63,491 nucleotides of DNA from the IMG/VR virus record IMGVR_UViG_3300047444_000187, positions 1 to 63,491 of that record. The stretch is one strand, 5' to 3'. Positions 1 through 63,491 of this stretch are shown in pieces. Under the pieces are notes generated by a model. The model was not told the DNA's origin, did not search any database, and saw only the letters and a program-made list of their open reading frames with translations. The translations under genes and the position numbers were made by a program. The stretch is from a virus. Within the stretch, counting starts at the first letter, position 1, and each line of letters begins with the position of its first letter.

Positions 1-2
1 AC

Positions 3-122
3 CAAAGTCTTAAGGCAGAACATAATCTCCGACCCATTGGCAATGGGCGGATAGTGCAACAAGATGTGGAGGTGGTTGAGCAGCGACTACTTGACCAAAT
101 TATAGATGAGGACGGTGCATAA
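3..122 (+). CDS. C-terminal part of a hypothetical protein (start lies at the other end of the window)
   Basis: The frame is open from the first base to a TAA at 120-122 and encodes the last 39 residues of an acidic, helix-prone protein of unknown function. The other two forward frames stop within the first 60 bases. The piece continues in frame the truncated gene at 63272-63491, giving a protein of about 113 residues if the ends are joined. Its stop overlaps the ATG of the next gene by one base, as is usual in this tightly packed block. Confidence 0.75.
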   Translation, partial: QSLKAEHNLRPIGNGRIVQQDVEVVEQRLLDQIIDEDGA

Positions 123-817
123 TGATTAGACAATTTTCAGACTTAACCGAACTCCAAGTCTCTTCTTGCAGGTATGCAGGCGTGAAGAGGGCAGATGGTA
201 CTCTCTTCTACCCGGACTATGCGGAGGGTCTGACGGGTATACCGACTGAGTTCGCCTTTGGGACTTCTCGTGATAACATGCCAGAGGTTATGGCAAAAGC
301 GGGGTTCAAGCATATCCGCACCATGATTAACTGGTGGCCCTCTCACGCGTACGAGAAGGCTCCGATGAATATGTTCTGGTGGAAGAATCCTAACCCCACG
401 CGTCCTCAAGAAATCACGGATGTCAAGCCTCATTCGTGGATGTGGAAGTATAGCGATGACTACCCCAACTTCGGCGTGGACGATACCCAAGGGACCGGGT
501 GTGGCGTTAAGATTGGCCATCTACCCCTCAGAGCATATCAGTGGTATCACTACTTTACCTTGATGCGTCTCCCGCTAACCAAGAACTTAACTGAGGTCCA
601 GAAGACTTGGCTCAAGTATCGTTCCTTCAAGTTCTTGGATGAGGGTTCCATCTCTAGCTATTGGGTCAATGGCTTCGAGCCAGAGAAATACACGGTTGAC
701 AAAGAGATTAGGTTCTGGAAGAAGCATGACCCCAACCGTCAATACTACCATGCTATCCAGCTCAAATCAAACGGGGAACTCTACTATAAAGTCCATGGCT
801 ACCAACCTCAACATTAA
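122..817 (+). CDS. hypothetical protein, 231 aa
   Basis: This is a soluble 231-residue protein, very rich in Trp, Tyr and His, for example a cluster INWWPSHAYE near residue 68 and MFWWKNPNP near residue 84. I recognise no family. It has no signal peptide or membrane segment. The ATG overlaps the stop of the upstream gene, so it probably belongs to the rightward operon that continues from the amidoligase cluster at the end of the window. Confidence 0.75.
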   Translation: MIRQFSDLTELQVSSCRYAGVKRADGTLFYPDYAEGLTGIPTEFAFGTSRDNMPEVMAKAGFKHIRTMINWWPSHAYEKAPMNMFWWKNPNPTRPQEITDVKPHSWMWKYSDDYPNFGVDDTQGTGCGVKIGHLPLRAYQWYHYFTLMRLPLTKNLTEVQKTWLKYRSFKFLDEGSISSYWVNGFEPEKYTVDKEIRFWKKHDPNRQYYHAIQLKSNGELYYKVHGYQPQH

Positions 818-956
818 ACAACTCAAAGTCCGCCGAGCTGATGTGCTGTACTATCTCAAGCAGTGCAAATCTAGTGGGGCTAAGCTCTACTGGTACGGGC
901 GGCTGGACGAAATTGAAAGGATGATTAAACTTGCACTTTCACATCATAGGCAATAA
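795..956 (+). CDS. small hypothetical protein, 53 aa
   Basis: A 53-residue basic protein starts at ATG 795, inside the end of the preceding gene (23-base overlap). The predicted peptide is helical and Lys/Arg-rich, with the segment YWYGRLDEIERMIKLAL. The function is not recognisable. It is supported mainly by the dense coding layout and by being the only sensible frame in this interval. Confidence 0.6.
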   Translation: MATNLNIKQLKVRRADVLYYLKQCKSSGAKLYWYGRLDEIERMIKLALSHHRQ

Positions 957-1212
957 GCGCGTAGGCAAGTGTGTCGGTACACGTTACGTTAAGTTTGGGC
1001 GTGATGTGATGCGGAAGAACAACACTATCGGCATCTCTAGGGATATACTTCATGAGTTGAAAGTAGAGGGTTGCCAAGTAATTCAGTCCCATGAGTTAGA
1101 GATTTCCATGCTCGACTTTCTTCTTAACGGTGAAGTTGGCGTGCATGAAGGCTACGAACCCCAACTCTTTGTGGATATTAAGCATTGGAGACCTATAAAT
1201 GCGACTAGATAA
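931..1212 (+). CDS. hypothetical protein, 93 aa
   Basis: The 93-residue frame starts at TTG 931, overlapping the previous gene by 26 bases, and ends inside the start of the nuclease gene. An internal ATG at 1006 is an alternative start. No known domain is visible. The sequence looks like an alpha/beta soluble protein. Confidence 0.6.
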   Translation: MHFHIIGNKRVGKCVGTRYVKFGRDVMRKNNTIGISRDILHELKVEGCQVIQSHELEISMLDFLLNGEVGVHEGYEPQLFVDIKHWRPINATR

Positions 1213-2113
1213 CAGTGCGGCCAATTGTTTCCGTGAATGTCCGTGGAAGTATTACGAGACGTTCGTGCGCGGTATTGAACTCAAACCTGTGGGAGAAACA
1301 TATAGCCCACTTCAGCTAGGGAGTCGTGTCCATGAACTCTTGGAAGAACATTACTCTGGTGTGGTCAAGTACCCCGCCGACGCAAACGAGAAGCTCGAAG
1401 AAGAAGCCCAGTGGATACTTGTGGCGTATCGCCGTCACTATCCCCAAGAAGAGTTTCGGGTACTCGATGTCGAGCACACGTTTGAAGTAGCTCTCCCCGA
1501 CTATTGCCCTGAATGTTATAGCTTGGAATTTGTAGAGAAGTCCGAACACGATGATGTGTGGCCCAATGAAATGTATTGCAAGGCTTGCGATTGTTACTTC
1601 CAAGCTGGACGCCACACCTATACAGGCAAGATTGACTTGCTTGTTGAGCAGGACAACGAGTTGTATATCATTGACCACAAGACTGAGAAGCGTTCCAGCA
1701 AGAGTAATCTCCCACAGAAGTGGGCAGCAAAGGACCAAGCAACCCAGTACTGGTGGGCTGCGGAGAAGATATATGCCAAACCCATTAACCGTTTTATTGT
1801 TAACGTTCTACGTCGTCCTTCACCTGCTGGCAGGGAGGGGCCGGAGTTCCCTGAGCGGCAGAGGGTCGAGAGAACTGACATCCAGATTGAAACCGCCCTA
1901 CGAGATTTGGTCGTTAAGGGAGACGAAATAGAGAAGTATCTCAAGATTTTCAAGGATACACCGTGGCCTGCCAACCGGGACAACTGCTATACATGGGGCC
2001 AATGCGAGTATTACATGCCTCATCTTTACGGTTGGAGTGATGAGATTCTGCGAGTCAAGTACCAGAAGAAGGAAGAGTATCTAAATCTAGCGGGAGTGAG
2101 GATTATCCAATGA
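1199..2113 (+). CDS. PD-(D/E)XK superfamily nuclease (Cas4/AddB-like)
   Basis: This 304-residue protein carries the PD-(D/E)XK nuclease core. A conserved His lies in GSRVHELLEEHY (residues 41-52), the first metal-binding Asp in GKID (D146), the D-x-K pair in IIDHKTEK (D159, K161), and a downstream Gln near residue 180 precedes TQYWWAA. A zinc-ribbon-like insert with CPEC (103-106) and CKAC (127-130) sits before the core. Cysteines at residues 10 and 14 and two near the C-terminus resemble the iron-sulfur cysteines of Cas4/AddB enzymes, but that is inference. Such nucleases process DNA ends in phage recombination. It overlaps the next gene by ATGA. Confidence 0.85.
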   Translation: MRLDNSAANCFRECPWKYYETFVRGIELKPVGETYSPLQLGSRVHELLEEHYSGVVKYPADANEKLEEEAQWILVAYRRHYPQEEFRVLDVEHTFEVALPDYCPECYSLEFVEKSEHDDVWPNEMYCKACDCYFQAGRHTYTGKIDLLVEQDNELYIIDHKTEKRSSKSNLPQKWAAKDQATQYWWAAEKIYAKPINRFIVNVLRRPSPAGREGPEFPERQRVERTDIQIETALRDLVVKGDEIEKYLKIFKDTPWPANRDNCYTWGQCEYYMPHLYGWSDEILRVKYQKKEEYLNLAGVRIIQ

Positions 2114-2289
2114 ACCAAAAACAAGTTGCATTAACGGAGATTGCGACTCTCCAACGGGATGTTGCAGTCAATGAGTTTCGAGCAGGCAGTAAAGAATTCA
2201 CTCCAGAGGGACGGCGGCTGTTCCGTTCTCGTGCGCGTGTCGCAGCAAGGTTGCTTAAAGAATGGGAAAGGTTTCTAAAAACTTTGTAG
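2110..2289 (+). CDS. small basic hypothetical protein, 59 aa
   Basis: This frame starts at ATG 2110, which forms an ATGA overlap with the stop of the nuclease gene, and ends at TAG 2287-2289. The 59-residue product is helical and Arg-rich (for example RRLFRSRARVAARLLKEWER). It could bind nucleic acid, but no family is recognised. Translational coupling to the nuclease is likely. Confidence 0.65.
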   Translation: MNQKQVALTEIATLQRDVAVNEFRAGSKEFTPEGRRLFRSRARVAARLLKEWERFLKTL

Positions 2290-2639
2290 GGCCTCATGCT
2301 ATCTGGAACTATGGGCCTTGCTTTTACTGCGGTCAAAATTGCTTCAGGACCGCAAGTGAGAAACCTTGGACCTATACACGCGACCATGTTCTTCCACTCA
2401 AACACCGTTTCGGTCATACTGGACCGCCTCTTACCGTCACTTGCTGTTATAGTTGTAATCAAAAGAAGCGTAATGCGCGCCCTGAACCTTTCGTATACCG
2501 AAATTTTTCAGAGGATGAAGCGTGCCGTATCCTGAACAATCTAAAGAAGTTAGGCTTCGAGCCAAGCTTAGAGGAGATTCTAAATGCAAGTACACGCATA
2601 CGGGAAGGTCTGGGCGGTTGGACATCTGCAAGCGGGTGA
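2262..2639 (+). CDS. HNH endonuclease
   Basis: The 125-residue protein has an HNH/ββα-metal nuclease motif. A first CxxC (CFYC, residues 20-23) is followed by RDHVLPLKHRFGHTG and then CYSCNQKKRN, with catalytic-type His and Asn and the second zinc-binding CxxC. The domain fills residues 18-75, with a helical tail. Small free-standing HNH proteins in phages can act in packaging, recombination or homing. This one lies between a recombination nuclease and an RNA ligase, far from the terminase, so a homing or nucleic-acid-processing role seems more likely than packaging. Confidence 0.85.
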   Translation: MGKVSKNFVGPHAIWNYGPCFYCGQNCFRTASEKPWTYTRDHVLPLKHRFGHTGPPLTVTCCYSCNQKKRNARPEPFVYRNFSEDEACRILNNLKKLGFEPSLEEILNASTRIREGLGGWTSASG

Positions 2640-3531
2640 CCTGTTTGAGGGTCCTGTGGTGGTCCAAGAGAAAGTTGATGGCTCTCAGTTTTCATTCGGC
2701 AACGTTAAGGGCAAGCTTTGTGCTCGCAGTAAAGGTGCTCCGGTTGGTGAGGGCGGCAACGTTGAGGGGATGTTTTCCAAAGCGTATCGAACTGCCCAAA
2801 TGATTTTCGCAACGGGAACTATCCCGGAAGGAATGGTGATTCGTGGAGAATGTATCGAGAAGCCGAAGCACAACTCGCTCACGTATAACCGTGTACCAGT
2901 TGGCAATATCGCTATCTGGGACATCACCGAAGAAGACGGCTCCGAGAAATACCTTCCACCCGAGCGGGTCCAAGAGCTGGCTAAGATGTGGGCGCTTGAG
3001 GTCGTTCCTACTTTCTATCAGGGGCCACTTGATAGACATTCTCTTAAGCAGTCGTTGGAAGATTGGCTCAAGCGGGAAAGCTTCTTAGGTGGAGCTACGG
3101 TTGAGGGAGTTGTCTTAAAGAACTACCGCAAGGTAGATGGCATGGGCAAGATGCTTTGTGCCAAGGTTGTCAACGAATCGTTCAAGGAACTCAATAGTGA
3201 AAACTGGAAAGCACAACAACCCGGCTCCGCTATCGAGCGCATCATCACCAGCTTTAATTCAGAAAATATCTGGAAGAAAGCGATTCAACACGCGAAAGAA
3301 GATGGTCACCTTCTCAACGAAGCTAAGGATATTGGTTATCTTATTGGCGCTATTAAACGGGACTTCCATGAGGAGAATGGTGAAGCCATTAAGAAGAAAA
3401 TCTTTCGTGAGTTTTATTCGGATATTGAGCGGGGGATTATGAAGGGTTTCCCGGAGTGGTACAAGACTCAGTTATTGGAGGCTGCCTTAAATGTTGAAGA
3501 TGAAGCAAGTCCTAATAGCCCCGTGGAGTAG
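2584..3531 (+). CDS. RNA ligase (Rnl2-like nucleotidyltransferase)
   Basis: This 315-residue ATP-dependent RNA ligase joins 3'-OH and 5'-phosphate RNA ends through a covalent lysyl-AMP. All nucleotidyltransferase motifs can be read: motif I EKVDGS with nucleophile K30, motif III/IIIa IRGEC (residues 86-90), motif IV EGVVLKN (174-180) and motif V CAKVV (K194). The C-terminal 110 residues are helical, as in Rnl2-type enzymes. The start overlaps the HNH gene by 56 bases. With the phosphoesterase at 3667 and the phage tRNA it may form an RNA-repair set. Confidence 0.9.
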   Translation: MQVHAYGKVWAVGHLQAGDLFEGPVVVQEKVDGSQFSFGNVKGKLCARSKGAPVGEGGNVEGMFSKAYRTAQMIFATGTIPEGMVIRGECIEKPKHNSLTYNRVPVGNIAIWDITEEDGSEKYLPPERVQELAKMWALEVVPTFYQGPLDRHSLKQSLEDWLKRESFLGGATVEGVVLKNYRKVDGMGKMLCAKVVNESFKELNSENWKAQQPGSAIERIITSFNSENIWKKAIQHAKEDGHLLNEAKDIGYLIGAIKRDFHEENGEAIKKKIFREFYSDIERGIMKGFPEWYKTQLLEAALNVEDEASPNSPVE

Positions 3532-3670
3532 TGCGAACGGGATTCAATCCTATTCCACAATCGCGCTTGGTGAGGATGGCTACGTCTATCGGTATGACGT
3601 GGCCTGCAACGGTTGGATTCGATACAAGATGAAGCCCGCTGAGTGTGGGCTGGACGGACACAAACGATGA
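3491..3670 (+). CDS. small hypothetical protein, 59 aa
   Basis: The frame starts at ATG 3491 within the end of the RNA ligase gene and ends at TGA 3668-3670, overlapping the next gene by ATGA. ATG 3500 is an alternative start. The product contains a Tyr-rich strand pattern (GEDGYVYRYDVACNGWIRYK) suggesting a small beta-rich fold. No family is recognised. Confidence 0.65.
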   Translation: MLKMKQVLIAPWSSANGIQSYSTIALGEDGYVYRYDVACNGWIRYKMKPAECGLDGHKR

Positions 3671-4329
3671 AGGTAGTTGCTATCTCTGATACCCACGGCA
3701 AGCACCGTCTCTTTGATATCCCGGACGGTGATATGTTTATCCACGCGGGAGACTTCACGAATGTGGGTGAGCTTGACCAAGTGGAAGACTTCAACAAGTG
3801 GCTCGGTGAACTCCCACACACGTACAAGATAGTCATTGCGGGGAACCATGACCTCTCACTCGAACGCTCGCCCGAAATCACGGAGCCGATGCTCACGAAC
3901 TGCATCTACCTCAAAGACGAAGGCATCACGCTTGACAACAAAACCATCTGGGGTAGCCCGTGGACGCCGTTCTTCCACAGCGACTTCTGGGTCTTTCATA
4001 AGAAGGGGTATCTTGAGCAAGCCAAACATTGGTCCCGAGTGCCAGAGAACTTGGATATCCTTGTCACCCATGGCCCTCCGAATCGTGTACTTGATTTGAC
4101 AATGGAAGGGGAGAATGCTGGTGATATGGCGCTTGCCCACAGGCTATTTGAGCTTGACTTCCCGCCCAAGTTTCATTTGTTTGGGCACATCCACGAAGGC
4201 TATGGCAAGTCCATGCGTGTGTATAAGCAAAACGATTGGGCTGGCTCTACTGTTCGCCACGCCAATGTGAGTGCGCTTGACCGGATGTACAAGCCGAGAG
4301 AAAATCCTGCAATTGAGTTTGAGGTTTAA
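3667..4329 (+). CDS. calcineurin-like metallophosphoesterase
   Basis: This 220-residue metallophosphoesterase has all the dimetal motifs in order: SDTHG (D8, H10), HAGDF (D29), AGNHD (N60, H61), THGPP and GHIHEGYG. The substrate cannot be read from sequence. Family members cleave phosphomonoesters, phosphodiesters (including 2',3'-cyclic ends) or nucleotides. It follows an RNA ligase almost directly, which makes RNA end-healing possible. ATG 3667 is preferred over an upstream in-frame start because of the ATGA coupling with the preceding small gene. Confidence 0.88.
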   Translation: MKVVAISDTHGKHRLFDIPDGDMFIHAGDFTNVGELDQVEDFNKWLGELPHTYKIVIAGNHDLSLERSPEITEPMLTNCIYLKDEGITLDNKTIWGSPWTPFFHSDFWVFHKKGYLEQAKHWSRVPENLDILVTHGPPNRVLDLTMEGENAGDMALAHRLFELDFPPKFHLFGHIHEGYGKSMRVYKQNDWAGSTVRHANVSALDRMYKPRENPAIEFEV

Positions 4330-4330
4330 T

Positions 4331-4558
4331 ATGAGACGACTTAAGTTTCGAGCACACTTCAATCGCATCAACATGCAACGGGGCAACCCTAATGTCTGGA
4401 CCGTCCACAACTCGCGTGGATGTTTCCAAGGCACGGGCATCATTAGCCAAGTCCCGATGGCCACAGTTTTCAAAGCTGATGGCCGTCAACCGCGAGCCTA
4501 CTTTGAGGGGTACGCCTTTGTCACCGTTAACCGCTTCGGCACAATTACCCTCACCTAA
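4331..4558 (+). CDS. hypothetical protein, 75 aa
   Basis: A 75-residue basic protein starts at ATG 4331, directly after the phosphoesterase stop. It is beta-rich with several aromatic and glycine residues (WTVHNSRGCFQGTGII) and has no recognised domain. Confidence 0.65.
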   Translation: MRRLKFRAHFNRINMQRGNPNVWTVHNSRGCFQGTGIISQVPMATVFKADGRQPRAYFEGYAFVTVNRFGTITLT

Positions 4559-4748
4559 GCATTGGTGGGAGTGTCCAGACTTACGAGAAGCCTATGACAT
4601 ACGGACGGCTGCTCTGAGACACGAGATGCGTGAACGTTTCAAAGCAAGACACGCGCGCGTGTACGACTCCGCAGAACCCGCATATATAGAGGATGAAAAT
4701 GCTCCTGCATGTGCGCGCGGAACTATACTAGATATTCAATCCCAGTAA
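4479..4748 (+). CDS. hypothetical protein, 89 aa (start uncertain)
   Basis: The reading frame ending at 4748 is the only coding candidate between 4558 and 4762. The charged, Trp-containing segment around KHWWECPDLREAYDIR followed by HEMRERFKARH looks like real protein. The start could be ATG 4479 or an internal start near 4624. The function is unknown. Confidence 0.5.
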   Translation: MAVNREPTLRGTPLSPLTASAQLPSPKHWWECPDLREAYDIRTAALRHEMRERFKARHARVYDSAEPAYIEDENAPACARGTILDIQSQ

Positions 4749-4761
4749 ACGAAAGGAAACT

Positions 4762-5151
4762 ATGGCCCGCTGCAAACATGGAGTATTCTTGCCGGAGTCA
4801 ACTAAATATGGGGCAGAGGATGTCTGCTCTATATGTAAGGGACTTCCAGATTACTCTCGTGTGACGACAGTTTTAATCTCTACACCGTCTACGAGAGAAG
4901 CCTTAGATATTGTTGATACTTTGCACGATTCTGATTACTCAGAAGGAGAATTAGACGCAGCGAAGGGGCAGCTTATGTGCTTCTTAGCTTCGGTAACAGA
5001 TGAATCAGAGGAGTATTATTCCGAGTTTTCGCTAGCGCAACTCAAGCGTCTAACTGAAAAGACTGACGCAGTACGTGAGTTCTTGTATTCCAAAGATTCA
5101 GAAGAGGACCCGAGATGGGTGGAATCTGAGGGGCTTGATGAACTTGAATGA
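4762..5151 (+). CDS. acidic hypothetical protein with an N-terminal Cys pair, 129 aa
   Basis: A GAAAGGA ribosome site precedes ATG 4762. The 129-residue acidic protein has Cys4/His6 and CSIC (residues 22-25) near the N-terminus, suggesting a small zinc site, followed by a helical, Glu/Asp-rich body. It overlaps the sigma-factor gene by 14 bases and may be translationally coupled to it. A regulatory role, such as modulating the sigma factor, is speculation. Confidence 0.7.
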   Translation: MARCKHGVFLPESTKYGAEDVCSICKGLPDYSRVTTVLISTPSTREALDIVDTLHDSDYSEGELDAAKGQLMCFLASVTDESEEYYSEFSLAQLKRLTEKTDAVREFLYSKDSEEDPRWVESEGLDELE

Positions 5152-5674
5152 GGCTTACGCGCTTTACGTCACAAACCCCGAAGAGAATAAAGAGCTTTTC
5201 GGAAATGAACTGTTGAAGTTTTGCCGAAAGTTTACTCGCAATTTATCCAAAGACCCCGCTGGGGTTACCAGCGAAAGTTCGTGGTGCTCCACGCAAGATG
5301 CGTCTAGCGATGCGGTTATTACAATCTTGAAAAAGATGGATACGTTTGATGTTGCTAGAGGTGTATCTTTCACTACTTGGGCGGGTAAAATAGTTATAGA
5401 TGCAGTCAAAGACTCTAATCGTAGGTATGGCAAACGACAGGAGATAGGCCTATACGACGTTACGTTATCTCACGAACCGCATAGAGCTATAGAGGATAAA
5501 CTTACGCTCAAGAAAATGATTTCGACTCTTAATGAAGCAGATAAGTACTTTGTTAAGTTAAAGATGGATGGGTATGACCAAGGTCAAATAGGTAGAGCTT
5601 TTGAACGAGACGCGCTTTGGGCTAAAGAAAAGTGGAAGTATCTAAAGAAAAAATTCACCCAAATGGCAAGTTAA
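5138..5674 (+). CDS. phage-encoded sigma-70-family sigma factor (ECF-like)
   Basis: This 178-residue protein has the two-domain layout of a short sigma factor. A region 2-like segment around residues 60-105 includes KKMDTFDVARGVSFTTWAG and then IVIDAVKDSNRR, the pattern that contacts core polymerase and the -10 element. A C-terminal region 4-like helix-turn-helix (about 125-170) includes LNEADKYFVKLKMDGYD. Sigma-1.1 and region 3 are absent. ATG 5138 is chosen because GAGGGG lies just upstream. It would redirect host RNA polymerase to phage promoters. A bipartite motif found three times in the genome, one copy overlapping this gene's stop, is the likely target. Confidence 0.82.
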   Translation: MNLNEAYALYVTNPEENKELFGNELLKFCRKFTRNLSKDPAGVTSESSWCSTQDASSDAVITILKKMDTFDVARGVSFTTWAGKIVIDAVKDSNRRYGKRQEIGLYDVTLSHEPHRAIEDKLTLKKMISTLNEADKYFVKLKMDGYDQGQIGRAFERDALWAKEKWKYLKKKFTQMAS

Positions 5675-5687
5675 AACGGATAATATG
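5654..5687 (+). promoter_or_regulatory. putative phage sigma promoter, copy 1 (rightward)
   Basis: An upstream box TTCACCCAA at 5654 and a downstream box AAACGGATAATATG at 5674 are spaced exactly 20 bases start to start. The same two boxes at the same spacing recur at 5905 (same strand) and 48782 (opposite strand). This copy overlaps the 3' end of the sigma gene and would drive 5731 onward. No sigma-70 consensus -35 is present. Confidence 0.7.
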
Positions 5688-5730
5688 CGTAACCTGCATT
5701 TGGATTCCGGTTACCGCACGGGGCGAAGTT

Positions 5731-5934
5731 ATGAGAGACTATATGCGCATAGAATCTGTGTGTTGGCATGTATATGATGGTAAAGGATTTAATAGATACT
5801 TTAAGTCCGAGAAAGCCGCGTCTGAATGGATAACACAGCAACAAAATGGGGAAGAAGGCGTATCCAATTTTGTATGTGTTAAATGCACACCTTGTCCAAA
5901 AAAATTCCCCCAATTGCCTGTTTCAAACGGATAA
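5731..5934 (+). CDS. hypothetical protein, 67 aa
   Basis: This 67-residue protein starts at ATG 5731, 44 bases downstream of promoter copy 1, and its stop lies inside promoter copy 2. It has a beta-alpha-beta look (ESVCWHVYDGKGFNRYF) and a C-terminal CVKCTPC cysteine cluster. An upstream in-frame start at 5632 would lie within the sigma gene and is less likely. Confidence 0.6.
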   Translation: MRDYMRIESVCWHVYDGKGFNRYFKSEKAASEWITQQQNGEEGVSNFVCVKCTPCPKKFPQLPVSNG

Positions 5935-5938
5935 TATG
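5905..5938 (+). promoter_or_regulatory. putative phage sigma promoter, copy 2 (rightward)
   Basis: TTCCCCCAA at 5905 and AAACGGATAATATG at 5925 repeat the copy 1 arrangement with identical 20-base spacing. It lies at the start of the structured non-coding interval and would drive the tRNA-like element and the genes from 6371, including the Sak4-like ATPase. Confidence 0.72.
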
Positions 5939-6370
5939 TGTACTCGAAAGATAAGCTCATGGCTGCTTTCGGGTCGCCCAATGAGGGGGTTCTTACTCCC
6001 TAGATAGTGGACGGCAGTTACCACGGTAAACCCCCTGCCACTTCTCTCGTAGTCCGTAGGCGAAATGTTAAAGCCGCTCCTAATCAATGGGGTGCGCCCT
6101 CTTTGCAGGGGGTGCTGTGCGGGTTCGAATCCCGCCGGATTTAAGTAACAAGTTTACTCTAGGCGGTTCAATGGGAACATAGCGACCCAATAACCCCGCC
6201 CCACCAACGTCAGGTTGCACAAATCCTAGGTCTCGGTTCCTGATAGAGTAGGGTCGCTTATATTTTAGCTGTAAGGGTTGCACTGGTGTAACTAGCACGT
6301 CCTACGCAGTGGGCAAGGTCACGGCAATCCGTGGTGCAACCTTTCAAACTCCTGATAAGAAACGGGTTAC
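5939..6370 (+). other. structured non-coding interval
   Basis: These 432 bases hold no convincing gene. The interval contains the tRNA-like cloverleaf (6068-6144). Further on a 7-bp inverted repeat TACTCTA/TAGAGTA (6155-6161 and 6244-6250) encloses a small GTTC/GAAC hairpin. Transcription from promoter copy 2 would place all of this in an RNA leader. A 14-codon reading frame from ATG 5959 is the only notable short frame. Confidence 0.6.
6068..6144 (+). tRNA. tRNA-like element (possible degenerate tRNA-Ala(TGC) or integration-site relic)
   Basis: The T arm is perfect: stem GCGGG/CCCGC around loop TTCGAAT (6119-6135). The acceptor strands AAAGCCG (6070-6076) and CGGATTT (6136-6142) pair with a single G/A mismatch and can extend by two pairs, and the total is 74 bases, a normal tRNA length. 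The anticodon arm is an unusually long helix (6094-6101 with 6108-6115) around TTTGCA. The D arm is aberrant (CTCC/GGGG) and lacks the usual GG in its loop, and no CCA is encoded. A functional tRNA, a decayed tRNA, or the tRNA 3' end kept in a phage attachment site are all possible. Confidence 0.45.
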
Positions 6371-6562
6371 ATGAGCAAGTTTAATCCTGACCGCATGTCC
6401 AAGAACAAGACTTACATGCAAGAGTATGCTAAGACACAGCGCGCGTTCTTTGATGAGTTGACCGTCTACTACTGGATTGATGACCAAGGTAACAGGCACG
6501 AACAACGTAAGCTATCCGACAAGCAGATGCCCGGTGGTAAGAGATTAACCTATGCCAATTAG
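6371..6562 (+). CDS. hypothetical protein, 63 aa
   Basis: A 63-residue basic protein starts at ATG 6371 after the structured leader. It has a Tyr/Phe-rich centre (RAFFDELTVYYWIDDQGN) consistent with a small beta hairpin. Its end overlaps the following small gene by 11 bases. The function is unknown. Confidence 0.6.
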   Translation: MSKFNPDRMSKNKTYMQEYAKTQRAFFDELTVYYWIDDQGNRHEQRKLSDKQMPGGKRLTYAN

Positions 6563-6716
6563 AGAGTTTGTCTGTAAGAAAGATGGGGTCTTTGAAAGCT
6601 ATGTGTCTGGTACAGTCGTGGAGTCTAGGCCCTGCCCCAAGTGCGGAGCTAAAAGCAAGCTGGTCGAGTTCTCCGTCCCTGCCAAGCGCGACTCTCGCCA
6701 TGGTATTGTCAACTAG
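6552..6716 (+). CDS. small zinc-ribbon-like protein, 54 aa
   Basis: The frame begins at ATG 6552 within the end of the previous gene and stops at TAG 6714-6716. The 54 residues contain RPCPKCGAKSK, one half of a zinc ribbon, together with an early Cys (EFVCKKDG), resembling FmdB-type mini zinc ribbons. These often act as regulatory or RNA polymerase-associated peptides, but here this is inference. Confidence 0.6.
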   Translation: MPIREFVCKKDGVFESYVSGTVVESRPCPKCGAKSKLVEFSVPAKRDSRHGIVN

Positions 6717-6784
6717 CGATTGGCGTAATCTTGCAGATAACCCCGGTTACACATACAAGCGAGTGCCCTGTGGAGGGGATATAA

Positions 6785-7627
6785 ATGGCTCTAGTAGTCA
6801 AGAACACCAAGCAGTTAATCAATCCCGAGACGCTCAAGTTAAAGATTCTATTAGTCAGTCAGCCCGGATTTGGAAAGACAACGTTTGTTGCAAATAGCCC
6901 TAACCCGATTATTGGCGTGTGTGAAACAGGTCACGGCCAAGGTTTGCTCTCTATCGCCAGTAAAGGTGTTGACTACACGGAACTGGACAGCTACGACGAT
7001 TTCGACGCCTTTTGTTCGGGTGCGATTGGAAAAGAGAACGAGACCTTTGGGCTCGACTCTTTGTCTGATATGGCTTCTACCTTCATTAAAGATAAGGCCC
7101 TATCTCTGCCTAGAGCTAAAGGCGAATCCCAGAAGCGTGCATTGGGAGTTCCTGAACTAGATGATTACGGTGTGATGGCTGAGTTGACGCGGAAGCTTCT
7201 CCGCAAACTTCTAGGCCAAGGCAAGCATGTGGTTGCCACAAGTGGTATGCGTATTGACAAGCCTGACCCTGAGAACGGCCAAGGTGAGATGCTGATTGGC
7301 CCTGCACTTCCCGGTCAAATGTTTCTCGGCTCTACTGCAATGTTTGACCTAGTGTTGATTGGACGGACGCGTTCTATTCTCCGGGACCCGCGCGATGCTA
7401 AGTCTAGATACACTGAACGGTATTGGCTCACTGAACCTAGTAATGGCTTTCTCGCCAAGAACCGTCTCTCGATTGGTGAAGAGAGTAAAAGCTTTCTTCC
7501 GACTGAATTGATTTACAATCCTAAAGCTAACACAGGAACATTTGATGATATTTTCCAACGCGCTATGAAAGCATACGCTGAGGAAGCTGCAAAGCAAGTA
7601 GCAAAGACAACTAAAATTCTGAATTAG
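6785..7627 (+). CDS. Sak4-like RecA-family ATPase (single-strand annealing/recombination)
   Basis: This 280-residue P-loop ATPase has Walker A QPGFGKTT (residues 26-33), a Walker B-like hydrophobic strand ending FGLDSLSD near residue 80, and a conserved DDYGVMAELTRKLL helix followed by a strand KHVVATSGM. This is the pattern of phage AAA_24/Sak4 proteins, short RecA homologues that promote single-strand annealing. GGAGGGG lies just upstream of ATG 6785. It is followed by small early proteins and a possible ssDNA-binding protein, fitting a recombination module. Confidence 0.8.
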   Translation: MALVVKNTKQLINPETLKLKILLVSQPGFGKTTFVANSPNPIIGVCETGHGQGLLSIASKGVDYTELDSYDDFDAFCSGAIGKENETFGLDSLSDMASTFIKDKALSLPRAKGESQKRALGVPELDDYGVMAELTRKLLRKLLGQGKHVVATSGMRIDKPDPENGQGEMLIGPALPGQMFLGSTAMFDLVLIGRTRSILRDPRDAKSRYTERYWLTEPSNGFLAKNRLSIGEESKSFLPTELIYNPKANTGTFDDIFQRAMKAYAEEAAKQVAKTTKILN

Positions 7628-7696
7628 CTGATTATTTGAAGGGTTACGACGGGATGAAATACTCACCTAGAACCTATCCTAGTCAGCACAAGTTTC

Positions 7697-7780
7697 GGGA
7701 TATACTGACACGTTGATATATAATCTAGGCAACGCACGACCCGGCGACCTAGTGGGTGGCGACGTTCCTTGGTATATCCC
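7697..7780 (+). promoter_or_regulatory. nested inverted repeats with an internal TATAAT
   Basis: GGGATATAC (7697-7705) and GTATATCCC (7772-7780) form a 9-bp perfect inverted repeat. Inside it CTAGG (7725-7729) and CCTAG (7748-7752) form a second stem. A perfect TATAAT lies at 7719-7724, without a good -35 hexamer. The element sits in the 176-base gap before the gene at 7804. It may be a folded leader or an operator/promoter region. Confidence 0.4.
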
Positions 7781-7803
7781 GATTTATTTTTCTGGGAGGG
7801 AAA

Positions 7804-8034
7804 ATGTCTAAAGGTTTAATTGTATATAGTGTATCTCAGGCGCAAGAGTTTACTCTCCCTGAAGGATACGAGATTAAAGAGTTTGAAACTACCACGACAG
7901 GTTATCGTCTGGGTGGTGTCAAGAAAGAAGCATCACCGTTGTCAGTCACGGGCTTCAAGACTGTCTCTGAGATGACTATTTTCTATGACGAGTTCGGTAA
8001 TCAGATTTTCGTAGTCACCAACAATCTGGTCTAA
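7804..8034 (+). CDS. hypothetical protein, 76 aa
   Basis: This 76-residue soluble protein starts at ATG 7804 behind a strong GGGAGGG ribosome site. It is rich in beta strands (EMTIFYDEFGNQIFVVTN) and of unknown function. Its preceding leader is structured. Confidence 0.7.
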   Translation: MSKGLIVYSVSQAQEFTLPEGYEIKEFETTTTGYRLGGVKKEASPLSVTGFKTVSEMTIFYDEFGNQIFVVTNNLV

Positions 8035-8069
8035 TCCTCACTTGAGTATTCAAGTGTTTCGGAGCGAGT

Positions 8070-8309
8070 ATGAGAAAAGTAACTGAGAACAAGTCGTTGA
8101 AGTTTAACGACATCTCTGCGGAGTTGTATCGAGTCTATCATTTCCCTAATGGCGAAGCTGTTAGGATTGATATGCCTCAATCGTTGAACGTGAGTAAGAG
8201 TGGTGGGCATCGTGTCATGGATGATGCAGGCATTTCCCACTACATTCCCGGCGGCTGGATTCATTTGGTTTGGGAGAACAAGGCCGACCTCCCTGCATTC
8301 CAGTTTTAG
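8070..8309 (+). CDS. hypothetical protein, 79 aa
   Basis: A 79-residue protein starts at ATG 8070 after CGGAGCGAG. It contains a mixed strand pattern with SGGHRVMDDAGISHYIPGG and a Trp-rich end. No family is recognised. It lies between the Sak4-like gene and the possible single-strand-binding gene. Confidence 0.7.
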   Translation: MRKVTENKSLKFNDISAELYRVYHFPNGEAVRIDMPQSLNVSKSGGHRVMDDAGISHYIPGGWIHLVWENKADLPAFQF

Positions 8310-8361
8310 TACCATCTACAAATACGGTCAATTAAAAATCAAACACGGAGGAAGTTAAACC

Positions 8362-8844
8362 ATGGGTTTCGTTGACGTTAAGTTGAGTGATGTAGAGTTG
8401 GATAAGCCGTCACCAGTTGGGATTGGCGACTATACTTTCCAGCTTGCTCCCGGCGCTGCATATCGTGTGAACCAATACACGGGCGTTGAAGAGTTGAATG
8501 TCAGTGCGAGTATTGCAAGTGAAAGTGAGTTTCAAGGTCGTCGTGTGTTCTGGTCGTATCCTGACCCGACGGCGATTGGTAAGAAGTCTGGCAAGCCGAT
8601 GTCTTGGTCTGCTCAGGCGTTGAAGAAGTTTGAGCTTGCTTTGGGAGAGGATTCGCTTCCGGGCGAAGACCCTGCGACCTATCTGAATCGTGTGGCTACC
8701 AATGGTAACACGCGCTTCGGAGCCAGTATGGTAGCTGAGACGCGTAAGAATGAAGAGACGGGTAAGTATGAACCGTACACGCGTGAAGGCGAAGATGCGC
8801 CGCGTGCGGTGTTCAGTGTGTTTACCGTTCACGCTTCGGCGTAA
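8362..8844 (+). CDS. hypothetical protein, possible ssDNA-binding protein
   Basis: This 160-residue protein starts behind GGAGGAAG. It has a predicted beta-rich core with aromatic residues (FQGRRVFWSYPDP, residues 54-66), a helical segment (SAQALKKFELALG) and another strand region. Composition and position beside a Sak4-like recombinase suggest an OB-fold or other single-strand-binding role, but no decisive motif is visible and there is no acidic C-terminal tail typical of SSB. Confidence 0.55.
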   Translation: MGFVDVKLSDVELDKPSPVGIGDYTFQLAPGAAYRVNQYTGVEELNVSASIASESEFQGRRVFWSYPDPTAIGKKSGKPMSWSAQALKKFELALGEDSLPGEDPATYLNRVATNGNTRFGASMVAETRKNEETGKYEPYTREGEDAPRAVFSVFTVHASA

Positions 8845-8860
8845 TTAAGGCAAACAATGT

Positions 8861-8901
8861 TAGGGAAGGTTAGCTGCTGAAACGTCTAGAGACCTTCCCT
8901 A
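8861..8901 (+). repeat. 10-bp inverted repeat
   Basis: TAGGGAAGGT (8861-8870) and ACCTTCCCTA (8892-8901) are perfect complements around a 21-base loop, in the gap before the gene at 8913. There is no T tract, so a simple intrinsic terminator is unlikely. An RNA processing or regulatory stem is possible. Confidence 0.5.
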
Positions 8902-8912
8902 GCTTCACTACT

Positions 8913-9275
8913 ATGATTGAACTCTTCGAGCATCCCCACAAAGAAGGCGAGCAGTTGATTATCCTATCAACTGAACTCAAACTCTTAATCCACATAGCAG
9001 AGGAACAAAAGAAAATTATGGCAGATATCACAGCGTTGGCCCAAGCGGTTAGCGATTTGAGTACGGCAAGTGCGGCTGACGACGCTTCGATTATTGCGTC
9101 TTTGGCGGCGATTCAGACGTTGATTTCTACGCTGCAAGCTGGCGTGGGACCGACTCAGGCACAGATTGACGCTTTGACTTCGGCGGTTACGGGAGTCACG
9201 GCGAGCATTAATGCGGATGCGTCTAAGGTTGCGGCGGTTGTTCCGGCTGCGCCTGTGGCGACTCCTGCAAGCTAA
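8913..9275 (+). CDS. coiled-coil protein, 120 aa
   Basis: The 120-residue protein has an amphipathic helix at residues 15-35 and then a long Ala/Ser/Asp-rich heptad-like region (ALAQAVSDLSTASAADDA and so on) ending in an Ala/Pro/Val tail. The pattern resembles small trimeric coiled coils used in virion fibres or as oligomerisation pieces. An internal ATG at 9018 is an alternative start. A strong terminator follows it. Confidence 0.65.
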   Translation: MIELFEHPHKEGEQLIILSTELKLLIHIAEEQKKIMADITALAQAVSDLSTASAADDASIIASLAAIQTLISTLQAGVGPTQAQIDALTSAVTGVTASINADASKVAAVVPAAPVATPAS

Positions 9276-9319
9276 GATTAGACCACTACGACAGGTAAAC
9301 TGAGAGCATCATACAACTA

Positions 9320-9351
9320 GGGCCAGCCTAAAAACTGGCCCTTTTTGTTTT
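9320..9351 (+). terminator. strong rho-independent terminator
   Basis: The stem GGGCCAG/CTGGCCC encloses an 8-base loop and is followed by TTTTTGTTTT. It ends the transcript that includes the Sak4-like and 8913 genes, so downstream replication genes need read-through or their own promoter. Confidence 0.9.
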
Positions 9352-9363
9352 ATAGGAGGGGTA

Positions 9364-9456
9364 ATGGACGGCTACGTGATATTAGGTGTTGTGATAATGC
9401 TAATCTCAATCGCTGGACTAATACTCCTACTGGATGGTCTATTCGATGAAAACTAA
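9364..9456 (+). CDS. 30-residue single-span membrane peptide
   Basis: GGAGGGGTA precedes ATG 9364. The 30-residue product is one hydrophobic helix (VILGVVIMLISIAGLILLL) with a short acidic tail, overlapping the start of the next gene by 11 bases. It is probably an inner-membrane micropeptide of unknown role, translated together with the membrane-anchored protease-like protein. Confidence 0.6.
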   Translation: MDGYVILGVVIMLISIAGLILLLDGLFDEN

Positions 9457-9910
9457 CTATCCTCCATGGCCGTTGCTCAAGTTAGTTTGGACTCTAGCTC
9501 TAGCTAGTCTGATAGCCCAAGGCTGGTGGACTATAGCGCATCACAATCGGATTGCGCCTTGTGAGAGTGGGGTCACGCGACCCTCTGTTAAAGAACTTCA
9601 GAAGTGGTATGGCGAGCACAACTCAGAGATGTTCAACAACACTCTGCCCAAAGATTTGATTATTGATAGCTACTACAACCGTAACAAGAACTGGATGGCC
9701 GCTACTATTCACATGACCGACGGCTCGTTCCACATCCAATTCAACCCAGTGTTTTGCCTAGCCGAGCGAACTTATGACCAAGCGATGGTCCACGAGATGT
9801 GCCACGTAGCTGTGATGCAGAAGAATAAAAACGATGATACCCACGGGGATAGCTGGCAAGCTTGTATGAAGGGGCTGGCGGTCAACGGGAGCATGGAGAG
9901 GGTCTGGTAA
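9446..9910 (+). CDS. membrane-anchored SprT-like zinc metalloprotease
   Basis: This 154-residue protein has an N-terminal membrane anchor (about residues 10-30) and a SprT-like domain. The zinc motif HEMCH lies at residues 116-120 and the likely third ligand H133 in THGDSWQACM. The start ATG 9446 sits inside the preceding micropeptide gene. SprT/Spartan-like enzymes cleave proteins bound to DNA, but an N-terminal membrane span is unusual for that role, so an envelope target is also possible. Confidence 0.75.
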   Translation: MKTNYPPWPLLKLVWTLALASLIAQGWWTIAHHNRIAPCESGVTRPSVKELQKWYGEHNSEMFNNTLPKDLIIDSYYNRNKNWMAATIHMTDGSFHIQFNPVFCLAERTYDQAMVHEMCHVAVMQKNKNDDTHGDSWQACMKGLAVNGSMERVW

Positions 9911-10176
9911 TGCAAAAGAAAAAGCAAGACTTACCGTATGGATTGATGTGTCGGCGTCACCCGAATTACAAAGCAATGCGTGAGCCTCATGTTCGCGGAG
10001 GGTGTTCTGTGTGCGAACTCATGTGGCAGATGATGCGGAAAGACAGGAAAAAAGATGGGCCTGATAATGGTAGCACCGGGGGGTCAGTGCGGGGGACCGT
10101 TGATGCAATCGCGGAAGGTGGGAGTCTACATACCGTTGAGGGACCTAGCGGAGAAGGTACGGTTGGACCCGTTTAA
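9910..10176 (+). CDS. small Cys/His-rich hypothetical protein, 88 aa
   Basis: The frame starts at ATG 9910 overlapping the stop of the protease gene (TAATG). The first 50 residues look genuine: basic, with CRRHPNYKAMREPHV and GGCSVCELMWQM forming a Cys/His cluster. The later residues (GSTGGSVRG and on) overlap the start of the next frame and may be a neutral tail. Confidence 0.6.
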   Translation: MQKKKQDLPYGLMCRRHPNYKAMREPHVRGGCSVCELMWQMMRKDRKKDGPDNGSTGGSVRGTVDAIAEGGSLHTVEGPSGEGTVGPV

Positions 10177-10372
10177 CTTGGAGATGATTGAAGAGATTGC
10201 GGAGGCCCTGAAGCAAGAGTTCATAAAGGGCATGGGAGATTTCATTGAAGGTCAAAGAGTGTCGGTCGTGCGACGGTTGTCCGATGCAGAAGTTGTTTCC
10301 AGAGTCGAATTTAGTCCCACCCAAAATGGGTCCTTCCAGACGGCTAGCAGTAGCGGAGGCTCCGGGGGCTGA
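10055..10372 (+). CDS. hypothetical protein, 105 aa (overlapping)
   Basis: The frame from ATG 10055 shows a convincing helical centre (YIPLRDLAEKVRLD then MIEEIAEALKQEFIKG) but overlaps the preceding gene by 122 bases and the polymerase gene by 128 bases. It is either a genuine nested gene or coding only in its central part. The function is unknown. Confidence 0.45.
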   Translation: MGLIMVAPGGQCGGPLMQSRKVGVYIPLRDLAEKVRLDPFNLEMIEEIAEALKQEFIKGMGDFIEGQRVSVVRRLSDAEVVSRVEFSPTQNGSFQTASSSGGSGG

Positions 10373-12668
10373 GGAGAGTATTGAACTAGAACCGCTTGTC
10401 GGCCCGAGTGGTCGCATCATGAATATGCTTTGGTCGAAGGCGGGTATCAAGCGTGACTCTCTCACCATTCTCAACACAATCAATTGCAGACCACCCGACA
10501 ACGTGTATCCACTCGACAAGGAAGCACGTAAGTATATATCACAACAGGATGCAGAGGATGCAGTTAGCCATTGCTATCGAGCACACGTTAAGCCAGTGCT
10601 TGACAGCCGCCCATGGGAACGTATTGACGCTATTGGAGAAAAGAGTTTACGAATACTTACTGGTAAGACCGATGGAATAATGAAGTGGCGCGGGTCCCCG
10701 CTCCCACTCAAAGGTGAAGAGAAGCCGAAGGTGATTGGGATTTTGCATCCCAGTTACTTGATGCGCCAACAAGATTATATTCCCTTCACTATCTCGGACT
10801 TGCAAAAGGGCGTAACTCCCCCACCTGAACACTATGACCTACAACCTAGCCTTGAATCTTTGGAAGCCTTTGTTGACGCGAATGTACTTTGCTTTGACAT
10901 TGAAACAAATGGGTTTACCAATGCTATCACAATGGTTGGTATTCAGACCAAGCCCTTCCACGTTTCTGTTGTGCCTTTTGGTGGGGCTTATCTGCCTATT
11001 CTTAAGCGCATATTTCGAACCGCCAAAAATGTTGTAGGCCAGAACTGTATCCAGTTTGACATCCCTAGACTGATTGAGAACGGGGTGTTGTTCAACCCGG
11101 ATGTTCAAATCTGGGACATCATGTTGATGTTCCACTTGATGCACCCGGATAGTCCCAAGAAAGACTTGGAGACTATCTCTAGTCTCTATACTCAGAAGCC
11201 CGCGTGGAAACATCTCAATCACCAAGACATGTCTTTGTACTGCGCGCGTGACGTGGATGTTACCTTCCAAGCGTTCGTTCAGCTCAAGCAGTTGTTGAGG
11301 CGCTTTAACCTAGAAGACTTGTATATGTACACTCAAGTCCCTCTAGCTATGATTTGCCATCAGATGACTCAAGTGGGTATTCGTACCGATGGTCGTCGCT
11401 TGAAGTACGCAGCCGATAAGCTTGAAGAAGAACTAGCGGGCTTGATTAAGGAATTGCCAAAAGACCTGCAACCCCATAAGATTCTGGTTGGTAAGCGGTT
11501 CGACGCTCCAGAGGGAACTCTGGGCAAGTCCGGCAAGCCCGTCAAGTTTATCACCAAGCAGGTTGAGGAAGATGTTATTCCTATCAACTCGCCCAAGATA
11601 ATCGAGAAGTATCTTTATGAAACACTTCAACTTCCTAAGCAAGTTCATCCCAAAACCAAAAAGGTTACGACGGACAAGAACGCGCTCGATAGGCTTTTCC
11701 GTAAGACTAAGAACCCCGTTCTTAAGACTCTTACGCGCCTGCGCCAAATCGAAGAGTTGAAGTCTACGTTTCTAAATCAGGAGGTAGTTGGTCTGGGCAA
11801 AGTCCATTCCAACTTTCTAGTTCATGGAACAAACAGTGGAAGACTCAGTTCATCCGGTCCTAATCTCCAAAACCTTAATTCGGCTGCAAAGTACATCTAC
11901 GTCCCTTCTCATGAGGGTTGGTGTTTTGTTGAAGCTGACTTTTCATCTCTGGAGAATAGGCTTACTGCGTGGTACGCCAATGATTGGGAGCGTCTTAGAA
12001 AGCTCGCAATACCGGGCTACAACGAGCACAAGGAAGCCACATCTAGAATTTTCGGAATCCCTGTTGCTGACATCACCAAAGAAATGCCTGAGTACCGCTT
12101 GGGGAAAGCGGCCAATCATGCCGCAAACTATGGCCTAGGTCCACGCAAGTTTGCCATGACCTATGACATCACCGAGAAGGAAGCGCGCGATATTCTCCTC
12201 AAGTGGAGACAGGCTAATCCTCTCACAGTAAAGTGGCAGGAGAACACTAGCAAGGAAGCAGCCAGAGACGGTGTATTGACAACCAACTTTGGGCGCAAGC
12301 GGTGGTTCTGGTCTACTAGAACCTACACTGAGTCCTTGAGTTTCTTGCCGCAGTCTAGTGGAGCTGACATCAGCTTCCGTTGTATGATTGCTTTGTACTA
12401 TGAGCGTATCGGTTGGACGGTTGAGAAGGCTTCTAAGGTAGCTGAGGTTTTGGCTCCCTTGCCCCTACCCGCGAGAATGGTTGCTCAGGTCCACGACTCT
12501 TTGTTAATTGAATGCCCCCTAGCTTTGAGGGAAGAAGTCATCGAAGCCATGAAGAAAGTTATGACTCAACCTTGGAAGGCGCTTGGCGGTTTTTCTATTC
12601 CCGTGGAGTTTAAAGTGGGGGGACCGAATGATAGCTGGGCAGACATTAAGCCGTTGGAGGCAAAGTAA
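10245..12668 (+). CDS. DNA polymerase: UDG-like domain fused to family A polymerase with 3'-5' exonuclease
   Basis: This 807-residue replicative polymerase has three parts. Residues 1-185 form a uracil-DNA-glycosylase-superfamily domain like family 4: Cys6/9/12, VAEAPGAEE (36-44), NTINCRPP (77-84) and LHPSYL (167-172). Residues 213-340 are a DnaQ-like 3'-5' exonuclease with DIET (D218, E220), GQNCIQFD and YCARD (Y332, D336). Residues 370-807 are the PolA core: motif A EADFSSLENR (D565), motif B GKAANHAANYG (K621, Y629) and motif C QVHDS (H750, D751). The residue matching E. coli Phe762 is His625, an unusual choice. The start is TTG 10245 behind GGGAG. Confidence 0.92.
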   Translation: MKVKECRSCDGCPMQKLFPESNLVPPKMGPSRRLAVAEAPGAEESIELEPLVGPSGRIMNMLWSKAGIKRDSLTILNTINCRPPDNVYPLDKEARKYISQQDAEDAVSHCYRAHVKPVLDSRPWERIDAIGEKSLRILTGKTDGIMKWRGSPLPLKGEEKPKVIGILHPSYLMRQQDYIPFTISDLQKGVTPPPEHYDLQPSLESLEAFVDANVLCFDIETNGFTNAITMVGIQTKPFHVSVVPFGGAYLPILKRIFRTAKNVVGQNCIQFDIPRLIENGVLFNPDVQIWDIMLMFHLMHPDSPKKDLETISSLYTQKPAWKHLNHQDMSLYCARDVDVTFQAFVQLKQLLRRFNLEDLYMYTQVPLAMICHQMTQVGIRTDGRRLKYAADKLEEELAGLIKELPKDLQPHKILVGKRFDAPEGTLGKSGKPVKFITKQVEEDVIPINSPKIIEKYLYETLQLPKQVHPKTKKVTTDKNALDRLFRKTKNPVLKTLTRLRQIEELKSTFLNQEVVGLGKVHSNFLVHGTNSGRLSSSGPNLQNLNSAAKYIYVPSHEGWCFVEADFSSLENRLTAWYANDWERLRKLAIPGYNEHKEATSRIFGIPVADITKEMPEYRLGKAANHAANYGLGPRKFAMTYDITEKEARDILLKWRQANPLTVKWQENTSKEAARDGVLTTNFGRKRWFWSTRTYTESLSFLPQSSGADISFRCMIALYYERIGWTVEKASKVAEVLAPLPLPARMVAQVHDSLLIECPLALREEVIEAMKKVMTQPWKALGGFSIPVEFKVGGPNDSWADIKPLEAK

Positions 12669-12998
12669 ATGGTCGGAAACGTCGCAGCAATTAAAGTTAC
12701 GGGTGAACGCGTGTTCGTTCTTAGCGCTGGAGATAGTGGGCTTGGTCCTGTCTATACAGTTCGACGCCCTGTCGTTGGTCCAAACGGCATCCAGCATATC
12801 GTGGAGAACTTTACGCCGGATGAACTCGAAGCGCCAGATGAAAGTATCCGTCGGGAACTGAATGATATCCTGACTAAGCGTAAACTCGAACAAGAACTGT
12901 ATAACCAATTCCAAAAAGAACAAGCAGCTACACAAGCCTCTGAATTTGAAGCGGCCACCGAAAAGACGGATGATAACGTAATTAAGTTCACCAACTAA
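12669..12998 (+). CDS. hypothetical protein, 109 aa
   Basis: This 109-residue acidic protein starts at ATG 12669 right after the polymerase stop. It has a beta-rich N-terminal half (ERVFVLSAGDSGLGPVYTV) and a helical, Glu/Lys-rich C-terminal half that could be a coiled coil. It lies between the polymerase and the RepA-like ATPase, suggesting a replication accessory role, but no family is recognised. Confidence 0.7.
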   Translation: MVGNVAAIKVTGERVFVLSAGDSGLGPVYTVRRPVVGPNGIQHIVENFTPDELEAPDESIRRELNDILTKRKLEQELYNQFQKEQAATQASEFEAATEKTDDNVIKFTN

Positions 12999-13009
12999 GG
13001 CGGTGCTAA

Positions 13010-13894
13010 GTGGCCGAAGTCCTAAGTGACTTTATCGTACGGCCCTTACCCAAGATTCCGCATCAAATAGGTCGTGGAATCATGCCTGTGAAGTCGCTAG
13101 TTTGTATCGGTGGAGAACCTAAGGCTAACAAGTCTTATGTGGTACTCAATATGTGTCTCGACCTTGCAAGAGGGAGGGACATCTTTGGGGGCAAATACCA
13201 CGATGGTTCTCCCGCGATGCCTGTTGCAAAACCCTATCGAGTGTTGTACATCGAGCAGGAAATTGGCGAAGAAGGCTTGAAGGAACGCTTGTTACCCATG
13301 CTCAGCGGCGAAGTGCCGTATGGACTTGACTTCTATATCAAGTCCCGAGATATGACGATGCGGTTAGATACACCCGAAGGTAGGTTGGCCATAGAGCAGC
13401 AGATTGTAATGTGTAAGCCGGATATCGTAGTGTTTGACCCTCTCGCAGAGTTTCAGTTGATTAACGAGAACTCGGCGCAAGAGATGGGCATGACAGTTCG
13501 TGTGTTGAAACGGTGGATTGAAAGCTATGGAATCTCTATTATACTCGTACACCACGTCGGAAAACCGGGGTTTGAGGACCCGAGGACGGGTGGAAACAAG
13601 CTTAGAGGAAGTAGCGCTTTGTTTGGTGCCGTTGATACATTCATCGGCGTATCGCGTAAGTCTGAGTCCTCACACCCGGCTCCGACTCTTGAGCTCGAAT
13701 TTGAACTCAGACGCGGTAAGCCCTTGCAGAACTTCACAATCAGACGCGAAGAGTCTGGACTCGTAACTTTTCTGGGAGATAAGTGGACGGCGGGATTAGT
13801 GCAGGCAACGCATAACGATGGGGCGGAAACTGCACCCCGAGCAGCGCGACAAAGGAAGCCAAAGGAACCTGAACCCTTTGCAAAGGAACTATGA
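13010..13894 (+). CDS. RepA/AAA_25-like RecA-fold ATPase (putative replicative helicase)
   Basis: The 294-residue protein has the RecA-fold signature of RepA-type hexameric helicases. The P-loop is GEPKANKS (35-42, with Asn in place of the usual Gly before Lys) and Walker B is PDIVVFDPL, followed by ILVHHVGK and GGNKLRGSSALFGAVD. It probably unwinds DNA with the fused polymerase. The start is GTG 13010. The neighbouring genes are the polymerase accessory protein and a phosphoesterase, with which it overlaps by ATGA. Confidence 0.82.
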   Translation: MAEVLSDFIVRPLPKIPHQIGRGIMPVKSLVCIGGEPKANKSYVVLNMCLDLARGRDIFGGKYHDGSPAMPVAKPYRVLYIEQEIGEEGLKERLLPMLSGEVPYGLDFYIKSRDMTMRLDTPEGRLAIEQQIVMCKPDIVVFDPLAEFQLINENSAQEMGMTVRVLKRWIESYGISIILVHHVGKPGFEDPRTGGNKLRGSSALFGAVDTFIGVSRKSESSHPAPTLELEFELRRGKPLQNFTIRREESGLVTFLGDKWTAGLVQATHNDGAETAPRAARQRKPKEPEPFAKEL

Positions 13895-14670
13895 GCGACG
13901 ACGTAAAGTTGTATGTATCTCTCGCAGACATTCATTACCCGAAAGTACACAAGCCGACCCTAGAAGCGGTGAAAGATTTCGTTGGAAAGAACGAAGTTGA
14001 CGGCCTCATCTACCAAGGTGACCAGCTCGATATGGAGAACATTTCCCATCACACAAAGGGCAAGCCGTTCTTCCGCAACAAGCGCGGCTACATCTCTGAT
14101 ATCAATGGCTTTAGGAAAGTTGTCCTAGACCCCATTGAAGCTTTGCTCTCTAAGAAGTGCAAGAAGTATTGGATTATCGGCAACCATGAACGCTTTGAAC
14201 AGGACCTAATCGAGTGCCAACCGGAACTTGAGGGACTGGTCAATCACGTCAAGTTGCTAGAATTGGTGGAACGTGGTTACCAGATTATACCTCTTGGACA
14301 CTCTCTCCAAATTGGAAAGCTTAATGTCGTCCATGGAGAAATCCTCTCGGGCATTGGGAACCAGATGGGCACTTTCCCCGCGAAGAAAGCCGTCCTACTT
14401 TACGCAGGCAATGTTCTTGCTGCTCATAGTCACGCTCCTCAAATGTATACGCAGATATCTCCAGTGGAGCATACCCAAAAGTGGCAAGGATATATCGCTC
14501 CGATTCTCGGCGCAACAAACCCCGGCTACCTCAAGAATCGCCCGACTGCATGGCTCAATGGGTTCTCAATTATCGAATCCCACCCAGACGGGTCCTTCAA
14601 TCTCTACTTGGTTAACATCATTAACGGAAAGTTCAGCTATGGCGGCAAATCATACGGAGGCAAAAAGTAA
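13891..14670 (+). CDS. metallophosphoesterase (second paralogue class)
   Basis: This 259-residue calcineurin-like phosphoesterase shows ADIH (residues 12-15), YQGDQLD, IIGNHERFE, VVHGE and AAHSHAPQ in order. It differs from the shorter enzyme at 3667 and resembles phage phosphoesterases placed in replication operons. The C-terminus is Gly/Lys-rich. The substrate is unknown. It overlaps both neighbours (ATGA and a shared base), indicating coupled translation. Confidence 0.85.
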   Translation: MSDDVKLYVSLADIHYPKVHKPTLEAVKDFVGKNEVDGLIYQGDQLDMENISHHTKGKPFFRNKRGYISDINGFRKVVLDPIEALLSKKCKKYWIIGNHERFEQDLIECQPELEGLVNHVKLLELVERGYQIIPLGHSLQIGKLNVVHGEILSGIGNQMGTFPAKKAVLLYAGNVLAAHSHAPQMYTQISPVEHTQKWQGYIAPILGATNPGYLKNRPTAWLNGFSIIESHPDGSFNLYLVNIINGKFSYGGKSYGGKK

Positions 14671-15254
14671 TGGGTAAGCGCTACAATGTAGGAGTGGACA
14701 TTGATGGTGTGCTCGCTAACTTCACGGGAGCGGCACGCCAATTGTGCATCGAGTTGTTTGGCAAGCCTGACCCGTCGGCTGTCCAGACAGGCTGGGGCTT
14801 CGACTCTCTTGGTATCACCAAGGAAGAAGAAGAGTTGATGTGGCGTACTATTGACGCCCAGCACAACTGGTGGATGTCTCATGGAGTCATGCCGAATACG
14901 CAGTACGTCCGCGCGTTGACCCAAGAGCACCGGGTTGTGTTCATTACCAATCGCAAAGACGGTGACGAGAAGAGTGCGAGCTGGCCTATTGAAGAACAGT
15001 CCCAAGAATGGCTCCGTCGCAACTTCAATATCTTTGCGCCGAACGTTATCATCTCAGACAAGAAGGGTCCTATTGCAGAAGGCCTCAAGCTACACTACTT
15101 CATTGATGATAGGCCCAAGAACGTAGAGGATGTTATAGAGTCCTATCCGTTGTGCAAGACCTACTTGTTAGACGCACCCTATAACAAAGAGTGCCCAGTT
15201 ACTCGGACCTTTGGGTTTGATAGCTTTGCCAAAATGATTCTGGGAGCGTACTAA
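14670..15254 (+). CDS. HAD-family 5'(3')-deoxyribonucleotidase-like phosphatase
   Basis: The 194-residue HAD hydrolase carries the nucleophile motif DIDGV (D10, D12), motif II FITNRK and motif IV FIDDRPKN, with a small helical cap. This matches the NT5C-type 5'-nucleotidases that dephosphorylate (d)NMPs. Together with the following gene it suggests phage control of nucleotide pools. It overlaps both neighbours by a single base. Confidence 0.8.
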   Translation: MGKRYNVGVDIDGVLANFTGAARQLCIELFGKPDPSAVQTGWGFDSLGITKEEEELMWRTIDAQHNWWMSHGVMPNTQYVRALTQEHRVVFITNRKDGDEKSASWPIEEQSQEWLRRNFNIFAPNVIISDKKGPIAEGLKLHYFIDDRPKNVEDVIESYPLCKTYLLDAPYNKECPVTRTFGFDSFAKMILGAY

Positions 15255-15604
15255 TGGCTGAGGGTATTAAGAACGACACAGGCAAGCTGCGGTTTGATTT
15301 AATACCAGTCAGGCCGCTTGAACGTGTAGCAGAAGTTTATACAATCGGTGCCAAGAAGTACACTGACCGCAACTGGGAAAAGGGTCTGGCTTGGGGCCGT
15401 ATCTTCGCCGCCATGATGCGTCACTCATTTAAGTGGTGGAGAGGGGAACAGTTTGACGAAGTAGATGGTCAACATCACCTTGCGTCCGTTGCTTGGTGCG
15501 CTTTAACTTTAATGGAATATGAACGAACCCATCCTGAACTAGATGATAGGAGCCTAGAATGTCCAGCATCCAATACTGGCACTGTGCCATCTGTAACAAG
15601 CTAA
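15254..15604 (+). CDS. dATP/dGTP diphosphohydrolase-like protein (DUF5664 type)
   Basis: This 116-residue all-helical protein matches the short phage family with the pattern KNDTGKLRFDLIPVRPLERV (residues 6-25). That is followed by GAKKYTDRNWEKG, MMRHSFKWWRGEQFDE and HHLASVAWCALTLMEYE, where metal-binding Glu/Asp/His residues are kept. Relatives are annotated as dATP/dGTP diphosphohydrolases. The family assignment is from memory. No PurZ-like gene for 2-aminoadenine synthesis is visible, so pool control is the safer reading. Confidence 0.75.
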   Translation: MAEGIKNDTGKLRFDLIPVRPLERVAEVYTIGAKKYTDRNWEKGLAWGRIFAAMMRHSFKWWRGEQFDEVDGQHHLASVAWCALTLMEYERTHPELDDRSLECPASNTGTVPSVTS

Positions 15605-15834
15605 CTCTATCCAATCGTTCGGACTTGCAGGAATGCCCCCACTGCAACCGCACCGGAACTATGCACCACGGTGACGCAACTTGCAAGAGCATGAGCCTAC
15701 AAGGAGGCGACGTTGAAACTAACCAATCTATTCCTAACCCTAGCTCTGTGCCTGATTGTACAGGGTACTCCGGCGAAGTCGATTTCCAATTCGACATTGA
15801 CGACGCAAACGCATTCACAAGAACACTGGGATAA
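15559..15834 (+). CDS. zinc-ribbon protein, 91 aa
   Basis: The frame from ATG 15559 encodes 91 residues with CAIC (9-12) and CPHC (about 26-29), a classical four-Cys zinc ribbon, followed by an acidic tail. It overlaps the previous gene by 46 bases and the secreted RlpA-like gene by 122 bases. The zinc-ribbon part lies outside the second overlap and is the more certain part. Confidence 0.6.
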   Translation: MSSIQYWHCAICNKLTLSNRSDLQECPHCNRTGTMHHGDATCKSMSLQGGDVETNQSIPNPSSVPDCTGYSGEVDFQFDIDDANAFTRTLG

Positions 15835-16336
15835 AAACAAAAACCCAGAGGGCTCTGAGGCTCTCTGGGTGTCTAGCTGGTATGGTTTTGAGTGCGGCAC
15901 TAAGACCGCGACTGGTGAGAAGTGGAACCCTATGGGACTCACCATCGCCCATAAGACTTTGCCGTTAAATACTTTAGTTGAGTTGATTAATCCCGATAAC
16001 GGGCGTAGTGTAATTGCCCGAGTCAATGACCGTGGGCCATACGTTAGAGGCCGGGATATTGATAGTAGTTTGGGGGTTGCTATCAAGCTTGGGTTCAACA
16101 AGAAGGGCCTCGCCCATCTGTTGGTAAAGATTCTGAAGTACCCACAATCGAAGTTTAGGTATGGAGCCGTACAGGTCACTGAGACGATGGTCCAGTCCTA
16201 CGCGCCTGCTAGCGGAACGAAACTCAGTCCGCCATTGAGTAGGAACTTTATACCCTTTCGGCAACAGCCCCGTCAACAGAGTCAAGACGTACCACTTGAC
16301 TTCATTATTCTTAATCGCATTGAAGACAGCCTTTAG
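15713..16336 (+). CDS. secreted RlpA-like double-psi beta-barrel protein
   Basis: AAGGAGG lies just before TTG 15713. The 207-residue product has a signal peptide (residues 1-22) and an RlpA-type double-psi barrel. SSWYGFECGTKTATGEKWNP, then LTIAHKTLPLNT and VNDRGPYVRGRDID keep the His and Asp that are catalytic in RlpA lytic transglycosylases acting on denuded peptidoglycan. It is probably exported to the periplasm for host-wall cleavage or lysis. The tail after about residue 165 is low complexity and lies antisense to the integrase-like gene. Its stop sits inside a strong terminator. Confidence 0.8.
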   Translation: MKLTNLFLTLALCLIVQGTPAKSISNSTLTTQTHSQEHWDKNKNPEGSEALWVSSWYGFECGTKTATGEKWNPMGLTIAHKTLPLNTLVELINPDNGRSVIARVNDRGPYVRGRDIDSSLGVAIKLGFNKKGLAHLLVKILKYPQSKFRYGAVQVTETMVQSYAPASGTKLSPPLSRNFIPFRQQPRQQSQDVPLDFIILNRIEDSL

Positions 16337-16702
16337 CTCTTGAACAGAGTTAAAGGCTTTTTTCTTTGGTACACGGTGAGTGCGAGCAAGCTTGCGCTGG
16401 GTAGGTTCAATCACATCCAGCACCTTCATGCCCCGGTCTTCCCTGCACCAGTTCCAGAACTTCCGAACACGGCTCAGCTCAATGGCGAGCGTGGTAGCTT
16501 TCTTGCCCTGACGCTTGCGCTCTACAGCCCAGTCGTCAATGTGCTCGGGTTTAAACTGCGATAGATATTTCTTTTTAGGGAAGTGGTTGAAGAAGGCTTC
16601 GATAGTTCCCATCTCGTGACGGAACCTATTCTTGCCATACAAGTCTAGAAACCACTTCTGGTAGAGGCCTAGGTAGTAACGAGTGCCGTAGTTCGGTCCC
16701 AT
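15974..16702 (-). CDS. truncated integrase-like protein (tyrosine recombinase core-binding domain only)
   Basis: Residues 1 to about 150 resemble the SAM-like core-binding domain of tyrosine recombinases: FKPEHIDDWAVERKRQGK, then ELSRVRKFWNWCREDRG, then SVQELKAVFNAIKNNEVK and LLTG. The catalytic R-H-R-Y domain is missing. Instead the frame continues antisense through the RlpA-like gene and its terminator. The ATG at 16702 is directly coupled to the stop of the 2,099-residue gene, so it is probably still translated. It is best seen as an integrase remnant or a domesticated DNA-binding fragment. Confidence 0.6.
   Translation of the reverse strand: MGPNYGTRYYLGLYQKWFLDLYGKNRFRHEMGTIEAFFNHFPKKKYLSQFKPEHIDDWAVERKRQGKKATTLAIELSRVRKFWNWCREDRGMKVLDVIEPTQRKLARTHRVPKKKAFNSVQELKAVFNAIKNNEVKWYVLTLLTGLLPKGYKVPTQWRTEFRSASRRVGLDHRLSDLYGSIPKLRLWVLQNLYQQMGEALLVEPKLDSNPQTTINIPASNVWPTVIDSGNYTTPVIGINQLN
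16329..16367 (+). terminator. rho-independent terminator ending the rightward operon
   Basis: A 12-bp stem (16329-16340 with 16346-16357, one G-U pair) around loop TGAAC is followed by six T residues and TTT. It begins in the last codons of the RlpA-like gene. On the other strand it lies inside the integrase-like coding frame. Confidence 0.92.
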
Positions 16703-19700
16703 TATCTGCTTACTCCTGCTCCTAGTTGGTTAGTTTGTTCTGGAGGATTCTTAGCGCCGTTACGCGACAAGGATTGAATAACTCCATTGAACGTATCCAG
16801 CAACTTCATCTTAGTAGCGTGCAAGCTTTCCAACCGCTTGATTTTATCACCTTCAGGGATGTTGTTAGAGTCCTGAGTCATAGCGATGATTGAGTTGAGT
16901 TCGCCAATTTCCTTCTTCATCTCAGAGCCCACAACTGCCGCGCGATAAGCTGCGATGTTCTTCTTGAGATACTCGCCCGCCTGCTGCGGTTGAGTATTGG
17001 CCATGGACTGATATGTGCGCTGGACCTGAGACACTTGGTCAAGCTGGCTATAGAACTTAGTCTCCACATCTTTGTCACGCTGGTTGATAGGCGTCCCAAT
17101 AAACCGAGACGCGAGAGTACCTACGCCGGGGATTTGCCGGGTAGCTTGCTGACCTTGGAATGGGAAGTTACGTTCGCTAGTAAAGTCTCCGATACCTGCT
17201 ACAGCTTGGCCGATACCACCTGTAGTGCCATTGACCGCTTGCTGTAACCGGAGTGGGGACATACCGAGCGAACCTGCGATAGCTCCGACGCCTGCACCAA
17301 CAAGTGCCCCAGCACCGCCGCCAATCACACCACCTAATGTACCGCCTAATGTTCCACCTGCGACTGCGCCCGTGGTTCCACCTTGGCCCATTTCCTTATA
17401 GACTTCAGGAGTGGTCGGGGTAGACTGCTTACCCGGCTCTACACCTTGCAGTCTTTGAGGCACGATAGGCCGTTCACCGAAGGCTTGGTAGTTCATAGCC
17501 TGCTCGCCCGGAACGCTGAGGAGCGGGTTTAAGTTAGCGAGTGCAGAAGACCCGAGGCTCTTGGCAACTTCCTGATTGTCTACGTCCGCGTGAAGTTGTC
17601 CCGGCACATACGCCGAGAGAGTGTCTAGGGTTTGCTGAGTGCCCGAACGAGTCTCGCGTCCAGCAACGCCATTGACAACTTGCTCAATAGGATTGTACAG
17701 GAACTTGAGAACCGAAGGCTTAGGCACCTTATAGTATTGAGGCACACGGCTACCATTCTCAGTAATGTAGCTGTCACCTGTCATGATAACAAAGTTGTTC
17801 TCCCGGTCTGATACTGGAACAGCCTGCATACTTGGCTGACCGTTGGGGAGTTTGTACTGCCAATTGTGTTGGTTCAAAGAGAGCGCAATGGTGCTCAAAG
17901 CGCCCATGAACATAGCCATGCGAACGGGGTCTTCCCCTACACGCTGGAAGGTACGCGCCACATATTGTAAGTGGGCGTTGAAGAACATAGCAATCTGGTT
18001 GATGTTAGACACACCCGCGCCCATACGAGCGAAGTCAGGCCCACCGCCATAACGCCGAGTTTCGAACGCGGCTGCGGTATCACTATAACCCATCTGCTTC
18101 AAACGCTTGAAGGTAGTCAGCTTAGTGGTATCCTCAATCGCTTGGTTAAAGCGACGGATAGCATCCAGCGGACGAGTGCGCCAGTTAGGAGCCTTGCCGA
18201 TTTGATTCGGGTCCAGTTCCGCTTCAGGTGTGATTTGACGTTGCAAAGTAGAGTAAGCTGCACCCGACTTCACATACTCTTGGTACGACTGGTCTTTAGC
18301 CAGCGTAGACTTCAGAGCTTCACCCCAAGTCTTGACGAGCATAGCTGCGTCCTTGGGCAAAGTTCTATCGAGTTTCAAACCAGCTTTGGACATGATAGCC
18401 ATGTCACCGAAGTGGCGAATGGCGTTCGGCAGGGACCACGCAAGGTTACCGCTAGTGGCACCAGCCTGCAAAACGTTCTTGGTGAAACGGAGCATCGCGC
18501 CCATACCCGTGTCAACGGATATAGGGGAGGCGTGCTGCAACGTGGCACCTAGGTAATCGGGAACCGCGTAGGTGCGCTGCTTACCATTGTCATACCAACC
18601 GACAGTGCTCTCACCCGCTTTAGGCTTGTAGCCCGGTGCGACCTCAGTGAATAACTGTCCCACCCCCTTCGGGTCCTTGTTCGCAAGCTGAACGAAGTTA
18701 TGGATAACTCCATTGCGCGCTACTTCTTTCAAGGCCTGAAGGTTGGCATCGGCTGATGCCACGATAGGATTGACGTTTACTTTACCGCTTCCACGCAGCG
18801 CATTGATAACATTCTGCTGCTTCAAGTAGAGTGGGCTAGAGCCGTGAGTCTGGAACTCATTGTCAGACACTTGCTCAAGGATGCGGTGCATAGGGATATA
18901 TTCATCCCCACGAGCCGTATACTTCTGGTAGTCCTCATGCGAGATGATACCCGCGTTGTGAACTTGGTCTAGGACTTGGCGGTTCAAAGCGAACACGCGC
19001 TTGCCCATGGCTTCAACCTTGCTAAACTGAGCAGGGCCAAGCTGTTGCTGTAAGTCAATTAGAGAGTTATTAATCTTGGCGGGGTCATAGTTGTCAGGAG
19101 TAACTTTGCCCTTGGCCATCTGGTCTTGGAGCGCAGCCTTCTGTTTATTGACATCCGCAAGTTGGTCTTCAGCAGCTATACGTTCACGGGGCGTGCCGAA
19201 TTGACCTGCAAAGAGTTGCTGTTGCAGGTTATTGATTTGAGAATCCATCGTCCACATGCGGTCTTGGAGAACATCCCATACACGCTTGTAGCCTTTAAGA
19301 TTCAAGTATTTATAGACTTCGTTTAAGGAGCCGCTTTCATGAGCGTCTTGGAAAATTCCCTTGTAAGCGAGCAGGTGGACTTCACCAGCCCCGCTACCAC
19401 CACCGATAGCATTAGTAGCAATGACATACGGGCTATCATCAATGCTCAGTCGGCCATTCAAATCACGGAACTGCTTACCCCGAGTATCGAGATTCATGAT
19501 GCGGGACATTACTGGCCCGAGCCTATCGTTAACGAAAATCAACGGGTCAAATTGTTTCAGTACGTCACCGGGAATCTGGCCCATGCGTTGGAGCAAATTC
19601 GTAGGCGCACCACCGCTTCTGAGGCTAGTGTTCTGCTTGTCAATGATACTCTGCATGTCAGTATCAACTGGACGCTGAGTCTTCCCAATGTACCAATCCT

Positions 19701-22700
19701 TGATACTGATGTTAGTATTGGAAAGCATATTCTGTATACGGGTGAGCGACTGCCTGAACAAAGCAGGAACGCGCACCGCTACGCTTGGAGTGCCAAGAGC
19801 GGCGGCGAGACCTACACCCGCGCCAATGATGGCACCCTGTTCTCCACCTACGCTGTATCCAATAGCCGCGCCCGCAACAGCGGACCCAGTGGTAGCCATC
19901 TGGCGCAAGGAAGCAAACCCAGCTTCATCGCCAATCTCATAACGGTTCTTAGAACGAAGCTCTTTGGCAAAGGCTGATTTCAGGTCGTCCCAGCCGGGGT
20001 CAATATCAAACGACTGTAGTTTCCCATAGGAATCTACTTGGTCGAGAACCGCACCCTTGGAGAAGCGACCATTGGTAATAATATCTTTCTCAATAGCATC
20101 AACACCAGAAGGCGTCAAGCGCTGCATCTGGTAGCTATTATAATTGGCCTTGCGAATCCAACCTGCCTTTAGCATGGCCTCCGTAGAGTCACCCGGTTCA
20201 GACTTCTTAGAACCAAGCCAATCAGCCGCAGCGCTATCATGCTCTACGTCGAGAGGTACTCTTACGCTATATTTGCCGTCAGGGGAAATCCACGAGCGGT
20301 CAAAGCCCGGTGTGTCGGCACTGGTCTCACGGACTTCATAGCCCGCGCCCTTCATCTTCTTGACTAACTTTTCGGTTGTAGGCACGGCAACAGACCGCTC
20401 AGTCAAGGCAGGTCCACTAATGGCCGCGAAACCTTCTTGGCCCTTGAACCCGGCATTGATGTCGGTGATGCGCTTACCTGCTCTATCGGCAATCCAATTG
20501 TGCGTCTCAGCAAACGAGCGGAGTTCATTAACTTTAGAATCCCACTGTGCGCTAGACGGAATCTTATTTAACTTGCGGCCCCAAATCTTCTGAGCCAAGT
20601 CAAGAGTCTTCTCGGCAATCTCGCCCGGATGCTTCACAACTCCATCTTCAACAACGGCTTTACCCTTGTTGGTATAGACATCGCGTTGTGCATCCCGACC
20701 GATAATGTCCCGCAGTTCAGCAACACGCTCGCGCATGGTCTGGCCATTGGGCAACTTCTCAGTCATAATCTGAGCAGCAGCAACCTTCTTAGCTTCAGCT
20801 AGAGCTTCGTCTTGGCCGATGTCATGGACACGGCTAGCATTCTTCTCTAGGTGACTTTGAGTTAGGTCAATAAGCTTCTTCTTGCCCTGAACTTGGAGTT
20901 GGGCTAGTTCCTTCTTAGCATTCTCAACCAAAGCCTTACGGTCGGCTTCGACACCCGCATCGGGGTCAACGCCCTTCTCACGCAGCTTCGCGCGTTGGTT
21001 GATAGCAATTTCGTCAAACTTTTTAGAGGTCTCGTCACCCATCGCTTCATGCAACATAGTACGCATGTCAGCGTGAGTCGAACCAATAATAGTAATCCCA
21101 CCAGCAGGAGACTTAGTAGGACGACCAGCGGCCATCTCTTCACGGATAGCTTCCGCGATAGGATGGTTGTCAATAATGCGTTGGACTTCATCAGCTTGCG
21201 CGTTGTAGCGGTCAGCCTTTCCAATCATATCCTTACGCAGCAAGTCTGCGTCAGTCTTACCCAATTTACCGATAAAGTTTAATACGCCGTCGCGCACTCC
21301 ATTTTTCAGTTTGAGGAGGTTGCCGACGGCAGTTTTGCGTTCAGGGCTCAATTCGTCTGTGGCCGCAGCTAGGCGCTGGGCTTCAGGGAGCCGTTCAATA
21401 TTGTTCTTTATCCAACCGGGAAGTTCCGGGCTGACGGGGGTGACTGAAGCAGGACCCGATTGGGTGGATTCAGTCGCAGGGGTCTTAGCTTCCGCAGCAG
21501 GTTCCGGGAGTGGAACTGCATTTGCAGAAGGCGGGGGAGCTTCCGTAGTCGGCTCAACTTGAGGCAACACGGGAGGTGGCGCTTCTTCTTGCACGCGCTT
21601 CATCATGGCCGAGTGGAGCTGGGCCTGCTCAGCAAGTTTCGGACGCGCGTATTCCGCGATATCGCCATCAGCGATACGCTTAGGTACGGCTACTCTATAA
21701 TCTGTTTTGGGGTCAACGGCCCAACGAGTCCCATTGCCATCAGTCTCGACCTTTACATCGGTCGGCTGGTTCTCAGGGAGTGCAGCCTTGGCCTTAACAT
21801 CAACCTTCTGGACGGCATCATTGACCGTCTGGTTCTGCTCAGGGCTCAGCTTGGGAATATCAACTTGGGGTTGGACAATTGTGGTCGTGGCTTCAGACTG
21901 AACCACCGGAACGTTCTTGAGCTTACCGGGAACGCTCTCGCTCGGACGGGCGCTAAAGTCCATCGTGAGCTGGCCTGAAGTTGGGGCAGGGGCGTTAGTG
22001 TGCGGACGGTCTGGGGGAGTAAGTGCAGTCGGGAACTCAAGAGCACGCTGCTGCGCGACTTGATTCGACCCATCAATCTGGGCATCGTTAGTACGAGCAG
22101 GCGTGCGGCCATCGCTAGTCAAGAAGTGACTCGCGCTCAAAGCTGCAAACGCACTCGTTACCGCAACTCCACCAAGGATTTCATGAGCACCTTGAACGTC
22201 ACCAATTGCGTAACGCTTGCGTGCTTCAGTGATGCCTTGATAGGCTTCGCTCGACATTGTTCCGGCATAGTATGCAGAAACAAGCTTGCTCTCAGGCATA
22301 GTCAAGAGCATACCAATACCGCCCGGAGACAGCATACCCGCAGCGGCGTTAGCTACTCCACGCTTGAAGCCGGGTTGCATCCCGAAGGCTGTACCGGGGT
22401 CAATAGGCGGTGCACCACTCAAGGTGCCTGCACTAGAAACGGCAGTAGGGGCCTGTGCACCGAGCGCCGAAAGTATCGGGTGCTCTTTAGCATAGGCCGT
22501 CTGGATGTTTAGTTCGCGGTCTTTAGCCGCTTGAGGATTCTGTTGCCACTGTCTAGTCTCCTCAAACTCAGATTGAGTCGGAGGGCCAGCTAGTGTGCCG
22601 GGAGCTGTGAGTCCCTTGGCAATATTACCGAGAGCCGAAGGCGGCAAGTCCTGCATACGCTGTGCAGCCGGAAAGTTCTGGCGCACATAGTTGTCATAGT

Positions 22701-23001
22701 CTTGCTTGGCCCGAGCTTGGTCAACCTTGCTCTTTGCGATTTCCTGTTCAGCAGGAACGCTCCAAACAGGCTGGCCAAACGCACCACGCACGGCTTGATA
22801 AGGAGACTTCCCCTCACCAAGCGTGTCAATGCTCGGAGTCGTCTGCGAACGAGACGGACTCGAAGCTGTTGACATTGGGCTAGTTCCTTTAGGGAACTGC
22901 TGGTCAATCGCAGAGGCAATATCGTCATCCGACATAGTGGATGAAAACTTACCATAGCTACCATCAGGCAACTTAATATACTGCGAATTATCGTTGGGCA
23001 T
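16702..23001 (-). CDS. giant internal virion/ejection protein, 2,099 aa
   Basis: The N-terminus (IKLPDGSYGKFSSTMSDDDI) matches the short leader repeat of phage large polyvalent proteins. Long Gln/Ala/Glu-rich helical stretches follow. Two glycine-zipper segments suited to membrane insertion lie near residues 1035-1070 (AVAGAAIGYSVGG) and 1870-1910 (GGTLGGVIGGGAGALVGAG). The region near 1600-1720 (FFNAHLQYVARTFQRVG and others) resembles an LPD38-type domain. I see no RNA polymerase or transglycosylase catalytic motif. By size and position, last of the tail/internal genes, it is likely ejected with the DNA to build a trans-envelope channel. Confidence 0.8.
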   Translation of the reverse strand: MPNDNSQYIKLPDGSYGKFSSTMSDDDIASAIDQQFPKGTSPMSTASSPSRSQTTPSIDTLGEGKSPYQAVRGAFGQPVWSVPAEQEIAKSKVDQARAKQDYDNYVRQNFPAAQRMQDLPPSALGNIAKGLTAPGTLAGPPTQSEFEETRQWQQNPQAAKDRELNIQTAYAKEHPILSALGAQAPTAVSSAGTLSGAPPIDPGTAFGMQPGFKRGVANAAAGMLSPGGIGMLLTMPESKLVSAYYAGTMSSEAYQGITEARKRYAIGDVQGAHEILGGVAVTSAFAALSASHFLTSDGRTPARTNDAQIDGSNQVAQQRALEFPTALTPPDRPHTNAPAPTSGQLTMDFSARPSESVPGKLKNVPVVQSEATTTIVQPQVDIPKLSPEQNQTVNDAVQKVDVKAKAALPENQPTDVKVETDGNGTRWAVDPKTDYRVAVPKRIADGDIAEYARPKLAEQAQLHSAMMKRVQEEAPPPVLPQVEPTTEAPPPSANAVPLPEPAAEAKTPATESTQSGPASVTPVSPELPGWIKNNIERLPEAQRLAAATDELSPERKTAVGNLLKLKNGVRDGVLNFIGKLGKTDADLLRKDMIGKADRYNAQADEVQRIIDNHPIAEAIREEMAAGRPTKSPAGGITIIGSTHADMRTMLHEAMGDETSKKFDEIAINQRAKLREKGVDPDAGVEADRKALVENAKKELAQLQVQGKKKLIDLTQSHLEKNASRVHDIGQDEALAEAKKVAAAQIMTEKLPNGQTMRERVAELRDIIGRDAQRDVYTNKGKAVVEDGVVKHPGEIAEKTLDLAQKIWGRKLNKIPSSAQWDSKVNELRSFAETHNWIADRAGKRITDINAGFKGQEGFAAISGPALTERSVAVPTTEKLVKKMKGAGYEVRETSADTPGFDRSWISPDGKYSVRVPLDVEHDSAAADWLGSKKSEPGDSTEAMLKAGWIRKANYNSYQMQRLTPSGVDAIEKDIITNGRFSKGAVLDQVDSYGKLQSFDIDPGWDDLKSAFAKELRSKNRYEIGDEAGFASLRQMATTGSAVAGAAIGYSVGGEQGAIIGAGVGLAAALGTPSVAVRVPALFRQSLTRIQNMLSNTNISIKDWYIGKTQRPVDTDMQSIIDKQNTSLRSGGAPTNLLQRMGQIPGDVLKQFDPLIFVNDRLGPVMSRIMNLDTRGKQFRDLNGRLSIDDSPYVIATNAIGGGSGAGEVHLLAYKGIFQDAHESGSLNEVYKYLNLKGYKRVWDVLQDRMWTMDSQINNLQQQLFAGQFGTPRERIAAEDQLADVNKQKAALQDQMAKGKVTPDNYDPAKINNSLIDLQQQLGPAQFSKVEAMGKRVFALNRQVLDQVHNAGIISHEDYQKYTARGDEYIPMHRILEQVSDNEFQTHGSSPLYLKQQNVINALRGSGKVNVNPIVASADANLQALKEVARNGVIHNFVQLANKDPKGVGQLFTEVAPGYKPKAGESTVGWYDNGKQRTYAVPDYLGATLQHASPISVDTGMGAMLRFTKNVLQAGATSGNLAWSLPNAIRHFGDMAIMSKAGLKLDRTLPKDAAMLVKTWGEALKSTLAKDQSYQEYVKSGAAYSTLQRQITPEAELDPNQIGKAPNWRTRPLDAIRRFNQAIEDTTKLTTFKRLKQMGYSDTAAAFETRRYGGGPDFARMGAGVSNINQIAMFFNAHLQYVARTFQRVGEDPVRMAMFMGALSTIALSLNQHNWQYKLPNGQPSMQAVPVSDRENNFVIMTGDSYITENGSRVPQYYKVPKPSVLKFLYNPIEQVVNGVAGRETRSGTQQTLDTLSAYVPGQLHADVDNQEVAKSLGSSALANLNPLLSVPGEQAMNYQAFGERPIVPQRLQGVEPGKQSTPTTPEVYKEMGQGGTTGAVAGGTLGGTLGGVIGGGAGALVGAGVGAIAGSLGMSPLRLQQAVNGTTGGIGQAVAGIGDFTSERNFPFQGQQATRQIPGVGTLASRFIGTPINQRDKDVETKFYSQLDQVSQVQRTYQSMANTQPQQAGEYLKKNIAAYRAAVVGSEMKKEIGELNSIIAMTQDSNNIPEGDKIKRLESLHATKMKLLDTFNGVIQSLSRNGAKNPPEQTNQLGAGVSR

Positions 23002-24251
23002 TAGTTACTCGGAGAAGGCTGGTTTTCAAATGACCTTGTTGCTTGGTTATATACTCTAACGGTTGCGCCAGCGGGAGGCATGTTGGATTGAGCATCAGAT
23101 GAGGCCGCAGCGCCAGTGTTGACGCCCTTACCTTGCTGTTTGCTGACCCAATCTGAATAAGAAACGCCCTTCTTACTTGCGCCGGAGCTGACATAGGAGT
23201 CAACCCACTGTTGCTGACTCTGAAGTTTTGTATCGTACTCTTGACGCTTTTGCTTGTAGTCCGCAACGGCATCTGGGATTTGAGAGTGCATCCAGTCGAG
23301 TTCCTTGGGAGGGGTCAAGCCCTTTCCAATCGTGGCGCGTGCGCCTTGAACCAACTGGTCTGAAAGTACTTGAGGATGAGGAGCGTTCTGCTCAGCAGCG
23401 GTCTTGCCGCCAGCGGTTGTGGTCTGCATTCCAGCTAGAATACCCGCAGCCCTTATACCACGAGCCTGAACATCTGGGTCGGGGTCAAGCTGCTCTGCAA
23501 TGATTCTGCCGGGAGCTCCACCACCATACTCACCTGCTACCCGGTCAGCTTTGGACTGAAACACCGGAGGGTCATTCGGGTCGGCAGGCTTGTTAGTTAA
23601 AGCGTTATAGAGTTGGACGCCGCTAGAAGTCGTACGCGGAACCCACATCTGGCCTTTCTTATCAATCTGAGGCGTGCCCACTTTGCCTTGGTCAATCATA
23701 TCATCATAGTGATTGGCCCTAGAGTAAGCTAGAGTTTCCATCGCTTGGCGATAAGGGATTTCGGCATTGCGCGCGCCAATCTCGGACTGCAAGTTAGCCG
23801 CTTGAAGCTGAGGCATCATCAACTGATAGGGCAACATAGCTTGCTGCACCTGACGTTGACGAGTCAAGTTTTGGGCACCAACGAGGCCTTCAAAGGTGCG
23901 GGAGATACCACCTCCCACCCCCTCGGGTCCACGCGGGCCGGGAGTCATAGCTTCAATCGTTGCGAGATGGTCGAAGATACCTGCCGCAACAGGATGGTTC
24001 TGAGCCAGCCAACTATTCGGCTGCATCGTATTATAAGGTGAGGATAGCTTGGCAGCTAGCGCCTGATACTGCGATACATCCGGGATACCGGTAGGCATAC
24101 CCAATGTACGGACTACAGAGGACCCGCCTTGGGTGGGTTGTCCGTTCGACATTACGTTGAACTGGTCCACCCCGCGATTGACCATTGTGTTGTCATCGGG
24201 AGACATCATTGTTTCGGGCGGAGGAAACGGCCCTTGATTTTGGAATGCCAT
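23001..24251 (-). CDS. internal virion protein, 416 aa
   Basis: A 416-residue protein starts one base past the giant protein's start codon region. It is Pro/Gly-rich at the N-terminus and helical, Gln/Ala-rich in the middle (RQRQVQQAMLPYQLMMPQL), with a Ser/Ala-rich C-terminus. There is no signal peptide. Composition and place between the 212-residue and 2,099-residue proteins fit a second DNA-ejection (ejectosome) protein. Confidence 0.75.
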   Translation of the reverse strand: MAFQNQGPFPPPETMMSPDDNTMVNRGVDQFNVMSNGQPTQGGSSVVRTLGMPTGIPDVSQYQALAAKLSSPYNTMQPNSWLAQNHPVAAGIFDHLATIEAMTPGPRGPEGVGGGISRTFEGLVGAQNLTRQRQVQQAMLPYQLMMPQLQAANLQSEIGARNAEIPYRQAMETLAYSRANHYDDMIDQGKVGTPQIDKKGQMWVPRTTSSGVQLYNALTNKPADPNDPPVFQSKADRVAGEYGGGAPGRIIAEQLDPDPDVQARGIRAAGILAGMQTTTAGGKTAAEQNAPHPQVLSDQLVQGARATIGKGLTPPKELDWMHSQIPDAVADYKQKRQEYDTKLQSQQQWVDSYVSSGASKKGVSYSDWVSKQQGKGVNTGAAASSDAQSNMPPAGATVRVYNQATRSFENQPSPSN

Positions 24252-24260
24252 TAGAGTCCC

Positions 24261-24899
24261 TTAGAAGTTTCCGGTCATACTCTGGCCGGGGCTATAGTTA
24301 AGCCACGGACTGTTGCCCCCACCGATATCGGGAGCTTGGGAAGTGTCAAACATCTGAGCTGTCGGGGCATTAGGAGCGCCATTCGCGCCCTTGAACATAC
24401 TACCCGCACCACTTGCGCCACCAGTTGCGAACATTCCTGCCGCACCGATAGCCGCACCTGCGAGCTGAGGCAACCAAGTTCCCAGACCACTTTGAGTCTG
24501 AGTGTTGGTCGAACCAGTCTGCAAAGGCCGATACGAACCTGCCATACCGAGAGCCTGTTGGCGGAACTGTCCCGCTTGCAAGAGCAGGTTATTGTAGCCC
24601 TGAGCATTGGACGCCATACCTTGACGCTGTTGCTGCATGAGCTGCTGCTGGAACAAAGGCGAGTTAACGTTCCCACCGAGCGACTGCGTGCGCTGAATCA
24701 ACGCGCGATTCGCGGACGACTGGGACTGTGCGACGTTCTGGCGTTGCATAGCAAGCTGCGTATTGAAGAACGAGTTGCTGTACGGGTCGCTAATCTCAGA
24801 CTGAACCTGATTGCCAAAGATAGGCTGCAATTGGTTGTATTGAGACATAGCGGACGAGTTGAACTGTCCAGTCTGCGTAGTTGTATTCTTTGTAGACAT
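24261..24899 (-). CDS. Gln-rich internal virion protein with a membrane segment, 212 aa
   Basis: This 212-residue protein is strongly Gln/Asn/Ser-rich in its first 130 residues (LFQQQLMQQQRQGM) and has a small-residue hydrophobic segment AGAAIGAAGMFATGGASGAG near residues 145-165. That is the profile of small ejection proteins such as T7 gp14 and P22 gp7-like proteins. It is likely a virion-internal protein that inserts in the outer membrane at DNA injection. Confidence 0.72.
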   Translation of the reverse strand: MSTKNTTTQTGQFNSSAMSQYNQLQPIFGNQVQSEISDPYSNSFFNTQLAMQRQNVAQSQSSANRALIQRTQSLGGNVNSPLFQQQLMQQQRQGMASNAQGYNNLLLQAGQFRQQALGMAGSYRPLQTGSTNTQTQSGLGTWLPQLAGAAIGAAGMFATGGASGAGSMFKGANGAPNAPTAQMFDTSQAPDIGGGNSPWLNYSPGQSMTGNF

Positions 24900-25246
24900 T
24901 AGAGAACTTTCTTGTACCTAAATTCAGGAGCCGTGCTCGTTCGGGTAGCACCCCAAGTCTCCACTACTTTGTTCCATTCTTCTTCTTCTGTATGAACATT
25001 AAAGTAGTAAGCTGGGACGCTCTGTCCCCACAAAATATTCTCAAGGTCTCGATAGAACAAGGACTTCAACTTGATGTCCCAGTCCGGCCCCGGAATAAGC
25101 GGGTCAATCTCTACCGCGATTCGCCTTACAGCAAACCCGGTCCCCTTCCGCGTGTCCATCGCGTATACCACACAAGTTGCATCTAGGTCAGCGACATGGC
25201 TGAACGCTTCGATTTCCTCTTGAGTTGCAAGTCTTGGACGATTCAT
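24899..25246 (-). CDS. hypothetical protein, 115 aa
   Basis: This 115-residue soluble alpha/beta protein (ATCVVYAMDTRKGTGFAVRR) shares one base with the next gene's start. It sits between tail and internal virion genes, where some podoviruses carry a small GNAT-like or capsid-completion protein, but no motif here proves that. Confidence 0.65.
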   Translation of the reverse strand: MNRPRLATQEEIEAFSHVADLDATCVVYAMDTRKGTGFAVRRIAVEIDPLIPGPDWDIKLKSLFYRDLENILWGQSVPAYYFNVHTEEEEWNKVVETWGATRTSTAPEFRYKKVL

Positions 25247-25256
25247 AATCCCTCCG

Positions 25257-25514
25257 TTACTTATGTCTGAAAAGTGTTACTAGTGATGGGAACTGGCTAA
25301 ACGCGAATCCCCCTATTGCGCCTAGAACCCCTGATGCACCTGTGTACAACCAACTCTTCTTTTCCAGTTCTGTAATTCGAGTATCTAACTTCTCGTGTTG
25401 TGTATTCAAAAAGGGAAAAGCTGCATCGAGTCTTTTAATTACATCATCTACTTTCTGTTGTGTGAGGGCTTGGCCTTGTACCAAGCCAATCACTGTTGCT
25501 TCACTGATTTCCAT
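25257..25514 (-). CDS. XhlA/holin-like membrane protein, 85 aa
   Basis: The 85-residue protein has a coiled-coil N-terminal half (ITELEKKSW at its end) and one C-terminal membrane span (LYTGASGVLGAIGGFAFSQF), the layout of XhlA/hemolysin-type accessory holin proteins. It lies next to the fibre-like protein at 25514 rather than beside the other lysis-type genes, so its role in lysis is uncertain. Confidence 0.6.
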   Translation of the reverse strand: MEISEATVIGLVQGQALTQQKVDDVIKRLDAAFPFLNTQHEKLDTRITELEKKSWLYTGASGVLGAIGGFAFSQFPSLVTLFRHK

Positions 25515-27184
25515 TAGAAGAACCTAGAGTTGGTAGCGGTCACGGTTGCTGCTGTCTTTGAGCCGAGACTCGGGTTATACACGAAAGAGAAGAAGTCCAC
25601 ATATAACCGCAAACCGTCGGCTACTGGGGATGCCTCATCGTCGTTTCCAAACGAAACAAACGGAGTGAGAGCGGGCCAACCAGTTGTAGTAAAGCCGACA
25701 CTGTTGTTACCAATCGTGCCTGCTGTGGTTGGAAAAAGGTAAGATGCTACGTTGAAAGAGAAGTTGTCGAGAATCCAAGTGCCGTTCAAAGCTGCGTTGC
25801 CGCCGCTCAAACCGCTAACCGTCATCGCGCTGCCTTCTCCGAACTCAGGTTGAGGACTCGCACCTACCGCTCCGAAGTTACCGAAGCTAGGCGATACGCG
25901 ACCAAAACCTGTTGTGCTAGAGACTTGGCTGGTTCCACTGGCTACATAACTGTTCTTGGGAATAGTCAGCGTAACTGTATCAGTCGTGCTGCCATCCAGA
26001 GTCATAGTTACTACACCAGCTTGCAGACAAGTAATATCTAGCCTGTGCCATTTGCTCTGAGTGGGAGCTTGGCTGGTAGCTTGAACCGTGCCCTGCTTGT
26101 TGTTACGGTTGACGCTATTGGTAAAAATGGGATTGGATACATACTCAAAGTTGAATACGGTATCCGTTGGTCCGGCTGGACCCGCTGCCGTTGCTGCGTG
26201 AGTCTCGGCTGCGCCACTCGCATTGTTGAGAGTGATAGTCGAACTAGTGTTAGCGATGCAAGTAAAAGTGCCATTGTTGGCACCCGTTACGAAACCAGCT
26301 ACCGTGAAAGACATACCGATATAGCTGTTTACTTGGCTTGAGGGGATGGAAGCTGTCAAGGTATAGACTGAGTTTCCACCGCTCGCGTTCGCTACTGAGG
26401 CTAGAGCTAATGTGCCGGGAGTGATGCTCTTATCAAAACGCAACCCGAGAAACGTGTTGGGCCTTGGAGCATTAGGGGTCTGGAAAGCTGCTGCTGCTGC
26501 ACCGCAACCCGCTAACCCGATATAGAAAGACTTCTTTGCTAGGTCAAAGTTGGGAGTAGCAACTCGATACGGGCAGCCAAACTTAAACACCCAAGTTAGT
26601 TTCCAGCCCGGATTCTCAAGTAAGGCCATGCTAAACGGCCACTGACCCGGAGAAGAAACATAGGTATTGATAGGGCTAATAAGCAATGCGCCGAAGTTAT
26701 TCGCTGTACCATTGTTCTGCCAACCAATTTGACCGGGGTGATTAGCAGCACCGCCGTGAATGTTAGGCTGGTTTGTGCTACCGATGAGCTGCCAACCTAG
26801 GTCACCCCAAGTTAGTGTACTCGCACCGCCAGTGCTAAGGTCAGGCGACCAAGTAGTGAAGTCGTCCCGCATCAGCGCGAAGCCCGCATCACCGGGCCAA
26901 TCAATATCACCGTGAGTGATACCATCGCCTTGAATCTCGACTGTACCGTTACCGTCATCTTTGGTGATGATACCCGGAGTACCGACAAGGTTCAGAATAG
27001 ACTGTAGCCCGTTCTGAACCCCATTGGTTTGAAGTAATACGCTCGCTCGATTCGATGCATTAACCGCAGTTCTATTCGTCGCGCCCACATGGGTATTGAC
27101 TTTGCGAAGCTGAGCTTCGATTCCGTCAGCCCACTTGTTGAGCACGGCAACTTGTTCTGTTGGGTTAGAGATTTTGAGAGGCAT
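25514..27184 (-). CDS. tail fibre/appendage protein with beta modules, 556 aa
   Basis: The 556-residue protein starts with a helical oligomerisation segment (residues 10-60), then beta-rich modules. Residues 120-260 resemble a lectin or jelly-roll type fold. Around residues 260-335 lies a module with ASGGNSVYTLTASIP and ANNGTFTCIAN that recurs in two other virion proteins of this phage. The C-terminal half is beta-rich. It lies directly downstream of the tail nozzle gene, as expected for a host-contact fibre. Confidence 0.7.
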   Translation of the reverse strand: MPLKISNPTEQVAVLNKWADGIEAQLRKVNTHVGATNRTAVNASNRASVLLQTNGVQNGLQSILNLVGTPGIITKDDGNGTVEIQGDGITHGDIDWPGDAGFALMRDDFTTWSPDLSTGGASTLTWGDLGWQLIGSTNQPNIHGGAANHPGQIGWQNNGTANNFGALLISPINTYVSSPGQWPFSMALLENPGWKLTWVFKFGCPYRVATPNFDLAKKSFYIGLAGCGAAAAAFQTPNAPRPNTFLGLRFDKSITPGTLALASVANASGGNSVYTLTASIPSSQVNSYIGMSFTVAGFVTGANNGTFTCIANTSSTITLNNASGAAETHAATAAGPAGPTDTVFNFEYVSNPIFTNSVNRNNKQGTVQATSQAPTQSKWHRLDITCLQAGVVTMTLDGSTTDTVTLTIPKNSYVASGTSQVSSTTGFGRVSPSFGNFGAVGASPQPEFGEGSAMTVSGLSGGNAALNGTWILDNFSFNVASYLFPTTAGTIGNNSVGFTTTGWPALTPFVSFGNDDEASPVADGLRLYVDFFSFVYNPSLGSKTAATVTATNSRFF

Positions 27185-29706
27185 TAGATTCGATTGAGCG
27201 GTACGAAGCTGGCACTAAAGAGTTCCAGCAGGTTGTCATTAACTGTAGAAGTGATTGCGTTGCTTGACGTGTTGAACGTTACTCGGAAGAAACGACTCAA
27301 CGTATCTTGGGTAGTCAGCATAACCTTGAACTGTCCGAAGATATCTTGGGTCAAGGGACTGTTGCTAACTAGCACCTTCGGAGAGTTGAAGTCACTCGTT
27401 GTCTGAGCGGCCTCCACGGTTATCGTCATGTTGGGGTCAACTGTCAGTACTTCAAGAGAGTTAACCAACTTGCGTAACGCGGGGTCTCCAAACGAAAGCC
27501 ACGAAGTCTGAATCTGTGTAACGATAGAGGCTTGGTCGCCTTCACCTTGCTTGTCCATAACAAGCGTCGGGTCAAAGTAACGGCAAGTTCCATCGGCACT
27601 AAAGGTCAGCCAGCGCGGAGTACCCTTCAAACTAAAGTAGAAGATACTCGTCAACATCTGGTCCGCGAACTTCCACACGTACCATTGGCGAGTGTGCAAG
27701 TCTAGGATGAACGCCGTATCGCAGTAAGTATTAGAACCTGTTGGCGCGAACAGGGCGTAGAAGTTATAGGGGCCGTATCCCACGAAGTTTGCGAAGACGT
27801 TCTGGGCGGCATTAGGGTTGATGGTGCTGAGAAGTGACTGAATAGGAGTTCCGTAATCCAAGTAAGTGTTGAAGTCACTATAGATAACGCGGAAGTCCGG
27901 GGTCAGCCACGCACACCCGATTGGTGTTCCCTCTCGGAAGATGATGTTCCAAGATGACTGGTTATTAAGGCCCGTCTCCGAAAAGATAACGCTAGGGGCG
28001 CTGAAAGAAGAAGGGTCGTCACCAGTAACACGCCGTATATGGCGTTCGGTTCCGATATAGAGGTTATCACCGTCGCTAAGCATTCCATGGATAATCTCCG
28101 AACCGGGGGCGATGTCAAGTGCGTTACCAGCAGGCCAAGCTTCTTCATAGCGGTCAGCTACGATGCCTGAGCTAGTGAACACATCCGCAAGGCCCTTTGA
28201 GAAGTACACGAACTGGTTGAGGGCTAGCCACAACCTACCTTTGTGCAAGGTGGGATAGAACCCGTTCGGGGGTGGAGTGTTGTTATACACCCCAATCTCG
28301 TTACCGAAGTTATCCGTTTGCTGCCAGATATTCTGGTTGAGCAAAGCAGACTCGGTTAAGGTATCTTGGTAAGTCGTCGCCGTAGAAGGCAGAGTTGCAA
28401 CCTCATACAGAGTAGTAGGGTCGCCGCCATCTGCGGTTCCTAGAATGACGATGGTGTCAATCTGGCCATCAGGTGAAGGCTGCAAGTTGCTCAAGGCAAT
28501 TTGTCCACCCGACAAGGGTCCACTACTGAGACTAACCGGACTTACATCGCTATAGGTTTGAGTAACAGAGTTCCCATAGATATAATAGTATTCGCGGCCT
28601 TGAAGAAGAGTAATAGGTCCAGAGCCCGGAATAGAAGCCTGAATATTAATCTCGTAAACCTTGTGGTACATATCATCGTGGCTATCAAGAAATGCCATGA
28701 CATATATGTTCCCGAAGACTTGGCCAGCAGGCAGGGGAATAGTATCCCACTGCTTGGGACGGTTCGGCAAATCGTAAAGCTGGTTCCAACTGGTCCCGCT
28801 ATTAAGCGAGTACCACATACCAGCGCTACGTTGAGTAACCGATTGTCCGTCTGTACCGTTGACCGGGACTTCACTTAAGATGTTTAACGTGGCATTGACA
28901 GGTGGGGAGCCGGGAGTTGCAAACTTCCACACACAACCATAATACGCGTGGGTGTGTTGACCGCTCGCACTTGCATAGGTGTTATTGTTGCCATCGAAAA
29001 CATTGCCGGGGTTGGTATAAGCATTCGTAGGACCGACCGCGAGACCAAAGCTGTAGCCTTGGCTAACGCCGCCTTCATACGAACCTACGTGCGCGTTCGC
29101 ACCCCAGCCGTTGAGGTTAGTTGCAGGGTAATAAGAGTTGAGAGTAGTGACCGTACCGTTTTCAGTTACAGCAGTGCCACTAGGGTTGTTGACGGTCAGT
29201 GTGCTGGAAGTAGAACCAATCACAATGAAGACGCCGTTGTTCACGCTACTCGTGAAGTCAAAGATAGTTACAGTCGTTCCGGCTAGAATCGCGTCAAGCC
29301 CGGAAGCCGCGTGGTAAACTGTGTTACCACCGCTTGCGTTGCTAACTGAAGTCAAAGCAACTGAGAACGAGCCGCCAGCCGTATCGGGCTGCACGACAAT
29401 CGGCGCTATAGGAGCTGGGGTTCCCCAGTTGTAGACCGCGTTAGAGATGTTCCACTTCTTCAGGTCAGCTTGCACGCCATCTTGGAAGAAAGCGTAGTCA
29501 CGGCTATACGCCATACGGGGCGAGAACGCACCCGCTGCTGGTGTGAAGATGCTCGTCAGGTTACCACCCGCATTCCAATACGCGATGTTATTGGATAGGG
29601 TCAACGCACCTCCGCCATCGGCTGCGAGCGCAATTAACGCGCGTTCATCGAGAGCAAGGTTCTGGTAAAGATAAGCGTTAGTAGCTTTGATTGTCGGGTT
29701 AGACAT
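27184..29706 (-). CDS. tail nozzle / stabilisation protein (beta-propeller), 840 aa
   Basis: This 840-residue beta-rich protein has regularly spaced strands such as FYPTLHKGRLWLALNQFVYF, IHGMLSDGDNLYIGTERHIR and WNIIFREGTPIGCAWL. These are typical of P22 gp10-like or T7 gp12-like nozzle proteins that close the podovirus tail. An inserted module near residues 115-185 (SNASGGNTVYHAASG, VNNGVFIVIG) is shared with two other proteins. It sits after the adaptor gene, in normal tail-gene order. Confidence 0.78.
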   Translation of the reverse strand: MSNPTIKATNAYLYQNLALDERALIALAADGGGALTLSNNIAYWNAGGNLTSIFTPAAGAFSPRMAYSRDYAFFQDGVQADLKKWNISNAVYNWGTPAPIAPIVVQPDTAGGSFSVALTSVSNASGGNTVYHAASGLDAILAGTTVTIFDFTSSVNNGVFIVIGSTSSTLTVNNPSGTAVTENGTVTTLNSYYPATNLNGWGANAHVGSYEGGVSQGYSFGLAVGPTNAYTNPGNVFDGNNNTYASASGQHTHAYYGCVWKFATPGSPPVNATLNILSEVPVNGTDGQSVTQRSAGMWYSLNSGTSWNQLYDLPNRPKQWDTIPLPAGQVFGNIYVMAFLDSHDDMYHKVYEINIQASIPGSGPITLLQGREYYYIYGNSVTQTYSDVSPVSLSSGPLSGGQIALSNLQPSPDGQIDTIVILGTADGGDPTTLYEVATLPSTATTYQDTLTESALLNQNIWQQTDNFGNEIGVYNNTPPPNGFYPTLHKGRLWLALNQFVYFSKGLADVFTSSGIVADRYEEAWPAGNALDIAPGSEIIHGMLSDGDNLYIGTERHIRRVTGDDPSSFSAPSVIFSETGLNNQSSWNIIFREGTPIGCAWLTPDFRVIYSDFNTYLDYGTPIQSLLSTINPNAAQNVFANFVGYGPYNFYALFAPTGSNTYCDTAFILDLHTRQWYVWKFADQMLTSIFYFSLKGTPRWLTFSADGTCRYFDPTLVMDKQGEGDQASIVTQIQTSWLSFGDPALRKLVNSLEVLTVDPNMTITVEAAQTTSDFNSPKVLVSNSPLTQDIFGQFKVMLTTQDTLSRFFRVTFNTSSNAITSTVNDNLLELFSASFVPLNRI

Positions 29707-29939
29707 TACAAGCTGTCTCCGCTGCCTGTGTCGAGCTTAGGGAAAAAGGTTCTGTACGCCCACCGACGTTGAAACACACCCGTTAGTGGGGACAAAGTAT
29801 TCTGACAGTACATCAACATATCTTCGTTCTGAGCAGGCGGCTGTGTGAAAGTATCAGTGCCAGCCGAACGCCACGAAGCCCGAGTATACTTCATCAGGCC
29901 GTGGTTTGCGATATTGAATTGAGTAACAGTAGCTTCCAT
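29706..29939 (-). CDS. small hypothetical tail-region protein, 77 aa
   Basis: This 77-residue protein lies between the adaptor and nozzle genes. It is aromatic-rich (MKYTRASWRSAGTDTF, RRWAYRTFFPKLD). The position suggests a minor tail or head-tail joining component. No family is recognised. Confidence 0.65.
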   Translation of the reverse strand: MEATVTQFNIANHGLMKYTRASWRSAGTDTFTQPPAQNEDMLMYCQNTLSPLTGVFQRRWAYRTFFPKLDTGSGDSL

Positions 29940-29942
29940 GGT

Positions 29943-31106
29943 TTAAAAGAACGGCGGTAGATATCCTAGAATTTGCTGGTTGACATAGGACCCAGCATCG
30001 GGCCGGATAAACTTCACGCCCTCCGGGAAAGCGTTCTTGTCAACGACCATCTGTCTGTAGCCGTCACTAAACTTCTGAGCGAACATGCTTGCCTTCTGGT
30101 CATCACCAATCAAGGCCCATGCTCTTGCACTCACACCATCTATTAGAATGTCCCGGTACTTCTCGGGGACCTGAGGAACATCACTGACAGTGATTAGATT
30201 CTTACGCGCTCTAAAATACTTGAAACCGATTACATACCCGCCAATAGGTTCGATGGTCGAGTTCTGCGGCCACATAACCCCAGTGGTAGTCAACCCAGTG
30301 TTGGGTTCCTGCCAATCAGTCCCTAGAGGAATCGGAGTTAGATTTTGCAACGTCTCGCTTTGGGGGTCTTGACTATTGCTAGTAAAGTTGGGGCTCACAA
30401 CCGCATACACATTGTAGCCATTGTACTTGATACCATTGCTGGCCGCTGGGAAATAAAGCTTGGGCGAACGAACAACCGCAACTGAGTTAGCTTGAATGTA
30501 GATGCACGCGCTAGTGTTGGTTGCCTTTGACTCGCCGCCGTTTTGGTCACACAAAGTAATCTTAACGTAATAAACCCGCGTAGACAAGGCTCCACTTACG
30601 AGCGTGTCCACCACGGGTGTGCTGGGTACGGGTTGATATGAATTCAGATTTTGGGGAGCCGGGTAAATCGAAATGATATTAGGGGTGTTGTAGTAATCCT
30701 GCACCCACGCTGCGGGTTGACCAACGCGCGACTTGCCACTCGACTGAGTAAGCACCGGGCCTAGAGGCTGGCCTTGGAACCACTTCAGTTGGCGGAAGTT
30801 GCTGTAGTCATACATGCTATCCTTGGCGATGCGGTCCATATCGTTGATACCAAGGTTAGTCTGGACAGTCCCAGAAGGACGGTCGGCAACTGGCCCAACC
30901 CAATAATCGGTCTGACCCTGAGCTGTCAGGAAATAGGCCGGGACCGTTTCCATGAAGTCCCAGCTAGACCAACGCAAAACTTCTTTGTGAATACGGTCTA
31001 GATAATCAATCAATGCGGTCTGCGGACTACCCACAACCTTGGAGGCAAGCTGGTTGCGGCAATCCTGCGACACGGCATCAATGATAGATTGAACGTTGTA
31101 AGCCAT
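29943..31106 (-). CDS. head-to-tail adaptor / tail tubular A-like protein, 387 aa
   Basis: The 387-residue protein has a helical N-terminus (VQSIIDAVSQDCRNQL, then DYLDRIHKEVLRWSSWDF). A beta region carries a PNIISIYPAP motif and an inserted domain (residues 165-270), and the helical C-terminus contains PEKYRDILIDGVSARAWALI. This helix-beta-helix plan with YPAP and the late helix is typical of gp11/tail tubular A and P22 gp4-type adaptors. Confidence 0.75.
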   Translation of the reverse strand: MAYNVQSIIDAVSQDCRNQLASKVVGSPQTALIDYLDRIHKEVLRWSSWDFMETVPAYFLTAQGQTDYWVGPVADRPSGTVQTNLGINDMDRIAKDSMYDYSNFRQLKWFQGQPLGPVLTQSSGKSRVGQPAAWVQDYYNTPNIISIYPAPQNLNSYQPVPSTPVVDTLVSGALSTRVYYVKITLCDQNGGESKATNTSACIYIQANSVAVVRSPKLYFPAASNGIKYNGYNVYAVVSPNFTSNSQDPQSETLQNLTPIPLGTDWQEPNTGLTTTGVMWPQNSTIEPIGGYVIGFKYFRARKNLITVSDVPQVPEKYRDILIDGVSARAWALIGDDQKASMFAQKFSDGYRQMVVDKNAFPEGVKFIRPDAGSYVNQQILGYLPPFF

Positions 31107-31110
31107 CTAA

Positions 31111-31371
31111 TTAGCACTCTTTATCTTTGCGTCTAGAGTAATCTTCTACAGCTTCTTTGGCACTGTGTACCAAGACGTACGCTTGTAATGCGGTTACCAG
31201 ATTAACATACTGGTCGGTCAGTTTGCCATGCAAGGCTAGGTAAAGTCCAGAGCCCGCAAAGAATAAAGCGAACGCTGTGTGACGCCCTTGTAATACTCCA
31301 AATGCTTTCGTGCTTAAGGAACTAATACCACCCGAGTCACGAACCCACTGACGAACCCTATCCCAAACCAT
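31111..31371 (-). CDS. small membrane protein, possible holin, 86 aa
   Basis: The 86-residue protein has two hydrophobic stretches (HTAFALFFAGSGLYLALHG and YVNLVTALQAYVLVHSA) and a charged C-terminal tail (SRRKDKEC). It overlaps the spanin-like gene by 61 bases and lies beside a putative cell-wall enzyme. That is the layout of a lysis cassette, making it a holin candidate. Confidence 0.65.
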   Translation of the reverse strand: MVWDRVRQWVRDSGGISSLSTKAFGVLQGRHTAFALFFAGSGLYLALHGKLTDQYVNLVTALQAYVLVHSAKEAVEDYSRRKDKEC

Positions 31372-32009
31372 TTAAGTCTACCCTTCCGAATATCTGCCTT
31401 GAGTTTTGTAATCTGCTTGCCATCCGCTGCAATCTGAGAGTTCAAGGTGTCCACATCAGACTTGTGAGATTTCTGTTCATTGCTAAGCTGAGACTGAGTA
31501 TCGAGAGCGATACGCTTCTCGTCGCTAAGCTGGTTACCCAAGTCCACTTTGTCCGCTTGAACTAACGGCAAGAGTTGAACATCGGTGAGCACAGCTTGGG
31601 CCGTGGGAAGGTCGAGCAGCACAGAGGACCCGGAAGGGGTGGCATTTCCACCGACTGCCTTCACGATTCCAAGGGCCGTTTGAGTCGCATCCAAGGTCGC
31701 GTTAGTGACCGGAACCTGCTTCTCTACAACCTGACGCTGGCTTAACAGCGTTTCAATCTTCGCTTCTTGCAGGGTCAAAGCCGTCTTGTCTGCTTCGAGT
31801 TGAGCCTGTTCACTAACGATGAGAGCTTGCAAGGTCTTGTTTTGGTTCGCTTGCTGGTCCGCAATCGTTTGGTACTGAATGGCAACGCGCGCATCGTGCT
31901 TCTCAATCACCGACAGGGTTCCGAAAACCCCACCGAAAGTCAGCACTCCTACTATTGCTAGCAAGAGCAGATGCGTCTTTACCCACGTTAGGTCGTCTGT
32001 TAAACTCAT
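31314..32009 (-). CDS. membrane-anchored coiled-coil protein, spanin-like, 231 aa
   Basis: The protein has one N-terminal membrane helix (HLLLLAIVGVLTFGGVFGTL, residues 12-31), long coiled-coil regions (residues 50-100 and 165-205) and a short C-terminal hydrophobic stretch (FGIGFVSGFV). The N-in/C-out anchor with periplasmic coiled coil resembles i-spanins, though at 231 residues it is long. No lipobox-bearing o-spanin partner was found nearby. Confidence 0.6.
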   Translation of the reverse strand: MSLTDDLTWVKTHLLLLAIVGVLTFGGVFGTLSVIEKHDARVAIQYQTIADQQANQNKTLQALIVSEQAQLEADKTALTLQEAKIETLLSQRQVVEKQVPVTNATLDATQTALGIVKAVGGNATPSGSSVLLDLPTAQAVLTDVQLLPLVQADKVDLGNQLSDEKRIALDTQSQLSNEQKSHKSDVDTLNSQIAADGKQITKLKADIRKGRLKWFGIGFVSGFVTRVVLVP

Positions 32010-32437
32010 GGCTTGTCCTCCACTAGCAAAGCGATGCTCTCCCCTGCTGCAACTGCCGCATCAATCTTCGCTTTCAATTCCGTGTAAGCCGCCCGACTCT
32101 GCCCGATAAAATCTTGGCTGTGAGAATGGCCGACTAAGATACAACCTTCTGTATCCTTGGCTGAGTTGCCCCAGTGGATAAGAATATACTGTCTGTTCGG
32201 GACGCCTATCAGATGGCAAATCGACTTGCCCTGCTGACGTTCCCATGGGTCACTTGAACCCTCAAATTTCGGTGATGGCGCTAGCTCAATAGCGTAGGCC
32301 CCGGCTTTAATGCAGGACCCCGGCTGACCGTCCCTAAACGGTTCTTCCAGAGTCCAACATTGAAGTTCGTTGTCTACAAATAGTTGACCGCACGTCGAGA
32401 GCGGTGTTTGTACAAGTCTTTGTAGAGCTAAGTTCAT
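32006..32437 (-). CDS. DUF5675-like protein, putative cell-wall enzyme, 143 aa
   Basis: Features of the DUF5675 family can be read: CWTLEEPFRDGQPGSCIKAG, YAIELAPSPKF, then YILIHWGN and DTEGCILVGHS, giving conserved His and Cys residues in an L,D-transpeptidase-like arrangement. No signal peptide is present. It sits with a spanin-like and a holin-like gene, so a role in peptidoglycan modification or lysis is likely but unproven. Confidence 0.72.
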   Translation of the reverse strand: MNLALQRLVQTPLSTCGQLFVDNELQCWTLEEPFRDGQPGSCIKAGAYAIELAPSPKFEGSSDPWERQQGKSICHLIGVPNRQYILIHWGNSAKDTEGCILVGHSHSQDFIGQSRAAYTELKAKIDAAVAAGESIALLVEDKP

Positions 32438-32883
32438 TAGATTCCCGACGTTGGATACGGGCTAGAAGCTGCCGTAGGATAGGGCTTAACAATCGGCCCG
32501 ACCACCTGCATGTCACCTGCCGTAGTACCTGCGAGGGTCACGGGCTGGCCATTGCGGGCCATAACCGCGAGCATCTTTTTGTCCGGTGTCGGACGCAAGA
32601 TACGCATATCGGCCTGATAGCGGTTGGCTAAAATCTCTACCAACTGATTGGCCACGTCTGGGCGAACGAAGTGTCTGCCGGGACCGTAGTTAATCAGGTT
32701 CAGGGAAATCGAACCGAACGGCTTGTCGAACAAGTCCGTCGAAGGGATTTCTACCGTCTGCCAATTAGTTTCGTCTTCGCAAAACGCGTCGTGCTCTTCC
32801 CAAATCTTCTGGTCACGTTCGGCCTTCGCCTTCTTGCCTGCCGTGATTTTCTGTGTGTAAGACTGTTTGCTGTTGTCAGCCAT
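32437..32883 (-). CDS. hypothetical late protein, 148 aa
   Basis: This 148-residue protein has a charged helical N-terminus, a mixed central region (PGRHFVRPDVANQLVEILAN) and a Pro/Thr/Ala-rich tail. It is directly downstream of the capsid gene and its terminator. It may be a head-completion or connector protein. No motif identifies it. Confidence 0.65.
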   Translation of the reverse strand: MADNSKQSYTQKITAGKKAKAERDQKIWEEHDAFCEDETNWQTVEIPSTDLFDKPFGSISLNLINYGPGRHFVRPDVANQLVEILANRYQADMRILRPTPDKKMLAVMARNGQPVTLAGTTAGDMQVVGPIVKPYPTAASSPYPTSGI

Positions 32884-32911
32884 TTGAATACCTCTTATAT
32901 CCTTGTGGGAT

Positions 32912-32943
32912 TAAAAGAAAGAGGGGCGGGTTGTCCACCCCTC
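32912..32943 (-). terminator. intrinsic terminator after the capsid gene
   Basis: On the leftward strand a 9-bp stem starting GAGGGG and ending CCCCTC, with loop ACAAC, is followed by TTTCTTTT. It lies 14 bases after the capsid stop and would limit transcription of genes further downstream relative to capsid. Confidence 0.85.
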
Positions 32944-32956
32944 AATCAGTTCAATA

Positions 32957-33976
32957 CTAGTTGTTGACCGAGTTCTGGCCAGCAGCCACGATGCGGTAAA
33001 TCCACGACTGGTTGGTGATAATCGCCTTGAAAGCGAACTTATAACCAATCTTACGGGACTGTTGCAACGTGTCAGTCTGTCCACCGGGAGCAGCCGCATA
33101 CACGCGAAGGTTCTGAAGGTCAGAAACCTGATACGCGTTGCGCGCGATACCAAAACCGTTGTAGGTCTTGTTCGCAAAGCCCGCCGAGGCAGACAGGTTG
33201 GGGGTAAAGCCCGGAGCGTTGGATTTCACAACACGCCAGCCCGCCAATTCATCCACTTCACCGCGCCAGATGCGTTCCGGCTTGCCAAACTGGTTGGAAG
33301 CCTTGAAGTCCGGGTCATTCTGCATGGTCGCGTAAGACTGAGGCGCGAGCACGAGAACATAGTCCCCGTCTTCAAACGGACGCCCGCCCGCATCCATCAA
33401 GGACGCGTGAACCGCAGTCAGGTCCGTGTAACCGAGCGTATCGGATTGCGTAAGGGTCGCAACCGTCTTCGCGTTCGGGCAATACACGTTCGAAGCCGCG
33501 TTCAGGACGTTGAAAATCAAAATATCATACGTTTCAGCCGCGTGGAGTCCGAGCACATAGAGTGCGCGCCCAACCACGTCATGCTTAGAGGTCAGCTCGG
33601 CGAGGTCAGACAGACGGAGCAACTTCCCGTACTGTTCCGCAACCGCTTGGAACTGGCTCATCAAGAGACCATCCGCATCCGGCTGTACGCCTTCAGTCAA
33701 CTGCACCGGAGAAAGAGTCGTAGACAACTTCTCCATACGGTTGAACTGAATCGTCTTGCTAGAGTTAGACGGAATCGGTTCCTTATCCCCGAACTGGTCG
33801 AGAATAGTAATCAGCACAGCCACTTCAAGCAGCTTAGCGCTGAAGTAGGTCTGTTGGTCCGAGGCGAGAGAACCCGCCGGGCCGGGAGTGCCAATGGCTC
33901 CAGTAATAACCGAGATAACGTCATCACCGAGACCAAAGACAAGCCCGATAAGACCGAAAATAAGCTTGTTAAACAT
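32957..33976 (-). CDS. major capsid protein (N4-gp56-like, HK97 fold)
   Basis: The 339-residue protein matches the N4-gp56 capsid family: YFSAKLLEVAVLITILDQFG, then GKLLRLSDLAELTSKHDV, a central FEDGDYVLVLAPQSYATM and a C-terminal IGYKFAFKAIITNQSWIYRI. It is preceded by a scaffold and portal, the usual order. The first 30 residues are unexpectedly hydrophobic (KLIFGLIGLVFGLGDDVISV) and could be a cleaved or inward-facing arm. It is followed by a terminator. Confidence 0.9.
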   Translation of the reverse strand: MFNKLIFGLIGLVFGLGDDVISVITGAIGTPGPAGSLASDQQTYFSAKLLEVAVLITILDQFGDKEPIPSNSSKTIQFNRMEKLSTTLSPVQLTEGVQPDADGLLMSQFQAVAEQYGKLLRLSDLAELTSKHDVVGRALYVLGLHAAETYDILIFNVLNAASNVYCPNAKTVATLTQSDTLGYTDLTAVHASLMDAGGRPFEDGDYVLVLAPQSYATMQNDPDFKASNQFGKPERIWRGEVDELAGWRVVKSNAPGFTPNLSASAGFANKTYNGFGIARNAYQVSDLQNLRVYAAAPGGQTDTLQQSRKIGYKFAFKAIITNQSWIYRIVAAGQNSVNN

Positions 33977-33995
33977 TCTAATGTCCTATGCCTTC

Positions 33996-34919
33996 TTAGA
34001 AGTCCAGAGAGGTTCCCTTAGCTTCGTGCTCCGCGATAATCGCTCGGATACCAGCCAACGTGCCGAAACTTGCTTTAGTTCCTGACACTGGGGTAATCGT
34101 GGCGGTGCGGGGAGTCTGACTAGGAGATACCGCTGGTCTTGAAGGCGGTTGATTTTGAAGTTGATTTGCAGCCGCAATAGCTTGCGGTACTTGCAATCCT
34201 TTGCCGATTAGGTAGGCTGCTTTATAGAGCCCCGGCAACTGGCCGCTGAACTGAGCATCAGATTCAGCAGTAGCGATAGCATTCTTTAACTCTGGAACGA
34301 CATCGAGCGCCTTGTTGTAGCCGTCGGTTCCGATGAAGGTCCCGAAGTCTTTGATGTCTGCGTTGACGGTATTGATTGCTTTTGTGCGTGCAATATCGTT
34401 CGCAGCCTGTACAACATTTTGCCCAACAGTATCCCGGATGAACTTCTGCTGGACCTGAGCAATAGCCTTGGGGCCAAGCTCACCAGCTTTAATCAAATCG
34501 TTCATGTACTGCTCGGGATTCTCTGAGTAGTTGACCTGAACTGGAGCCACTTGCGGGGCCGAAGCCTGCATAGGCTGACCAGTAATGGGGTCAATACCCG
34601 TCGCCAAAGCGTATCGCTGGCGCAACGTATCAATCAAGGAATCCTTGTTATTAAGGCCCTCGATAGCCGCTTCCCTAGTCTTGTATACCGTCTTATCTCC
34701 CTTGATGAAAACATCTTCGGGCGTCTGCGTTTGTACGACAGGCGGGGCAACTTGAGTAGGAACAGCGGGGGTTTCCGTTTGCTGCACTTGTGGGGCAGCG
34801 GGTGCATTGCTAACTCCGTCCGCAGGAAACAGCGCGTCGAAAGCAGCATCGTCTAAGCCGCCGGGTGCATCGTTCAACTGGACGATACCGCCGGGAGCTA
34901 CTTGGTCTATGGTTGACAT
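33996..34919 (-). CDS. scaffolding protein, 307 aa
   Basis: This 307-residue acidic, Gln/Ala/Pro-rich, largely disordered and helical protein lies between portal-region genes and the capsid gene. It has a Pro/Thr/Gln linker (residues 35-70), a helical middle and a C-terminal helix (IRAIIAEHEAKG) that could contact capsid. Composition and position, rather than a motif, support a scaffold. Confidence 0.75.
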   Translation of the reverse strand: MSTIDQVAPGGIVQLNDAPGGLDDAAFDALFPADGVSNAPAAPQVQQTETPAVPTQVAPPVVQTQTPEDVFIKGDKTVYKTREAAIEGLNNKDSLIDTLRQRYALATGIDPITGQPMQASAPQVAPVQVNYSENPEQYMNDLIKAGELGPKAIAQVQQKFIRDTVGQNVVQAANDIARTKAINTVNADIKDFGTFIGTDGYNKALDVVPELKNAIATAESDAQFSGQLPGLYKAAYLIGKGLQVPQAIAAANQLQNQPPSRPAVSPSQTPRTATITPVSGTKASFGTLAGIRAIIAEHEAKGTSLDF

Positions 34920-34980
34920 ACTTACCTCTGGGATTGTGTCCCTTGGTTTTTACTGCGGCCCTTGTGGGGCGTATTTGAAA

Positions 34981-35397
34981 CTATTCTCCGACGGACGCAT
35001 ACGAAGCTTCGATTGCTTTGATAGCTTCGATGTCCTCTTCGGTGGCGTCTATGCGACGGACAGACTGGCGCGTTGTCGTGCCAGTAACCTGTGCCTGAAG
35101 CCAGTTACACCAAAAGATACCACTCTGAATAAACTCTACATCCCTGATTTCCTTGTGACGGTCGGCCACGAGCTTCGCTTTTAGTGCGGCAGCTTGCAAG
35201 CTGAGACGGTCAGTCAGGAGAACGAACCCCGGATTGTATGCGAGCGTAGAGACGGTTTCCCGTTGCTCCTTGCTCCACCCCGATTGGGTCCTCATGACCG
35301 GGATTTCGATTAGCTTGATTCGCTCAGTGGTATGCTGGACCTGAACAATCTCAGGTTCAATATCAAGCCACTTAGCAATCCTCTCTTTGAAACTCAT
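34981..35397 (-). CDS. hypothetical protein, 138 aa
   Basis: ATG 35397 with a GAGAGG ribosome site just upstream is preferred to a longer frame starting at 35526. The 138-residue protein is helical and basic at first, with a middle segment QSGIFWCNWLQAQVTG. It lies between portal and scaffold genes, suggesting a minor head protein. No family is recognised. Confidence 0.68.
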   Translation of the reverse strand: MSFKERIAKWLDIEPEIVQVQHTTERIKLIEIPVMRTQSGWSKEQRETVSTLAYNPGFVLLTDRLSLQAAALKAKLVADRHKEIRDVEFIQSGIFWCNWLQAQVTGTTTRQSVRRIDATEEDIEAIKAIEASYASVGE

Positions 35398-35410
35398 AGC
35401 CCCTCTCCAC

Positions 35411-35662
35411 TTATTTCTTTTTGTATTCCGTGTCATACTCCGCTTTAGTGTCCACAACTGCCTTGGGACTCTCGCGGTCTGGACGCGGGTCATAACACAC
35501 ACCAGCAGGCTCCATACGGTGCCCACCAGTCAAGTCGAACCCGAGAACAGAAGGAGTATTCACGACTTGGCAAGCTTCTAGAGGAGCAGCCGAGCTCTCG
35601 CTCATGCTACCATCGCGCCCACCAGTCATAAACATATTAGCTACATCTTCGCTACGCGGCAT
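35411..35662 (-). CDS. small hypothetical protein, 83 aa
   Basis: A probably disordered 83-residue protein (MPRSEDVANMFMTGGRDGSM at its start, Lys-rich at its end) sits just after the portal gene. The role is unknown. A small virion component or connector is possible. Confidence 0.62.
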   Translation of the reverse strand: MPRSEDVANMFMTGGRDGSMSESSAAPLEACQVVNTPSVLGFDLTGGHRMEPAGVCYDPRPDRESPKAVVDTKAEYDTEYKKK

Positions 35663-35664
35663 AT

Positions 35665-37833
35665 TTATCCTTCACTGTTGCCTGAGGTTCCGAGTGCGTT
35701 GGCACCCATCGCCTGAGCAAAACTAGACATCTCTTCTCCACCAGTTGCACCGGGGATTTTACCTTCATGTTGGCTCTGTGCAGGCCTACCGACATGACGA
35801 CCCGATTCGGGTGGATGAGGTGGAAATACCATATCTACTGTGTCAGCTAGATACTGTTCCACCACTTCCTGAACCTGACGTGCCTCGCCAGCAATCTTGT
35901 CACCAATGCCGGGTTTACCAGCTTGGCCGAGTGCTGCGGGAAGCGCCTTAGACTCCATCTTGAGCAACTCACGAGTGAGCTCCTCTTGATATTGCATCTG
36001 ACGCGATTGCGCTGCTTCGGCTTGGACCTGTTGGTCCGGCTTAAGCAAGCGGTTGGGATTGGCAATCTCCATGCAGCGCGCAATTTCTCTCAGGAACTCG
36101 CCCTGATTGGCGTACGGAGATTGCATGGCAATGTTGTAGAACGCCATCAAGTTACGCTGCTTGACAACTTTGCCAGTGGCGTAGTTAGCGCCAACAAAAT
36201 CGAAGCTGTAGCTTCCAATGATGGAAGCCAACGGAACTCTCCCGTATTTCGGGATACCGGGTGCTTGACCCGTGATGTCGAACTCCATCTCAGCCGTACC
36301 ATATTGCTGAATGAGAGCCGCAACCATCTCGCACATAGGCTGCAAGATTTGAACTTCAAAGTTAGAAATGAACCGCTTGAAAACGAAACCGCTCTCGTTG
36401 ATAACCTGAGAGATTCCGCTAGAAGTCGAGTTCCCGCCGGGACCACCAACGCCCTTCGCATAGAAGTCGCTGACACCGCTGGCCATTTCAATCATGGACC
36501 GATAGATGTCAAGGATTTGGTAGTCTTGGGCATTAGGTGTGAAGAACGGCAGAGCCATCAGCACATGCGATGGGTCTCCTGTCACACCGACCTGACCACC
36601 GGGGGTATTGGCTTGGTCGAGAGCTTCGTGGTCAATATCCGCTTGGGTATCGAACGCGTAGCGACGGTTGATGCCGATATTCCAGTTGTCCGTAATCATG
36701 TTCGTGAAGACGTTGATGCCTTCATTCAAATCGCTGATACGTTCAATGAGTCCGTACCCGTATGTATCTCCGGGCACCTTGGTATACGGCATGTGTAAAA
36801 TTGGGCAACGCTTGTGGGCAAAGGGGTTCGGGCCGTCGTATAGAATAATGGCCGGGCCTTTGTATAGGTTGCGTTTGTAAGCTGACAAGCTAGCATTACG
36901 GTATTGATACCGACGGTCTTTCCAAGACAACGCGTCCCAATCATCGGGGCTGGTCATCAAGGTAACTGTCTGCTTTGTCGAGTCCCAGATTTCGGCTATG
37001 CGAATAAGGATTCCATCCCTATCCTCTTCCTTGTAGGAAGCGACACGGCGCATAATCTCTGCAACGGCCTCGGGCTTATACAGCTTAGGATTTGCTTCGT
37101 ACTCCCGCATGAAAGCGCCGTAGGACTTCTCTAGTAAGAGAGCCACGATGTCGCCATCCGGGTCAATCATAAAATCATAGATGTCAATAGGAATCAGCTT
37201 AGGGCAGTTACGCGGAACTTGCTTTGTAACAACCTGCACGCCAATTTGAATCGGTTCGCCAGTCGGTCCCGTGAAAGGAATCTGAGCTGGTTGGCCTGTG
37301 GTCGCGTCAATAATCGGCTGGCCAGTTTGCGGGTCCGTGAGGGGAACCATCTGGTAAATAGGCTCGGGACCCATGACGGTCTCGTAATCCCAATCCCAGT
37401 CCACCTTCAAAGCCGTGTGCCCATAGATACAATCGTTGGACAGCACTTCTTCTAGGACGGTCATCCAGTTCGCGCGCTTCAAGCAGGTTAGCAAAACCTT
37501 CTGCATATTCTCAGCAGCTTGGTCTGTGCCCCCACGAGTACGAGCTTCGATAGGCGGGTCTACGCTAAAGAACGCATCCCGAGTACGCGCAACAATGGCG
37601 TCCACGTTCGACTGTGCATACGGCACAAAGGTATTCGAGCGAGGAGTCAGATTGTCCGGGTACAGTCTGCGGTCGCGTTGACCTACATACTGTCTGTAGA
37701 AATAAGAACGCCGTTGGTCGTAGGGCCGACGGAAGTTGCGTAGGCGCGAAAGAGTTGATTTCGACCATTGAAGCTTCGCATCATCACCGGGCTGCACTGC
37801 GCCAACACTTGCGGTCTGTGGAGTATTTTCCAT
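35665..37833 (-). CDS. portal protein, 722 aa
   Basis: The 722-residue portal has the expected order: RSNTFVPYAQSNVDAIVART near residue 65, then NDCIYGHTALKVDWDWDY, a Pro/Gln-rich insert, IDIYDFMIDPDG, the clip/stem region YGYGLIERISDLNEGINVF and a C-terminal helical crown. It forms the dodecameric ring through which DNA passes and to which terminase docks. Its size agrees with podovirus portals of the N4/phiEco32/P22 type. Confidence 0.9.
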   Translation of the reverse strand: MENTPQTASVGAVQPGDDAKLQWSKSTLSRLRNFRRPYDQRRSYFYRQYVGQRDRRLYPDNLTPRSNTFVPYAQSNVDAIVARTRDAFFSVDPPIEARTRGGTDQAAENMQKVLLTCLKRANWMTVLEEVLSNDCIYGHTALKVDWDWDYETVMGPEPIYQMVPLTDPQTGQPIIDATTGQPAQIPFTGPTGEPIQIGVQVVTKQVPRNCPKLIPIDIYDFMIDPDGDIVALLLEKSYGAFMREYEANPKLYKPEAVAEIMRRVASYKEEDRDGILIRIAEIWDSTKQTVTLMTSPDDWDALSWKDRRYQYRNASLSAYKRNLYKGPAIILYDGPNPFAHKRCPILHMPYTKVPGDTYGYGLIERISDLNEGINVFTNMITDNWNIGINRRYAFDTQADIDHEALDQANTPGGQVGVTGDPSHVLMALPFFTPNAQDYQILDIYRSMIEMASGVSDFYAKGVGGPGGNSTSSGISQVINESGFVFKRFISNFEVQILQPMCEMVAALIQQYGTAEMEFDITGQAPGIPKYGRVPLASIIGSYSFDFVGANYATGKVVKQRNLMAFYNIAMQSPYANQGEFLREIARCMEIANPNRLLKPDQQVQAEAAQSRQMQYQEELTRELLKMESKALPAALGQAGKPGIGDKIAGEARQVQEVVEQYLADTVDMVFPPHPPESGRHVGRPAQSQHEGKIPGATGGEEMSSFAQAMGANALGTSGNSEG

Positions 37834-37834
37834 T

Positions 37835-38149
37835 TTAATTCTTTTCGATAGTCACTTCGGGATGCTTCAAGAACTCTTGGTTCCTGAGCTCACCGCGCTT
37901 GTCTGATTCGACCATGTGGTGGACGCTATACTCCAACATCTCAACCACTTCGTCCCATCTGTCGCGGGGTGTGTTACACAGCAATCCCACGAACTCTACC
38001 ATCCAGCAATCTTTACACTTGAAAACGGGAGCCTTGCCGTCTCGATAAGCGTGCTTGTGTTTGCCACAAGTCAACACTATTTTCTGGTCCTTATCGAGAA
38101 AAGAAGCTGCGAACTTCTCCATCTCTCCCATCCGAAAGATGTCGCTCAT
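37835..38149 (-). CDS. small zinc-binding-like late protein, 104 aa
   Basis: This 104-residue protein has Cys/His residues in TCGKHKHAYRD and FKCKDCWMVEF, which could bind zinc, followed by a charged helical half. It is directly upstream of the portal gene. The function is unknown. Confidence 0.65.
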   Translation of the reverse strand: MSDIFRMGEMEKFAASFLDKDQKIVLTCGKHKHAYRDGKAPVFKCKDCWMVEFVGLLCNTPRDRWDEVVEMLEYSVHHMVESDKRGELRNQEFLKHPEVTIEKN

Positions 38150-38151
38150 TG

Positions 38152-38463
38152 TTATCTGCCTTCCAAAGACTGCACGTAAATGTCGGCTGCCGCGCTGTTG
38201 CTCGCGTCCGCAAACACTCGGATATAAGTGTTAGCACCCATATCTAGTGTAGTTTGCTGGTTAGCCGGGATAAGATAGTTAGCCGCCGTAGGAGCCGCTA
38301 CACCCGAGCCGCCGAATGCAATGTGAATCGCACCCGTGGCTACAACCGCAATGACCCTACGCGCGCCGATGAACTGGGCTGTTGATGCAGACCCAGCGGC
38401 GAGGGCGGTTACTTTGACAGTAGCGTCGCCCGAAAAAGTTAAGATTTGTGCAAACCGAGCCAT
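38152..38463 (-). CDS. small beta-rich head protein, 103 aa
   Basis: AAAGGAAAAACA precedes ATG 38463. The 103-residue protein is rich in Ala, Thr, Val and Gly with alternating strands (ARRVIAVVATGAIHIAFGG) and resembles small capsid-decoration or head-fibre proteins. A longer frame starting at 38532 is less likely because it has no ribosome site. Confidence 0.65.
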   Translation of the reverse strand: MARFAQILTFSGDATVKVTALAAGSASTAQFIGARRVIAVVATGAIHIAFGGSGVAAPTAANYLIPANQQTTLDMGANTYIRVFADASNSAAADIYVQSLEGR

Positions 38464-38473
38464 TGTTTTTCCT

Positions 38474-38782
38474 TTACTTCTTTGGCAGAAGTTTATAATT
38501 TCTGATAGTGTTGTAGGTCTCGACACACGCAATCGGCAAACTGAAAGCTAGGCTAGCCAACGTACCGAAGTGTGCAAGCAAGGTCCCGACACTAATTACG
38601 AAAGCCGTGGTCAAGAATCCAGCAAACGGAAGTCCAAGTTTAGAAATCAGGAACCGTGCAACGGGCATTCCTTCCTTCAAACCTTCTTTGAGTCCAGTTT
38701 CGGTGTAATACAAATCCCCGAGACATGCGAACATCGAAAAGCCCACGCCCGCAAATACTGCAAATGCTTCTAATCCGGTCAT
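38474..38782 (-). CDS. integral membrane protein, 102 aa (DUF5658-like)
   Basis: The protein has three hydrophobic helices (AFAVFAGVGFSMFACLG, LPFAGFLTTAFVISVGTLLA, ASLAFSLPIACVETYN) and a DxxYTxxGL-type motif near residue 24, like DUF5658 proteins. It is one of two such proteins in the late block (see 42542). The function is unknown. A role in envelope change or superinfection control late in infection is possible. Confidence 0.68.
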   Translation of the reverse strand: MTGLEAFAVFAGVGFSMFACLGDLYYTETGLKEGLKEGMPVARFLISKLGLPFAGFLTTAFVISVGTLLAHFGTLASLAFSLPIACVETYNTIRNYKLLPKK

Positions 38783-38790
38783 TGTTACTC

Positions 38791-39444
38791 CTAGATATTG
38801 TTGTTAATGCCGTATAGTGGAAACAAACTTGAGTTGATTAGCTGTCCTACTTGTCCGCCACCGACTGTTGGAAAGTTCATAGAACCAGATAAGTTCCCGA
38901 TAACTAAGTTGGTTGCGAGAGCATCCGTAAGAGCTACTGTGGGGAAGAGTGAGAAACCCGCTTGGCCTGTCGCAAAGCTAGAGTCGGTGCCTTTAAAATA
39001 CAGGTTACCATTTCTCAGGATATAAAAGGTAGTACCCACGCATCCTACAACCCAAGTTTCGTTTGGAGGTAAAACGCCTTCTACACGGTCAAACAAGAAG
39101 CCACTTGCGTTGGTTAAGAATATTTCAGTAGTACCATCGCCGCCATCAATAATCCCGAAGTCATAGTAGTCAACTGCAAACGTCGAGTCTGACCTAATCA
39201 ACAAGTCTAACTCGCCCGTGTTGGCTAATCCAACTAGATTAATAGACACATACTGGTCGTTGCCGAGAGCGGGAGTTCCGTGATAGAGCCCAACGTTATA
39301 TTGATTGAGAAGTGTTGCTTGGGCGGTGCCACTTAAGATTTGCAAGTTAGCATACGACGCATTACTTAAGTTGGTTGGGTCCAGAGGATTCTGGTTCGCG
39401 CCCGTTAACGTGTTAGAGTAAATCGGCGTGAATGTGAGGGGCAT
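38791..39444 (-). CDS. appendage protein with C-terminal SLFxLYG tag, 217 aa
   Basis: The 217-residue beta-rich protein (STFAVDYYDFGIIDGGDG, TTFYILRNGNLYFKG) looks like a carbohydrate-binding or jelly-roll appendage domain. It ends with SSLFPLYGINNNI, a tag shared with the next two genes. It probably decorates the virion or contacts the host surface. Confidence 0.65.
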   Translation of the reverse strand: MPLTFTPIYSNTLTGANQNPLDPTNLSNASYANLQILSGTAQATLLNQYNVGLYHGTPALGNDQYVSINLVGLANTGELDLLIRSDSTFAVDYYDFGIIDGGDGTTEIFLTNASGFLFDRVEGVLPPNETWVVGCVGTTFYILRNGNLYFKGTDSSFATGQAGFSLFPTVALTDALATNLVIGNLSGSMNFPTVGGGQVGQLINSSLFPLYGINNNI

Positions 39445-40190
39445 TAGAGTAGATTCGTCAAGCCGTAGAGTTCGAACAAAGACGTATCTCCCGGATATGT
39501 GCTAGTACCTACAGGTGCAGGCGGTGTGAAGCCAACTGAGAATCCGCAAGAGACCATGGTGTTACCTGCCGCAGCAGTTGACCATGTTCCACCAAAACCA
39601 GTTGTGCCTTGGGTATTTGTGACGCCATACGCGCCTACGAAACCACCAGTTACTAGACTAGTTACACCGAGATTAAACGGTGCGTTTAATGTGCAGACTT
39701 CAACGAGACCGCTGTTGATGTTTGTATAAGCAATATAAGCTGTGTTAGCGAAAGAGCCAACGAAGCTTAGAGGATTAATAGTAGTCGAAACACCACTTGC
39801 CGCTGAGAGAGCTTTGTCGAGAGCGGCTGCCGCAGTGAACCCGGTGAACTCAACTATAATTAAGTTAGAGTTGCCGATGTTAAGTGCGTTGGAGTTCAGG
39901 ATAGGTTGAAGCGTGCCGCCTGCTGTGACAGTTGCGAACGCTCCCATGATAAACTTGGGAACCGTTCCGCCCACTGGGGATTGAATTGCACCCCATGCTG
40001 GTGTCCATGCACTTATAGTCGCAGTCCCGGAACTGGTAAAGGACATGCTAGTACAAGTAGTACTTGCACCTTGGATTTCAGCCAAGGCTAATACAACGTT
40101 GCCTACTGATACGTTTGACGAGAATGTTGCTCCGGGGTTTGGGGAACCGGATAGTAAGATGCCGTTGTTTTGTACTGGACTAATCGTCAT
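39444..40190 (-). CDS. beta-sandwich appendage protein with C-terminal SLFxLYG tag, 248 aa
   Basis: The 248-residue protein starts with an Asn/Gly/Ser-rich strand region containing VSVGNVVLALAEIQG, like the VxxGNxLvv motif of a beta-sandwich domain that also occurs in the 778-residue neighbour. It ends TSLFELYGLTNLL. It shares one base with the neighbouring gene. It is likely a virion surface fibre or decoration. Confidence 0.65.
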   Translation of the reverse strand: MTISPVQNNGILLSGSPNPGATFSSNVSVGNVVLALAEIQGASTTCTSMSFTSSGTATISAWTPAWGAIQSPVGGTVPKFIMGAFATVTAGGTLQPILNSNALNIGNSNLIIVEFTGFTAAAALDKALSAASGVSTTINPLSFVGSFANTAYIAYTNINSGLVEVCTLNAPFNLGVTSLVTGGFVGAYGVTNTQGTTGFGGTWSTAAAGNTMVSCGFSVGFTPPAPVGTSTYPGDTSLFELYGLTNLL

Positions 40191-40192
40191 AA

Positions 40193-42529
40193 TTAAAGAC
40201 CTGTCGTTAGACCATATAACTCAAACAAAGATTGATTGAGACTGCCCCCTAGGGATGGTATCGTAAATCCCACGAAAGTGCCCGTGAAGTTTACGCCTGT
40301 GATATTGGCACTGATGATAGTTTGAGCAGAGTTGGCCGGAGAGAAAGAATACCCATTAAGAACCGGGGTGATGGTGTAAGGGCCTGCGTTTAGGTTAGAT
40401 ATAGAATAGTTTCCAGAGCCATCCGCAGTCACACTACCAGACGCGGTGCCACTATAACTAACGGTTGCACCTGCAACACCTGCGTTACCAGAGATGCTGA
40501 ATGTAGGCGCGAAGCCATAGAAGGCTCCAATACCCGAAGTAAAATCCACAGAACCCGGTGCTGTAAAAGATGCAGTAGTTGAACCACCAGCAGCATTTAA
40601 GTTATCTTCAATTCCAACAAAGAATGCACTGGTAAGGTTTTGAGCAGTTTGTCGGATAGTGTAGCTACTACCTGCGTTTATCGCAGTAGAAGTATTGACA
40701 GAACAAACTCCAATCAATAGGTCTCCCGCAAGTGGGGAAGCCAAAGCCGGACTCGTTAAAGTTGTAGAAGCAGCGGAGACTCCCCGAACAAATTGGGGTC
40801 CATTCCACTCTTCAATAGCCATAACTACACCCGCTGGTGTTCCGCTAAGTGTAAGGGATACAGTTGGGGGACTAACACTTGTAACGGTGCTGAACAAATA
40901 TGCCCAGCCGCCGAATACGCTGCTCGCATCCGATGTGTCATAAACAATTGTCCACGGGACACCCACCCCATTTGCACTATCTTTAACTGCTGTAACAGCA
41001 CATCCAGAAGCATGTCGCCATGCGACAACTAACAAGTTTCCTGATGTGATGTTCCCTGTGAACGCAAGGGAAGTCGGTGTAGATGATGAAGCGGCGGCGT
41101 GCCACCCATTTCCTTGAATCGGAGTATTTGTTGAAGGAATAGGCATAGTAGTCTTTATAACGAGAGAGCTAGAATGGGGTTGGTAATAAGTTGGGTTGGT
41201 GAAATCACCCGCATATAGCATTCGAATCGAAATGTTATCTGTAGAACTATTCGCAATCAAATCAGCGTGCATGAACGCCGGAACAATCCAACCTTGAGGA
41301 TTGTTATTTTGCGTAAAGAATTGCGTCCATGGTCCCGCTGGTGTAGGGGCTTCAGACGCATAGAAATCTGTATTACCATTGGCGGTATGTACGTTGTCTA
41401 GAAGTACATATCTATTGATAGTTGGAACAAAGAATATTCTACCGCCTTGTCGGGAAGTAGCTGTGGTATGAATATCAGTTAGAGTAGAGTTAGATAAAGA
41501 CCAGTTCGAGTCGCTAACAAAATCGGCTGGGGTTGGAGAAGTTGGCCCCTTCCAATATTGAACTTTAGAATTATCTTGGGCTGCGAACGCAATACGCGGC
41601 CAGCGCATCATGTATAGGCTGGTTGTTAGTACATCGCTTCTAAGTGTTAAATAGACATACGCGTTTGCGCCGTCAATCTGATTTCCGGCAGTGTTGTAAC
41701 CGAGCGTGCCGTCGTCAGCGGCATAAAGAACCGGGACGTTGAAGCCGTATGTAGAAACGGCATACTCAAAAATATCTGCGTTAGTAACTCCATCGCAGGG
41801 GCCAACACCATTTGCGTTGAAGGTTCCCGGCGCTGTAAACTTATTCCAAGTTGTGCCATGGTCGGCATTGTCCATGATGACATTGCCCCACCAATTGCCC
41901 GCAGGAGGACCGCCTTGGTTATTGCGGCTCATGAACATGAACAAATGGTTGTTTATGCCAAATACGCCATAGCACGCTGCGCGCATAGCTTGGCCACTGG
42001 GTCCATCCGTGCCACTGCGCTGGTCTAGTCCACTACCACCGGGAGTATAGCTAGTAATACGGTTGACATCTGCTCCGGCTAAAGTGGTGTTGTTAGTGAA
42101 CTTGCAAAGTTGGCTATTCGCACCCGCATTAGCGGAGCCTGTTAATCCGTGACCGTCGTTTTGCGTACAATAGCAAACACCGTCACTAGAGACGAAGCTA
42201 TATAGTGAATCTCCTCCACCCGTATTCGCAAAAGCTGTAGCGGGTCCATTAGATGCCGAAAGAATCGGAATCCTATTCTGGCTCGGATTTGTAGTTACGT
42301 TTTGCGGGGAACTAGAAGTTCCGCCCGAAGTAACTACGCAGGAGTAAACTGTGTTCGGTATTAGGCCTGTAACTACGCATTGATGCGATGTGCTGTTAGG
42401 GGCATATCCGTCATCAACAGCTAGCTTGGCTCCGGCTGTGAAATGCGAATCAGCCGAAGTATTGGTGTCCCATGTCGCTACTATAGTGGTATCAGTTTGT
42501 GTGTATACCAGATTCGTGATTGTCGGCAT
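40193..42529 (-). CDS. multi-domain receptor-binding/depolymerase candidate, 778 aa
   Basis: Domain order: residues 1-85 fibronectin type III-like (LVYTQTDTTIVATWDTN). About 90-440 is a DUF4185-like glycoside-hydrolase-type beta-propeller with GNWWGNVIMDNADHGTTWN and WTQFFTQNNNPQGW. About 455-650 is a beta-sandwich with ITSGNLLVVAWRHASG, and about 665-745 a carboxypeptidase-regulatory-like beta domain (GSVTADGSGNYSISNLNAG). The C-terminal tag is QSLFELYGLTTGL. It is the best candidate for host polysaccharide recognition or cleavage. Confidence 0.7.
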   Translation of the reverse strand: MPTITNLVYTQTDTTIVATWDTNTSADSHFTAGAKLAVDDGYAPNSTSHQCVVTGLIPNTVYSCVVTSGGTSSSPQNVTTNPSQNRIPILSASNGPATAFANTGGGDSLYSFVSSDGVCYCTQNDGHGLTGSANAGANSQLCKFTNNTTLAGADVNRITSYTPGGSGLDQRSGTDGPSGQAMRAACYGVFGINNHLFMFMSRNNQGGPPAGNWWGNVIMDNADHGTTWNKFTAPGTFNANGVGPCDGVTNADIFEYAVSTYGFNVPVLYAADDGTLGYNTAGNQIDGANAYVYLTLRSDVLTTSLYMMRWPRIAFAAQDNSKVQYWKGPTSPTPADFVSDSNWSLSNSTLTDIHTTATSRQGGRIFFVPTINRYVLLDNVHTANGNTDFYASEAPTPAGPWTQFFTQNNNPQGWIVPAFMHADLIANSSTDNISIRMLYAGDFTNPTYYQPHSSSLVIKTTMPIPSTNTPIQGNGWHAAASSSTPTSLAFTGNITSGNLLVVAWRHASGCAVTAVKDSANGVGVPWTIVYDTSDASSVFGGWAYLFSTVTSVSPPTVSLTLSGTPAGVVMAIEEWNGPQFVRGVSAASTTLTSPALASPLAGDLLIGVCSVNTSTAINAGSSYTIRQTAQNLTSAFFVGIEDNLNAAGGSTTASFTAPGSVDFTSGIGAFYGFAPTFSISGNAGVAGATVSYSGTASGSVTADGSGNYSISNLNAGPYTITPVLNGYSFSPANSAQTIISANITGVNFTGTFVGFTIPSLGGSLNQSLFELYGLTTGL

Positions 42530-42541
42530 GGCCTTGGGATG

Positions 42542-42943
42542 TTACTTGGATGTAGAAGGTCCCGTTTGGGAGGGGTCTTCCGAAGAAGAATTGCTCTGGG
42601 AGGGCAGAGCGCGGGACCTTAAATTTATTTCCTTTTGAATCCGCTTAGCTTCTTTTTCGAACGCGCGGCTTTCAAGTTGATTAAAGAAGAACCTGAGTTT
42701 GAAACCTACCAGTATCCCTAGTCCACTATAGCTTTTCAATGAGCAGAGTAAGAGGACCCAGAATAGGGTGGGACCGAACAACATGACTAGAGTAGCTGCT
42801 TCAGCGCCCAATAACTTCGCGGCGTTTTTAATACCAGCGTTGATTTCGACTTCCAGACCGTAATCGTTGATGCGCTTGTTAGTCAACCAAGCGTCATAGA
42901 CGGTCAGGGCAAAAGCAACAGCAGCTAAGATGTAGAGTTCCAT
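42542..42943 (-). CDS. integral membrane protein, 133 aa (DUF5658-like)
   Basis: ATG 42943 is preferred to an upstream start at 42970. Residues 1-20 form the first membrane span, followed by YDAWLTNKRI and an E-rich loop, a second span ATLVMLFGPTLFWVLLLC and a third near residue 75. A charged Ser-rich cytoplasmic tail ends the protein. The D-x3-T/N pattern recalls DUF5658, as in the membrane protein at 38474. Confidence 0.65.
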   Translation of the reverse strand: MELYILAAVAFALTVYDAWLTNKRINDYGLEVEINAGIKNAAKLLGAEAATLVMLFGPTLFWVLLLCSLKSYSGLGILVGFKLRFFFNQLESRAFEKEAKRIQKEINLRSRALPSQSNSSSEDPSQTGPSTSK

Positions 42944-42999
42944 AGAAAGTTTGGGGTGTTTCCGGCACACCCTCCGAAGCCGCTAATTGTTAATACCTG

Positions 43000-43497
43000 T
43001 TATCCGATTTGAACAATTTCAATCTGCAAGTTCCCGCCAGCCAGAGCCGTAGGAGCAGTGTTGATATTGTACGCGATTTGGTCGCCAGCCGCAAGCACGA
43101 GGCTCGCAGCAGTGGCCGTCAAACCGAGGTTAATGCGCTTGTTCGCGGCGTTGGCCGTGTCCAAGTTGTAAGTAGCCGCCAGCAAGGTCGTGCCAGAGCC
43201 GGGAGCCACAGAGTCCGCAGTGATTTTCTGAACGTCGAGAACTGCTGTCGCCGCCGAAGAAACAACCGCGCAATTGTAGCGAATACCGACCACTTGGCAT
43301 TTCCAAGGGGCCACGAAAGCATATCCGGTCAAGTTCGCAGCGGTGTTACCGACTGCGGACAGAGGAACCGAGATGATTTCGCGCGTACCGGGCTTGAAGT
43401 TGGAAATCGCGCCAGCCGTCAAGCTAGTCGCAGATGCTCCCACTTCTTGAACCGTAGTTACCTTACCGAGATTGGGGCTTTCATTTCTAAAAAGCAT
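43000..43497 (-). CDS. capsid decoration-like protein, 165 aa
   Basis: This 165-residue Ala/Thr/Val-rich beta protein has strands such as REIISVPLSAVGNTAANLTG and LVLAAGDQIAYNIN. The composition is typical of outer capsid decoration or head-fibre knobs. It is next to another beta virion protein at 43527. Confidence 0.65.
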   Translation of the reverse strand: MLFRNESPNLGKVTTVQEVGASATSLTAGAISNFKPGTREIISVPLSAVGNTAANLTGYAFVAPWKCQVVGIRYNCAVVSSAATAVLDVQKITADSVAPGSGTTLLAATYNLDTANAANKRINLGLTATAASLVLAAGDQIAYNINTAPTALAGGNLQIEIVQIG

Positions 43498-43526
43498 AGT
43501 TTAGTTTTCTCCTTTGCTTTCTAGAA

Positions 43527-44162
43527 TTAGCTCGCCAAATAGACAGTGACCAGAACGGAAGTCGTGCTGCCAGAGGTTCCAGTGCCGGAAAGCGTAATCG
43601 CAACCTTTGCGTTGTTACCAGAACCGGAGTTCACCTTGATGGTGGGGCTGCCAGTTTCCGTATCGGTGCTGGACGCGCACGGCAGAACCGTGACACCTGC
43701 AACCGCAACACCCTGAGTAAAGGTGGCCGTACCGGAGTAATTCGTTTCCGCAACCGCGCTGGAGTTCGTGACCTGAATGAAGTTCGGGCCAACCGCAGTA
43801 ACCGTCTTGGTCGTGTTGTTAGCGGAGTTCGTGAACCCTGCGAACACAACCGACGTGCCCACGGGAATGCTCGAAGCCGCGCTGCCAGTGAGATACTGAG
43901 ACTGGTTAGCCACGCCATTAATCGTCGCGGGAGCCGTCACAGACTGCAACTGGAATACACGAGAGACCTGAGCGAGGGTCTGGATGCCGTCAATGAAGTT
44001 CAACTGAGCGGTCGTACCAGCGCCATCTTGGAGAATAGTCGCAATACCCTGAAGGACCTTAGACTTCGGTCCCGGCGTCCCGTCAGAGATAATCTGACCA
44101 GAAGCGCTGGGGCCGTTGCCAATCCAGCTCACGGTAAAGGGACTATTAGAAATAGTAGCCAT
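43527..44162 (-). CDS. virion protein with shared NNGTF-type module, 211 aa
   Basis: This 211-residue Ser/Thr/Gly-rich beta protein contains, at residues 76-145, a module with GTSVVFAGFTNSANNTTKTV and AVAETNYSGTATFT. The module is homologous to ones in the fibre (25514) and nozzle (27184) proteins. It is likely a virion surface protein. Confidence 0.68.
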   Translation of the reverse strand: MATISNSPFTVSWIGNGPSASGQIISDGTPGPKSKVLQGIATILQDGAGTTAQLNFIDGIQTLAQVSRVFQLQSVTAPATINGVANQSQYLTGSAASSIPVGTSVVFAGFTNSANNTTKTVTAVGPNFIQVTNSSAVAETNYSGTATFTQGVAVAGVTVLPCASSTDTETGSPTIKVNSGSGNNAKVAITLSGTGTSGSTTSVLVTVYLAS

Positions 44163-44180
44163 GTTTATTTTCCTTGTTGA

Positions 44181-44930
44181 CTACGGGTTAGACAGCTCCG
44201 GTGTCGGCACTGTTTCTAAGTCCATAGTTTCTTGATTGTAAGGGAACGAATCGGGTTGAAGCCGATATATCACAGGTGGGTTTACATCCACATCCCAGTG
44301 GTCGCAAATTACGCCACCATGGGCAAAGACGTGATACCCGGCTGCTCGAACCTTCTTACAAAACTCTATATCCTCGCCGTTCCGATTGTTGATGATAGGA
44401 ACGCCCTCAATCACTTCTCCCTTTGTAAATGCGAACCATGGTTGCGGGAGTTCTTTGAGAACGTCCACATTGATTAGCAAACAACACGCGCCGATTGAAG
44501 TTACTTCGAAAATGTCGCCAGCCTTCCAGTGCATGAAAGGTCCAGCCCCATCTCCCCTAAATACAGTTGGCAACGGTGGGTTCGTCTTGGTGCACGCGAT
44601 ACCCCCAATTGCTTTAATCTTGGGATAGTTGTCTAGTATGTATGTCAGTTTGCGGAGGGCGTCATGGGGTGGGATAGTGTCGTCGTCCACAAACCATAGG
44701 TACTTGGCCCCGATACTCAAAGCTTTCTCAGCGATGATGTTCCGAGCCACGTCTATAGGTTCGTTCTTGACGATGCCTTGTACCCGGCTGAATTGGCCCG
44801 GATATTCTTGCTCACCCATTGCGACCATCCAGTCAAAGGGAACGAGGGGCCTGTTGGTAGGCAAACCGATAAAAATCCCTACGTTCTTGACGTTATGGCC
44901 GTAGCGGTCAATAAGATTAGGCATTTCCAT
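44181..44930 (-). CDS. glycosyltransferase family 2-like protein (GT-A fold)
   Basis: The 249-residue enzyme begins NVGIFIGLPTN, shows an R-N pair in VARNIIAEKAL, then the metal/sugar-nucleotide motif WFVDDDT (D82-D84), and later NGEDIEFCKKVRAAGYHV, an ED motif typical of GT-A enzymes. It lies among virion genes, so it may glycosylate virion proteins or modify host surface glycans. ATG 44930 is chosen. A longer frame from 45029 would cover the small gene at 44917. Confidence 0.75.
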   Translation of the reverse strand: MEMPNLIDRYGHNVKNVGIFIGLPTNRPLVPFDWMVAMGEQEYPGQFSRVQGIVKNEPIDVARNIIAEKALSIGAKYLWFVDDDTIPPHDALRKLTYILDNYPKIKAIGGIACTKTNPPLPTVFRGDGAGPFMHWKAGDIFEVTSIGACCLLINVDVLKELPQPWFAFTKGEVIEGVPIINNRNGEDIEFCKKVRAAGYHVFAHGGVICDHWDVDVNPPVIYRLQPDSFPYNQETMDLETVPTPELSNP

Positions 44931-45153
44931 CGGCGACCTGCTGACGGACGTTGGTCCTATACTCTTTGACATCACTACAGTTGCTACACACACTGATAAC
45001 CAATACACTGCCCGTTGACTCATCGCCAATCGGGTCTAAACTATAATACCTGTGATAGGTCGGCTCACACTTCTTTTCGGGTACGGCCAACTTCTCAGAC
45101 CTAAAGAATTCAATCTTGGTCCCAGACTTCGGGTAATTATTATCCACTCCCAT
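44917..45153 (-). CDS. small protein with a Cys pair, 78 aa
   Basis: GAGGAGGACCC precedes ATG 45153. The 78-residue protein has VCSNCSDVKEYR near its C-terminus and an earlier Cys (KKCEPTYHRYYS), so it may bind zinc. It overlaps the glycosyltransferase start by 14 bases, suggesting coupled expression. Confidence 0.65.
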   Translation of the reverse strand: MGVDNNYPKSGTKIEFFRSEKLAVPEKKCEPTYHRYYSLDPIGDESTGSVLVISVCSNCSDVKEYRTNVRQQVADGNA

Positions 45154-45175
45154 CGGGTCCTCCTCCCAATCTGAG

Positions 45176-45325
45176 TTACAGCGCTTTCTTGATAGAAGCT
45201 TCCTCTGCCAGAGCCGAAGCCTTGAGCTGAGCAAGTTCTTTCAACGCAACCGCTTGATACCGATACACCGTGAAGCCTCCTGCGAAGAGACCCGCCACGA
45301 ATGCAACTACAACTTGATGAAACAT
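45176..45325 (-). CDS. 49-residue single-span membrane peptide
   Basis: AGGAGGAT precedes the ATG at 45325. The 49-residue product has an N-terminal membrane helix (VVVAFVAGLFAGGFTVY) and an amphipathic Ala/Lys/Glu-rich helix after it. It is probably an inner-membrane micropeptide. The function is unknown. Confidence 0.65.
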   Translation of the reverse strand: MFHQVVVAFVAGLFAGGFTVYRYQAVALKELAQLKASALAEEASIKKAL

Positions 45326-45333
45326 CTATCCTC

Positions 45334-45942
45334 CTATGAGCCGTATCCAACCTTCTTGTTTTCTGGTTTGAAGACTGGTTCGGCGTATAAACCTTTTGGA
45401 CCGAGTTTGACGGCGGCAATGCCACCGGGATGTACTAGAGCCGCTTCATGGTCTCCGTGAAGCATCTCGCCAACTTGGTGAATAACTGAGCTATGAGCAA
45501 TAACGAGACTAGGCAAACCTGTCTCCATGCCACGCTTGATTGCAAATTTGATAACGGGACTAACGCGGCCTCGGAACTCATTGAGAGACTCGCCCTTTGG
45601 TATTCGGACATCAGGGTTCGCTTGGTAGTGGTCAATTTCCCCCGCATGTTCTTCCTTGTTCATCCCGGTTAGATAACCTACGTTCCATGCTCGAAGCTTG
45701 CTAGTGTAATGAGGTTCAAGGTTACGGCTGTTCAGAACCGTCTCAGCAGTCTGCTGGACTCTTAACTTGTCTGAACCTATAATCTCACCGAACTCAGTGT
45801 TCCCCAAAAACTCTTTAGCGTCTATAGCATCTTGAGAGCCGTGGTCATCGAGAGGTGGGTTAGACTCACCTCTGAAAGCCCCAGTATCGTTGAGGGTCGT
45901 TGAGCCGTGTCGAAGAAAGAAAGCTAGTGTTTGGTCGGCCAT
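45334..45942 (-). CDS. histidine phosphatase superfamily protein
   Basis: The 202-residue protein has the phosphoglycerate mutase-like signature FFLRHGST (R11, H12, G13), then GESNPPLDDHGSQDA, an acidic region and LVIAHSSVIHQ with the second catalytic His. It should form a phospho-His intermediate and remove phosphate from small molecules or phosphoproteins. Such enzymes are uncommon in phage late operons. ATG 45942 gives the canonical N-terminus. Confidence 0.8.
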   Translation of the reverse strand: MADQTLAFFLRHGSTTLNDTGAFRGESNPPLDDHGSQDAIDAKEFLGNTEFGEIIGSDKLRVQQTAETVLNSRNLEPHYTSKLRAWNVGYLTGMNKEEHAGEIDHYQANPDVRIPKGESLNEFRGRVSPVIKFAIKRGMETGLPSLVIAHSSVIHQVGEMLHGDHEAALVHPGGIAAVKLGPKGLYAEPVFKPENKKVGYGS

Positions 45943-45952
45943 AGAGGACCCG

Positions 45953-46348
45953 TTACGGGTGGAGCTGATTTTCGCGTTCTCGAAAGAGTTCGTACAGAAG
46001 ATACATGAAGCCCATCCACATGCAAGGAACCTGAGCGGCATCGCCACCCCATTCCAAGAAGTCTCCGGGACTCGCTACGCCTTGGTGCCGAATCACAATC
46101 CAATCGCCAAGGAACTTGAGCTTGCTGGTAGGCAACATGCAATTGTGAATCGCAAGGCCTTCCATCGGCTTCTCTAGTTTCCAGCGCTGGTACTCTTCTG
46201 CCTGACAACCACCGGGCCACCGAACTGGCATCTGGCCGCCATTAGCTGCTATAACAACTGCATTCATAGCGAAGCCCGTCGTAAAACTAATTGACGGTCC
46301 CGCGAACAATAGTGTAGCAAGTAACAGCTTCCTGAGCCAAGTTTTCAT
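45953..46348 (-). CDS. secreted/membrane protein, DUF5317-like, 131 aa
   Basis: The N-terminus is a signal-anchor (residues 4-22, LRKLLLATLLFAGPS). The segment FAMNAVVIAANGGQMPVRW resembles the NGGxMPV motif of DUF5317 membrane proteins. The rest has DWIVIRHQGVASPGD and several Cys/Trp residues. It lies between terminase and the histidine phosphatase. The function is unknown. Confidence 0.62.
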   Translation of the reverse strand: MKTWLRKLLLATLLFAGPSISFTTGFAMNAVVIAANGGQMPVRWPGGCQAEEYQRWKLEKPMEGLAIHNCMLPTSKLKFLGDWIVIRHQGVASPGDFLEWGGDAAQVPCMWMGFMYLLYELFRERENQLHP

Positions 46349-47869
46349 TTACGTGTAGCTTTGGAGCTTGGCCCGCTTTTCGCGTTCCTCAACTGAGAGT
46401 TCTTTGAAACGCTTGCTGGCCCCTTTAAATTTTTGTGAGCACGCATACTGCATCGCGTTCAACAAGTGGTCATTGCGCTTTCGCGGCTTCTCTTTCGTCT
46501 GCCCCTTCTGCTCACCTTTCTGGAATCGGTCCCATGTGTAGTGGGATATTTCAAATTCAAAGTTTGGTAATCCTTCAGTGATGTACAACTTTGGATGCCT
46601 GCTATTAGGACTCAGAGTGGCGTTGATATACTCTCTAGATGCGAGTAATGCAAAGTCGTCAGAACCAATCTCAGGCAATCGTATGTCTTTAAGTCCGGCA
46701 TCAATATAAAGTTGATGTCCGGTTTTGTGGGTTTCTGCGTTTCGCTGGCGTCCCCAATAGGGGTCGAGAATCCACCAATCAATGGGCTCTCCGCCGCAAC
46801 GCATGAGAATGTTTTTGACATGTTCGGAAACTATGAGGTCTTTTTCATAATACTCTTTGTAAAGGTAGTAGTCGCCAGTAGGAGAAATTGCAATCCAAAG
46901 AGCGGCGGTAACACCAGTAGCAGCAGGGTCGATAGTAACAACCTTGGGCCAGAGGGCTGGGATGATAAAGTCTCTAACAATGTATGACTCTTTCTTCCAG
47001 CTAGGATACACGAGACCGCTACGCCGAACGAATTTTCCGTACAAGCGCGCGTCTTTTTCTGGGTCTCCGTCCAGCTTCTCCAACATCAACTTCTTTTCTT
47101 TGTCGGAGATGAACGGACTGTTTAAGGTTGACAGTTGGCAGAAGTGAAGAGATTCGTCCCCAGCCATCCAATCTTCATACAAATCGAACACCCAAGGAGT
47201 ACGAACACCTGAGTCCATGTCCGTAAGCGGCGTAAGAGTGAGGAGGATTTTGCCTCCGCAATCCGACGTACGCATGTAGCATTCATCATAGATATCTTTT
47301 TCGCACTCTTCGTCAATCCAAACTAGGTCAACTGAAGCGCCCTGAAACTTTTCGCGTCCGGCATCGGCTGACTTGCCCGTGATAACCGAACCATTGGCAA
47401 AGAATACTTGATACTCTTTGTCAGAGAACTTAACGACTGAGCCGTCGTCCGGGAGGAAAGGCGGATGGTTCTTGCCATGCCTAAGCTTTTCGTACCAGAG
47501 CACGTCTCGAAGAACGTTGTAGTCCAGTCCGACAATCCAGACATTTCGAGGATGGTCTTCAGGTATGGGAAGGTCTTTAATCCATTCCCAGCTAGGCTCG
47601 TCTTTGAAATAAGACTTGCCAAGCGCCCAAGCACACGCGATGAAAGCTCCAAGAATGGTCTTACCACTCCGGTTCCCACCGAGTAATCCGAATACCTTAA
47701 TGTCGTCTGTAAAATATGGAAGTGCAAGTTTCTGCTCGGACCATGGCTCAAAATACTTGATGAAGGACGTTTTACGCCGCTTCTCAGCAAGCAAGTCAAG
47801 CGCAGCAAGCCTCTCTTCCATTGGTAGCCTGTTTAGTTGCTCCAATGCTGCTGCAATCTTAGAATCCAT
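46349..47869 (-). CDS. terminase large subunit (packaging ATPase/nuclease)
   Basis: This 506-residue enzyme drives DNA packaging. The ATPase domain has Walker A GGNRSGKT (64-71), Walker B VDLVWIDEE (180-188) and the coupling motif LLTLTPLT. The RNase H-like nuclease domain has VVTIDPAA, ILDPYWG and a late RNDHLLNAMQYA Asp. The length is normal. It begins directly after the 47871 gene and is the third gene of the late operon. Confidence 0.93.
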   Translation of the reverse strand: MDSKIAAALEQLNRLPMEERLAALDLLAEKRRKTSFIKYFEPWSEQKLALPYFTDDIKVFGLLGGNRSGKTILGAFIACAWALGKSYFKDEPSWEWIKDLPIPEDHPRNVWIVGLDYNVLRDVLWYEKLRHGKNHPPFLPDDGSVVKFSDKEYQVFFANGSVITGKSADAGREKFQGASVDLVWIDEECEKDIYDECYMRTSDCGGKILLTLTPLTDMDSGVRTPWVFDLYEDWMAGDESLHFCQLSTLNSPFISDKEKKLMLEKLDGDPEKDARLYGKFVRRSGLVYPSWKKESYIVRDFIIPALWPKVVTIDPAATGVTAALWIAISPTGDYYLYKEYYEKDLIVSEHVKNILMRCGGEPIDWWILDPYWGRQRNAETHKTGHQLYIDAGLKDIRLPEIGSDDFALLASREYINATLSPNSRHPKLYITEGLPNFEFEISHYTWDRFQKGEQKGQTKEKPRKRNDHLLNAMQYACSQKFKGASKRFKELSVEEREKRAKLQSYT

Positions 47870-47870
47870 G

Positions 47871-48257
47871 TTATCCGCCGATGATATATTCTGCTGTCGT
47901 GTTCGAACTGGAACCAGTCAAGCTGAGAGCTGTGATACCCGCTCCAGCAGCGACCTCGCAAAGGATAATCGCCGACCCCGGTTCAAGAGTAACAACAGGG
48001 TTCGTGCTGCCACCATTAGGTGTCCATGTCACGGTTAGTGTCTGGGTGCCATGGGTGTTCTTGATGTAGACGAACTGCGCTGGTGATACTGGCAATGAAA
48101 TCGAAGTGGGCGAACTCCCGAAAGTTCCCTGCTGGACCTCGCTAAAAGCGGTCAAGCCCGTATTGGACAAGCTTGAGAGAGCCTTCTGCAACGCCACGGT
48201 TCCGCTTACCGAATCCGTAGCTTGGATATAACCCGAGAGTGAAATTGAGATAGACAT
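47871..48257 (-). CDS. beta-rich late protein, 128 aa
   Basis: This 128-residue Ser/Thr/Gly-rich protein has regular strands (SISISLSGYIQATDSVSG, PAQFVYIKNTHGTQTLTVTW). It looks like a small virion surface or decoration protein that happens to lie between the two terminase genes. It shares one base with the upstream gene. Confidence 0.65.
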   Translation of the reverse strand: MSISISLSGYIQATDSVSGTVALQKALSSLSNTGLTAFSEVQQGTFGSSPTSISLPVSPAQFVYIKNTHGTQTLTVTWTPNGGSTNPVVTLEPGSAIILCEVAAGAGITALSLTGSSSNTTAEYIIGG

Positions 48258-48688
48258 TAGTTGATTTCGACACCCTTTTGCTTAGCGACTGTTTCTCTAA
48301 TCGCGTTTAAGTCTTTGGCCGAGAGCTCGCCGAACACCGAAACCGTCTGTTCCGGTCCAACGAAGCCCGCAATCTTGGCGGCCTTGAAAATCGCATCGGC
48401 GGCCTTGGAGTGGTCGCCTTCTAGTTCTAGCTTCTCGGCTAGGAGGAGAAGCTTACCAATAGTAGATTCTTTCTTGAAGTTGGGGTCGGTGGCTAGCTTA
48501 TTGAAGTACCTGAACCGAGTTTCCCAGAGTAGCCTGTTAAAGGACTTGCGCCGGAGGATGTTCTCACACTCTTGGCTAGTAACTTCCCGGTCAAGGTCCA
48601 TGGCGGCTTGCTTGAGGGAGAGGCCGTGGACAACCATGAGGTTGACCGCCTCTAAATACCAATCCTCGATAATGTCCGGTCTAGCCAT
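48257..48688 (-). CDS. terminase small subunit-like DNA-binding protein
   Basis: This 143-residue helical protein has an N-terminal helix-turn-helix region (NLMVVHGLSLKQAAMDLD, then ILRRKSFNRLLWETRF), a helical oligomerisation core and a C-terminal tail. It is first in the late operon, 61 bases behind the leftward copy of the phage promoter and just upstream of terminase. Small terminases recognise the packaging site. The fold assignment is by pattern and position. Confidence 0.75.
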   Translation of the reverse strand: MARPDIIEDWYLEAVNLMVVHGLSLKQAAMDLDREVTSQECENILRRKSFNRLLWETRFRYFNKLATDPNFKKESTIGKLLLLAEKLELEGDHSKAADAIFKAAKIAGFVGPEQTVSVFGELSAKDLNAIRETVAKQKGVEIN

Positions 48689-48748
48689 TTTTTAGATACA
48701 CCCTCGGCCCTTGCGAAAGCGCGGTAGCACAATGCGTACGTGCTTTCA

Positions 48749-48782
48749 CATATTATCCGTTTCAAAATGATATTTGGGGGAA
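48749..48782 (-). promoter_or_regulatory. putative phage sigma promoter, copy 3 (leftward, late operon)
   Basis: Read leftward, TTCCCCCAA starts at 48782 and AAACGGATAATATG at 48762, the same boxes and the same 20-base spacing as at 5654 and 5905. The start of the terminase small subunit lies 61 bases downstream. This would place the whole late block under the phage sigma factor. Confidence 0.72.
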
Positions 48783-48948
48783 AAATAGTTGAAAATAGTT
48801 TGATGGGACCCTAGCTCTGGACTAGAGGGTTACGGTAACTTTCGCCCGGGTAAAGAGGGACCCTTCTAGAGAAAAGGGGGTATGTCTTTGATAAGGAGGG
48901 GGTTAGGGAGATTTTGAGGTTAAGTTGTTCAGTTTGAGGGACTTACCG

Positions 48949-48976
48949 TTGTCCGTCTCGGCTGGAACTATATAAA
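48949..48976 (+). promoter_or_regulatory. possible host sigma-70-type rightward promoter
   Basis: TTGTCC (48949-48954) and TATAAA (48971-48976) are separated by 16 bases, matching the sigma-70 consensus at 4 of 6 and 5 of 6 positions. It points at the early genes from 49357, about 380 bases downstream. The match is modest. Confidence 0.35.
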
Positions 48977-49055
48977 CAACCCCTTTAGAATCAATAAGCT
49001 ACTCTAGGGCCTATTTGGGACCCATCTCGCTTGTAAGTGCTTTGTTATCAATACC

Positions 49056-49070
49056 TTCTGAATTTCAGAA
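49056..49070. promoter_or_regulatory. operator-like 15-base palindrome
   Basis: TTCTGAATTTCAGAA is a perfect inverted repeat (7-bp arms, one central base) within the divergent control region, about 290 bases ahead of the first rightward gene. The size suits binding of a dimeric repressor or activator. Confidence 0.4.
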
Positions 49071-49356
49071 TCCCCGGAGAGGTGCACCATCTATCGCGCG
49101 AAAGGAACCCCTTCCCTAAAGCTCATATTATCAACAAGTTGTAAGCACGGGTCCTCCCCGTCAACTGCTAACTAACCTACCACCATGCCAGCGAATTTCT
49201 CTGAGGGGTGCAAGCGGCAAGCATCTGGCCAGTAAGAGCAGAGCAAGGGTTAGTCGGCAGGGCAGCGACGGGGAACGATAGACAGTGGCTCCCGTCAAGC
49301 ATCCACTGTAGGCAAGACGCCCTCCACCCAAGCTTAGCCGTAACTTAGGGAGTAAC

Positions 49357-49617
49357 ATGAGAGACCTGTCGAAGATGACGCAAGAGGAACTGTTGGCCTA
49401 CGCCCAGTCTTTGGAGAAGAAGAACGGGGCCAAGGCAGTCAACGGCCTCTCGTTCAGGGTCGGTGCCAAGGGTGGTGTCTCGGTGTACGGTTTGGGACGC
49501 TTCCCGGTCACACTGTACCAGAGCCAGTGGGACAGCTTGTTTAACTCTGCCGAAGCGTTGAAAGCGTTCATCACCGAAAACGCCGCTTCCCTGAAGCAGA
49601 AGCCAGCCGCCGAGTAA
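49357..49617 (+). CDS. first early protein, 86 aa
   Basis: This 86-residue protein, behind AGGGAG, has a helical N-terminus (SKMTQEELLAYAQSLEKK), a beta centre (GVSVYGLGRFPVTLYQSQW) and a C-terminal helix. The centre is of a type I recall in many small phage proteins of unknown function. As the first gene of the rightward block it may be a host-takeover protein. A GGGGAGG/CCTCCCC hairpin follows. Confidence 0.78.
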   Translation: MRDLSKMTQEELLAYAQSLEKKNGAKAVNGLSFRVGAKGGVSVYGLGRFPVTLYQSQWDSLFNSAEALKAFITENAASLKQKPAAE

Positions 49618-49924
49618 TCACCGGGGAGGCTAACCCCTCCCCCTACTTCGCTAGGCCATTCGCAAGAGTGGCCCAGCATGGTAGCCTAAGAGAACCTAGA
49701 AGCAGCGGCAGGGGGTGGGTCGCTCCCACTCAGAAACGCTGGCTAACTCTGGCGGCTACCGTGAATTTGAGGGTGATAGTTATTCCGGCTCAGGGATGCG
49801 TTGGCAAGTTAACGCTGATGCACTCCCCGCTGAAGCCTACGGTAACACACCCTCCCAAGTTTAGTCGCTAAGTGATGCGGCTAAGTAATAGGGCGCTGGA
49901 GTGTGCCCGGAAAGGTGCTTTGAG
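49618..49924 (+). other. structured non-coding interval
   Basis: The 307 bases start with a hairpin GGGGAGG/CCTCCCC (about 49622-49641) and a second GGCCA/TGGCC hairpin (about 49655-49674). Both lack a T tract, so they may be leader or RNA-stability structures rather than simple terminators. A 67-codon frame (49668-49871) is present but not convincing as protein. Confidence 0.5.
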
Positions 49925-50272
49925 ATGAGTGATGTGACTAGCGTTCGGCAAGCTAATCTACACCCTCACAGGTTGCCCACCCTAACCAAGTGGCGTGACC
50001 AGCCATCTAATCGTCATGAGAAGATGGTGAGTGTGGATTTGGACGCCGATGCGCGTAAAGCCAAGTATGCCGAACAGCGTGCTCAAGTAAGCATGGCTCA
50101 CGCTCGTTGGGCAGCAGGTCGTCATGTTTCCAATGTACGGCAATACGGTGTGTTGCTAGGCGACGCCCGGTATATTGCACAGGTCATGAAGTCGTACAAA
50201 GTTGAGCCACGCTATATCGAATACGCCGTGGCCAAGACGCTTTTGGGTATCTTAGCGAAAGGAGGCGAGTAA
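49925..50272 (+). CDS. hypothetical early protein, 115 aa
   Basis: ATG 49925 follows GGAAAGGTGCTTTGAG. The product has a basic N-terminus and helical repeats rich in Ala/Arg (ADARKAKYAEQRAQVSMAHA), then a compact C-terminus (VEPRYIEYAVAKTLLGILA). It could bind nucleic acid. No family is recognised. Confidence 0.7.
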   Translation: MSDVTSVRQANLHPHRLPTLTKWRDQPSNRHEKMVSVDLDADARKAKYAEQRAQVSMAHARWAAGRHVSNVRQYGVLLGDARYIAQVMKSYKVEPRYIEYAVAKTLLGILAKGGE

Positions 50273-50275
50273 GCC

Positions 50276-50350
50276 ATGTTCTATTGGTCATACTTCGTCA
50301 CTCGTTGGCTTGGATTGGCCAATGAGAGCTTGATTCAGTATCGGGGCTGA
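50276..50350 (+). CDS. 24-residue micropeptide
   Basis: AAAGGAGG lies ahead of ATG 50276, and the frame ends at TGA 50348-50350. The 24-residue peptide begins MFYWSYFVTRWLGLA, amphipathic and aromatic-rich, likely membrane-associated. A strong ribosome site in the downstream end of the previous gene supports expression. Confidence 0.5.
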   Translation: MFYWSYFVTRWLGLANESLIQYRG

Positions 50351-50493
50351 CCCTAGCCTATCTCAAACGAGAGGGGGATTAGCTTATGAGGCGTAGCTAA
50401 TACCTTACAAGAATACTATATAGGTCAAGCAGTCAAGGATAGATTAAGCAGTGAAGTCAGGGCACCTAGCTCACTGAGGGTAGTGGCCTTGAC

Positions 50494-50519
50494 TTCAACG
50501 CTTCACCTAGAGCGTTGAA
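50494..50519 (+). promoter_or_regulatory. 9-bp hairpin just ahead of a ribosome site
   Basis: TTCAACGCT (50494-50502) and AGCGTTGAA (50511-50519) pair perfectly around an 8-base loop, ending four bases before GGAG (50523-50526). A larger imperfect stem with the GAAGTCAGGGC region at about 50453 is also possible. It could control translation of the gene at 50533. Confidence 0.45.
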
Positions 50520-50532
50520 CATGGAGTCAAAT

Positions 50533-50649
50533 ATGCTTGATAAGCGTTGGCTACACTGTTCGCATTGCAAGCGTGAGCGATGGTTTAGGTTTGTATTTCG
50601 CTCTCTCTATGCGTGCTACAAGTGTGACCACCACAGAAAGGCTCTCTGA
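50533..50649 (+). CDS. 38-residue zinc-ribbon micropeptide
   Basis: ATG 50533 has GGAG seven bases upstream. An in-frame ATG at 50521 lies directly against the hairpin and has no ribosome site. The basic 38-residue product has CSHC and CYKC, a complete four-Cys zinc ribbon. It overlaps the next gene by one base. Small zinc ribbons of this kind often bind nucleic acid or polymerase. Confidence 0.6.
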   Translation: MLDKRWLHCSHCKRERWFRFVFRSLYACYKCDHHRKAL

Positions 50650-50792
50650 TGTTTGAGACAGGTTCGATTGTCAAGTGTAGTGACCGTTGGTATATCGCCG
50701 ACGGCTGGGGCAATCTCCGGGTGCTCTGCTACTTGGAAAACCATTGGGCAGGAGCTAAGTATCCTGACCTCAGAAAGGAGAACAAAGCTTGA
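50649..50792 (+). CDS. 47-residue hypothetical protein
   Basis: ATG 50649 shares a base with the previous stop. The 47-residue product has a small beta pattern (SIVKCSDRWYIADGWGNLRV) and stops inside the next gene's start. The function is unknown. Confidence 0.55.
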   Translation: MFETGSIVKCSDRWYIADGWGNLRVLCYLENHWAGAKYPDLRKENKA

Positions 50793-51040
50793 GAAAGAGA
50801 ATCATCATCACGGCCAAGGACATTCGGAACGGTGTAGCCGAGTCCGAGAAGTACTGTCCAATTGCGCGCGCTGTCACTCGTCGTGGCTTTACGGATGTTC
50901 ATGTGAATGTGGCCACGGTAATCGGTGAGTACAAGAGGAAACCATTCACCTTCATCTTGCCCCGTAAGGCGCAAGACTTTGTTGAGCGGTATGACTCCGA
51001 AATGTACGTCAAGCCGTTCTCGTTCGTTTTGAGCATCTAG
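50789..51040 (+). CDS. hypothetical early protein, 83 aa
   Basis: AGAAAGGAG lies eight bases before TTG 50789, so the rare TTG start is well supported. The 83-residue protein has IIITAKDIRNGVAESEKYCP and later strands, of a type found in small phage proteins, with no known function. Confidence 0.68.
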   Translation: MRKRIIITAKDIRNGVAESEKYCPIARAVTRRGFTDVHVNVATVIGEYKRKPFTFILPRKAQDFVERYDSEMYVKPFSFVLSI

Positions 51041-51171
51041 CTTAGTCGCACACTCCCTCAAGACTCCGGTGTTTAGCACTTGGGTTTTGAGAGTGGGTGC
51101 AATAGGCTGGTTTTAGTAACCTACTTACCAGTGGCAGCGAATTTTTCTAGTTTGTGAAAGGGGCGACCGAT

Positions 51172-51579
51172 ATGCCGTATACAGTTCAGCAGCAAAAGCG
51201 CGATGTCGCCATTGTGGATGCCACTATTTCCGCTTTGGGGGCACGGTCAATTGGCGAGAAACAACAACTCTGTGAGAGCTACTTACAAGATTACATCCGT
51301 ATCTCCCGGTTTTGGGCTGAGAAGCGAGCTAACAACCCCCGGAAACAGGCTGATACTCTACGTCTGTTCCTTAATATGGCTCAGGCTCCCAAGATTGACG
51401 CATTTCATCTTGGCGAATATGAGGCATTACTCAAGGAAACACGGCGTCTGATTCAGTCTAAAATCTTCCGGCGCAAGAAGAAGGCCGATACGTGTGAATC
51501 CCCTGAGTCTCACCGACAAGTTTGCTTTTGTGCGAATATGCACGCTGGTGTACTCTCATTCAAAGCGGAGAATTCCTGA
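51172..51579 (+). CDS. hypothetical early protein, 135 aa
   Basis: ATG 51172 follows GAAAGGGGCG. GTG 51154 is an alternative start. The 135-residue basic, helical protein contains RFWAEKRANNPRKQADTLRL and ends with a Lys/Arg and Cys-rich tail. The function is unknown. The upstream gap carries a CTCAA/TTGAG stem. Confidence 0.68.
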   Translation: MPYTVQQQKRDVAIVDATISALGARSIGEKQQLCESYLQDYIRISRFWAEKRANNPRKQADTLRLFLNMAQAPKIDAFHLGEYEALLKETRRLIQSKIFRRKKKADTCESPESHRQVCFCANMHAGVLSFKAENS

Positions 51580-51791
51580 TGACTCCTAAGCCACTTGCGC
51601 CTAGTTCAAGCAAGAACGTGTATGCGCTCACTAGCTTTGTTGAGTATTGCAAGGCTCACCCGCAAGAACGCTTTTGGCAAGCACTTCGCAATTGGTCAGG
51701 TTATAGCTTTGTTCTTGGTGTTGAAGACTGTTCGTGGCAAGACAACGTAAGCATTGGCAAGTACGACACGTTTTACAAAGAGGGCAAGTGA
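51579..51791 (+). CDS. hypothetical protein, 70 aa
   Basis: The ATG overlaps the preceding stop (TGATG). The 70-residue protein has a helical segment (FVEYCKAHPQERFWQALRNW) followed by a small beta part. I recall related short proteins from other phages but know no function for them. Confidence 0.65.
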   Translation: MTPKPLAPSSSKNVYALTSFVEYCKAHPQERFWQALRNWSGYSFVLGVEDCSWQDNVSIGKYDTFYKEGK

Positions 51792-52492
51792 AGAACTCAA
51801 CCAAATTCAATCTTGGCTGTGTGGCCATTGCTGTTGGCGGCTCGATTTACTTTGCCACGCTCAAAAAGCCAGAGTACGTCCAGCATGTTAGCGTGCGTAC
51901 TTCGTTTGAGGCACCTGTTCAATCCAAGACTATGCGGCGTGTGTACGGTCACTCGCTGATTCCGGGTGGAGTTGTCTCAATAGAAGATTTGAAGCGCCAA
52001 GTCCAGAACTCGAATAGGCTCACTAGCCTGTTTGCCCACTTTGACTGGTCGCGCGCTCAATACTGTGAAGTGCCCAAGGGTTTGTGGTATGTGAGTTACT
52101 GGGGTCCAAACGGTATCAAGTGGACGACTCACGCCAAGTCGTATGCGGGTTTAGCGTGCATCACAGATGGCACCATGACTGTGCTGATGCGCTGTGGCAA
52201 TTTGATTAGCTGGGTGCCAGTTGAGCCTACCGAGTCTAATCCGCCTGCTGATATTGATGACCCGATATGGGTGGCACTCGCTGAGACTCCTGAATATGTG
52301 CCAGTGACGCCGGGTCAGCCAGTTGTGCCGCAATCGGGTGATACTTACGTCACCAACACTCCGGGCGGCTTTTACACGGGTATCGTGATTCCACCCAGTT
52401 CGGGTCCTATCAAAACACCCGAGCCTTCATATACTGGGCTAACTGGTTTACTCAGCGCGGCTTTCTTGTGGTATAAGCGGAGGTCACGGTGA
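51788..52492 (+). CDS. exported protein with PEP-CTERM-like C-terminus, 234 aa
   Basis: GAGGGCAA precedes GTG 51788, which overlaps the previous stop (GTGA). The N-terminus is a signal-anchor (FNLGCVAIAVGGSIYFA). The middle is beta-rich with a Pro/Thr/Gly linker. The C-terminus TPEPSYTGLTGLLSAAFLWY followed by KRRSR has the PEP motif, membrane helix and basic end of a PEP-CTERM sorting signal, recognised in hosts that carry exosortase. It probably acts outside the cytoplasm, but the family is unknown. Confidence 0.65.
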   Translation: MKNSTKFNLGCVAIAVGGSIYFATLKKPEYVQHVSVRTSFEAPVQSKTMRRVYGHSLIPGGVVSIEDLKRQVQNSNRLTSLFAHFDWSRAQYCEVPKGLWYVSYWGPNGIKWTTHAKSYAGLACITDGTMTVLMRCGNLISWVPVEPTESNPPADIDDPIWVALAETPEYVPVTPGQPVVPQSGDTYVTNTPGGFYTGIVIPPSSGPIKTPEPSYTGLTGLLSAAFLWYKRRSR

Positions 52493-52806
52493 GTAACGAG
52501 ACACACAGCGAGAAGGGGTTGCGGGAACTGGTTACTGCACTGTTATCCAAAGGAAGATTCCTCCACGGCTATACCTACAAGGGTGATGATGAAGAAATGC
52601 ACGATTCGCTGTTTGAAACTGACCCGGAGAAATTGGATGAAGCGGAAAAGCTCAACGAAATACTTCGCTTTGAAATCCCGCCGCTAACACGCAAGGAGCA
52701 TGAAGCATTGGAGCAAGCCCTCGCCGCCACGCCAGAGATTTGTCCATGTTATGATTGTGAGTGTCTTCGTCAACATCGGGCTGCCAAAGCAAAGGAGCCA
52801 AAGTGA
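52489..52806 (+). CDS. acidic hypothetical protein, 105 aa
   Basis: GTG 52489 forms a GTGA overlap with the previous stop. The 105-residue acidic protein is helical in most parts, with a C-terminal CPCYDCECLRQH cysteine group suggesting metal binding. The function is unknown. Confidence 0.65.
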   Translation: MSNETHSEKGLRELVTALLSKGRFLHGYTYKGDDEEMHDSLFETDPEKLDEAEKLNEILRFEIPPLTRKEHEALEQALAATPEICPCYDCECLRQHRAAKAKEPK

Positions 52807-52928
52807 AGCGTTTGGACATCGCCATTTCAGCCACGGGTATAATCTGGGTGTGTGTGACTACGCTTGTTGCCACTTACCTGTTTGCACGGTTTGGAGTTGA
52901 CGCCATTTTCGATAGGTGGGCACGATGA
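52803..52928 (+). CDS. 41-residue single-span membrane peptide
   Basis: GTG 52803 overlaps the previous stop (GTGA) and the frame ends at TGA 52926-52928. One membrane helix (ISATGIIWVCVTTLVATYLF) with a short basic/acidic tail. It is probably an inner-membrane micropeptide. Confidence 0.55.
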   Translation: MKRLDIAISATGIIWVCVTTLVATYLFARFGVDAIFDRWAR

Positions 52929-53086
52929 CCGTTGCTGAACTCATGCAAATTCTAGACCAATTCCCAGAAAACATGGAAATTGTGTCTCATGGTAAGTATG
53001 GCCTAGAAGATTACTCAGTTGGGTCCAATATCAAGATTGAAGTGGGCAATGGTACATTGGCTATCTACCATGAGGAGCCGCAATGA
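52925..53086 (+). CDS. 53-residue hypothetical protein
   Basis: ATG 52925 overlaps the previous stop (ATGA), and its own stop overlaps the next ATG in the same way. It has a short helix (VAELMQILDQFPENMEIV) and two strands. Similar small proteins are common in phages. The function is unknown. Confidence 0.62.
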   Translation: MTVAELMQILDQFPENMEIVSHGKYGLEDYSVGSNIKIEVGNGTLAIYHEEPQ

Positions 53087-53193
53087 CTTTGTTTCTACTT
53101 GCATGTTCAATCGGGCTAGTTTGGTGGCTGATAGTCACTGAACCTGAACCGCCATCACACTACTATCACGGGATAGAGAAGGAGCATGACTAA
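53083..53193 (+). CDS. 36-residue single-span membrane peptide
   Basis: The ATG at 53083 overlaps the previous stop and the TAA at 53191-53193 overlaps the next ATG. The product is a membrane helix (LFLLACSIGLVWWLIV) and an acidic/His tail. It is the second membrane micropeptide in this run. Confidence 0.55.
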   Translation: MTLFLLACSIGLVWWLIVTEPEPPSHYYHGIEKEHD

Positions 53194-53582
53194 TGTGTCT
53201 TGACAGCGTATATGGCCGTGTATTGCCTGATAAAGGCTATGGCTGGAAAGTGTTTGAGCGCAAGCATAATCACAAGCTTGTCACACAAATTATGTGTTCC
53301 GAATTGCCTATTGGCAAATGGGTAAAGGACACAAACTCTTTTCCAATACGATACGGCTTCTTTAACGGGACGTATTTCCACGACACTTATCCCTGCGGCT
53401 TCCACTTTTACGCCGAGTCAGAATACTCTAGCGCCACTAAGTATCGGCGCAAAGTCAAGTATCGCAACCCGGTTGTGATGGGCAAGCAGCATGGACTGGA
53501 CGTAATCGTGGCCAAGGAAATTTACATCATCCCCACTTTCAGAGAACGGATTAACAAGCTGTTATCAGGGGAATACATCTAA
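53193..53582 (+). CDS. hypothetical protein, 129 aa
   Basis: This 129-residue protein of mixed alpha/beta type has GFHFYAESEYSSATKYRRK in the middle and aromatic strands (FFNGTYFHDTYPCGFHFY). It overlaps both neighbours by one base. No family is recognised. Its tight coupling to the macro-domain gene suggests a shared role. Confidence 0.68.
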   Translation: MCLDSVYGRVLPDKGYGWKVFERKHNHKLVTQIMCSELPIGKWVKDTNSFPIRYGFFNGTYFHDTYPCGFHFYAESEYSSATKYRRKVKYRNPVVMGKQHGLDVIVAKEIYIIPTFRERINKLLSGEYI

Positions 53583-54028
53583 TGGTTGAAATCCAAGGGG
53601 AGTTGTGGGACTTCTATGACAAGCCGAACACGTTTATCTGCATCACCACAAACGGCACTGTCAAAGCTGACGGCAAATGCGTGATGGGGAGGGGCTGTGC
53701 GAAAGAAGCGGCTACTAAGTTCATATATTTGCCCGCCATGCTGGGAGCATCCATCAAGAAGCACGGTAACGTCTTTGCTGCACTCACGCCGCGCGCAGAC
53801 GAGACTGGTACACTTTTTGCTTTCCCTGTTAAGCACAATTGGTGGGAGCAAGCGAACCTAGATTTGATTTACGACTCGGCTGCTGCATTAGAGAAGCTAG
53901 CCAAGTCCATGCCTGAAGCGACTTTTGTTCTGCCGCGTCCCGGTTGTGGTATGGGTCATCTAGAGTGGGAAGATGTCAAGGACATTATTAGTTTCTTACC
54001 CGATAACGTAAAGGTGATATCAAAGTGA
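53582..54028 (+). CDS. macro-domain protein (ADP-ribose binding/hydrolase), copy 1
   Basis: This 148-residue protein is a minimal macro domain. The beta-strand NTFICITTNGTVKADGKCVM is followed by GRGCAKEA, where the conserved Asn/Gly residues bind the distal ribose. Later comes a strand ending FVLPRPGCGMGHLEWEDV, the phosphate-binding loop. Macro domains bind or remove ADP-ribose, or hydrolyse ADP-ribose-1''-phosphate. In a phage this could reverse host DarT-type or other ADP-ribose-based defence. It starts right at the previous stop. Confidence 0.8.
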   Translation: MVEIQGELWDFYDKPNTFICITTNGTVKADGKCVMGRGCAKEAATKFIYLPAMLGASIKKHGNVFAALTPRADETGTLFAFPVKHNWWEQANLDLIYDSAAALEKLAKSMPEATFVLPRPGCGMGHLEWEDVKDIISFLPDNVKVISK

Positions 54029-54240
54029 CTCCAACACCTATTCAAACCAAGCAATGCCCGCGCTGCAATGAAGTGATAGCGGCCCGCTTTGACAACACGT
54101 TTGCGTTGTTGTGCAAGCTGCATGAAGATATGCACAAGCGCCAAGATATGTTCGCAATCGTCAAGCCTGTGGCCCTAAACGAGACTTTCTCGGTTGAAGA
54201 CATCGCTTTCTTGAAGGAGCTAAAAATCAGCTTATGTTGA
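54025..54240 (+). CDS. small zinc-binding-like protein, 71 aa
   Basis: GTG 54025 overlaps the macro-domain stop (GTGA). The 71-residue product has CPRCNEVIAARF and a later Cys/His (LLCKLHEDMHK), a likely zinc site, then a helical end. The function is unknown. Confidence 0.6.
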   Translation: MTPTPIQTKQCPRCNEVIAARFDNTFALLCKLHEDMHKRQDMFAIVKPVALNETFSVEDIAFLKELKISLC

Positions 54241-54452
54241 CATTCACTGAACGCCAAGTCGAAACGGCCAAGCGGAGTTTGAAAGAAGTCTTGTATCAAA
54301 AGAGCGTGTACGAGAAGCAACTCTTGAAAGCCCAAAACGAAGTCAAGCTCTATACCCGCGATGTCGAAATATGGCAGCAAGAAGTAGCCGAGATTCAAGC
54401 TTTCATCAATCGCCTCACGAATGGAGAGCACAATGAACATCCACAACTTTGA
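54234..54452 (+). CDS. small coiled-coil protein, 72 aa
   Basis: ATG 54234 overlaps the previous stop by seven bases. The 72-residue protein is a single amphipathic, Lys/Glu/Gln-rich coiled coil (ERQVETAKRSLKEVLYQK). It could act as a dimeric adaptor. The function is unknown. Confidence 0.6.
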   Translation: MLTFTERQVETAKRSLKEVLYQKSVYEKQLLKAQNEVKLYTRDVEIWQQEVAEIQAFINRLTNGEHNEHPQL

Positions 54453-54636
54453 AGTTTTGACCAGCCGAGATAAAGCCGTTCGAGACAAGTTGTTCGGCGA
54501 GCTTAAGTACACTGGTGATAAGCTTGAGCGCCAAGTGGTCAAGTTCAGCGGCGTGGGAGAAGAGTTGGTCGAAGTAGACGGGAAAGAACAAGTCAAGTAT
54601 CATTCAACTTGGTCGGTCGCATATCCCAAGAGCTAG
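54433..54636 (+). CDS. hypothetical protein, 67 aa
   Basis: GGAGAGCACA precedes ATG 54433. An ATG at 54421 is also in frame. The 67-residue protein is charged with alternating helices and strands (VRDKLFGELKYTGDKLERQ). It overlaps the previous gene by 20 bases. Unknown. Confidence 0.6.
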   Translation: MNIHNFEVLTSRDKAVRDKLFGELKYTGDKLERQVVKFSGVGEELVEVDGKEQVKYHSTWSVAYPKS

Positions 54637-54645
54637 GAGGAACGC

Positions 54646-54840
54646 ATGGAATACGAAGCAGCAGCAGAAGCACCTGCTCAGGGCTGGATTGATTGTCACT
54701 CGCACCAATTCCCCGCTGGCCTACAAGCCAAGGCGATTGATGTGGATGGCATCAAGTACATGCCCGGAGTGTACGAAAGCGGAGTTCCCAATGAAGATTG
54801 GGCACGCCAGTTTTACAACGAAGTCGGTGGAGAGGGTTAG
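54646..54840 (+). CDS. acidic hypothetical protein, 64 aa
   Basis: AGGAGGAACGC precedes ATG 54646. The 64-residue acidic protein ends just ahead of the tRNA gene. It has DCHSHQFPAGLQ in its first half and a helical C-terminus. No family is recognised. Confidence 0.62.
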   Translation: MEYEAAAEAPAQGWIDCHSHQFPAGLQAKAIDVDGIKYMPGVYESGVPNEDWARQFYNEVGGEG

Positions 54841-54848
54841 TTATCAGA

Positions 54849-54926
54849 GGTGAGCGTGGTGGAACTGGCAGACACGCTGGACTGTGAATCCGGTACTTGT
54901 GGGTTCGACTCCCACCGTTCACCCCA
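54849..54926 (+). tRNA. tRNA-His(GTG)
   Basis: The cloverleaf is complete: acceptor GTGAGCG/CGTTCAC, D arm GTG/CAC, anticodon stem CTGGA/TCCGG with loop CTGTGAA (anticodon GTG), and T arm GTGGG/CCCAC with TTCGACT. The extra G at -1 faces discriminator C73, the histidine identity signature, and CCA is encoded. A functional phage tRNA-His is strongly supported. Confidence 0.95.
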
Positions 54927-54945
54927 AATTTTCTAGGAGAGAGCT

Positions 54946-55368
54946 ATGAAGGTTGATGACACAGACATTTTCTTTTGTAGCGAGTGCGGCGATAAGCTTG
55001 AGGTATATGTGTGGCCGTCTGAGAATGTGCCGGGTATGTTGTTTCGCAAGAAGGAGTGCCCGAAGCATGGCCGCAAGTTCGACCGCATTTACTCCGCTGC
55101 GCCTGCTGAGTTCCAAGAAGCTGCTGCGGCTGAGTCTGGTGATTATGAAGAGTTTAAAGTAACAGAAGTAGCAAGCAATCCAAGCGGTCCAAGTATCCCG
55201 TATGTGACGTTGTGCAATTACTGCAACAAGAGAAAAGCTGGCCGAGTATATGGTAATGCAGAGTATGGCATTATCTGTGAGGACTGTCACAACTCTATGC
55301 ACGAAGAGACGATGACGGACTCGGCTATTATCTCACACATGAACGATATTATGGCCGGAGGCGACTAA
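54946..55368 (+). CDS. double zinc-ribbon protein, 140 aa
   Basis: GGAGAGAGCT precedes ATG 54946. The 140-residue protein has two Cys clusters, FFCSECGDK with KKECPKHGRK near the N-terminus and LCNYCNKRK with CEDCHNSMHE near the C-terminus. The acidic linker between them may be disordered. It sits just before the first amidoligase and could be a regulator or metal-binding adaptor. Confidence 0.68.
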   Translation: MKVDDTDIFFCSECGDKLEVYVWPSENVPGMLFRKKECPKHGRKFDRIYSAAPAEFQEAAAAESGDYEEFKVTEVASNPSGPSIPYVTLCNYCNKRKAGRVYGNAEYGIICEDCHNSMHEETMTDSAIISHMNDIMAGGD

Positions 55369-55369
55369 G

Positions 55370-56485
55370 ATGTCACTTGAGAAAATCCCAATTACTCTGG
55401 GCACGGACCCTGAGTTCTTTGCGATGTCAAATCGGAAGGTATTACCCGCGTTTGAGTTCTTGCCTTCCAATCGGGAAGCTCAGCCTATCCCGGTTATTGA
55501 CTCTTTGTACGCAAGGGCCAACTCAGTCCGGGCGTTCTGGGATGGTTTCCAAACAGAGTTCGAGCTTTTGCGTCCGTTCTCTTGCATCGTGGAGATTACT
55601 CACGCAATTCGTGGCGGCATGAAAGAGCTTCACTTGGCTGCCCGCAAACTGGACCCCAAGTCCCGGTTAGTCATCAACAATGTAATCAAGATGACGCCTG
55701 AGATGCAAAACGATACTCCAGAAGAGTTCCTTGCGTTTGGTTGCGCCCCCAGCTACAATGTGTATGGCAAAGAGGGTGAGAAAGTCCACGACCCGCGCTC
55801 ACTAGTCTATCGGTTTTCGGGCGGTCACCTACACGGTGGCATCCCAGTTCGGTTTCAACGCTGGAACCTTGAGCGAACTGTCAAAATTCTGGACAGGTTC
55901 TTGGGCATCTGGTCTGTGGGAGCCGCTGCCAAGATTGACAATCCTATTCGCCGCAAGTTCTACGGCCTAGCTGGTGAACATCGCAAGCCAGCGCGCGTAG
56001 AGAGCAAATTTGAGTACAACCAATATAGCGTAGACCGTCTCGAATATCGTACTCTGAGCAACTTTTGGCTCTGCCATCCAGCTATCTTGGCTGCAACTAT
56101 GGAGTTGTTCCGCCAAGGGATGCGTATGGGCATTGACGACGAGTATCTAACTATGTGGAATATTGAAGACGATGAGGTCCAAGCCATCATCAATACTTGT
56201 GATGTCGAAGCAGCTCGTAAGTTCTTGCTGGCTCACAAATCAGATTACCTTGACATCCTGAACGATGCGGGGATTGCGGGACACACCCCCGTTGTTGGCG
56301 AATACACCAAGACCAAGCAAGCCATCTGGAATATTGGTTATGCGGGTGTTCACAAGTTTATTCCGTCTTACAAGAACATCGCCAAGAATTGGAAGCTCGA
56401 CGTAACCTACGAGAAGTGGAGCTTCAAAGGCGACTATCCCAAGACAGGCATCCACATGATGTCAGGAGCGTCCAGTGGGGAGTAA
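55370..56485 (+). CDS. phiEco32-type carboxylate-amine ligase (amidoligase), copy 1
   Basis: The 371-residue protein belongs to the glutamine-synthetase-like COOH-NH2 ligase fold. Motifs in order: GTDPEFF (11-17), DGFQTEFEL (58-66), GGHLHGG (151-157) and RLEYRTLSNFW (223-233), giving the acidic and His metal- and ATP-binding residues. Such enzymes form peptide-like amide bonds between a carboxylate and an amine. The substrate is unknown. It lies in a cluster with a second copy, a glutamine amidotransferase and an ATP-grasp enzyme. Confidence 0.85.
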   Translation: MSLEKIPITLGTDPEFFAMSNRKVLPAFEFLPSNREAQPIPVIDSLYARANSVRAFWDGFQTEFELLRPFSCIVEITHAIRGGMKELHLAARKLDPKSRLVINNVIKMTPEMQNDTPEEFLAFGCAPSYNVYGKEGEKVHDPRSLVYRFSGGHLHGGIPVRFQRWNLERTVKILDRFLGIWSVGAAAKIDNPIRRKFYGLAGEHRKPARVESKFEYNQYSVDRLEYRTLSNFWLCHPAILAATMELFRQGMRMGIDDEYLTMWNIEDDEVQAIINTCDVEAARKFLLAHKSDYLDILNDAGIAGHTPVVGEYTKTKQAIWNIGYAGVHKFIPSYKNIAKNWKLDVTYEKWSFKGDYPKTGIHMMSGASSGE

Positions 56486-56810
56486 GGTCAAGAAAGCTAT
56501 TTGCCCTCAGTGCAGAGGCAAAGTCTGGGTGGGTATTCATACCCAAAACCGGGACGTGGAGTGCTCTATGTGTAAGGGACGCGGCTATGTTTATCCAGAC
56601 TTTGTTTGTATCTGTGGCCGAGCGGCTATGGTTATGATAGGCGATACGCTTGTGTGTGGACGCCAAAAGTGCGCCGACAAGTATTTGGCTATCGCCAAGA
56701 TGAATGAGCGGCAACTTGACCGCCTAACCTTTGACCGTCTGCCCAATGACGGAGAGTCCGAAGAAGAGATGTATCTTCGACTCTTTGGTGGAATAACCGG
56801 GCTGACCTAA
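56475..56810 (+). CDS. Cys-rich zinc protein, DnaJ-finger-like, 111 aa
   Basis: GTG 56475 lies in the end of the amidoligase gene. The 111-residue protein has CPQCRGKVWV, CSMCKGRGYV (CxxCxGxG type as in DnaJ), CICGRAA and CGRQKCADK, so probably two zinc sites, plus a helical C-terminus. The role is unknown but it is coupled to the amidoligase gene. Confidence 0.65.
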   Translation: MGSKVKKAICPQCRGKVWVGIHTQNRDVECSMCKGRGYVYPDFVCICGRAAMVMIGDTLVCGRQKCADKYLAIAKMNERQLDRLTFDRLPNDGESEEEMYLRLFGGITGLT

Positions 56811-57175
56811 CAATTTCCCGTCGTTCACAAGACGACACGCAATCGTGCTCAATCTGGTATGGCGGCCTTATAAGGGCCGGGGCGTTAAAACCCGCATACG
56901 GAAAGAGCCGTGCGATACGTGGATATGGTGGTGCTTAACGATTCTGGCCAAGTGGAGAAAGCTCCAAAGCGTAAATCCAACCTTCGGGCTGGTTGTCTAG
57001 GAGTGGACGATGAAGCTTGGTTAAGGCGGTAAGCGTAAGCTATAGAAGCGTCGAAGCACACCGATTTGGACACGTTTTTGGGAGGGGCGACGGGATACTT
57101 TTTTGGGCTGACAATAAGTTCTCTTCCCGAGAGGTTAGAGATACGGAAACGGCCCAACGCGATTGAGGAGAGTTT
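56811..57175 (+). other. mostly structured interval with one possible micropeptide
   Basis: The 365 bases contain several inverted repeats: GTCGT/ACGAC at about 56831-56848, GGCC...GGCC around 56864-56880, and a CCAACC/GGCTGG stem with a TTCG loop at about 56977-56993. They suggest a folded RNA leader or small RNA. The only frame resembling protein is listed separately at 56910. Confidence 0.5.
56910..57032 (+). CDS. possible 40-residue micropeptide
   Basis: From GTG 56910 (AAAGAG just upstream, but at short spacing) the frame encodes MRYVDMVVLNDSGQVEKAPK and then a basic/acidic end with EAWLRR, stopping at 57030-57032. The composition is protein-like, yet the interval is also RNA-structured. 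ATG 56925 is an alternative start. Confidence 0.4.
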   Translation: MRYVDMVVLNDSGQVEKAPKRKSNLRAGCLGVDDEAWLRR

Positions 57176-57757
57176 GTGAAGATACTTGACGCCAATATCT
57201 GGGACTTCTACGGACCTGACAATCACGTCATTGTGGTTCCAGTGATTGCCGAGATGAACAATCGAGAGCAAACGGCTCGGTGCAGGCGTGGACTTGCTGC
57301 CCAAGCCAAACACAAGTTTCCAAGGTTTCCGTACATGACCTATAGGCTGTGGCTTAACTATGGGTTTGTACCTAAACCGATTTCAAAGACGTATCCAAGA
57401 ATCAAATCGGGCGCGAATCTCCATCTCATGCCCTATCCTTTCAAACCGGGGTTAAACTATGCTGGTGTGCTTGCTCGGTATTATCTGTACCTTCAACAAA
57501 CCTTACTTGCTAATCCGAATACCAAATTTTACTTCCCCCGAATCGGATGCGGGAATGGTGGTTTTGATTGGGCAACCGTCAAAAACCAGCTAGTAGAAAT
57601 GCTCAACAATTTCCCGAACACGATTTTGGTTCACAATTCTAAGAGAAAGGCAAAATATGAACAGCGACCAATCGCTCAACTCGTCCCCGGCGTTCCACAA
57701 CAACCCGGACTTCCCCCTCAAGTCCGCCCACGCTATCAAATTGAACCCGGTTTCTAA
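57176..57757 (+). CDS. macro-domain-like protein, copy 2, 193 aa
   Basis: GAGGAGAG precedes GTG 57176. The first residues (ILDANIWDFYGPDNHVIVV) parallel copy 1 at 53582 (GELWDFY), followed by NREQTARCRRGLA in the ligand-binding place, a longer middle, and a late strand ending FYFPRIGCGNGGFDW, the phosphate loop. The N-terminal Asn/Gly motif is altered, so ligand preference may differ. The C-terminal 25 residues are basic and Pro-rich and overlap the next gene. Confidence 0.65.
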   Translation: MKILDANIWDFYGPDNHVIVVPVIAEMNNREQTARCRRGLAAQAKHKFPRFPYMTYRLWLNYGFVPKPISKTYPRIKSGANLHLMPYPFKPGLNYAGVLARYYLYLQQTLLANPNTKFYFPRIGCGNGGFDWATVKNQLVEMLNNFPNTILVHNSKRKAKYEQRPIAQLVPGVPQQPGLPPQVRPRYQIEPGF

Positions 57758-58118
57758 GATTTTCGTGTATGGCATCTTGAAGTCTGGGTTCGAGCTTTCC
57801 CTCTCTCGGTATGGGGGCAGGCTTATCGGACCCGCAAGGGTGGCAGGCACTCAGCTCTATCACATCGGTGGTGGAGTTGGACTTCGCTTTGCCAAGGATG
57901 CTGATACCGCAGCTCACGGTGAGCTATGGGAAATCCCCGACAGCCTGTGGCATTGGCTGGACCAGATTGAAGCGAATGGCTTCGCGTACACCCGTGAAGA
58001 GGTGCCTGTTTCAGTTGATATTGAGGATGGTGTCAAGGTGAAAGCATGGGTCTATGTCCATACATATCCGGGCATGGCTTACGAGCGCCCGATTAAAGGA
58101 AACAAATACCGTGGATAG
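57657..58118 (+). CDS. gamma-glutamylcyclotransferase (GGCT/AIG2)-like protein
   Basis: Behind GAGAAAGG, ATG 57657 starts a 153-residue protein. It has the family signature VYGILKSG (about residues 37-44), a GGVGLRFAKD strand region, then HGELWEIPD and LDQIEANGFAYTREEV with the acidic residue expected at the active site. GGCT-like enzymes release 5-oxoproline from gamma-glutamyl amines. Beside amidoligases this suggests turnover or editing of gamma-glutamyl-type products. The first 30 residues overlap the macro-like gene. Confidence 0.78.
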   Translation: MNSDQSLNSSPAFHNNPDFPLKSAHAIKLNPVSKIFVYGILKSGFELSLSRYGGRLIGPARVAGTQLYHIGGGVGLRFAKDADTAAHGELWEIPDSLWHWLDQIEANGFAYTREEVPVSVDIEDGVKVKAWVYVHTYPGMAYERPIKGNKYRG

Positions 58119-58299
58119 ACAACGCCAACTTAGTCTATTGAGGGCCTTTGAACAGAACTTCCCGATAGACGCCAAATACAAGGCTGATATTGGAGAGCTT
58201 CTTGCTAAGGGCTGGGTCAAGGTAGTGTGGAGCGTACAGATTACGCCCAAAGGTTTAGAGGTTCTTGACGATGATATGAGGAGTCAAAACGATGGCTGA
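58111..58299 (+). CDS. small hypothetical protein, 62 aa
   Basis: AAAGGAAACAAATACC leads to GTG 58111, which overlaps the previous stop. The 62-residue protein is helical then beta (ELLAKGWVKVVWSVQITPKG), suggestive of a small winged-helix fold. The function is unknown. Confidence 0.62.
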   Translation: MDRQRQLSLLRAFEQNFPIDAKYKADIGELLAKGWVKVVWSVQITPKGLEVLDDDMRSQNDG

Positions 58300-58609
58300 T
58301 GAAATCAAACACGAACCCGCGCAACCAGCTCAAGAGCTGCCCAAGCGTATTGACCTGAACGTGGAAGTTCATGAGGGAGCTACCCTCCAAGATTTGCTTA
58401 CCAGCGTCTTAATGGCGATGGACAAGCAAGGGTTGTATATGTGCGGTGTCATCTGCAAGAAAGAAGATTCTCGTGTGTGCGAGATTTTTGGGATGCAGAT
58501 GGCTGATTACAAAGGATATTTGTCTGTGAAAATCCTCAAGCAAGCAATGAATAGGTTCGATGATGCTATTCAGTTGGGTAGCACGCGAATCAAGGCACAG
58601 ACAAACTGA
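58292..58609 (+). CDS. hypothetical protein, 105 aa
   Basis: ATG 58292 overlaps the previous stop. The 105-residue protein has an acidic/Pro N-terminus, a helix (TLQDLLTSVLMAMDKQGLYM) and alternate strands (CGVICKKEDSRVCEIFGMQM). No family is recognised. It is followed by a structured gap. Confidence 0.65.
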   Translation: MADEIKHEPAQPAQELPKRIDLNVEVHEGATLQDLLTSVLMAMDKQGLYMCGVICKKEDSRVCEIFGMQMADYKGYLSVKILKQAMNRFDDAIQLGSTRIKAQTN

Positions 58610-58783
58610 GTTCCCGCAAGGGAATAGCCCCAAAAGCGAAGCCTACCTTCGGGTAGCCAGTAGCAGCCAAACCTAGCGCCCGCCAACGTAGCGGGAGGCG
58701 ATACAATGTTGGGTGGCGTGACCTGTAAAGGCCTGTAATTGGGAGGGTACTTGCAGTGTCGCTTTCTTGTTTCAAGGAGATGT
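58610..58783 (+). other. structured gap with hairpins
   Basis: The 174 bases contain CTACC/GGTAG around a TTCG loop (about 58651-58664) and CCCGC/GCGGG around CAACGTA (about 58679-58695). No T tract follows, so these look like leader or RNA-stability structures between small genes. Confidence 0.45.
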
Positions 58784-58981
58784 ATGGGAAAGTATCAATT
58801 CACGGTTCGCATGAAATGTTTGGACTGTATACACTTCTGGTTTAACCCCAAGTATGACATAGGGATAAACTGGTGTCCTATGTGCGGCTCATGGAAAGTG
58901 CTGAAGGTGCTCAAAAATGCCACATTCAAAGAGTCAATTGAGACGCCTAGTCGTCCAAGGAGTACCCATGAAAGCCGATGA
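58784..58981 (+). CDS. zinc-ribbon protein, 65 aa
   Basis: AAGGAGATGT precedes ATG 58784. The 65-residue protein has MKCLDCIHFWF and WCPMCGSWKV, a compact four-Cys zinc ribbon of the rubredoxin-like type. It overlaps the next gene by 14 bases. Confidence 0.65.
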   Translation: MGKYQFTVRMKCLDCIHFWFNPKYDIGINWCPMCGSWKVLKVLKNATFKESIETPSRPRSTHESR

Positions 58982-59153
58982 ACACTTGCTGTTTATGTTT
59001 GCCAACTCTAGCACGGGCGCGACCATCCACGATGATGTCAACATCGTCCAAGTGTACAAAGGTTTCATCACGGTAGGAGAGTTCGAGAAGGCTATGGAAA
59101 AGGAAACCCAGATGCGGTCCATGCTCGCAACCCGGAGGCTCGCAAACTTATGA
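58968..59153 (+). CDS. hypothetical protein, 61 aa
   Basis: CAAGGAGTACCC lies before ATG 58968. The 61-residue product has mixed strands and a helix (VGEFEKAMEKETQMRSMLA). No family is recognised. Confidence 0.62.
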   Translation: MKADEHLLFMFANSSTGATIHDDVNIVQVYKGFITVGEFEKAMEKETQMRSMLATRRLANL

Positions 59154-59356
59154 TGTTTAACATCAACCCTACGGTCAAGCGAGTTATCATCTCGCTCTTG
59201 CTCAAGAAGAAGATGACGGCTATTGAGATTCTTAATAAGCTTTGCCCGCCTCCTGAGATTGCTCCGGGCGATGTCCAAGACGCTTTGGCTGTAATGATTC
59301 ACAATGGGACCATCAAGATGAACAAAGACCGAACTTTGGAGCTTAACCGTGGCTAA
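59150..59356 (+). CDS. winged-helix-like small protein, 68 aa
   Basis: ATG 59150 overlaps the previous stop. The 68-residue protein has the pattern of a small winged helix (VKRVIISLLLKKKMTAIEIL, then VQDALAVMIHNGTIKMNKD), so a DNA-binding or repressor-like role is plausible. The function is unproven. Confidence 0.62.
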   Translation: MMFNINPTVKRVIISLLLKKKMTAIEILNKLCPPPEIAPGDVQDALAVMIHNGTIKMNKDRTLELNRG

Positions 59357-59933
59357 TCTAATAGTTCCGAGATGGTTTATTAAGCACCAGACCATCCGCA
59401 CAGGCTTGAGGATGGACAAGTTCAAGCCTCTCGTATTGCCCAAGGTTGAGAAGAAGAACTGGGGCTTCGTGACTACAGGTGCCCATAGCCATGCGGGTTC
59501 TACTCCGTTGGGAGCTTACCAGCCCTCAAGTTCCACCCTACCGGGTCCTACTCCACGGTGGGTTGACATCACCAAACCTATTATGACGGTGTGCAAAGAG
59601 ATGTTCGACCCGGCTGACTTCCGGTTCTGGGGCTGCTATATCAACTCTTATGACACCATCCAGAAATGTAGCTGCCGTAACTGCGGTGGGATTGTGATGA
59701 CGAATGGTCTGCGCCGCAAGCATAGCGATGTATTGCAATGCTATGACAAGCTAGTGCGTGCGTACAAGTTCTTGTTACTGGACAAGTTGTGCGTGATTTG
59801 CGATACCCGGACTTCTGCTAGTAAGTGGGGAGTGCCGCTTTGTTCGGAGAAGTGCAAGCGTACTTTTGCTTTTGATACAGTTCGGCCACAAGCTTTGTCG
59901 GATGCTTTACAGATTACGGGGCGTGCTCAATAA
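59349..59933 (+). CDS. Cys-rich hypothetical protein, 194 aa
   Basis: GTG 59349 starts a 194-residue protein with CSCRNCGGIVM and CVICDTRT plus LCSEKCKRTF in its second half, suggesting two zinc sites, behind a Pro/Ser-rich N-terminal half. It is directly upstream of, and one base from, the second amidoligase. A partner role in the cluster is possible. Confidence 0.68.
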   Translation: MANLIVPRWFIKHQTIRTGLRMDKFKPLVLPKVEKKNWGFVTTGAHSHAGSTPLGAYQPSSSTLPGPTPRWVDITKPIMTVCKEMFDPADFRFWGCYINSYDTIQKCSCRNCGGIVMTNGLRRKHSDVLQCYDKLVRAYKFLLLDKLCVICDTRTSASKWGVPLCSEKCKRTFAFDTVRPQALSDALQITGRAQ

Positions 59934-61447
59934 TGTTGCTATCAGATGAACGTCGCAAAGTAATGGAGCATTTGATTCTATCCGGCCTAACTGCCGAGCA
60001 AATACCGGAGGTGTGCCGTGAACTTGGTGTGGGAGTGGATGAGGATATGATGAAGAAATGGCAGCGCACACTTGAGAAGGCTAGCTCGATTGCTAGCTTC
60101 ACTCAGCAACCCAAGCTCATTAACAGGTTCTCGCTCGGAGCTGACCCGGAATTTGTTATGACGACCCAACTCAATGAGTACGTCCACGCCCAAGATTTGG
60201 CGATGGATACTTTGACCGCCTTTGGTTGTGACATGAGCGGGCGTCAAGCGGAGTTGAGGGTTCACCCGTCCAAGTTTGTGTTAGAGTGTGTGGCTTCGAT
60301 TGTGGACACTCTCCGCTGGATGTATGCTTGCCATCCAAATGCCCAGCCCCTTAACTGGCTCGCAACCCCATACTTTGAATACGGCGCGCAGAAGGATGGT
60401 TGCGGGGGTCATCTTCACTTTGGGCGTAAGCGTCCCCAGCGCAAGAAAGAGATTGCGGCTTTGGATGGGGTCAATAACTTGTTGACCAATGCTAAGGTCT
60501 TTGAACCTGTGGCTACCAAACAGCGCATGTACAACACTATCTATGGGCGTGGTGGGGACTTCCGTCCTCAGGTCCATGGCTATGAGTACCGGACTATGCC
60601 GACATGGATTCCAAACCCAGAAGTGGCGTTCTTGACTATGGTTGCAGCTAAGCTGGCCATCTTGTTGCCTGAAGCTTTGAAGCCTGTTTCGAGCGTAACT
60701 CAGCTCAAGAATCTAATCTACTCGTTCAAGCATCGTGATGATGACGCGGCGATTATGTCTCGGTTCATTGCTCGGATGGGCTTGCCCAAGGGACATACCC
60801 AAGACTTTAAGAAGGCGTGGGGAGTTGGCGCAAACTATACTTGTGTATTGCGTACTCACTACATTCCTTCTACCATTCCACCGGACATGGAAACCATGAA
60901 AGAAGTGTTCGAGTGGCTAGTGAATGGTACTCCTATCCCCGTGCGCGCTCCTAACCCGACGTGGACTCCCTTCAGATTACCGGAGGGAGTTCTCAAGGTC
61001 ACGTCCGAAGCTCACACCTATGGGACATCTGAAGTTGCCATGGGCTTGTTATCCAAAGGCGTTTCGGTTAAGATTAAGAGTGGACGGCTTGGCCATACTG
61101 TATTCGGTGTTGAGAGCAACATTTGGAATCTCAAAGACGAAGCAACCAAAGCTATAGCTTCTCTGGAATTGCCTTATGACTTGTATGTGGGGTATCGGCC
61201 AGATGAGGGTCGCAGATATATTACCATCTCGCTTCCCCCAGCTATGCTAGATAACCATTCGCCGCGACCCGAGAAGGTACGCGCTATCCGAGCTTTGCTG
61301 CAAAGTGGGTTGTTTCCAATCGTGAAGGCAAGTGAATACGCCGACGTGAAGTTCAAGGAAACTTACTTGCCTGCGGCGAGTGCAGCAAAACCAGTCAAGA
61401 GATTGGCTGGAAATCTGAGACTGAATGAGAGAGGAGGGCTAGTTTAA
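59933..61447 (+). CDS. phiEco32-type carboxylate-amine ligase (amidoligase), copy 2
   Basis: This 504-residue enzyme has an N-terminal helical domain (residues 1-55, helix-turn-helix-like) and the GS-like ligase core: GADPEFV (69-75), AELRVHPS (106-113), CGGHLHFG (157-164) and YEYRTMPTW (217-225). It keeps the acidic and His residues found in copy 1 but is longer, with an extra C-terminal region. Two divergent copies suggest two successive ligation steps or two substrates. Its stop and the next ATG share one base. Confidence 0.85.
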   Translation: MLLSDERRKVMEHLILSGLTAEQIPEVCRELGVGVDEDMMKKWQRTLEKASSIASFTQQPKLINRFSLGADPEFVMTTQLNEYVHAQDLAMDTLTAFGCDMSGRQAELRVHPSKFVLECVASIVDTLRWMYACHPNAQPLNWLATPYFEYGAQKDGCGGHLHFGRKRPQRKKEIAALDGVNNLLTNAKVFEPVATKQRMYNTIYGRGGDFRPQVHGYEYRTMPTWIPNPEVAFLTMVAAKLAILLPEALKPVSSVTQLKNLIYSFKHRDDDAAIMSRFIARMGLPKGHTQDFKKAWGVGANYTCVLRTHYIPSTIPPDMETMKEVFEWLVNGTPIPVRAPNPTWTPFRLPEGVLKVTSEAHTYGTSEVAMGLLSKGVSVKIKSGRLGHTVFGVESNIWNLKDEATKAIASLELPYDLYVGYRPDEGRRYITISLPPAMLDNHSPRPEKVRAIRALLQSGLFPIVKASEYADVKFKETYLPAASAAKPVKRLAGNLRLNERGGLV

Positions 61448-62502
61448 TGTGTGGAATCGCAGGCATTTACCGATATGGACAGAAGCCGATTAGTGAGGAG
61501 ACTATTGCTCTCCTCTTGAGCGGCAACGAACATCGGGGTAACGACGCAACGGGCATGGCGTTTCTCCAAGCTGATGGGAGTGTCCAAGTGTCCAAGCTCG
61601 ATGTCCCGGCATGGAAGTTCACTTGCTCCGAGCAGTACGAAAAGTTTGTGGACACGTACCTGAAGAAAGACACGGTTGCGGTTATCCTTCACGCGCGTGG
61701 AGCTTCTCAGGGCAGTCCGCGTATCAATGGCAATAATCACCCGATGCACAAAGACAACACCGCTGTCATCCATAACGGCATGATTCACAATGACAGTGAG
61801 ATGTTCAACAAGCTTAACCTAGTTCGCAACGCCGAGACTGACTCGGATATCTTGCGAGCCATCTTTGATGAGTACGGCTTTACCGATGAAGCCTTCAAGC
61901 ATCTCAACAAGCTTGAGGGTTCTATTGCCGGGGCTGCCATCTCGCCCAAGTATCCGGGCAAACTGGTGCTGTTCAAGAGCGGCAGTCCCATGGCGATTGC
62001 TTCTAACAAAGACCACTTCATGTTCTCAAGTGAGCGCAAGACGATTTACCAAGCCATGCGCCCGGTCACTCAACGGTTCAAGCTGTGGTTTCAAGCTGTG
62101 GACCCGGACCTTGCCTTCAGTTTCATCAATGAACATACTTTGTGGGTTCTCGGTCCAGAGGGCCAAGAGCGTCACATCGAGTTCAAGACGTGCAAGGGTT
62201 CTTACTCAGAACCAGTGCGTATGGTATACGACCGCTATAACGAGCGTCAAGAAAAGTTCGATGCTGATGCGGCCAAGTCCCGGAGCAAGGGTTCCAATGA
62301 ACCCAAGATTGTCAAGACGATGCGAACCCTCAAGAATCCCAAGAAGAATCTTGAACTCCACGCTTGCTCCAATCCCAAGTGCTCTCATCAGTGGACCATT
62401 GATGAAGGCGATGACCCTTCCAAGTTTGTCTGCAACATGGCCAAGAACGGTTGCGGCGCTCCTCTTGCTAAACAAATCCTGAAAATAGTGACGGTGAACT
62501 AA
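61447..62502 (+). CDS. class II glutamine amidotransferase
   Basis: The 351-residue protein begins MCGIAGI with catalytic Cys2, then has EHRGNDATG, LHARGASQG and HNGMIHND, the Ntn-type glutaminase signature. The middle resembles the GlmS/asparagine-synthase glutaminase domain only, with no synthetase domain. A C-terminal zinc ribbon (CSNPKCSHQW, CNMAKNGCG) is added. It probably supplies ammonia to the neighbouring ligases. It lies one base from both neighbours. Confidence 0.9.
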   Translation: MCGIAGIYRYGQKPISEETIALLLSGNEHRGNDATGMAFLQADGSVQVSKLDVPAWKFTCSEQYEKFVDTYLKKDTVAVILHARGASQGSPRINGNNHPMHKDNTAVIHNGMIHNDSEMFNKLNLVRNAETDSDILRAIFDEYGFTDEAFKHLNKLEGSIAGAAISPKYPGKLVLFKSGSPMAIASNKDHFMFSSERKTIYQAMRPVTQRFKLWFQAVDPDLAFSFINEHTLWVLGPEGQERHIEFKTCKGSYSEPVRMVYDRYNERQEKFDADAAKSRSKGSNEPKIVKTMRTLKNPKKNLELHACSNPKCSHQWTIDEGDDPSKFVCNMAKNGCGAPLAKQILKIVTVN

Positions 62503-63275
62503 TGAAAACTATCTATCTCGCTGGCGGTGGTGAGAAGAACACCGCTATCAGAGTTATCACAACTCACTTGGAGGGCCTAGGTCACCGGGTAACTCGTGAC
62601 CCAAAGGACCCGAAAGGGTGGGATGTCACCGTCCGATGGGGGAAATCTTATGGCTTCGACAAGCCCGCGCTCAACGCGAATGTCAATCAGTTCGATAAGT
62701 TCAATTGCTTTAAGCCGATGGCTGAGGCAGGAGCACTCGTCCCTACCACTTTCGATGTGGACTTTATCACCCTCCAACGTCGTGGCGCTCAAGACTTGCC
62801 CGACTTCCCTTGGCTCGCCCGAAAGAAGCACCACATCAAAGGCAAAGACATCCAAGTTGTCAAGAGCTACCAAGAAGCGGAAGCGGTAAGACGCGCGCGG
62901 ACCCATGACTTCTTCTCAGTCTGGATTCCGACCAAGACCGAGTATCGTGTCTGGACTTTCAAGGACCGGGTTATCGCTATCTACGAGAAGCAATTCAAAG
63001 GTGAAGGCGAGTACGAAGGCTACATGCGTAACCGCCGCTTCGGGTTTAAGTTTGTCAAGCGGGATGACCTGCTCGATAACCGTAAACTGGGTTCCAGTTG
63101 TACCAAAGCCGTGGGCGCAATCAACATGGACTTCGGGGCCGTGGACATCTTGGAGAGTAAGGACGGCCATTATTATGTCCTTGAAGTGAACTCCATGCCC
63201 CACATTGATTCAACCGAGCGGTCTAGTGGTATTCGACTCGCCAAGAACATCTCGTTGTGGGCGGAGAAACAATGA
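62502..63275 (+). CDS. ATP-grasp ligase
   Basis: This 257-residue ATP-grasp protein has a central ATP-binding strand with WLARKKHHIKGKDIQVV, then EYRVWTFKDRVIAIYEKQF. The metal-binding end is FGAVDILESKDGHYYVLEVN, with the E/N pair that binds Mg. ATP-grasp enzymes activate a carboxylate as acyl phosphate for attack by an amine. It completes the GATase-amidoligase-ATP-grasp cluster. Confidence 0.85.
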   Translation: MKTIYLAGGGEKNTAIRVITTHLEGLGHRVTRDPKDPKGWDVTVRWGKSYGFDKPALNANVNQFDKFNCFKPMAEAGALVPTTFDVDFITLQRRGAQDLPDFPWLARKKHHIKGKDIQVVKSYQEAEAVRRARTHDFFSVWIPTKTEYRVWTFKDRVIAIYEKQFKGEGEYEGYMRNRRFGFKFVKRDDLLDNRKLGSSCTKAVGAINMDFGAVDILESKDGHYYVLEVNSMPHIDSTERSSGIRLAKNISLWAEKQ

Positions 63276-63491
63276 GTTCTCAAATCAAAATTATCTTGAA
63301 GGACCTCACCGCTGATTCTATGTGGACGGGTTCCCAAGCCATTGCGGTGGCATTGCAGAAGTATATCGCCCCGCAAATCCTCAAGATTGCTTTCCCGATG
63401 GACTGGGTTAAGCTAACTAAAATCCAGAAGCTCCGGTTCCTGATGACCTATGCCCCCAAGAACCTTGAACTCAAGGTTATTCAACAACGCC
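63272..63491 (+). CDS. N-terminal part of a hypothetical protein (continues at the start of the window)
   Basis: ATG 63272 overlaps the previous stop (ATGA). Seventy-three codons plus one base remain open to the end. The basic, helical sequence (QKYIAPQILKIAFPMDWVKL) has no known domain. Joined to bases 1-122 the frame continues without a stop, giving about 113 residues. Confidence 0.72.
   Translation, partial: MSSQIKIILKDLTADSMWTGSQAIAVALQKYIAPQILKIAFPMDWVKLTKIQKLRFLMTYAPKNLELKVIQQR

Follow-up and report, generated by a model that had tools for sequence, protein, structure and literature searches.

A possible divergent form of the phiEco32-type amidoligase cassette in an uncultivated tailed phage

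The DNA analysed here (the window) comprises the 63,491 nucleotides of IMG/VR record IMGVR_UViG_3300047444_000187. It comes from a tailed phage of a podovirus-like, uncultivated clade that is known from metagenomes only. The window carries a phiEco32-type gene set in which a bacterial-type ligase and zinc-binding proteins are found in place of two usual parts. The reading of the window cassette as a phiEco32-type amidoligase cassette in divergent form, continuous with the replication module of the clade, stands at about even odds. Of an earlier, sequence-only reading, the enzyme identities, the key residues, the co-occurrence in related phages and the phiEco32-type membership are borne out; for this type, Iyer et al. 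(2009) is the reference given in later papers.

Organization of the locus

The four enzyme genes claimed for 55370–63275, i.e. two ligases, a glutaminase and an ATP-grasp ligase, are all open reading frames at that place (Table 1). TAATG, with sharing of a single base, is present at three junctions (hyp194/Lig2, Lig2/GAT-II and GAT-II/ATP-grasp), and therefore four genes are coupled, not three. Thus the single-base sharing described in the sequence-only reading is correct, but the count has to include hyp194. As to the proposal of one operon, Lig1 is only presumed to belong with the block of Lig2, GAT-II and ATP-grasp genes, because a gap of ~2.9 kb filled with small genes intervenes. The true start of GGCT, as read from its start region, is probably near 57750.

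Table 1. Genes of the cassette and its flanks in the window
Feature	Position	Strand	Length	Assignment and remarks
Continuation of cassette gene string, left record end	122..817	+		In G002, G004 and G005, a homologue lies a short way downstream of ATP-grasp
Lig1	55370..56485	+	371 aa	COOH-NH2 ligase, GS-like, common phage type
zr111	56475..56810	+		Small zinc-binding protein, overlaps Lig1 end; invariant Cys, weak DnaJ Cys-rich match
Macro-domain-like protein	57176..57757	+		Optional; phrog_335, E 1.1e-7; homologue beside GGCT in G004
GGCT	57657..58118	+		AIG2-like gamma-glutamyl cyclotransferase, optional; PF06094, E 8e-18
hyp194	59349..59933	+		Cys/His-rich, probable zinc protein; slot of canonical ~190-aa partner
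Lig2	59933..61447	+	504 aa	COOH-NH2 ligase, putatively GS-like, bacterial type; slot of Amidoligase_2
GAT-II	61447..62502	+	351 aa	Class II glutaminase, Cys2 and C-terminal 4-Cys ribbon
ATP-grasp ligase	62502..63275	+	257 aa	RimK-like; PF08443, E 2e-7
Gene after ATP-grasp, cut by record end	63257..63490	+		Conserved in this place: homologues follow ATP-grasp directly in L112, L114 and L126

The record is circularly permuted, the gene at its left end leading into an exonuclease gene (1199–2113). The cassette is colinear into exonuclease, SAK4 and polymerase genes, and the replication module is therefore adjoining.

Two ligases of separate branches

Both COOH-NH2 ligases have the motifs quoted in the sequence-only reading (GTDPEF, GGHLHG and LEYRT in Lig1; GADPEF, GGHLHFG and YEYRT in Lig2). 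Their key residues are intact on alignment, GS-type residues are kept, and G11, D13, P14, E15, E63, H153, E225 and R227 of Lig1 are invariant across 17 relatives. Lig1 matches phrog_3815 ‘COOH.NH2 ligase’ (E 1.9e-24) and is placed by this match and by the tree, its PF14395 score of 24.8 bits being marginally under the cut-off of 25. Lig2 is above that cut-off (67.7 bits, E 1.2e-18), and PF14395 is matched by all seven Lig2 family members scanned.

A reading of Lig2 as a recent paralogous copy of Lig1 that adds no new chemistry would fit the PF14395 matches of both proteins and their shared motif residues. However, the tree separates Lig1, with canonical phage ligases, from Lig2 and an additional ligase, Lig3, with bacterial PF14395 proteins at a support of 100/100, although the bacterial relatives were gathered with Lig2-derived patterns and this sampling favours the Lig2-bacterial grouping. 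Lig2 is closer to the bacterial proteins, and a recent copy is rejected by the tree and is very improbable. Lig1 and Lig2 have separate ancestry and represent two well separated PF14395 branches. The ‘doubled ligase’ of the sequence-only reading is therefore right in that two PF14395 ligases are present, but doubling is a misleading term for proteins of branches so separated, one of which occupies the Amidoligase_2 slot.

Lig2 was also considered as a diverged Amidoligase_2. This is rejected, as the Lig2 family gives an hhalign probability of 0.5% to the Amidoligase_2 family and 98.2% to the canonical ligase. Single-protein searches with Lig2 of GenBank phages and IMG/VR gave no match; relatives were found with the family alignment. 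The Lig2 AlphaFold model is weak (pLDDT 64), and GS, Dop, PafA and GMAS are near the top of its fold list with non-significant values (E 0.065 at best). The viral fold library yielded no meaningful match to Lig2. In four genomes from Paenibacillus, Cohnella and Chengkuizengella, bacterial PF14395 ligases lie between mutS and cotE, the latter a gene of the outer spore coat, and the kinship of Lig2 with ligases beside a spore-coat gene offers a cellular starting point.

Glutaminase, ATP-grasp ligase and zinc proteins

The Cys2 glutaminase and the ATP-grasp enzyme were correctly recognized from sequence. GAT-II has the N-terminus MCGIAG and matches PF13522 (E 1.3e-13), the GlmS glutaminase structure 1xff (E 1.7e-9) and, as a family, the canonical GAT (hhalign 99.3%). 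Its C307, C329 and C336 are invariant among 17 relatives, and C312 is present in 16 of the 17. The ATP-grasp protein matches RimK (PF08443, Table 1) as well as D-Ala-D-Ala ligase and RimK structures (E 0.002–0.003), and its family matches the canonical ATP-grasp (hhalign 99.7%); E147, R149, K163, D215, E228 and N230 are invariant across 17 relatives. Assignment to R2K is rejected: scores are 18.3 bits for R2K_2 (cut-off 26.2) and 23.4 bits for R2K_3 (cut-off 26.3), and the RimK model wins.

In several other cassettes GAT-II starts at AUU or AUC, and the GenBank entries miss the catalytic Cys. Initiation factor IF3 holds back starts of this class. As annotated in their deposited form, the GAT-II genes of some phages thus miss the catalytic residue, which would mislead cloning.

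The zinc-ribbon partners and nearby GGCT that had been pointed out are also present. In zr111, which follows Lig1 in all of 17 relatives, seven Cys are invariant among these. The residues C109, C112, H125, C148, C151, C165 and C169 of hyp194 are invariant in 17, and the protein is a probable zinc protein. It shows no similarity to the canonical ~190-aa partner (hhalign 0.1%) and is rejected as a form of it; no HMM match to that partner was found in the window. The hyp194 AlphaFold model has no fold match.

The variant cassette in related phages

The order lig1-zr111-hyp194-lig2-GAT-ATP-grasp is complete, on the same strand, in the window and in 16 distinct contigs. Because the same six genes, order and strand recur in 16 related contigs, the gene set is not due to chance. 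The co-occurrence on which the sequence-only reading depended is thus found for the six cassette genes; GGCT is optional, with six of the 16 distinct related cassettes having it. Terminases are 50–69% identical in seven variant records, and therefore one viral clade is represented. A third PF14395 ligase (Lig3) is added in 11 relatives, and four have a GNAT acetyltransferase inside the cassette as well.

Neither Amidoligase_2 nor the canonical ~190-aa partner was detected in the 16 variant contigs and the window, within the stretch seen. A PF12224 search was negative in all eight variant records, window included, where a diverged copy could escape the profile; the same search found the family in five of six canonical records. 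Small acidic CxxC proteins occur in canonical loci but not in variant ones. Judged by gene content and order, Lig2 and hyp194 appear to replace Amidoligase_2 and its ~190-aa partner, and the pattern of replacement itself is evident. With two parts exchanged, and GAT-II, ATP-grasp and the first ligase kept, a fixed core can be told from parts that may set specificity. A further reading, less likely than not, is that the cassette is modular: throughout a phage clade, a PF14395 ligase of the bacterial coat type and zinc partners would have taken over from the Amidoligase_2 pair, often with a third ligase added, and the product would be a different one. In several other cassettes, the AUU/AUC start of GAT, which would be the committing enzyme, perhaps tunes the pathway to the state of the ribosome.

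Possible functions

The favoured product is an amide or gamma-glutamyl conjugate built in ATP-driven steps, for which we infer both substrates and reaction order. By family chemistry, GAT-II would free ammonia from glutamine. Lig2, translationally coupled to it, might activate a carboxylate as acyl phosphate and join this to ammonia or an amine, with further amino-acid or amine units perhaps attached by Lig1 and the RimK-like ATP-grasp. GGCT, where present, could take off a gamma-glutamyl group as 5-oxoproline. As a matter of judgement, a conjugate or tag on a host surface polymer or protein comes close to an even chance; an anti-defence or other small metabolite is possible but clearly less likely, nucleotide or DNA modification is quite unlikely, and little weight is left for other roles.

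Modification of the host surface, in which the enzymes amidate or aminoacylate wall or surface-polymer precursors and so block superinfection or alter lysis, is rather doubtful when taken alone. It agrees with a surface-modification proposal for phiEco32, which later papers credit to Iyer et al. (PMC10580990, PMC11318856), and bacterial relatives of Lig2 adjoin cotE in four genomes. However, the cotE tie concerns the spore coat rather than the wall, and the bacterial branch only, and no membrane or transport gene is recognized as a fixed part of the cassette. Protein tagging is unlikely; in this reading, RimK-like and GS-like ligases would attach amino acids or peptides to proteins of the host or the phage, as RimK and Pup ligases do. 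The ATP-grasp does match RimK and phrog_2599 ‘ribosomal protein S6 glutaminyl transferase’, Pup ligase is in the GS-like fold class (the Lig2 structure match is not significant), and Burroughs et al. proposed protein targets for related phage ATP-grasps. Against this, the ATP-grasp is under the R2K cut-offs, and in the variant loci no small protein was found to be conserved with a constant C-terminus, as a LysW- or Pup-like tag would be. The cassette lies beside replication genes both in the window and in canonical phages, which would suit hypermodification, with a modified base or nucleotide as the acceptor of amino-acid units; yet no base-modifying gene was recognized among the window proteins searched, which are part of its set, and this explanation appears improbable.

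Comparison with known systems

The bacterial ligases at cotE-mutS, for those placed in the tree, belong to the PF14395 branch of Lig2. They differ in being single chromosomal genes, and GAT, ATP-grasp and GGCT were not recognized beside them (Paenibacillus locus scanned). Two jumbo phages (L021 and L022, IMG/VR, 446–452 kb) resemble the window in having two tandem PF14395-type ligases and a GGCT-like gene. However, both copies are Lig1-like, and Lig2, GAT and ATP-grasp were not recognized within 10 kb.

The canonical cassette is known from hundreds of phages, those of Pseudomonas and E. coli included. In 80 ligase-anchored IMG/VR loci, ATP-grasp is present in 72, GAT in 67, Amidoligase_2 in 63, the ~190-aa partner in 51 and GGCT in 36. 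Its order is the same in PaP3, UFV-P2 and QDWS535, and is on the opposite strand in phiEco32. The LUZ24-like Pseudomonas phages PaP3 (orf42–orf48) and UFV-P2 (ORF21–ORF29) share with the window the order ligase, ~190-aa protein, second ligase, GAT-II and ATP-grasp, but have PF12224 in the second slot, and GGCT after the block where the window has it before.

Phage phiEco32 (NC_010324) encodes a COOH-NH2 ligase (gp86), an Amidoligase_2 (gp84; PF12224, E 7.5e-10), GAT-II (gp83), ATP-grasp (gp80) and GGCT (gp77), and the suggestion that the window has a fuller pathway than phiEco32 thus fails. The gp77–gp86 region and the window are alike in COOH-NH2 ligase, second ligase, GAT-II, RimK-like ATP-grasp, GGCT and an adjoining primase/helicase. 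They differ in the second ligase and its partner: phiEco32 has the PF12224 protein gp84 with a 205-aa partner (gp85), whereas the window has the PF14395 ligase Lig2 with hyp194, and zr111 in addition.

The cassette and its catalytic residues

The sequence-only reading placed two glutamine synthetase (GS)-like COOH-NH2 ligases (Lig1 and Lig2), a class II glutaminase (GAT-II) and an ATP-grasp ligase in one cluster, and all four enzymes are found at those positions (see table) with the motifs it quoted (GTDPEF/GADPEF, GGHLHG/GGHLHFG and LEYRT/YEYRT). Lig1 matches phrog_3815 (1.9e-24, PHROGs) and falls 0.2 bits under the PF14395 cut-off. Pfam matches are to PF14395 for Lig2 (1.2e-18), PF13522 for GAT-II (1.3e-13), PF08443 for the ATP-grasp protein (2e-7) and PF06094 for a gamma-glutamyl cyclotransferase, GGCT (8e-18).

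The genes of hyp194 (a Cys/His-rich protein), Lig2, GAT-II and the ATP-grasp enzyme are chained in succession by TAATG overlaps, and this tight arrangement suggests that the four proteins are made in step. Approximately 2.9 kb of small genes part this block from Lig1, so that the single operon proposed earlier is likely, but no firmer.

Loss of catalytic residues had been named as an outcome that would tell against the proposal, and it is not seen. Across 17 members of each family, invariant residues are G11, D13, P14, E15, E63, H153, E225 and R227 in Lig1 (H155 is kept in 16/17), G69, D71, P72, E73, E107, H160, H162, E218 and R220 in Lig2, and E147, R149, K163, D215, E228 and N230 in the ATP-grasp enzyme. 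The C-terminus of GAT-II in the window and its relatives is a four-Cys ribbon; canonical glutaminases, those of phiEco32-type cassettes, likewise terminate in a CxxC...CxxC consensus. The small zinc-binding protein zr111, which overlaps the end of Lig1, has seven invariant Cys (17 members), and hyp194 has six plus an invariant His, with one further Cys in 16/17 members. A PDB sequence search found no relative of Lig1 or Lig2. The AlphaFold model of Lig2 is weak (pLDDT 64); its top PDB neighbours include glutamine synthetases, Dop, PafA and gamma-glutamylmethylamide synthetase, none significant.

Location of features in the window and in compared loci
Feature	Location	Remark
Lig1	55370-56485	
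GGCT	57657-58118	
Lig2	59933-61447	
GAT-II	61447-62502	ATG start
ATP-grasp ligase	62502-63275	
Macro-domain-like proteins (phrog_335)	53582-54028; 57176-57757	one overlaps GGCT
tRNA-His	54850-54926	a short way upstream of Lig1
tRNA-like gene	6050-6143	four-base anticodon call
RNA ligase, two metallophosphoesterases, polynucleotide-kinase-like gene	2584-3531; 3643-4329; 13891-14670; 14670-15254	possibly an RNA-repair set
Lig3, relatives	L117:14488-15663; L118; L119; L120; L121; L122; L123; L124; L125; L127; L129	close downstream of ATP-grasp
GNAT acetyltransferase, relatives	L114:8515-8976; L119:12811-13269; L121:5808-6281; L127:4100-4528	within cassette
GAT-II start, relatives	L112:11574; L113:11528; L115:11735; L124:11572	ATC
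GAT-II start, relatives	L114:11684; L116	ATT
GAT-II start, canonical	L005; L151:301; L152:301; L044; L083	ATC/ATT; L044 and L083 ATT
Slicky01 gene pair	L004:997-3278	few kb upstream of cassette
Jumbo-phage ligase pair	L021:9593-13036; L022:9482-12655	446 and 452 kb contigs
Bacterial PF14395 ligase	L141; L143; L144; L146	between cotE and mutS

The virus and its relatives

IMG/VR lists the record as a linear virus contig of 63,491 bases. That the phage is tailed follows from its predicted portal/adaptor (phrog_332), major head protein, terminase, polymerase and SAK4, and the adaptor family points to a podovirus-like one. The record is circularly permuted, as the relatives show: genes that follow ATP-grasp in them are found at its left end, where positions 1-2113 carry on the gene string of 55370-63491. 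Terminases of seven related records are 50-69% identical to that of the window, versus 32% for PaP3 and 31% for phiEco32, and the eight thus form one viral clade. The phiEco32 gene gp37 is an Appr-1-p processing gene, to be compared with the two macro-domain-like proteins of the window.

Through near relatives of Lig1 (31-40% identity), contigs were found with neither the PF12224 amidoligase nor the canonical partner in the cassette; a Lig2 family alignment search brought the total to 17, or 16 different contigs once L114 and L116, the same phage, are counted as one. The gene order lig1, zr111, hyp194, lig2, GAT-II, ATP-grasp, on a single strand, is common to all 17; in L125, GGCT sits between lig1 and zr111. 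Rare co-occurrence, also named earlier as adverse, was thus not encountered.

Could Lig2 and hyp194 be divergent forms of the canonical proteins? A profile search covering the window and seven related records in full found no PF12224. Its sensitivity is good but incomplete, since it detects 5/6 canonical records and misses the short fragment L024; there only a purpose-built HMM detects the amidoligase. Profile comparison gives Lig2 98.2% against canonical PF14395 ligases versus 0.5% against the Amidoligase_2 family, and 7/7 Lig2 members scanned match PF14395. Membership of Lig2 in Amidoligase_2 is therefore rejected, as is hyp194 as the canonical partner of approximately 190 aa (0.1%, unrelated).

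Ancestry of the ligases

A tree of 66 PF14395 domains splits (100/100) into Lig1 with canonical and jumbo-phage ligases, and Lig2 with Lig3 and bacterial proteins. Lig3, a third ligase of 11 relatives, is the sister of Lig2 and is absent in the window. The tree is midpoint-rooted for drawing only, so it does not give a direction of transfer, and its sampling is biased because the bacterial proteins were retrieved by Lig2-derived patterns. In Cohnella, Paenibacillus and Chengkuizengella the bacterial ligase gene neighbours cotE, an outer spore coat gene. Two jumbo-phage contigs have a tandem pair of Lig1-like ligases, then a GGCT-like gene.

Unusual start codons

The catalytic Cys of GAT-II must be residue 2, which fixes the start position. 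The window and every relative with ATG there begin MCG. In L112-L116 and L124 the codon directly before Cys is ATC or ATT. A conserved leader, (G)AGGGTAGYTAT, stands ahead of it, with its Shine-Dalgarno-like stretch 8 bases upstream of the codon; a scan of variant genomes showed this leader before ATY-TGY at the GAT-II site only. L113, L115 and L124 have no in-frame ATG, GTG or TTG upstream. Canonical cassettes of Klebsiella phages also have such codons, ATT in Asterion and VR7901 and ATC in Klyazma, with an in-frame stop 10-15 codons upstream; their GenBank coding sequences begin 57 bases downstream, and the Cys is lost. AUU and AUC starts are known from infC, and IF3 discriminates such starts. 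A literature search found no report of them in phage glutaminases.

Possible role

By family chemistry, GAT-II would supply ammonia, a GS-like ligase would activate a carboxylate, the second ligase and ATP-grasp would carry out extension, and GGCT, where present, would take off gamma-glutamyl. A search of the variant cassettes brought up no encoded tag peptide. A GNAT acetyltransferase, seen in four relatives and not in the window, fits the acyl capping that Burroughs et al. propose for other ligase operons. Later papers (PMC10580990, PMC11318856) credit Iyer et al. (2009) with the proposal that the cassette acts against superinfection by modifying the cell wall; our literature search found no biochemical test reported.

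Comparison with the canonical cassette

Canonical cassettes comprise a ligase (phrog_3815), the approximately 190-aa protein, a PF12224 amidoligase, GAT-II (ahead of the ligase or after the amidoligase), ATP-grasp and often GGCT, with replication genes directly after. Carriers include PaP3, PA11, Salinivibrio CW02, Citrobacter CVT22, Alcaligenes QDWS535, Zobellviridae T2S2 and Klebsiella Asterion. Of 80 ligase-anchored IMG/VR loci, several of which are truncated at contig ends, 72 have ATP-grasp, 67 GAT-II, 63 a PF12224-family amidoligase, 51 the partner and 36 GGCT. Upstream of its cassette, Pseudoalteromonas phage Slicky01 encodes an NAD-salvage pair, ribose-phosphate pyrophosphokinase and nicotinate phosphoribosyltransferase.

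The suggestion of a fuller pathway than in phiEco32 does not survive this comparison. phiEco32 itself has all canonical components from gp77 to gp86, two ligases and GGCT among them (PF12224 was confirmed by search), and the gene table of UFV-P2 (PMC3890496) lists the genes in that order under identical Pfam labels. The cassette type is already known, and the window has a variant form in which the second ligase differs.
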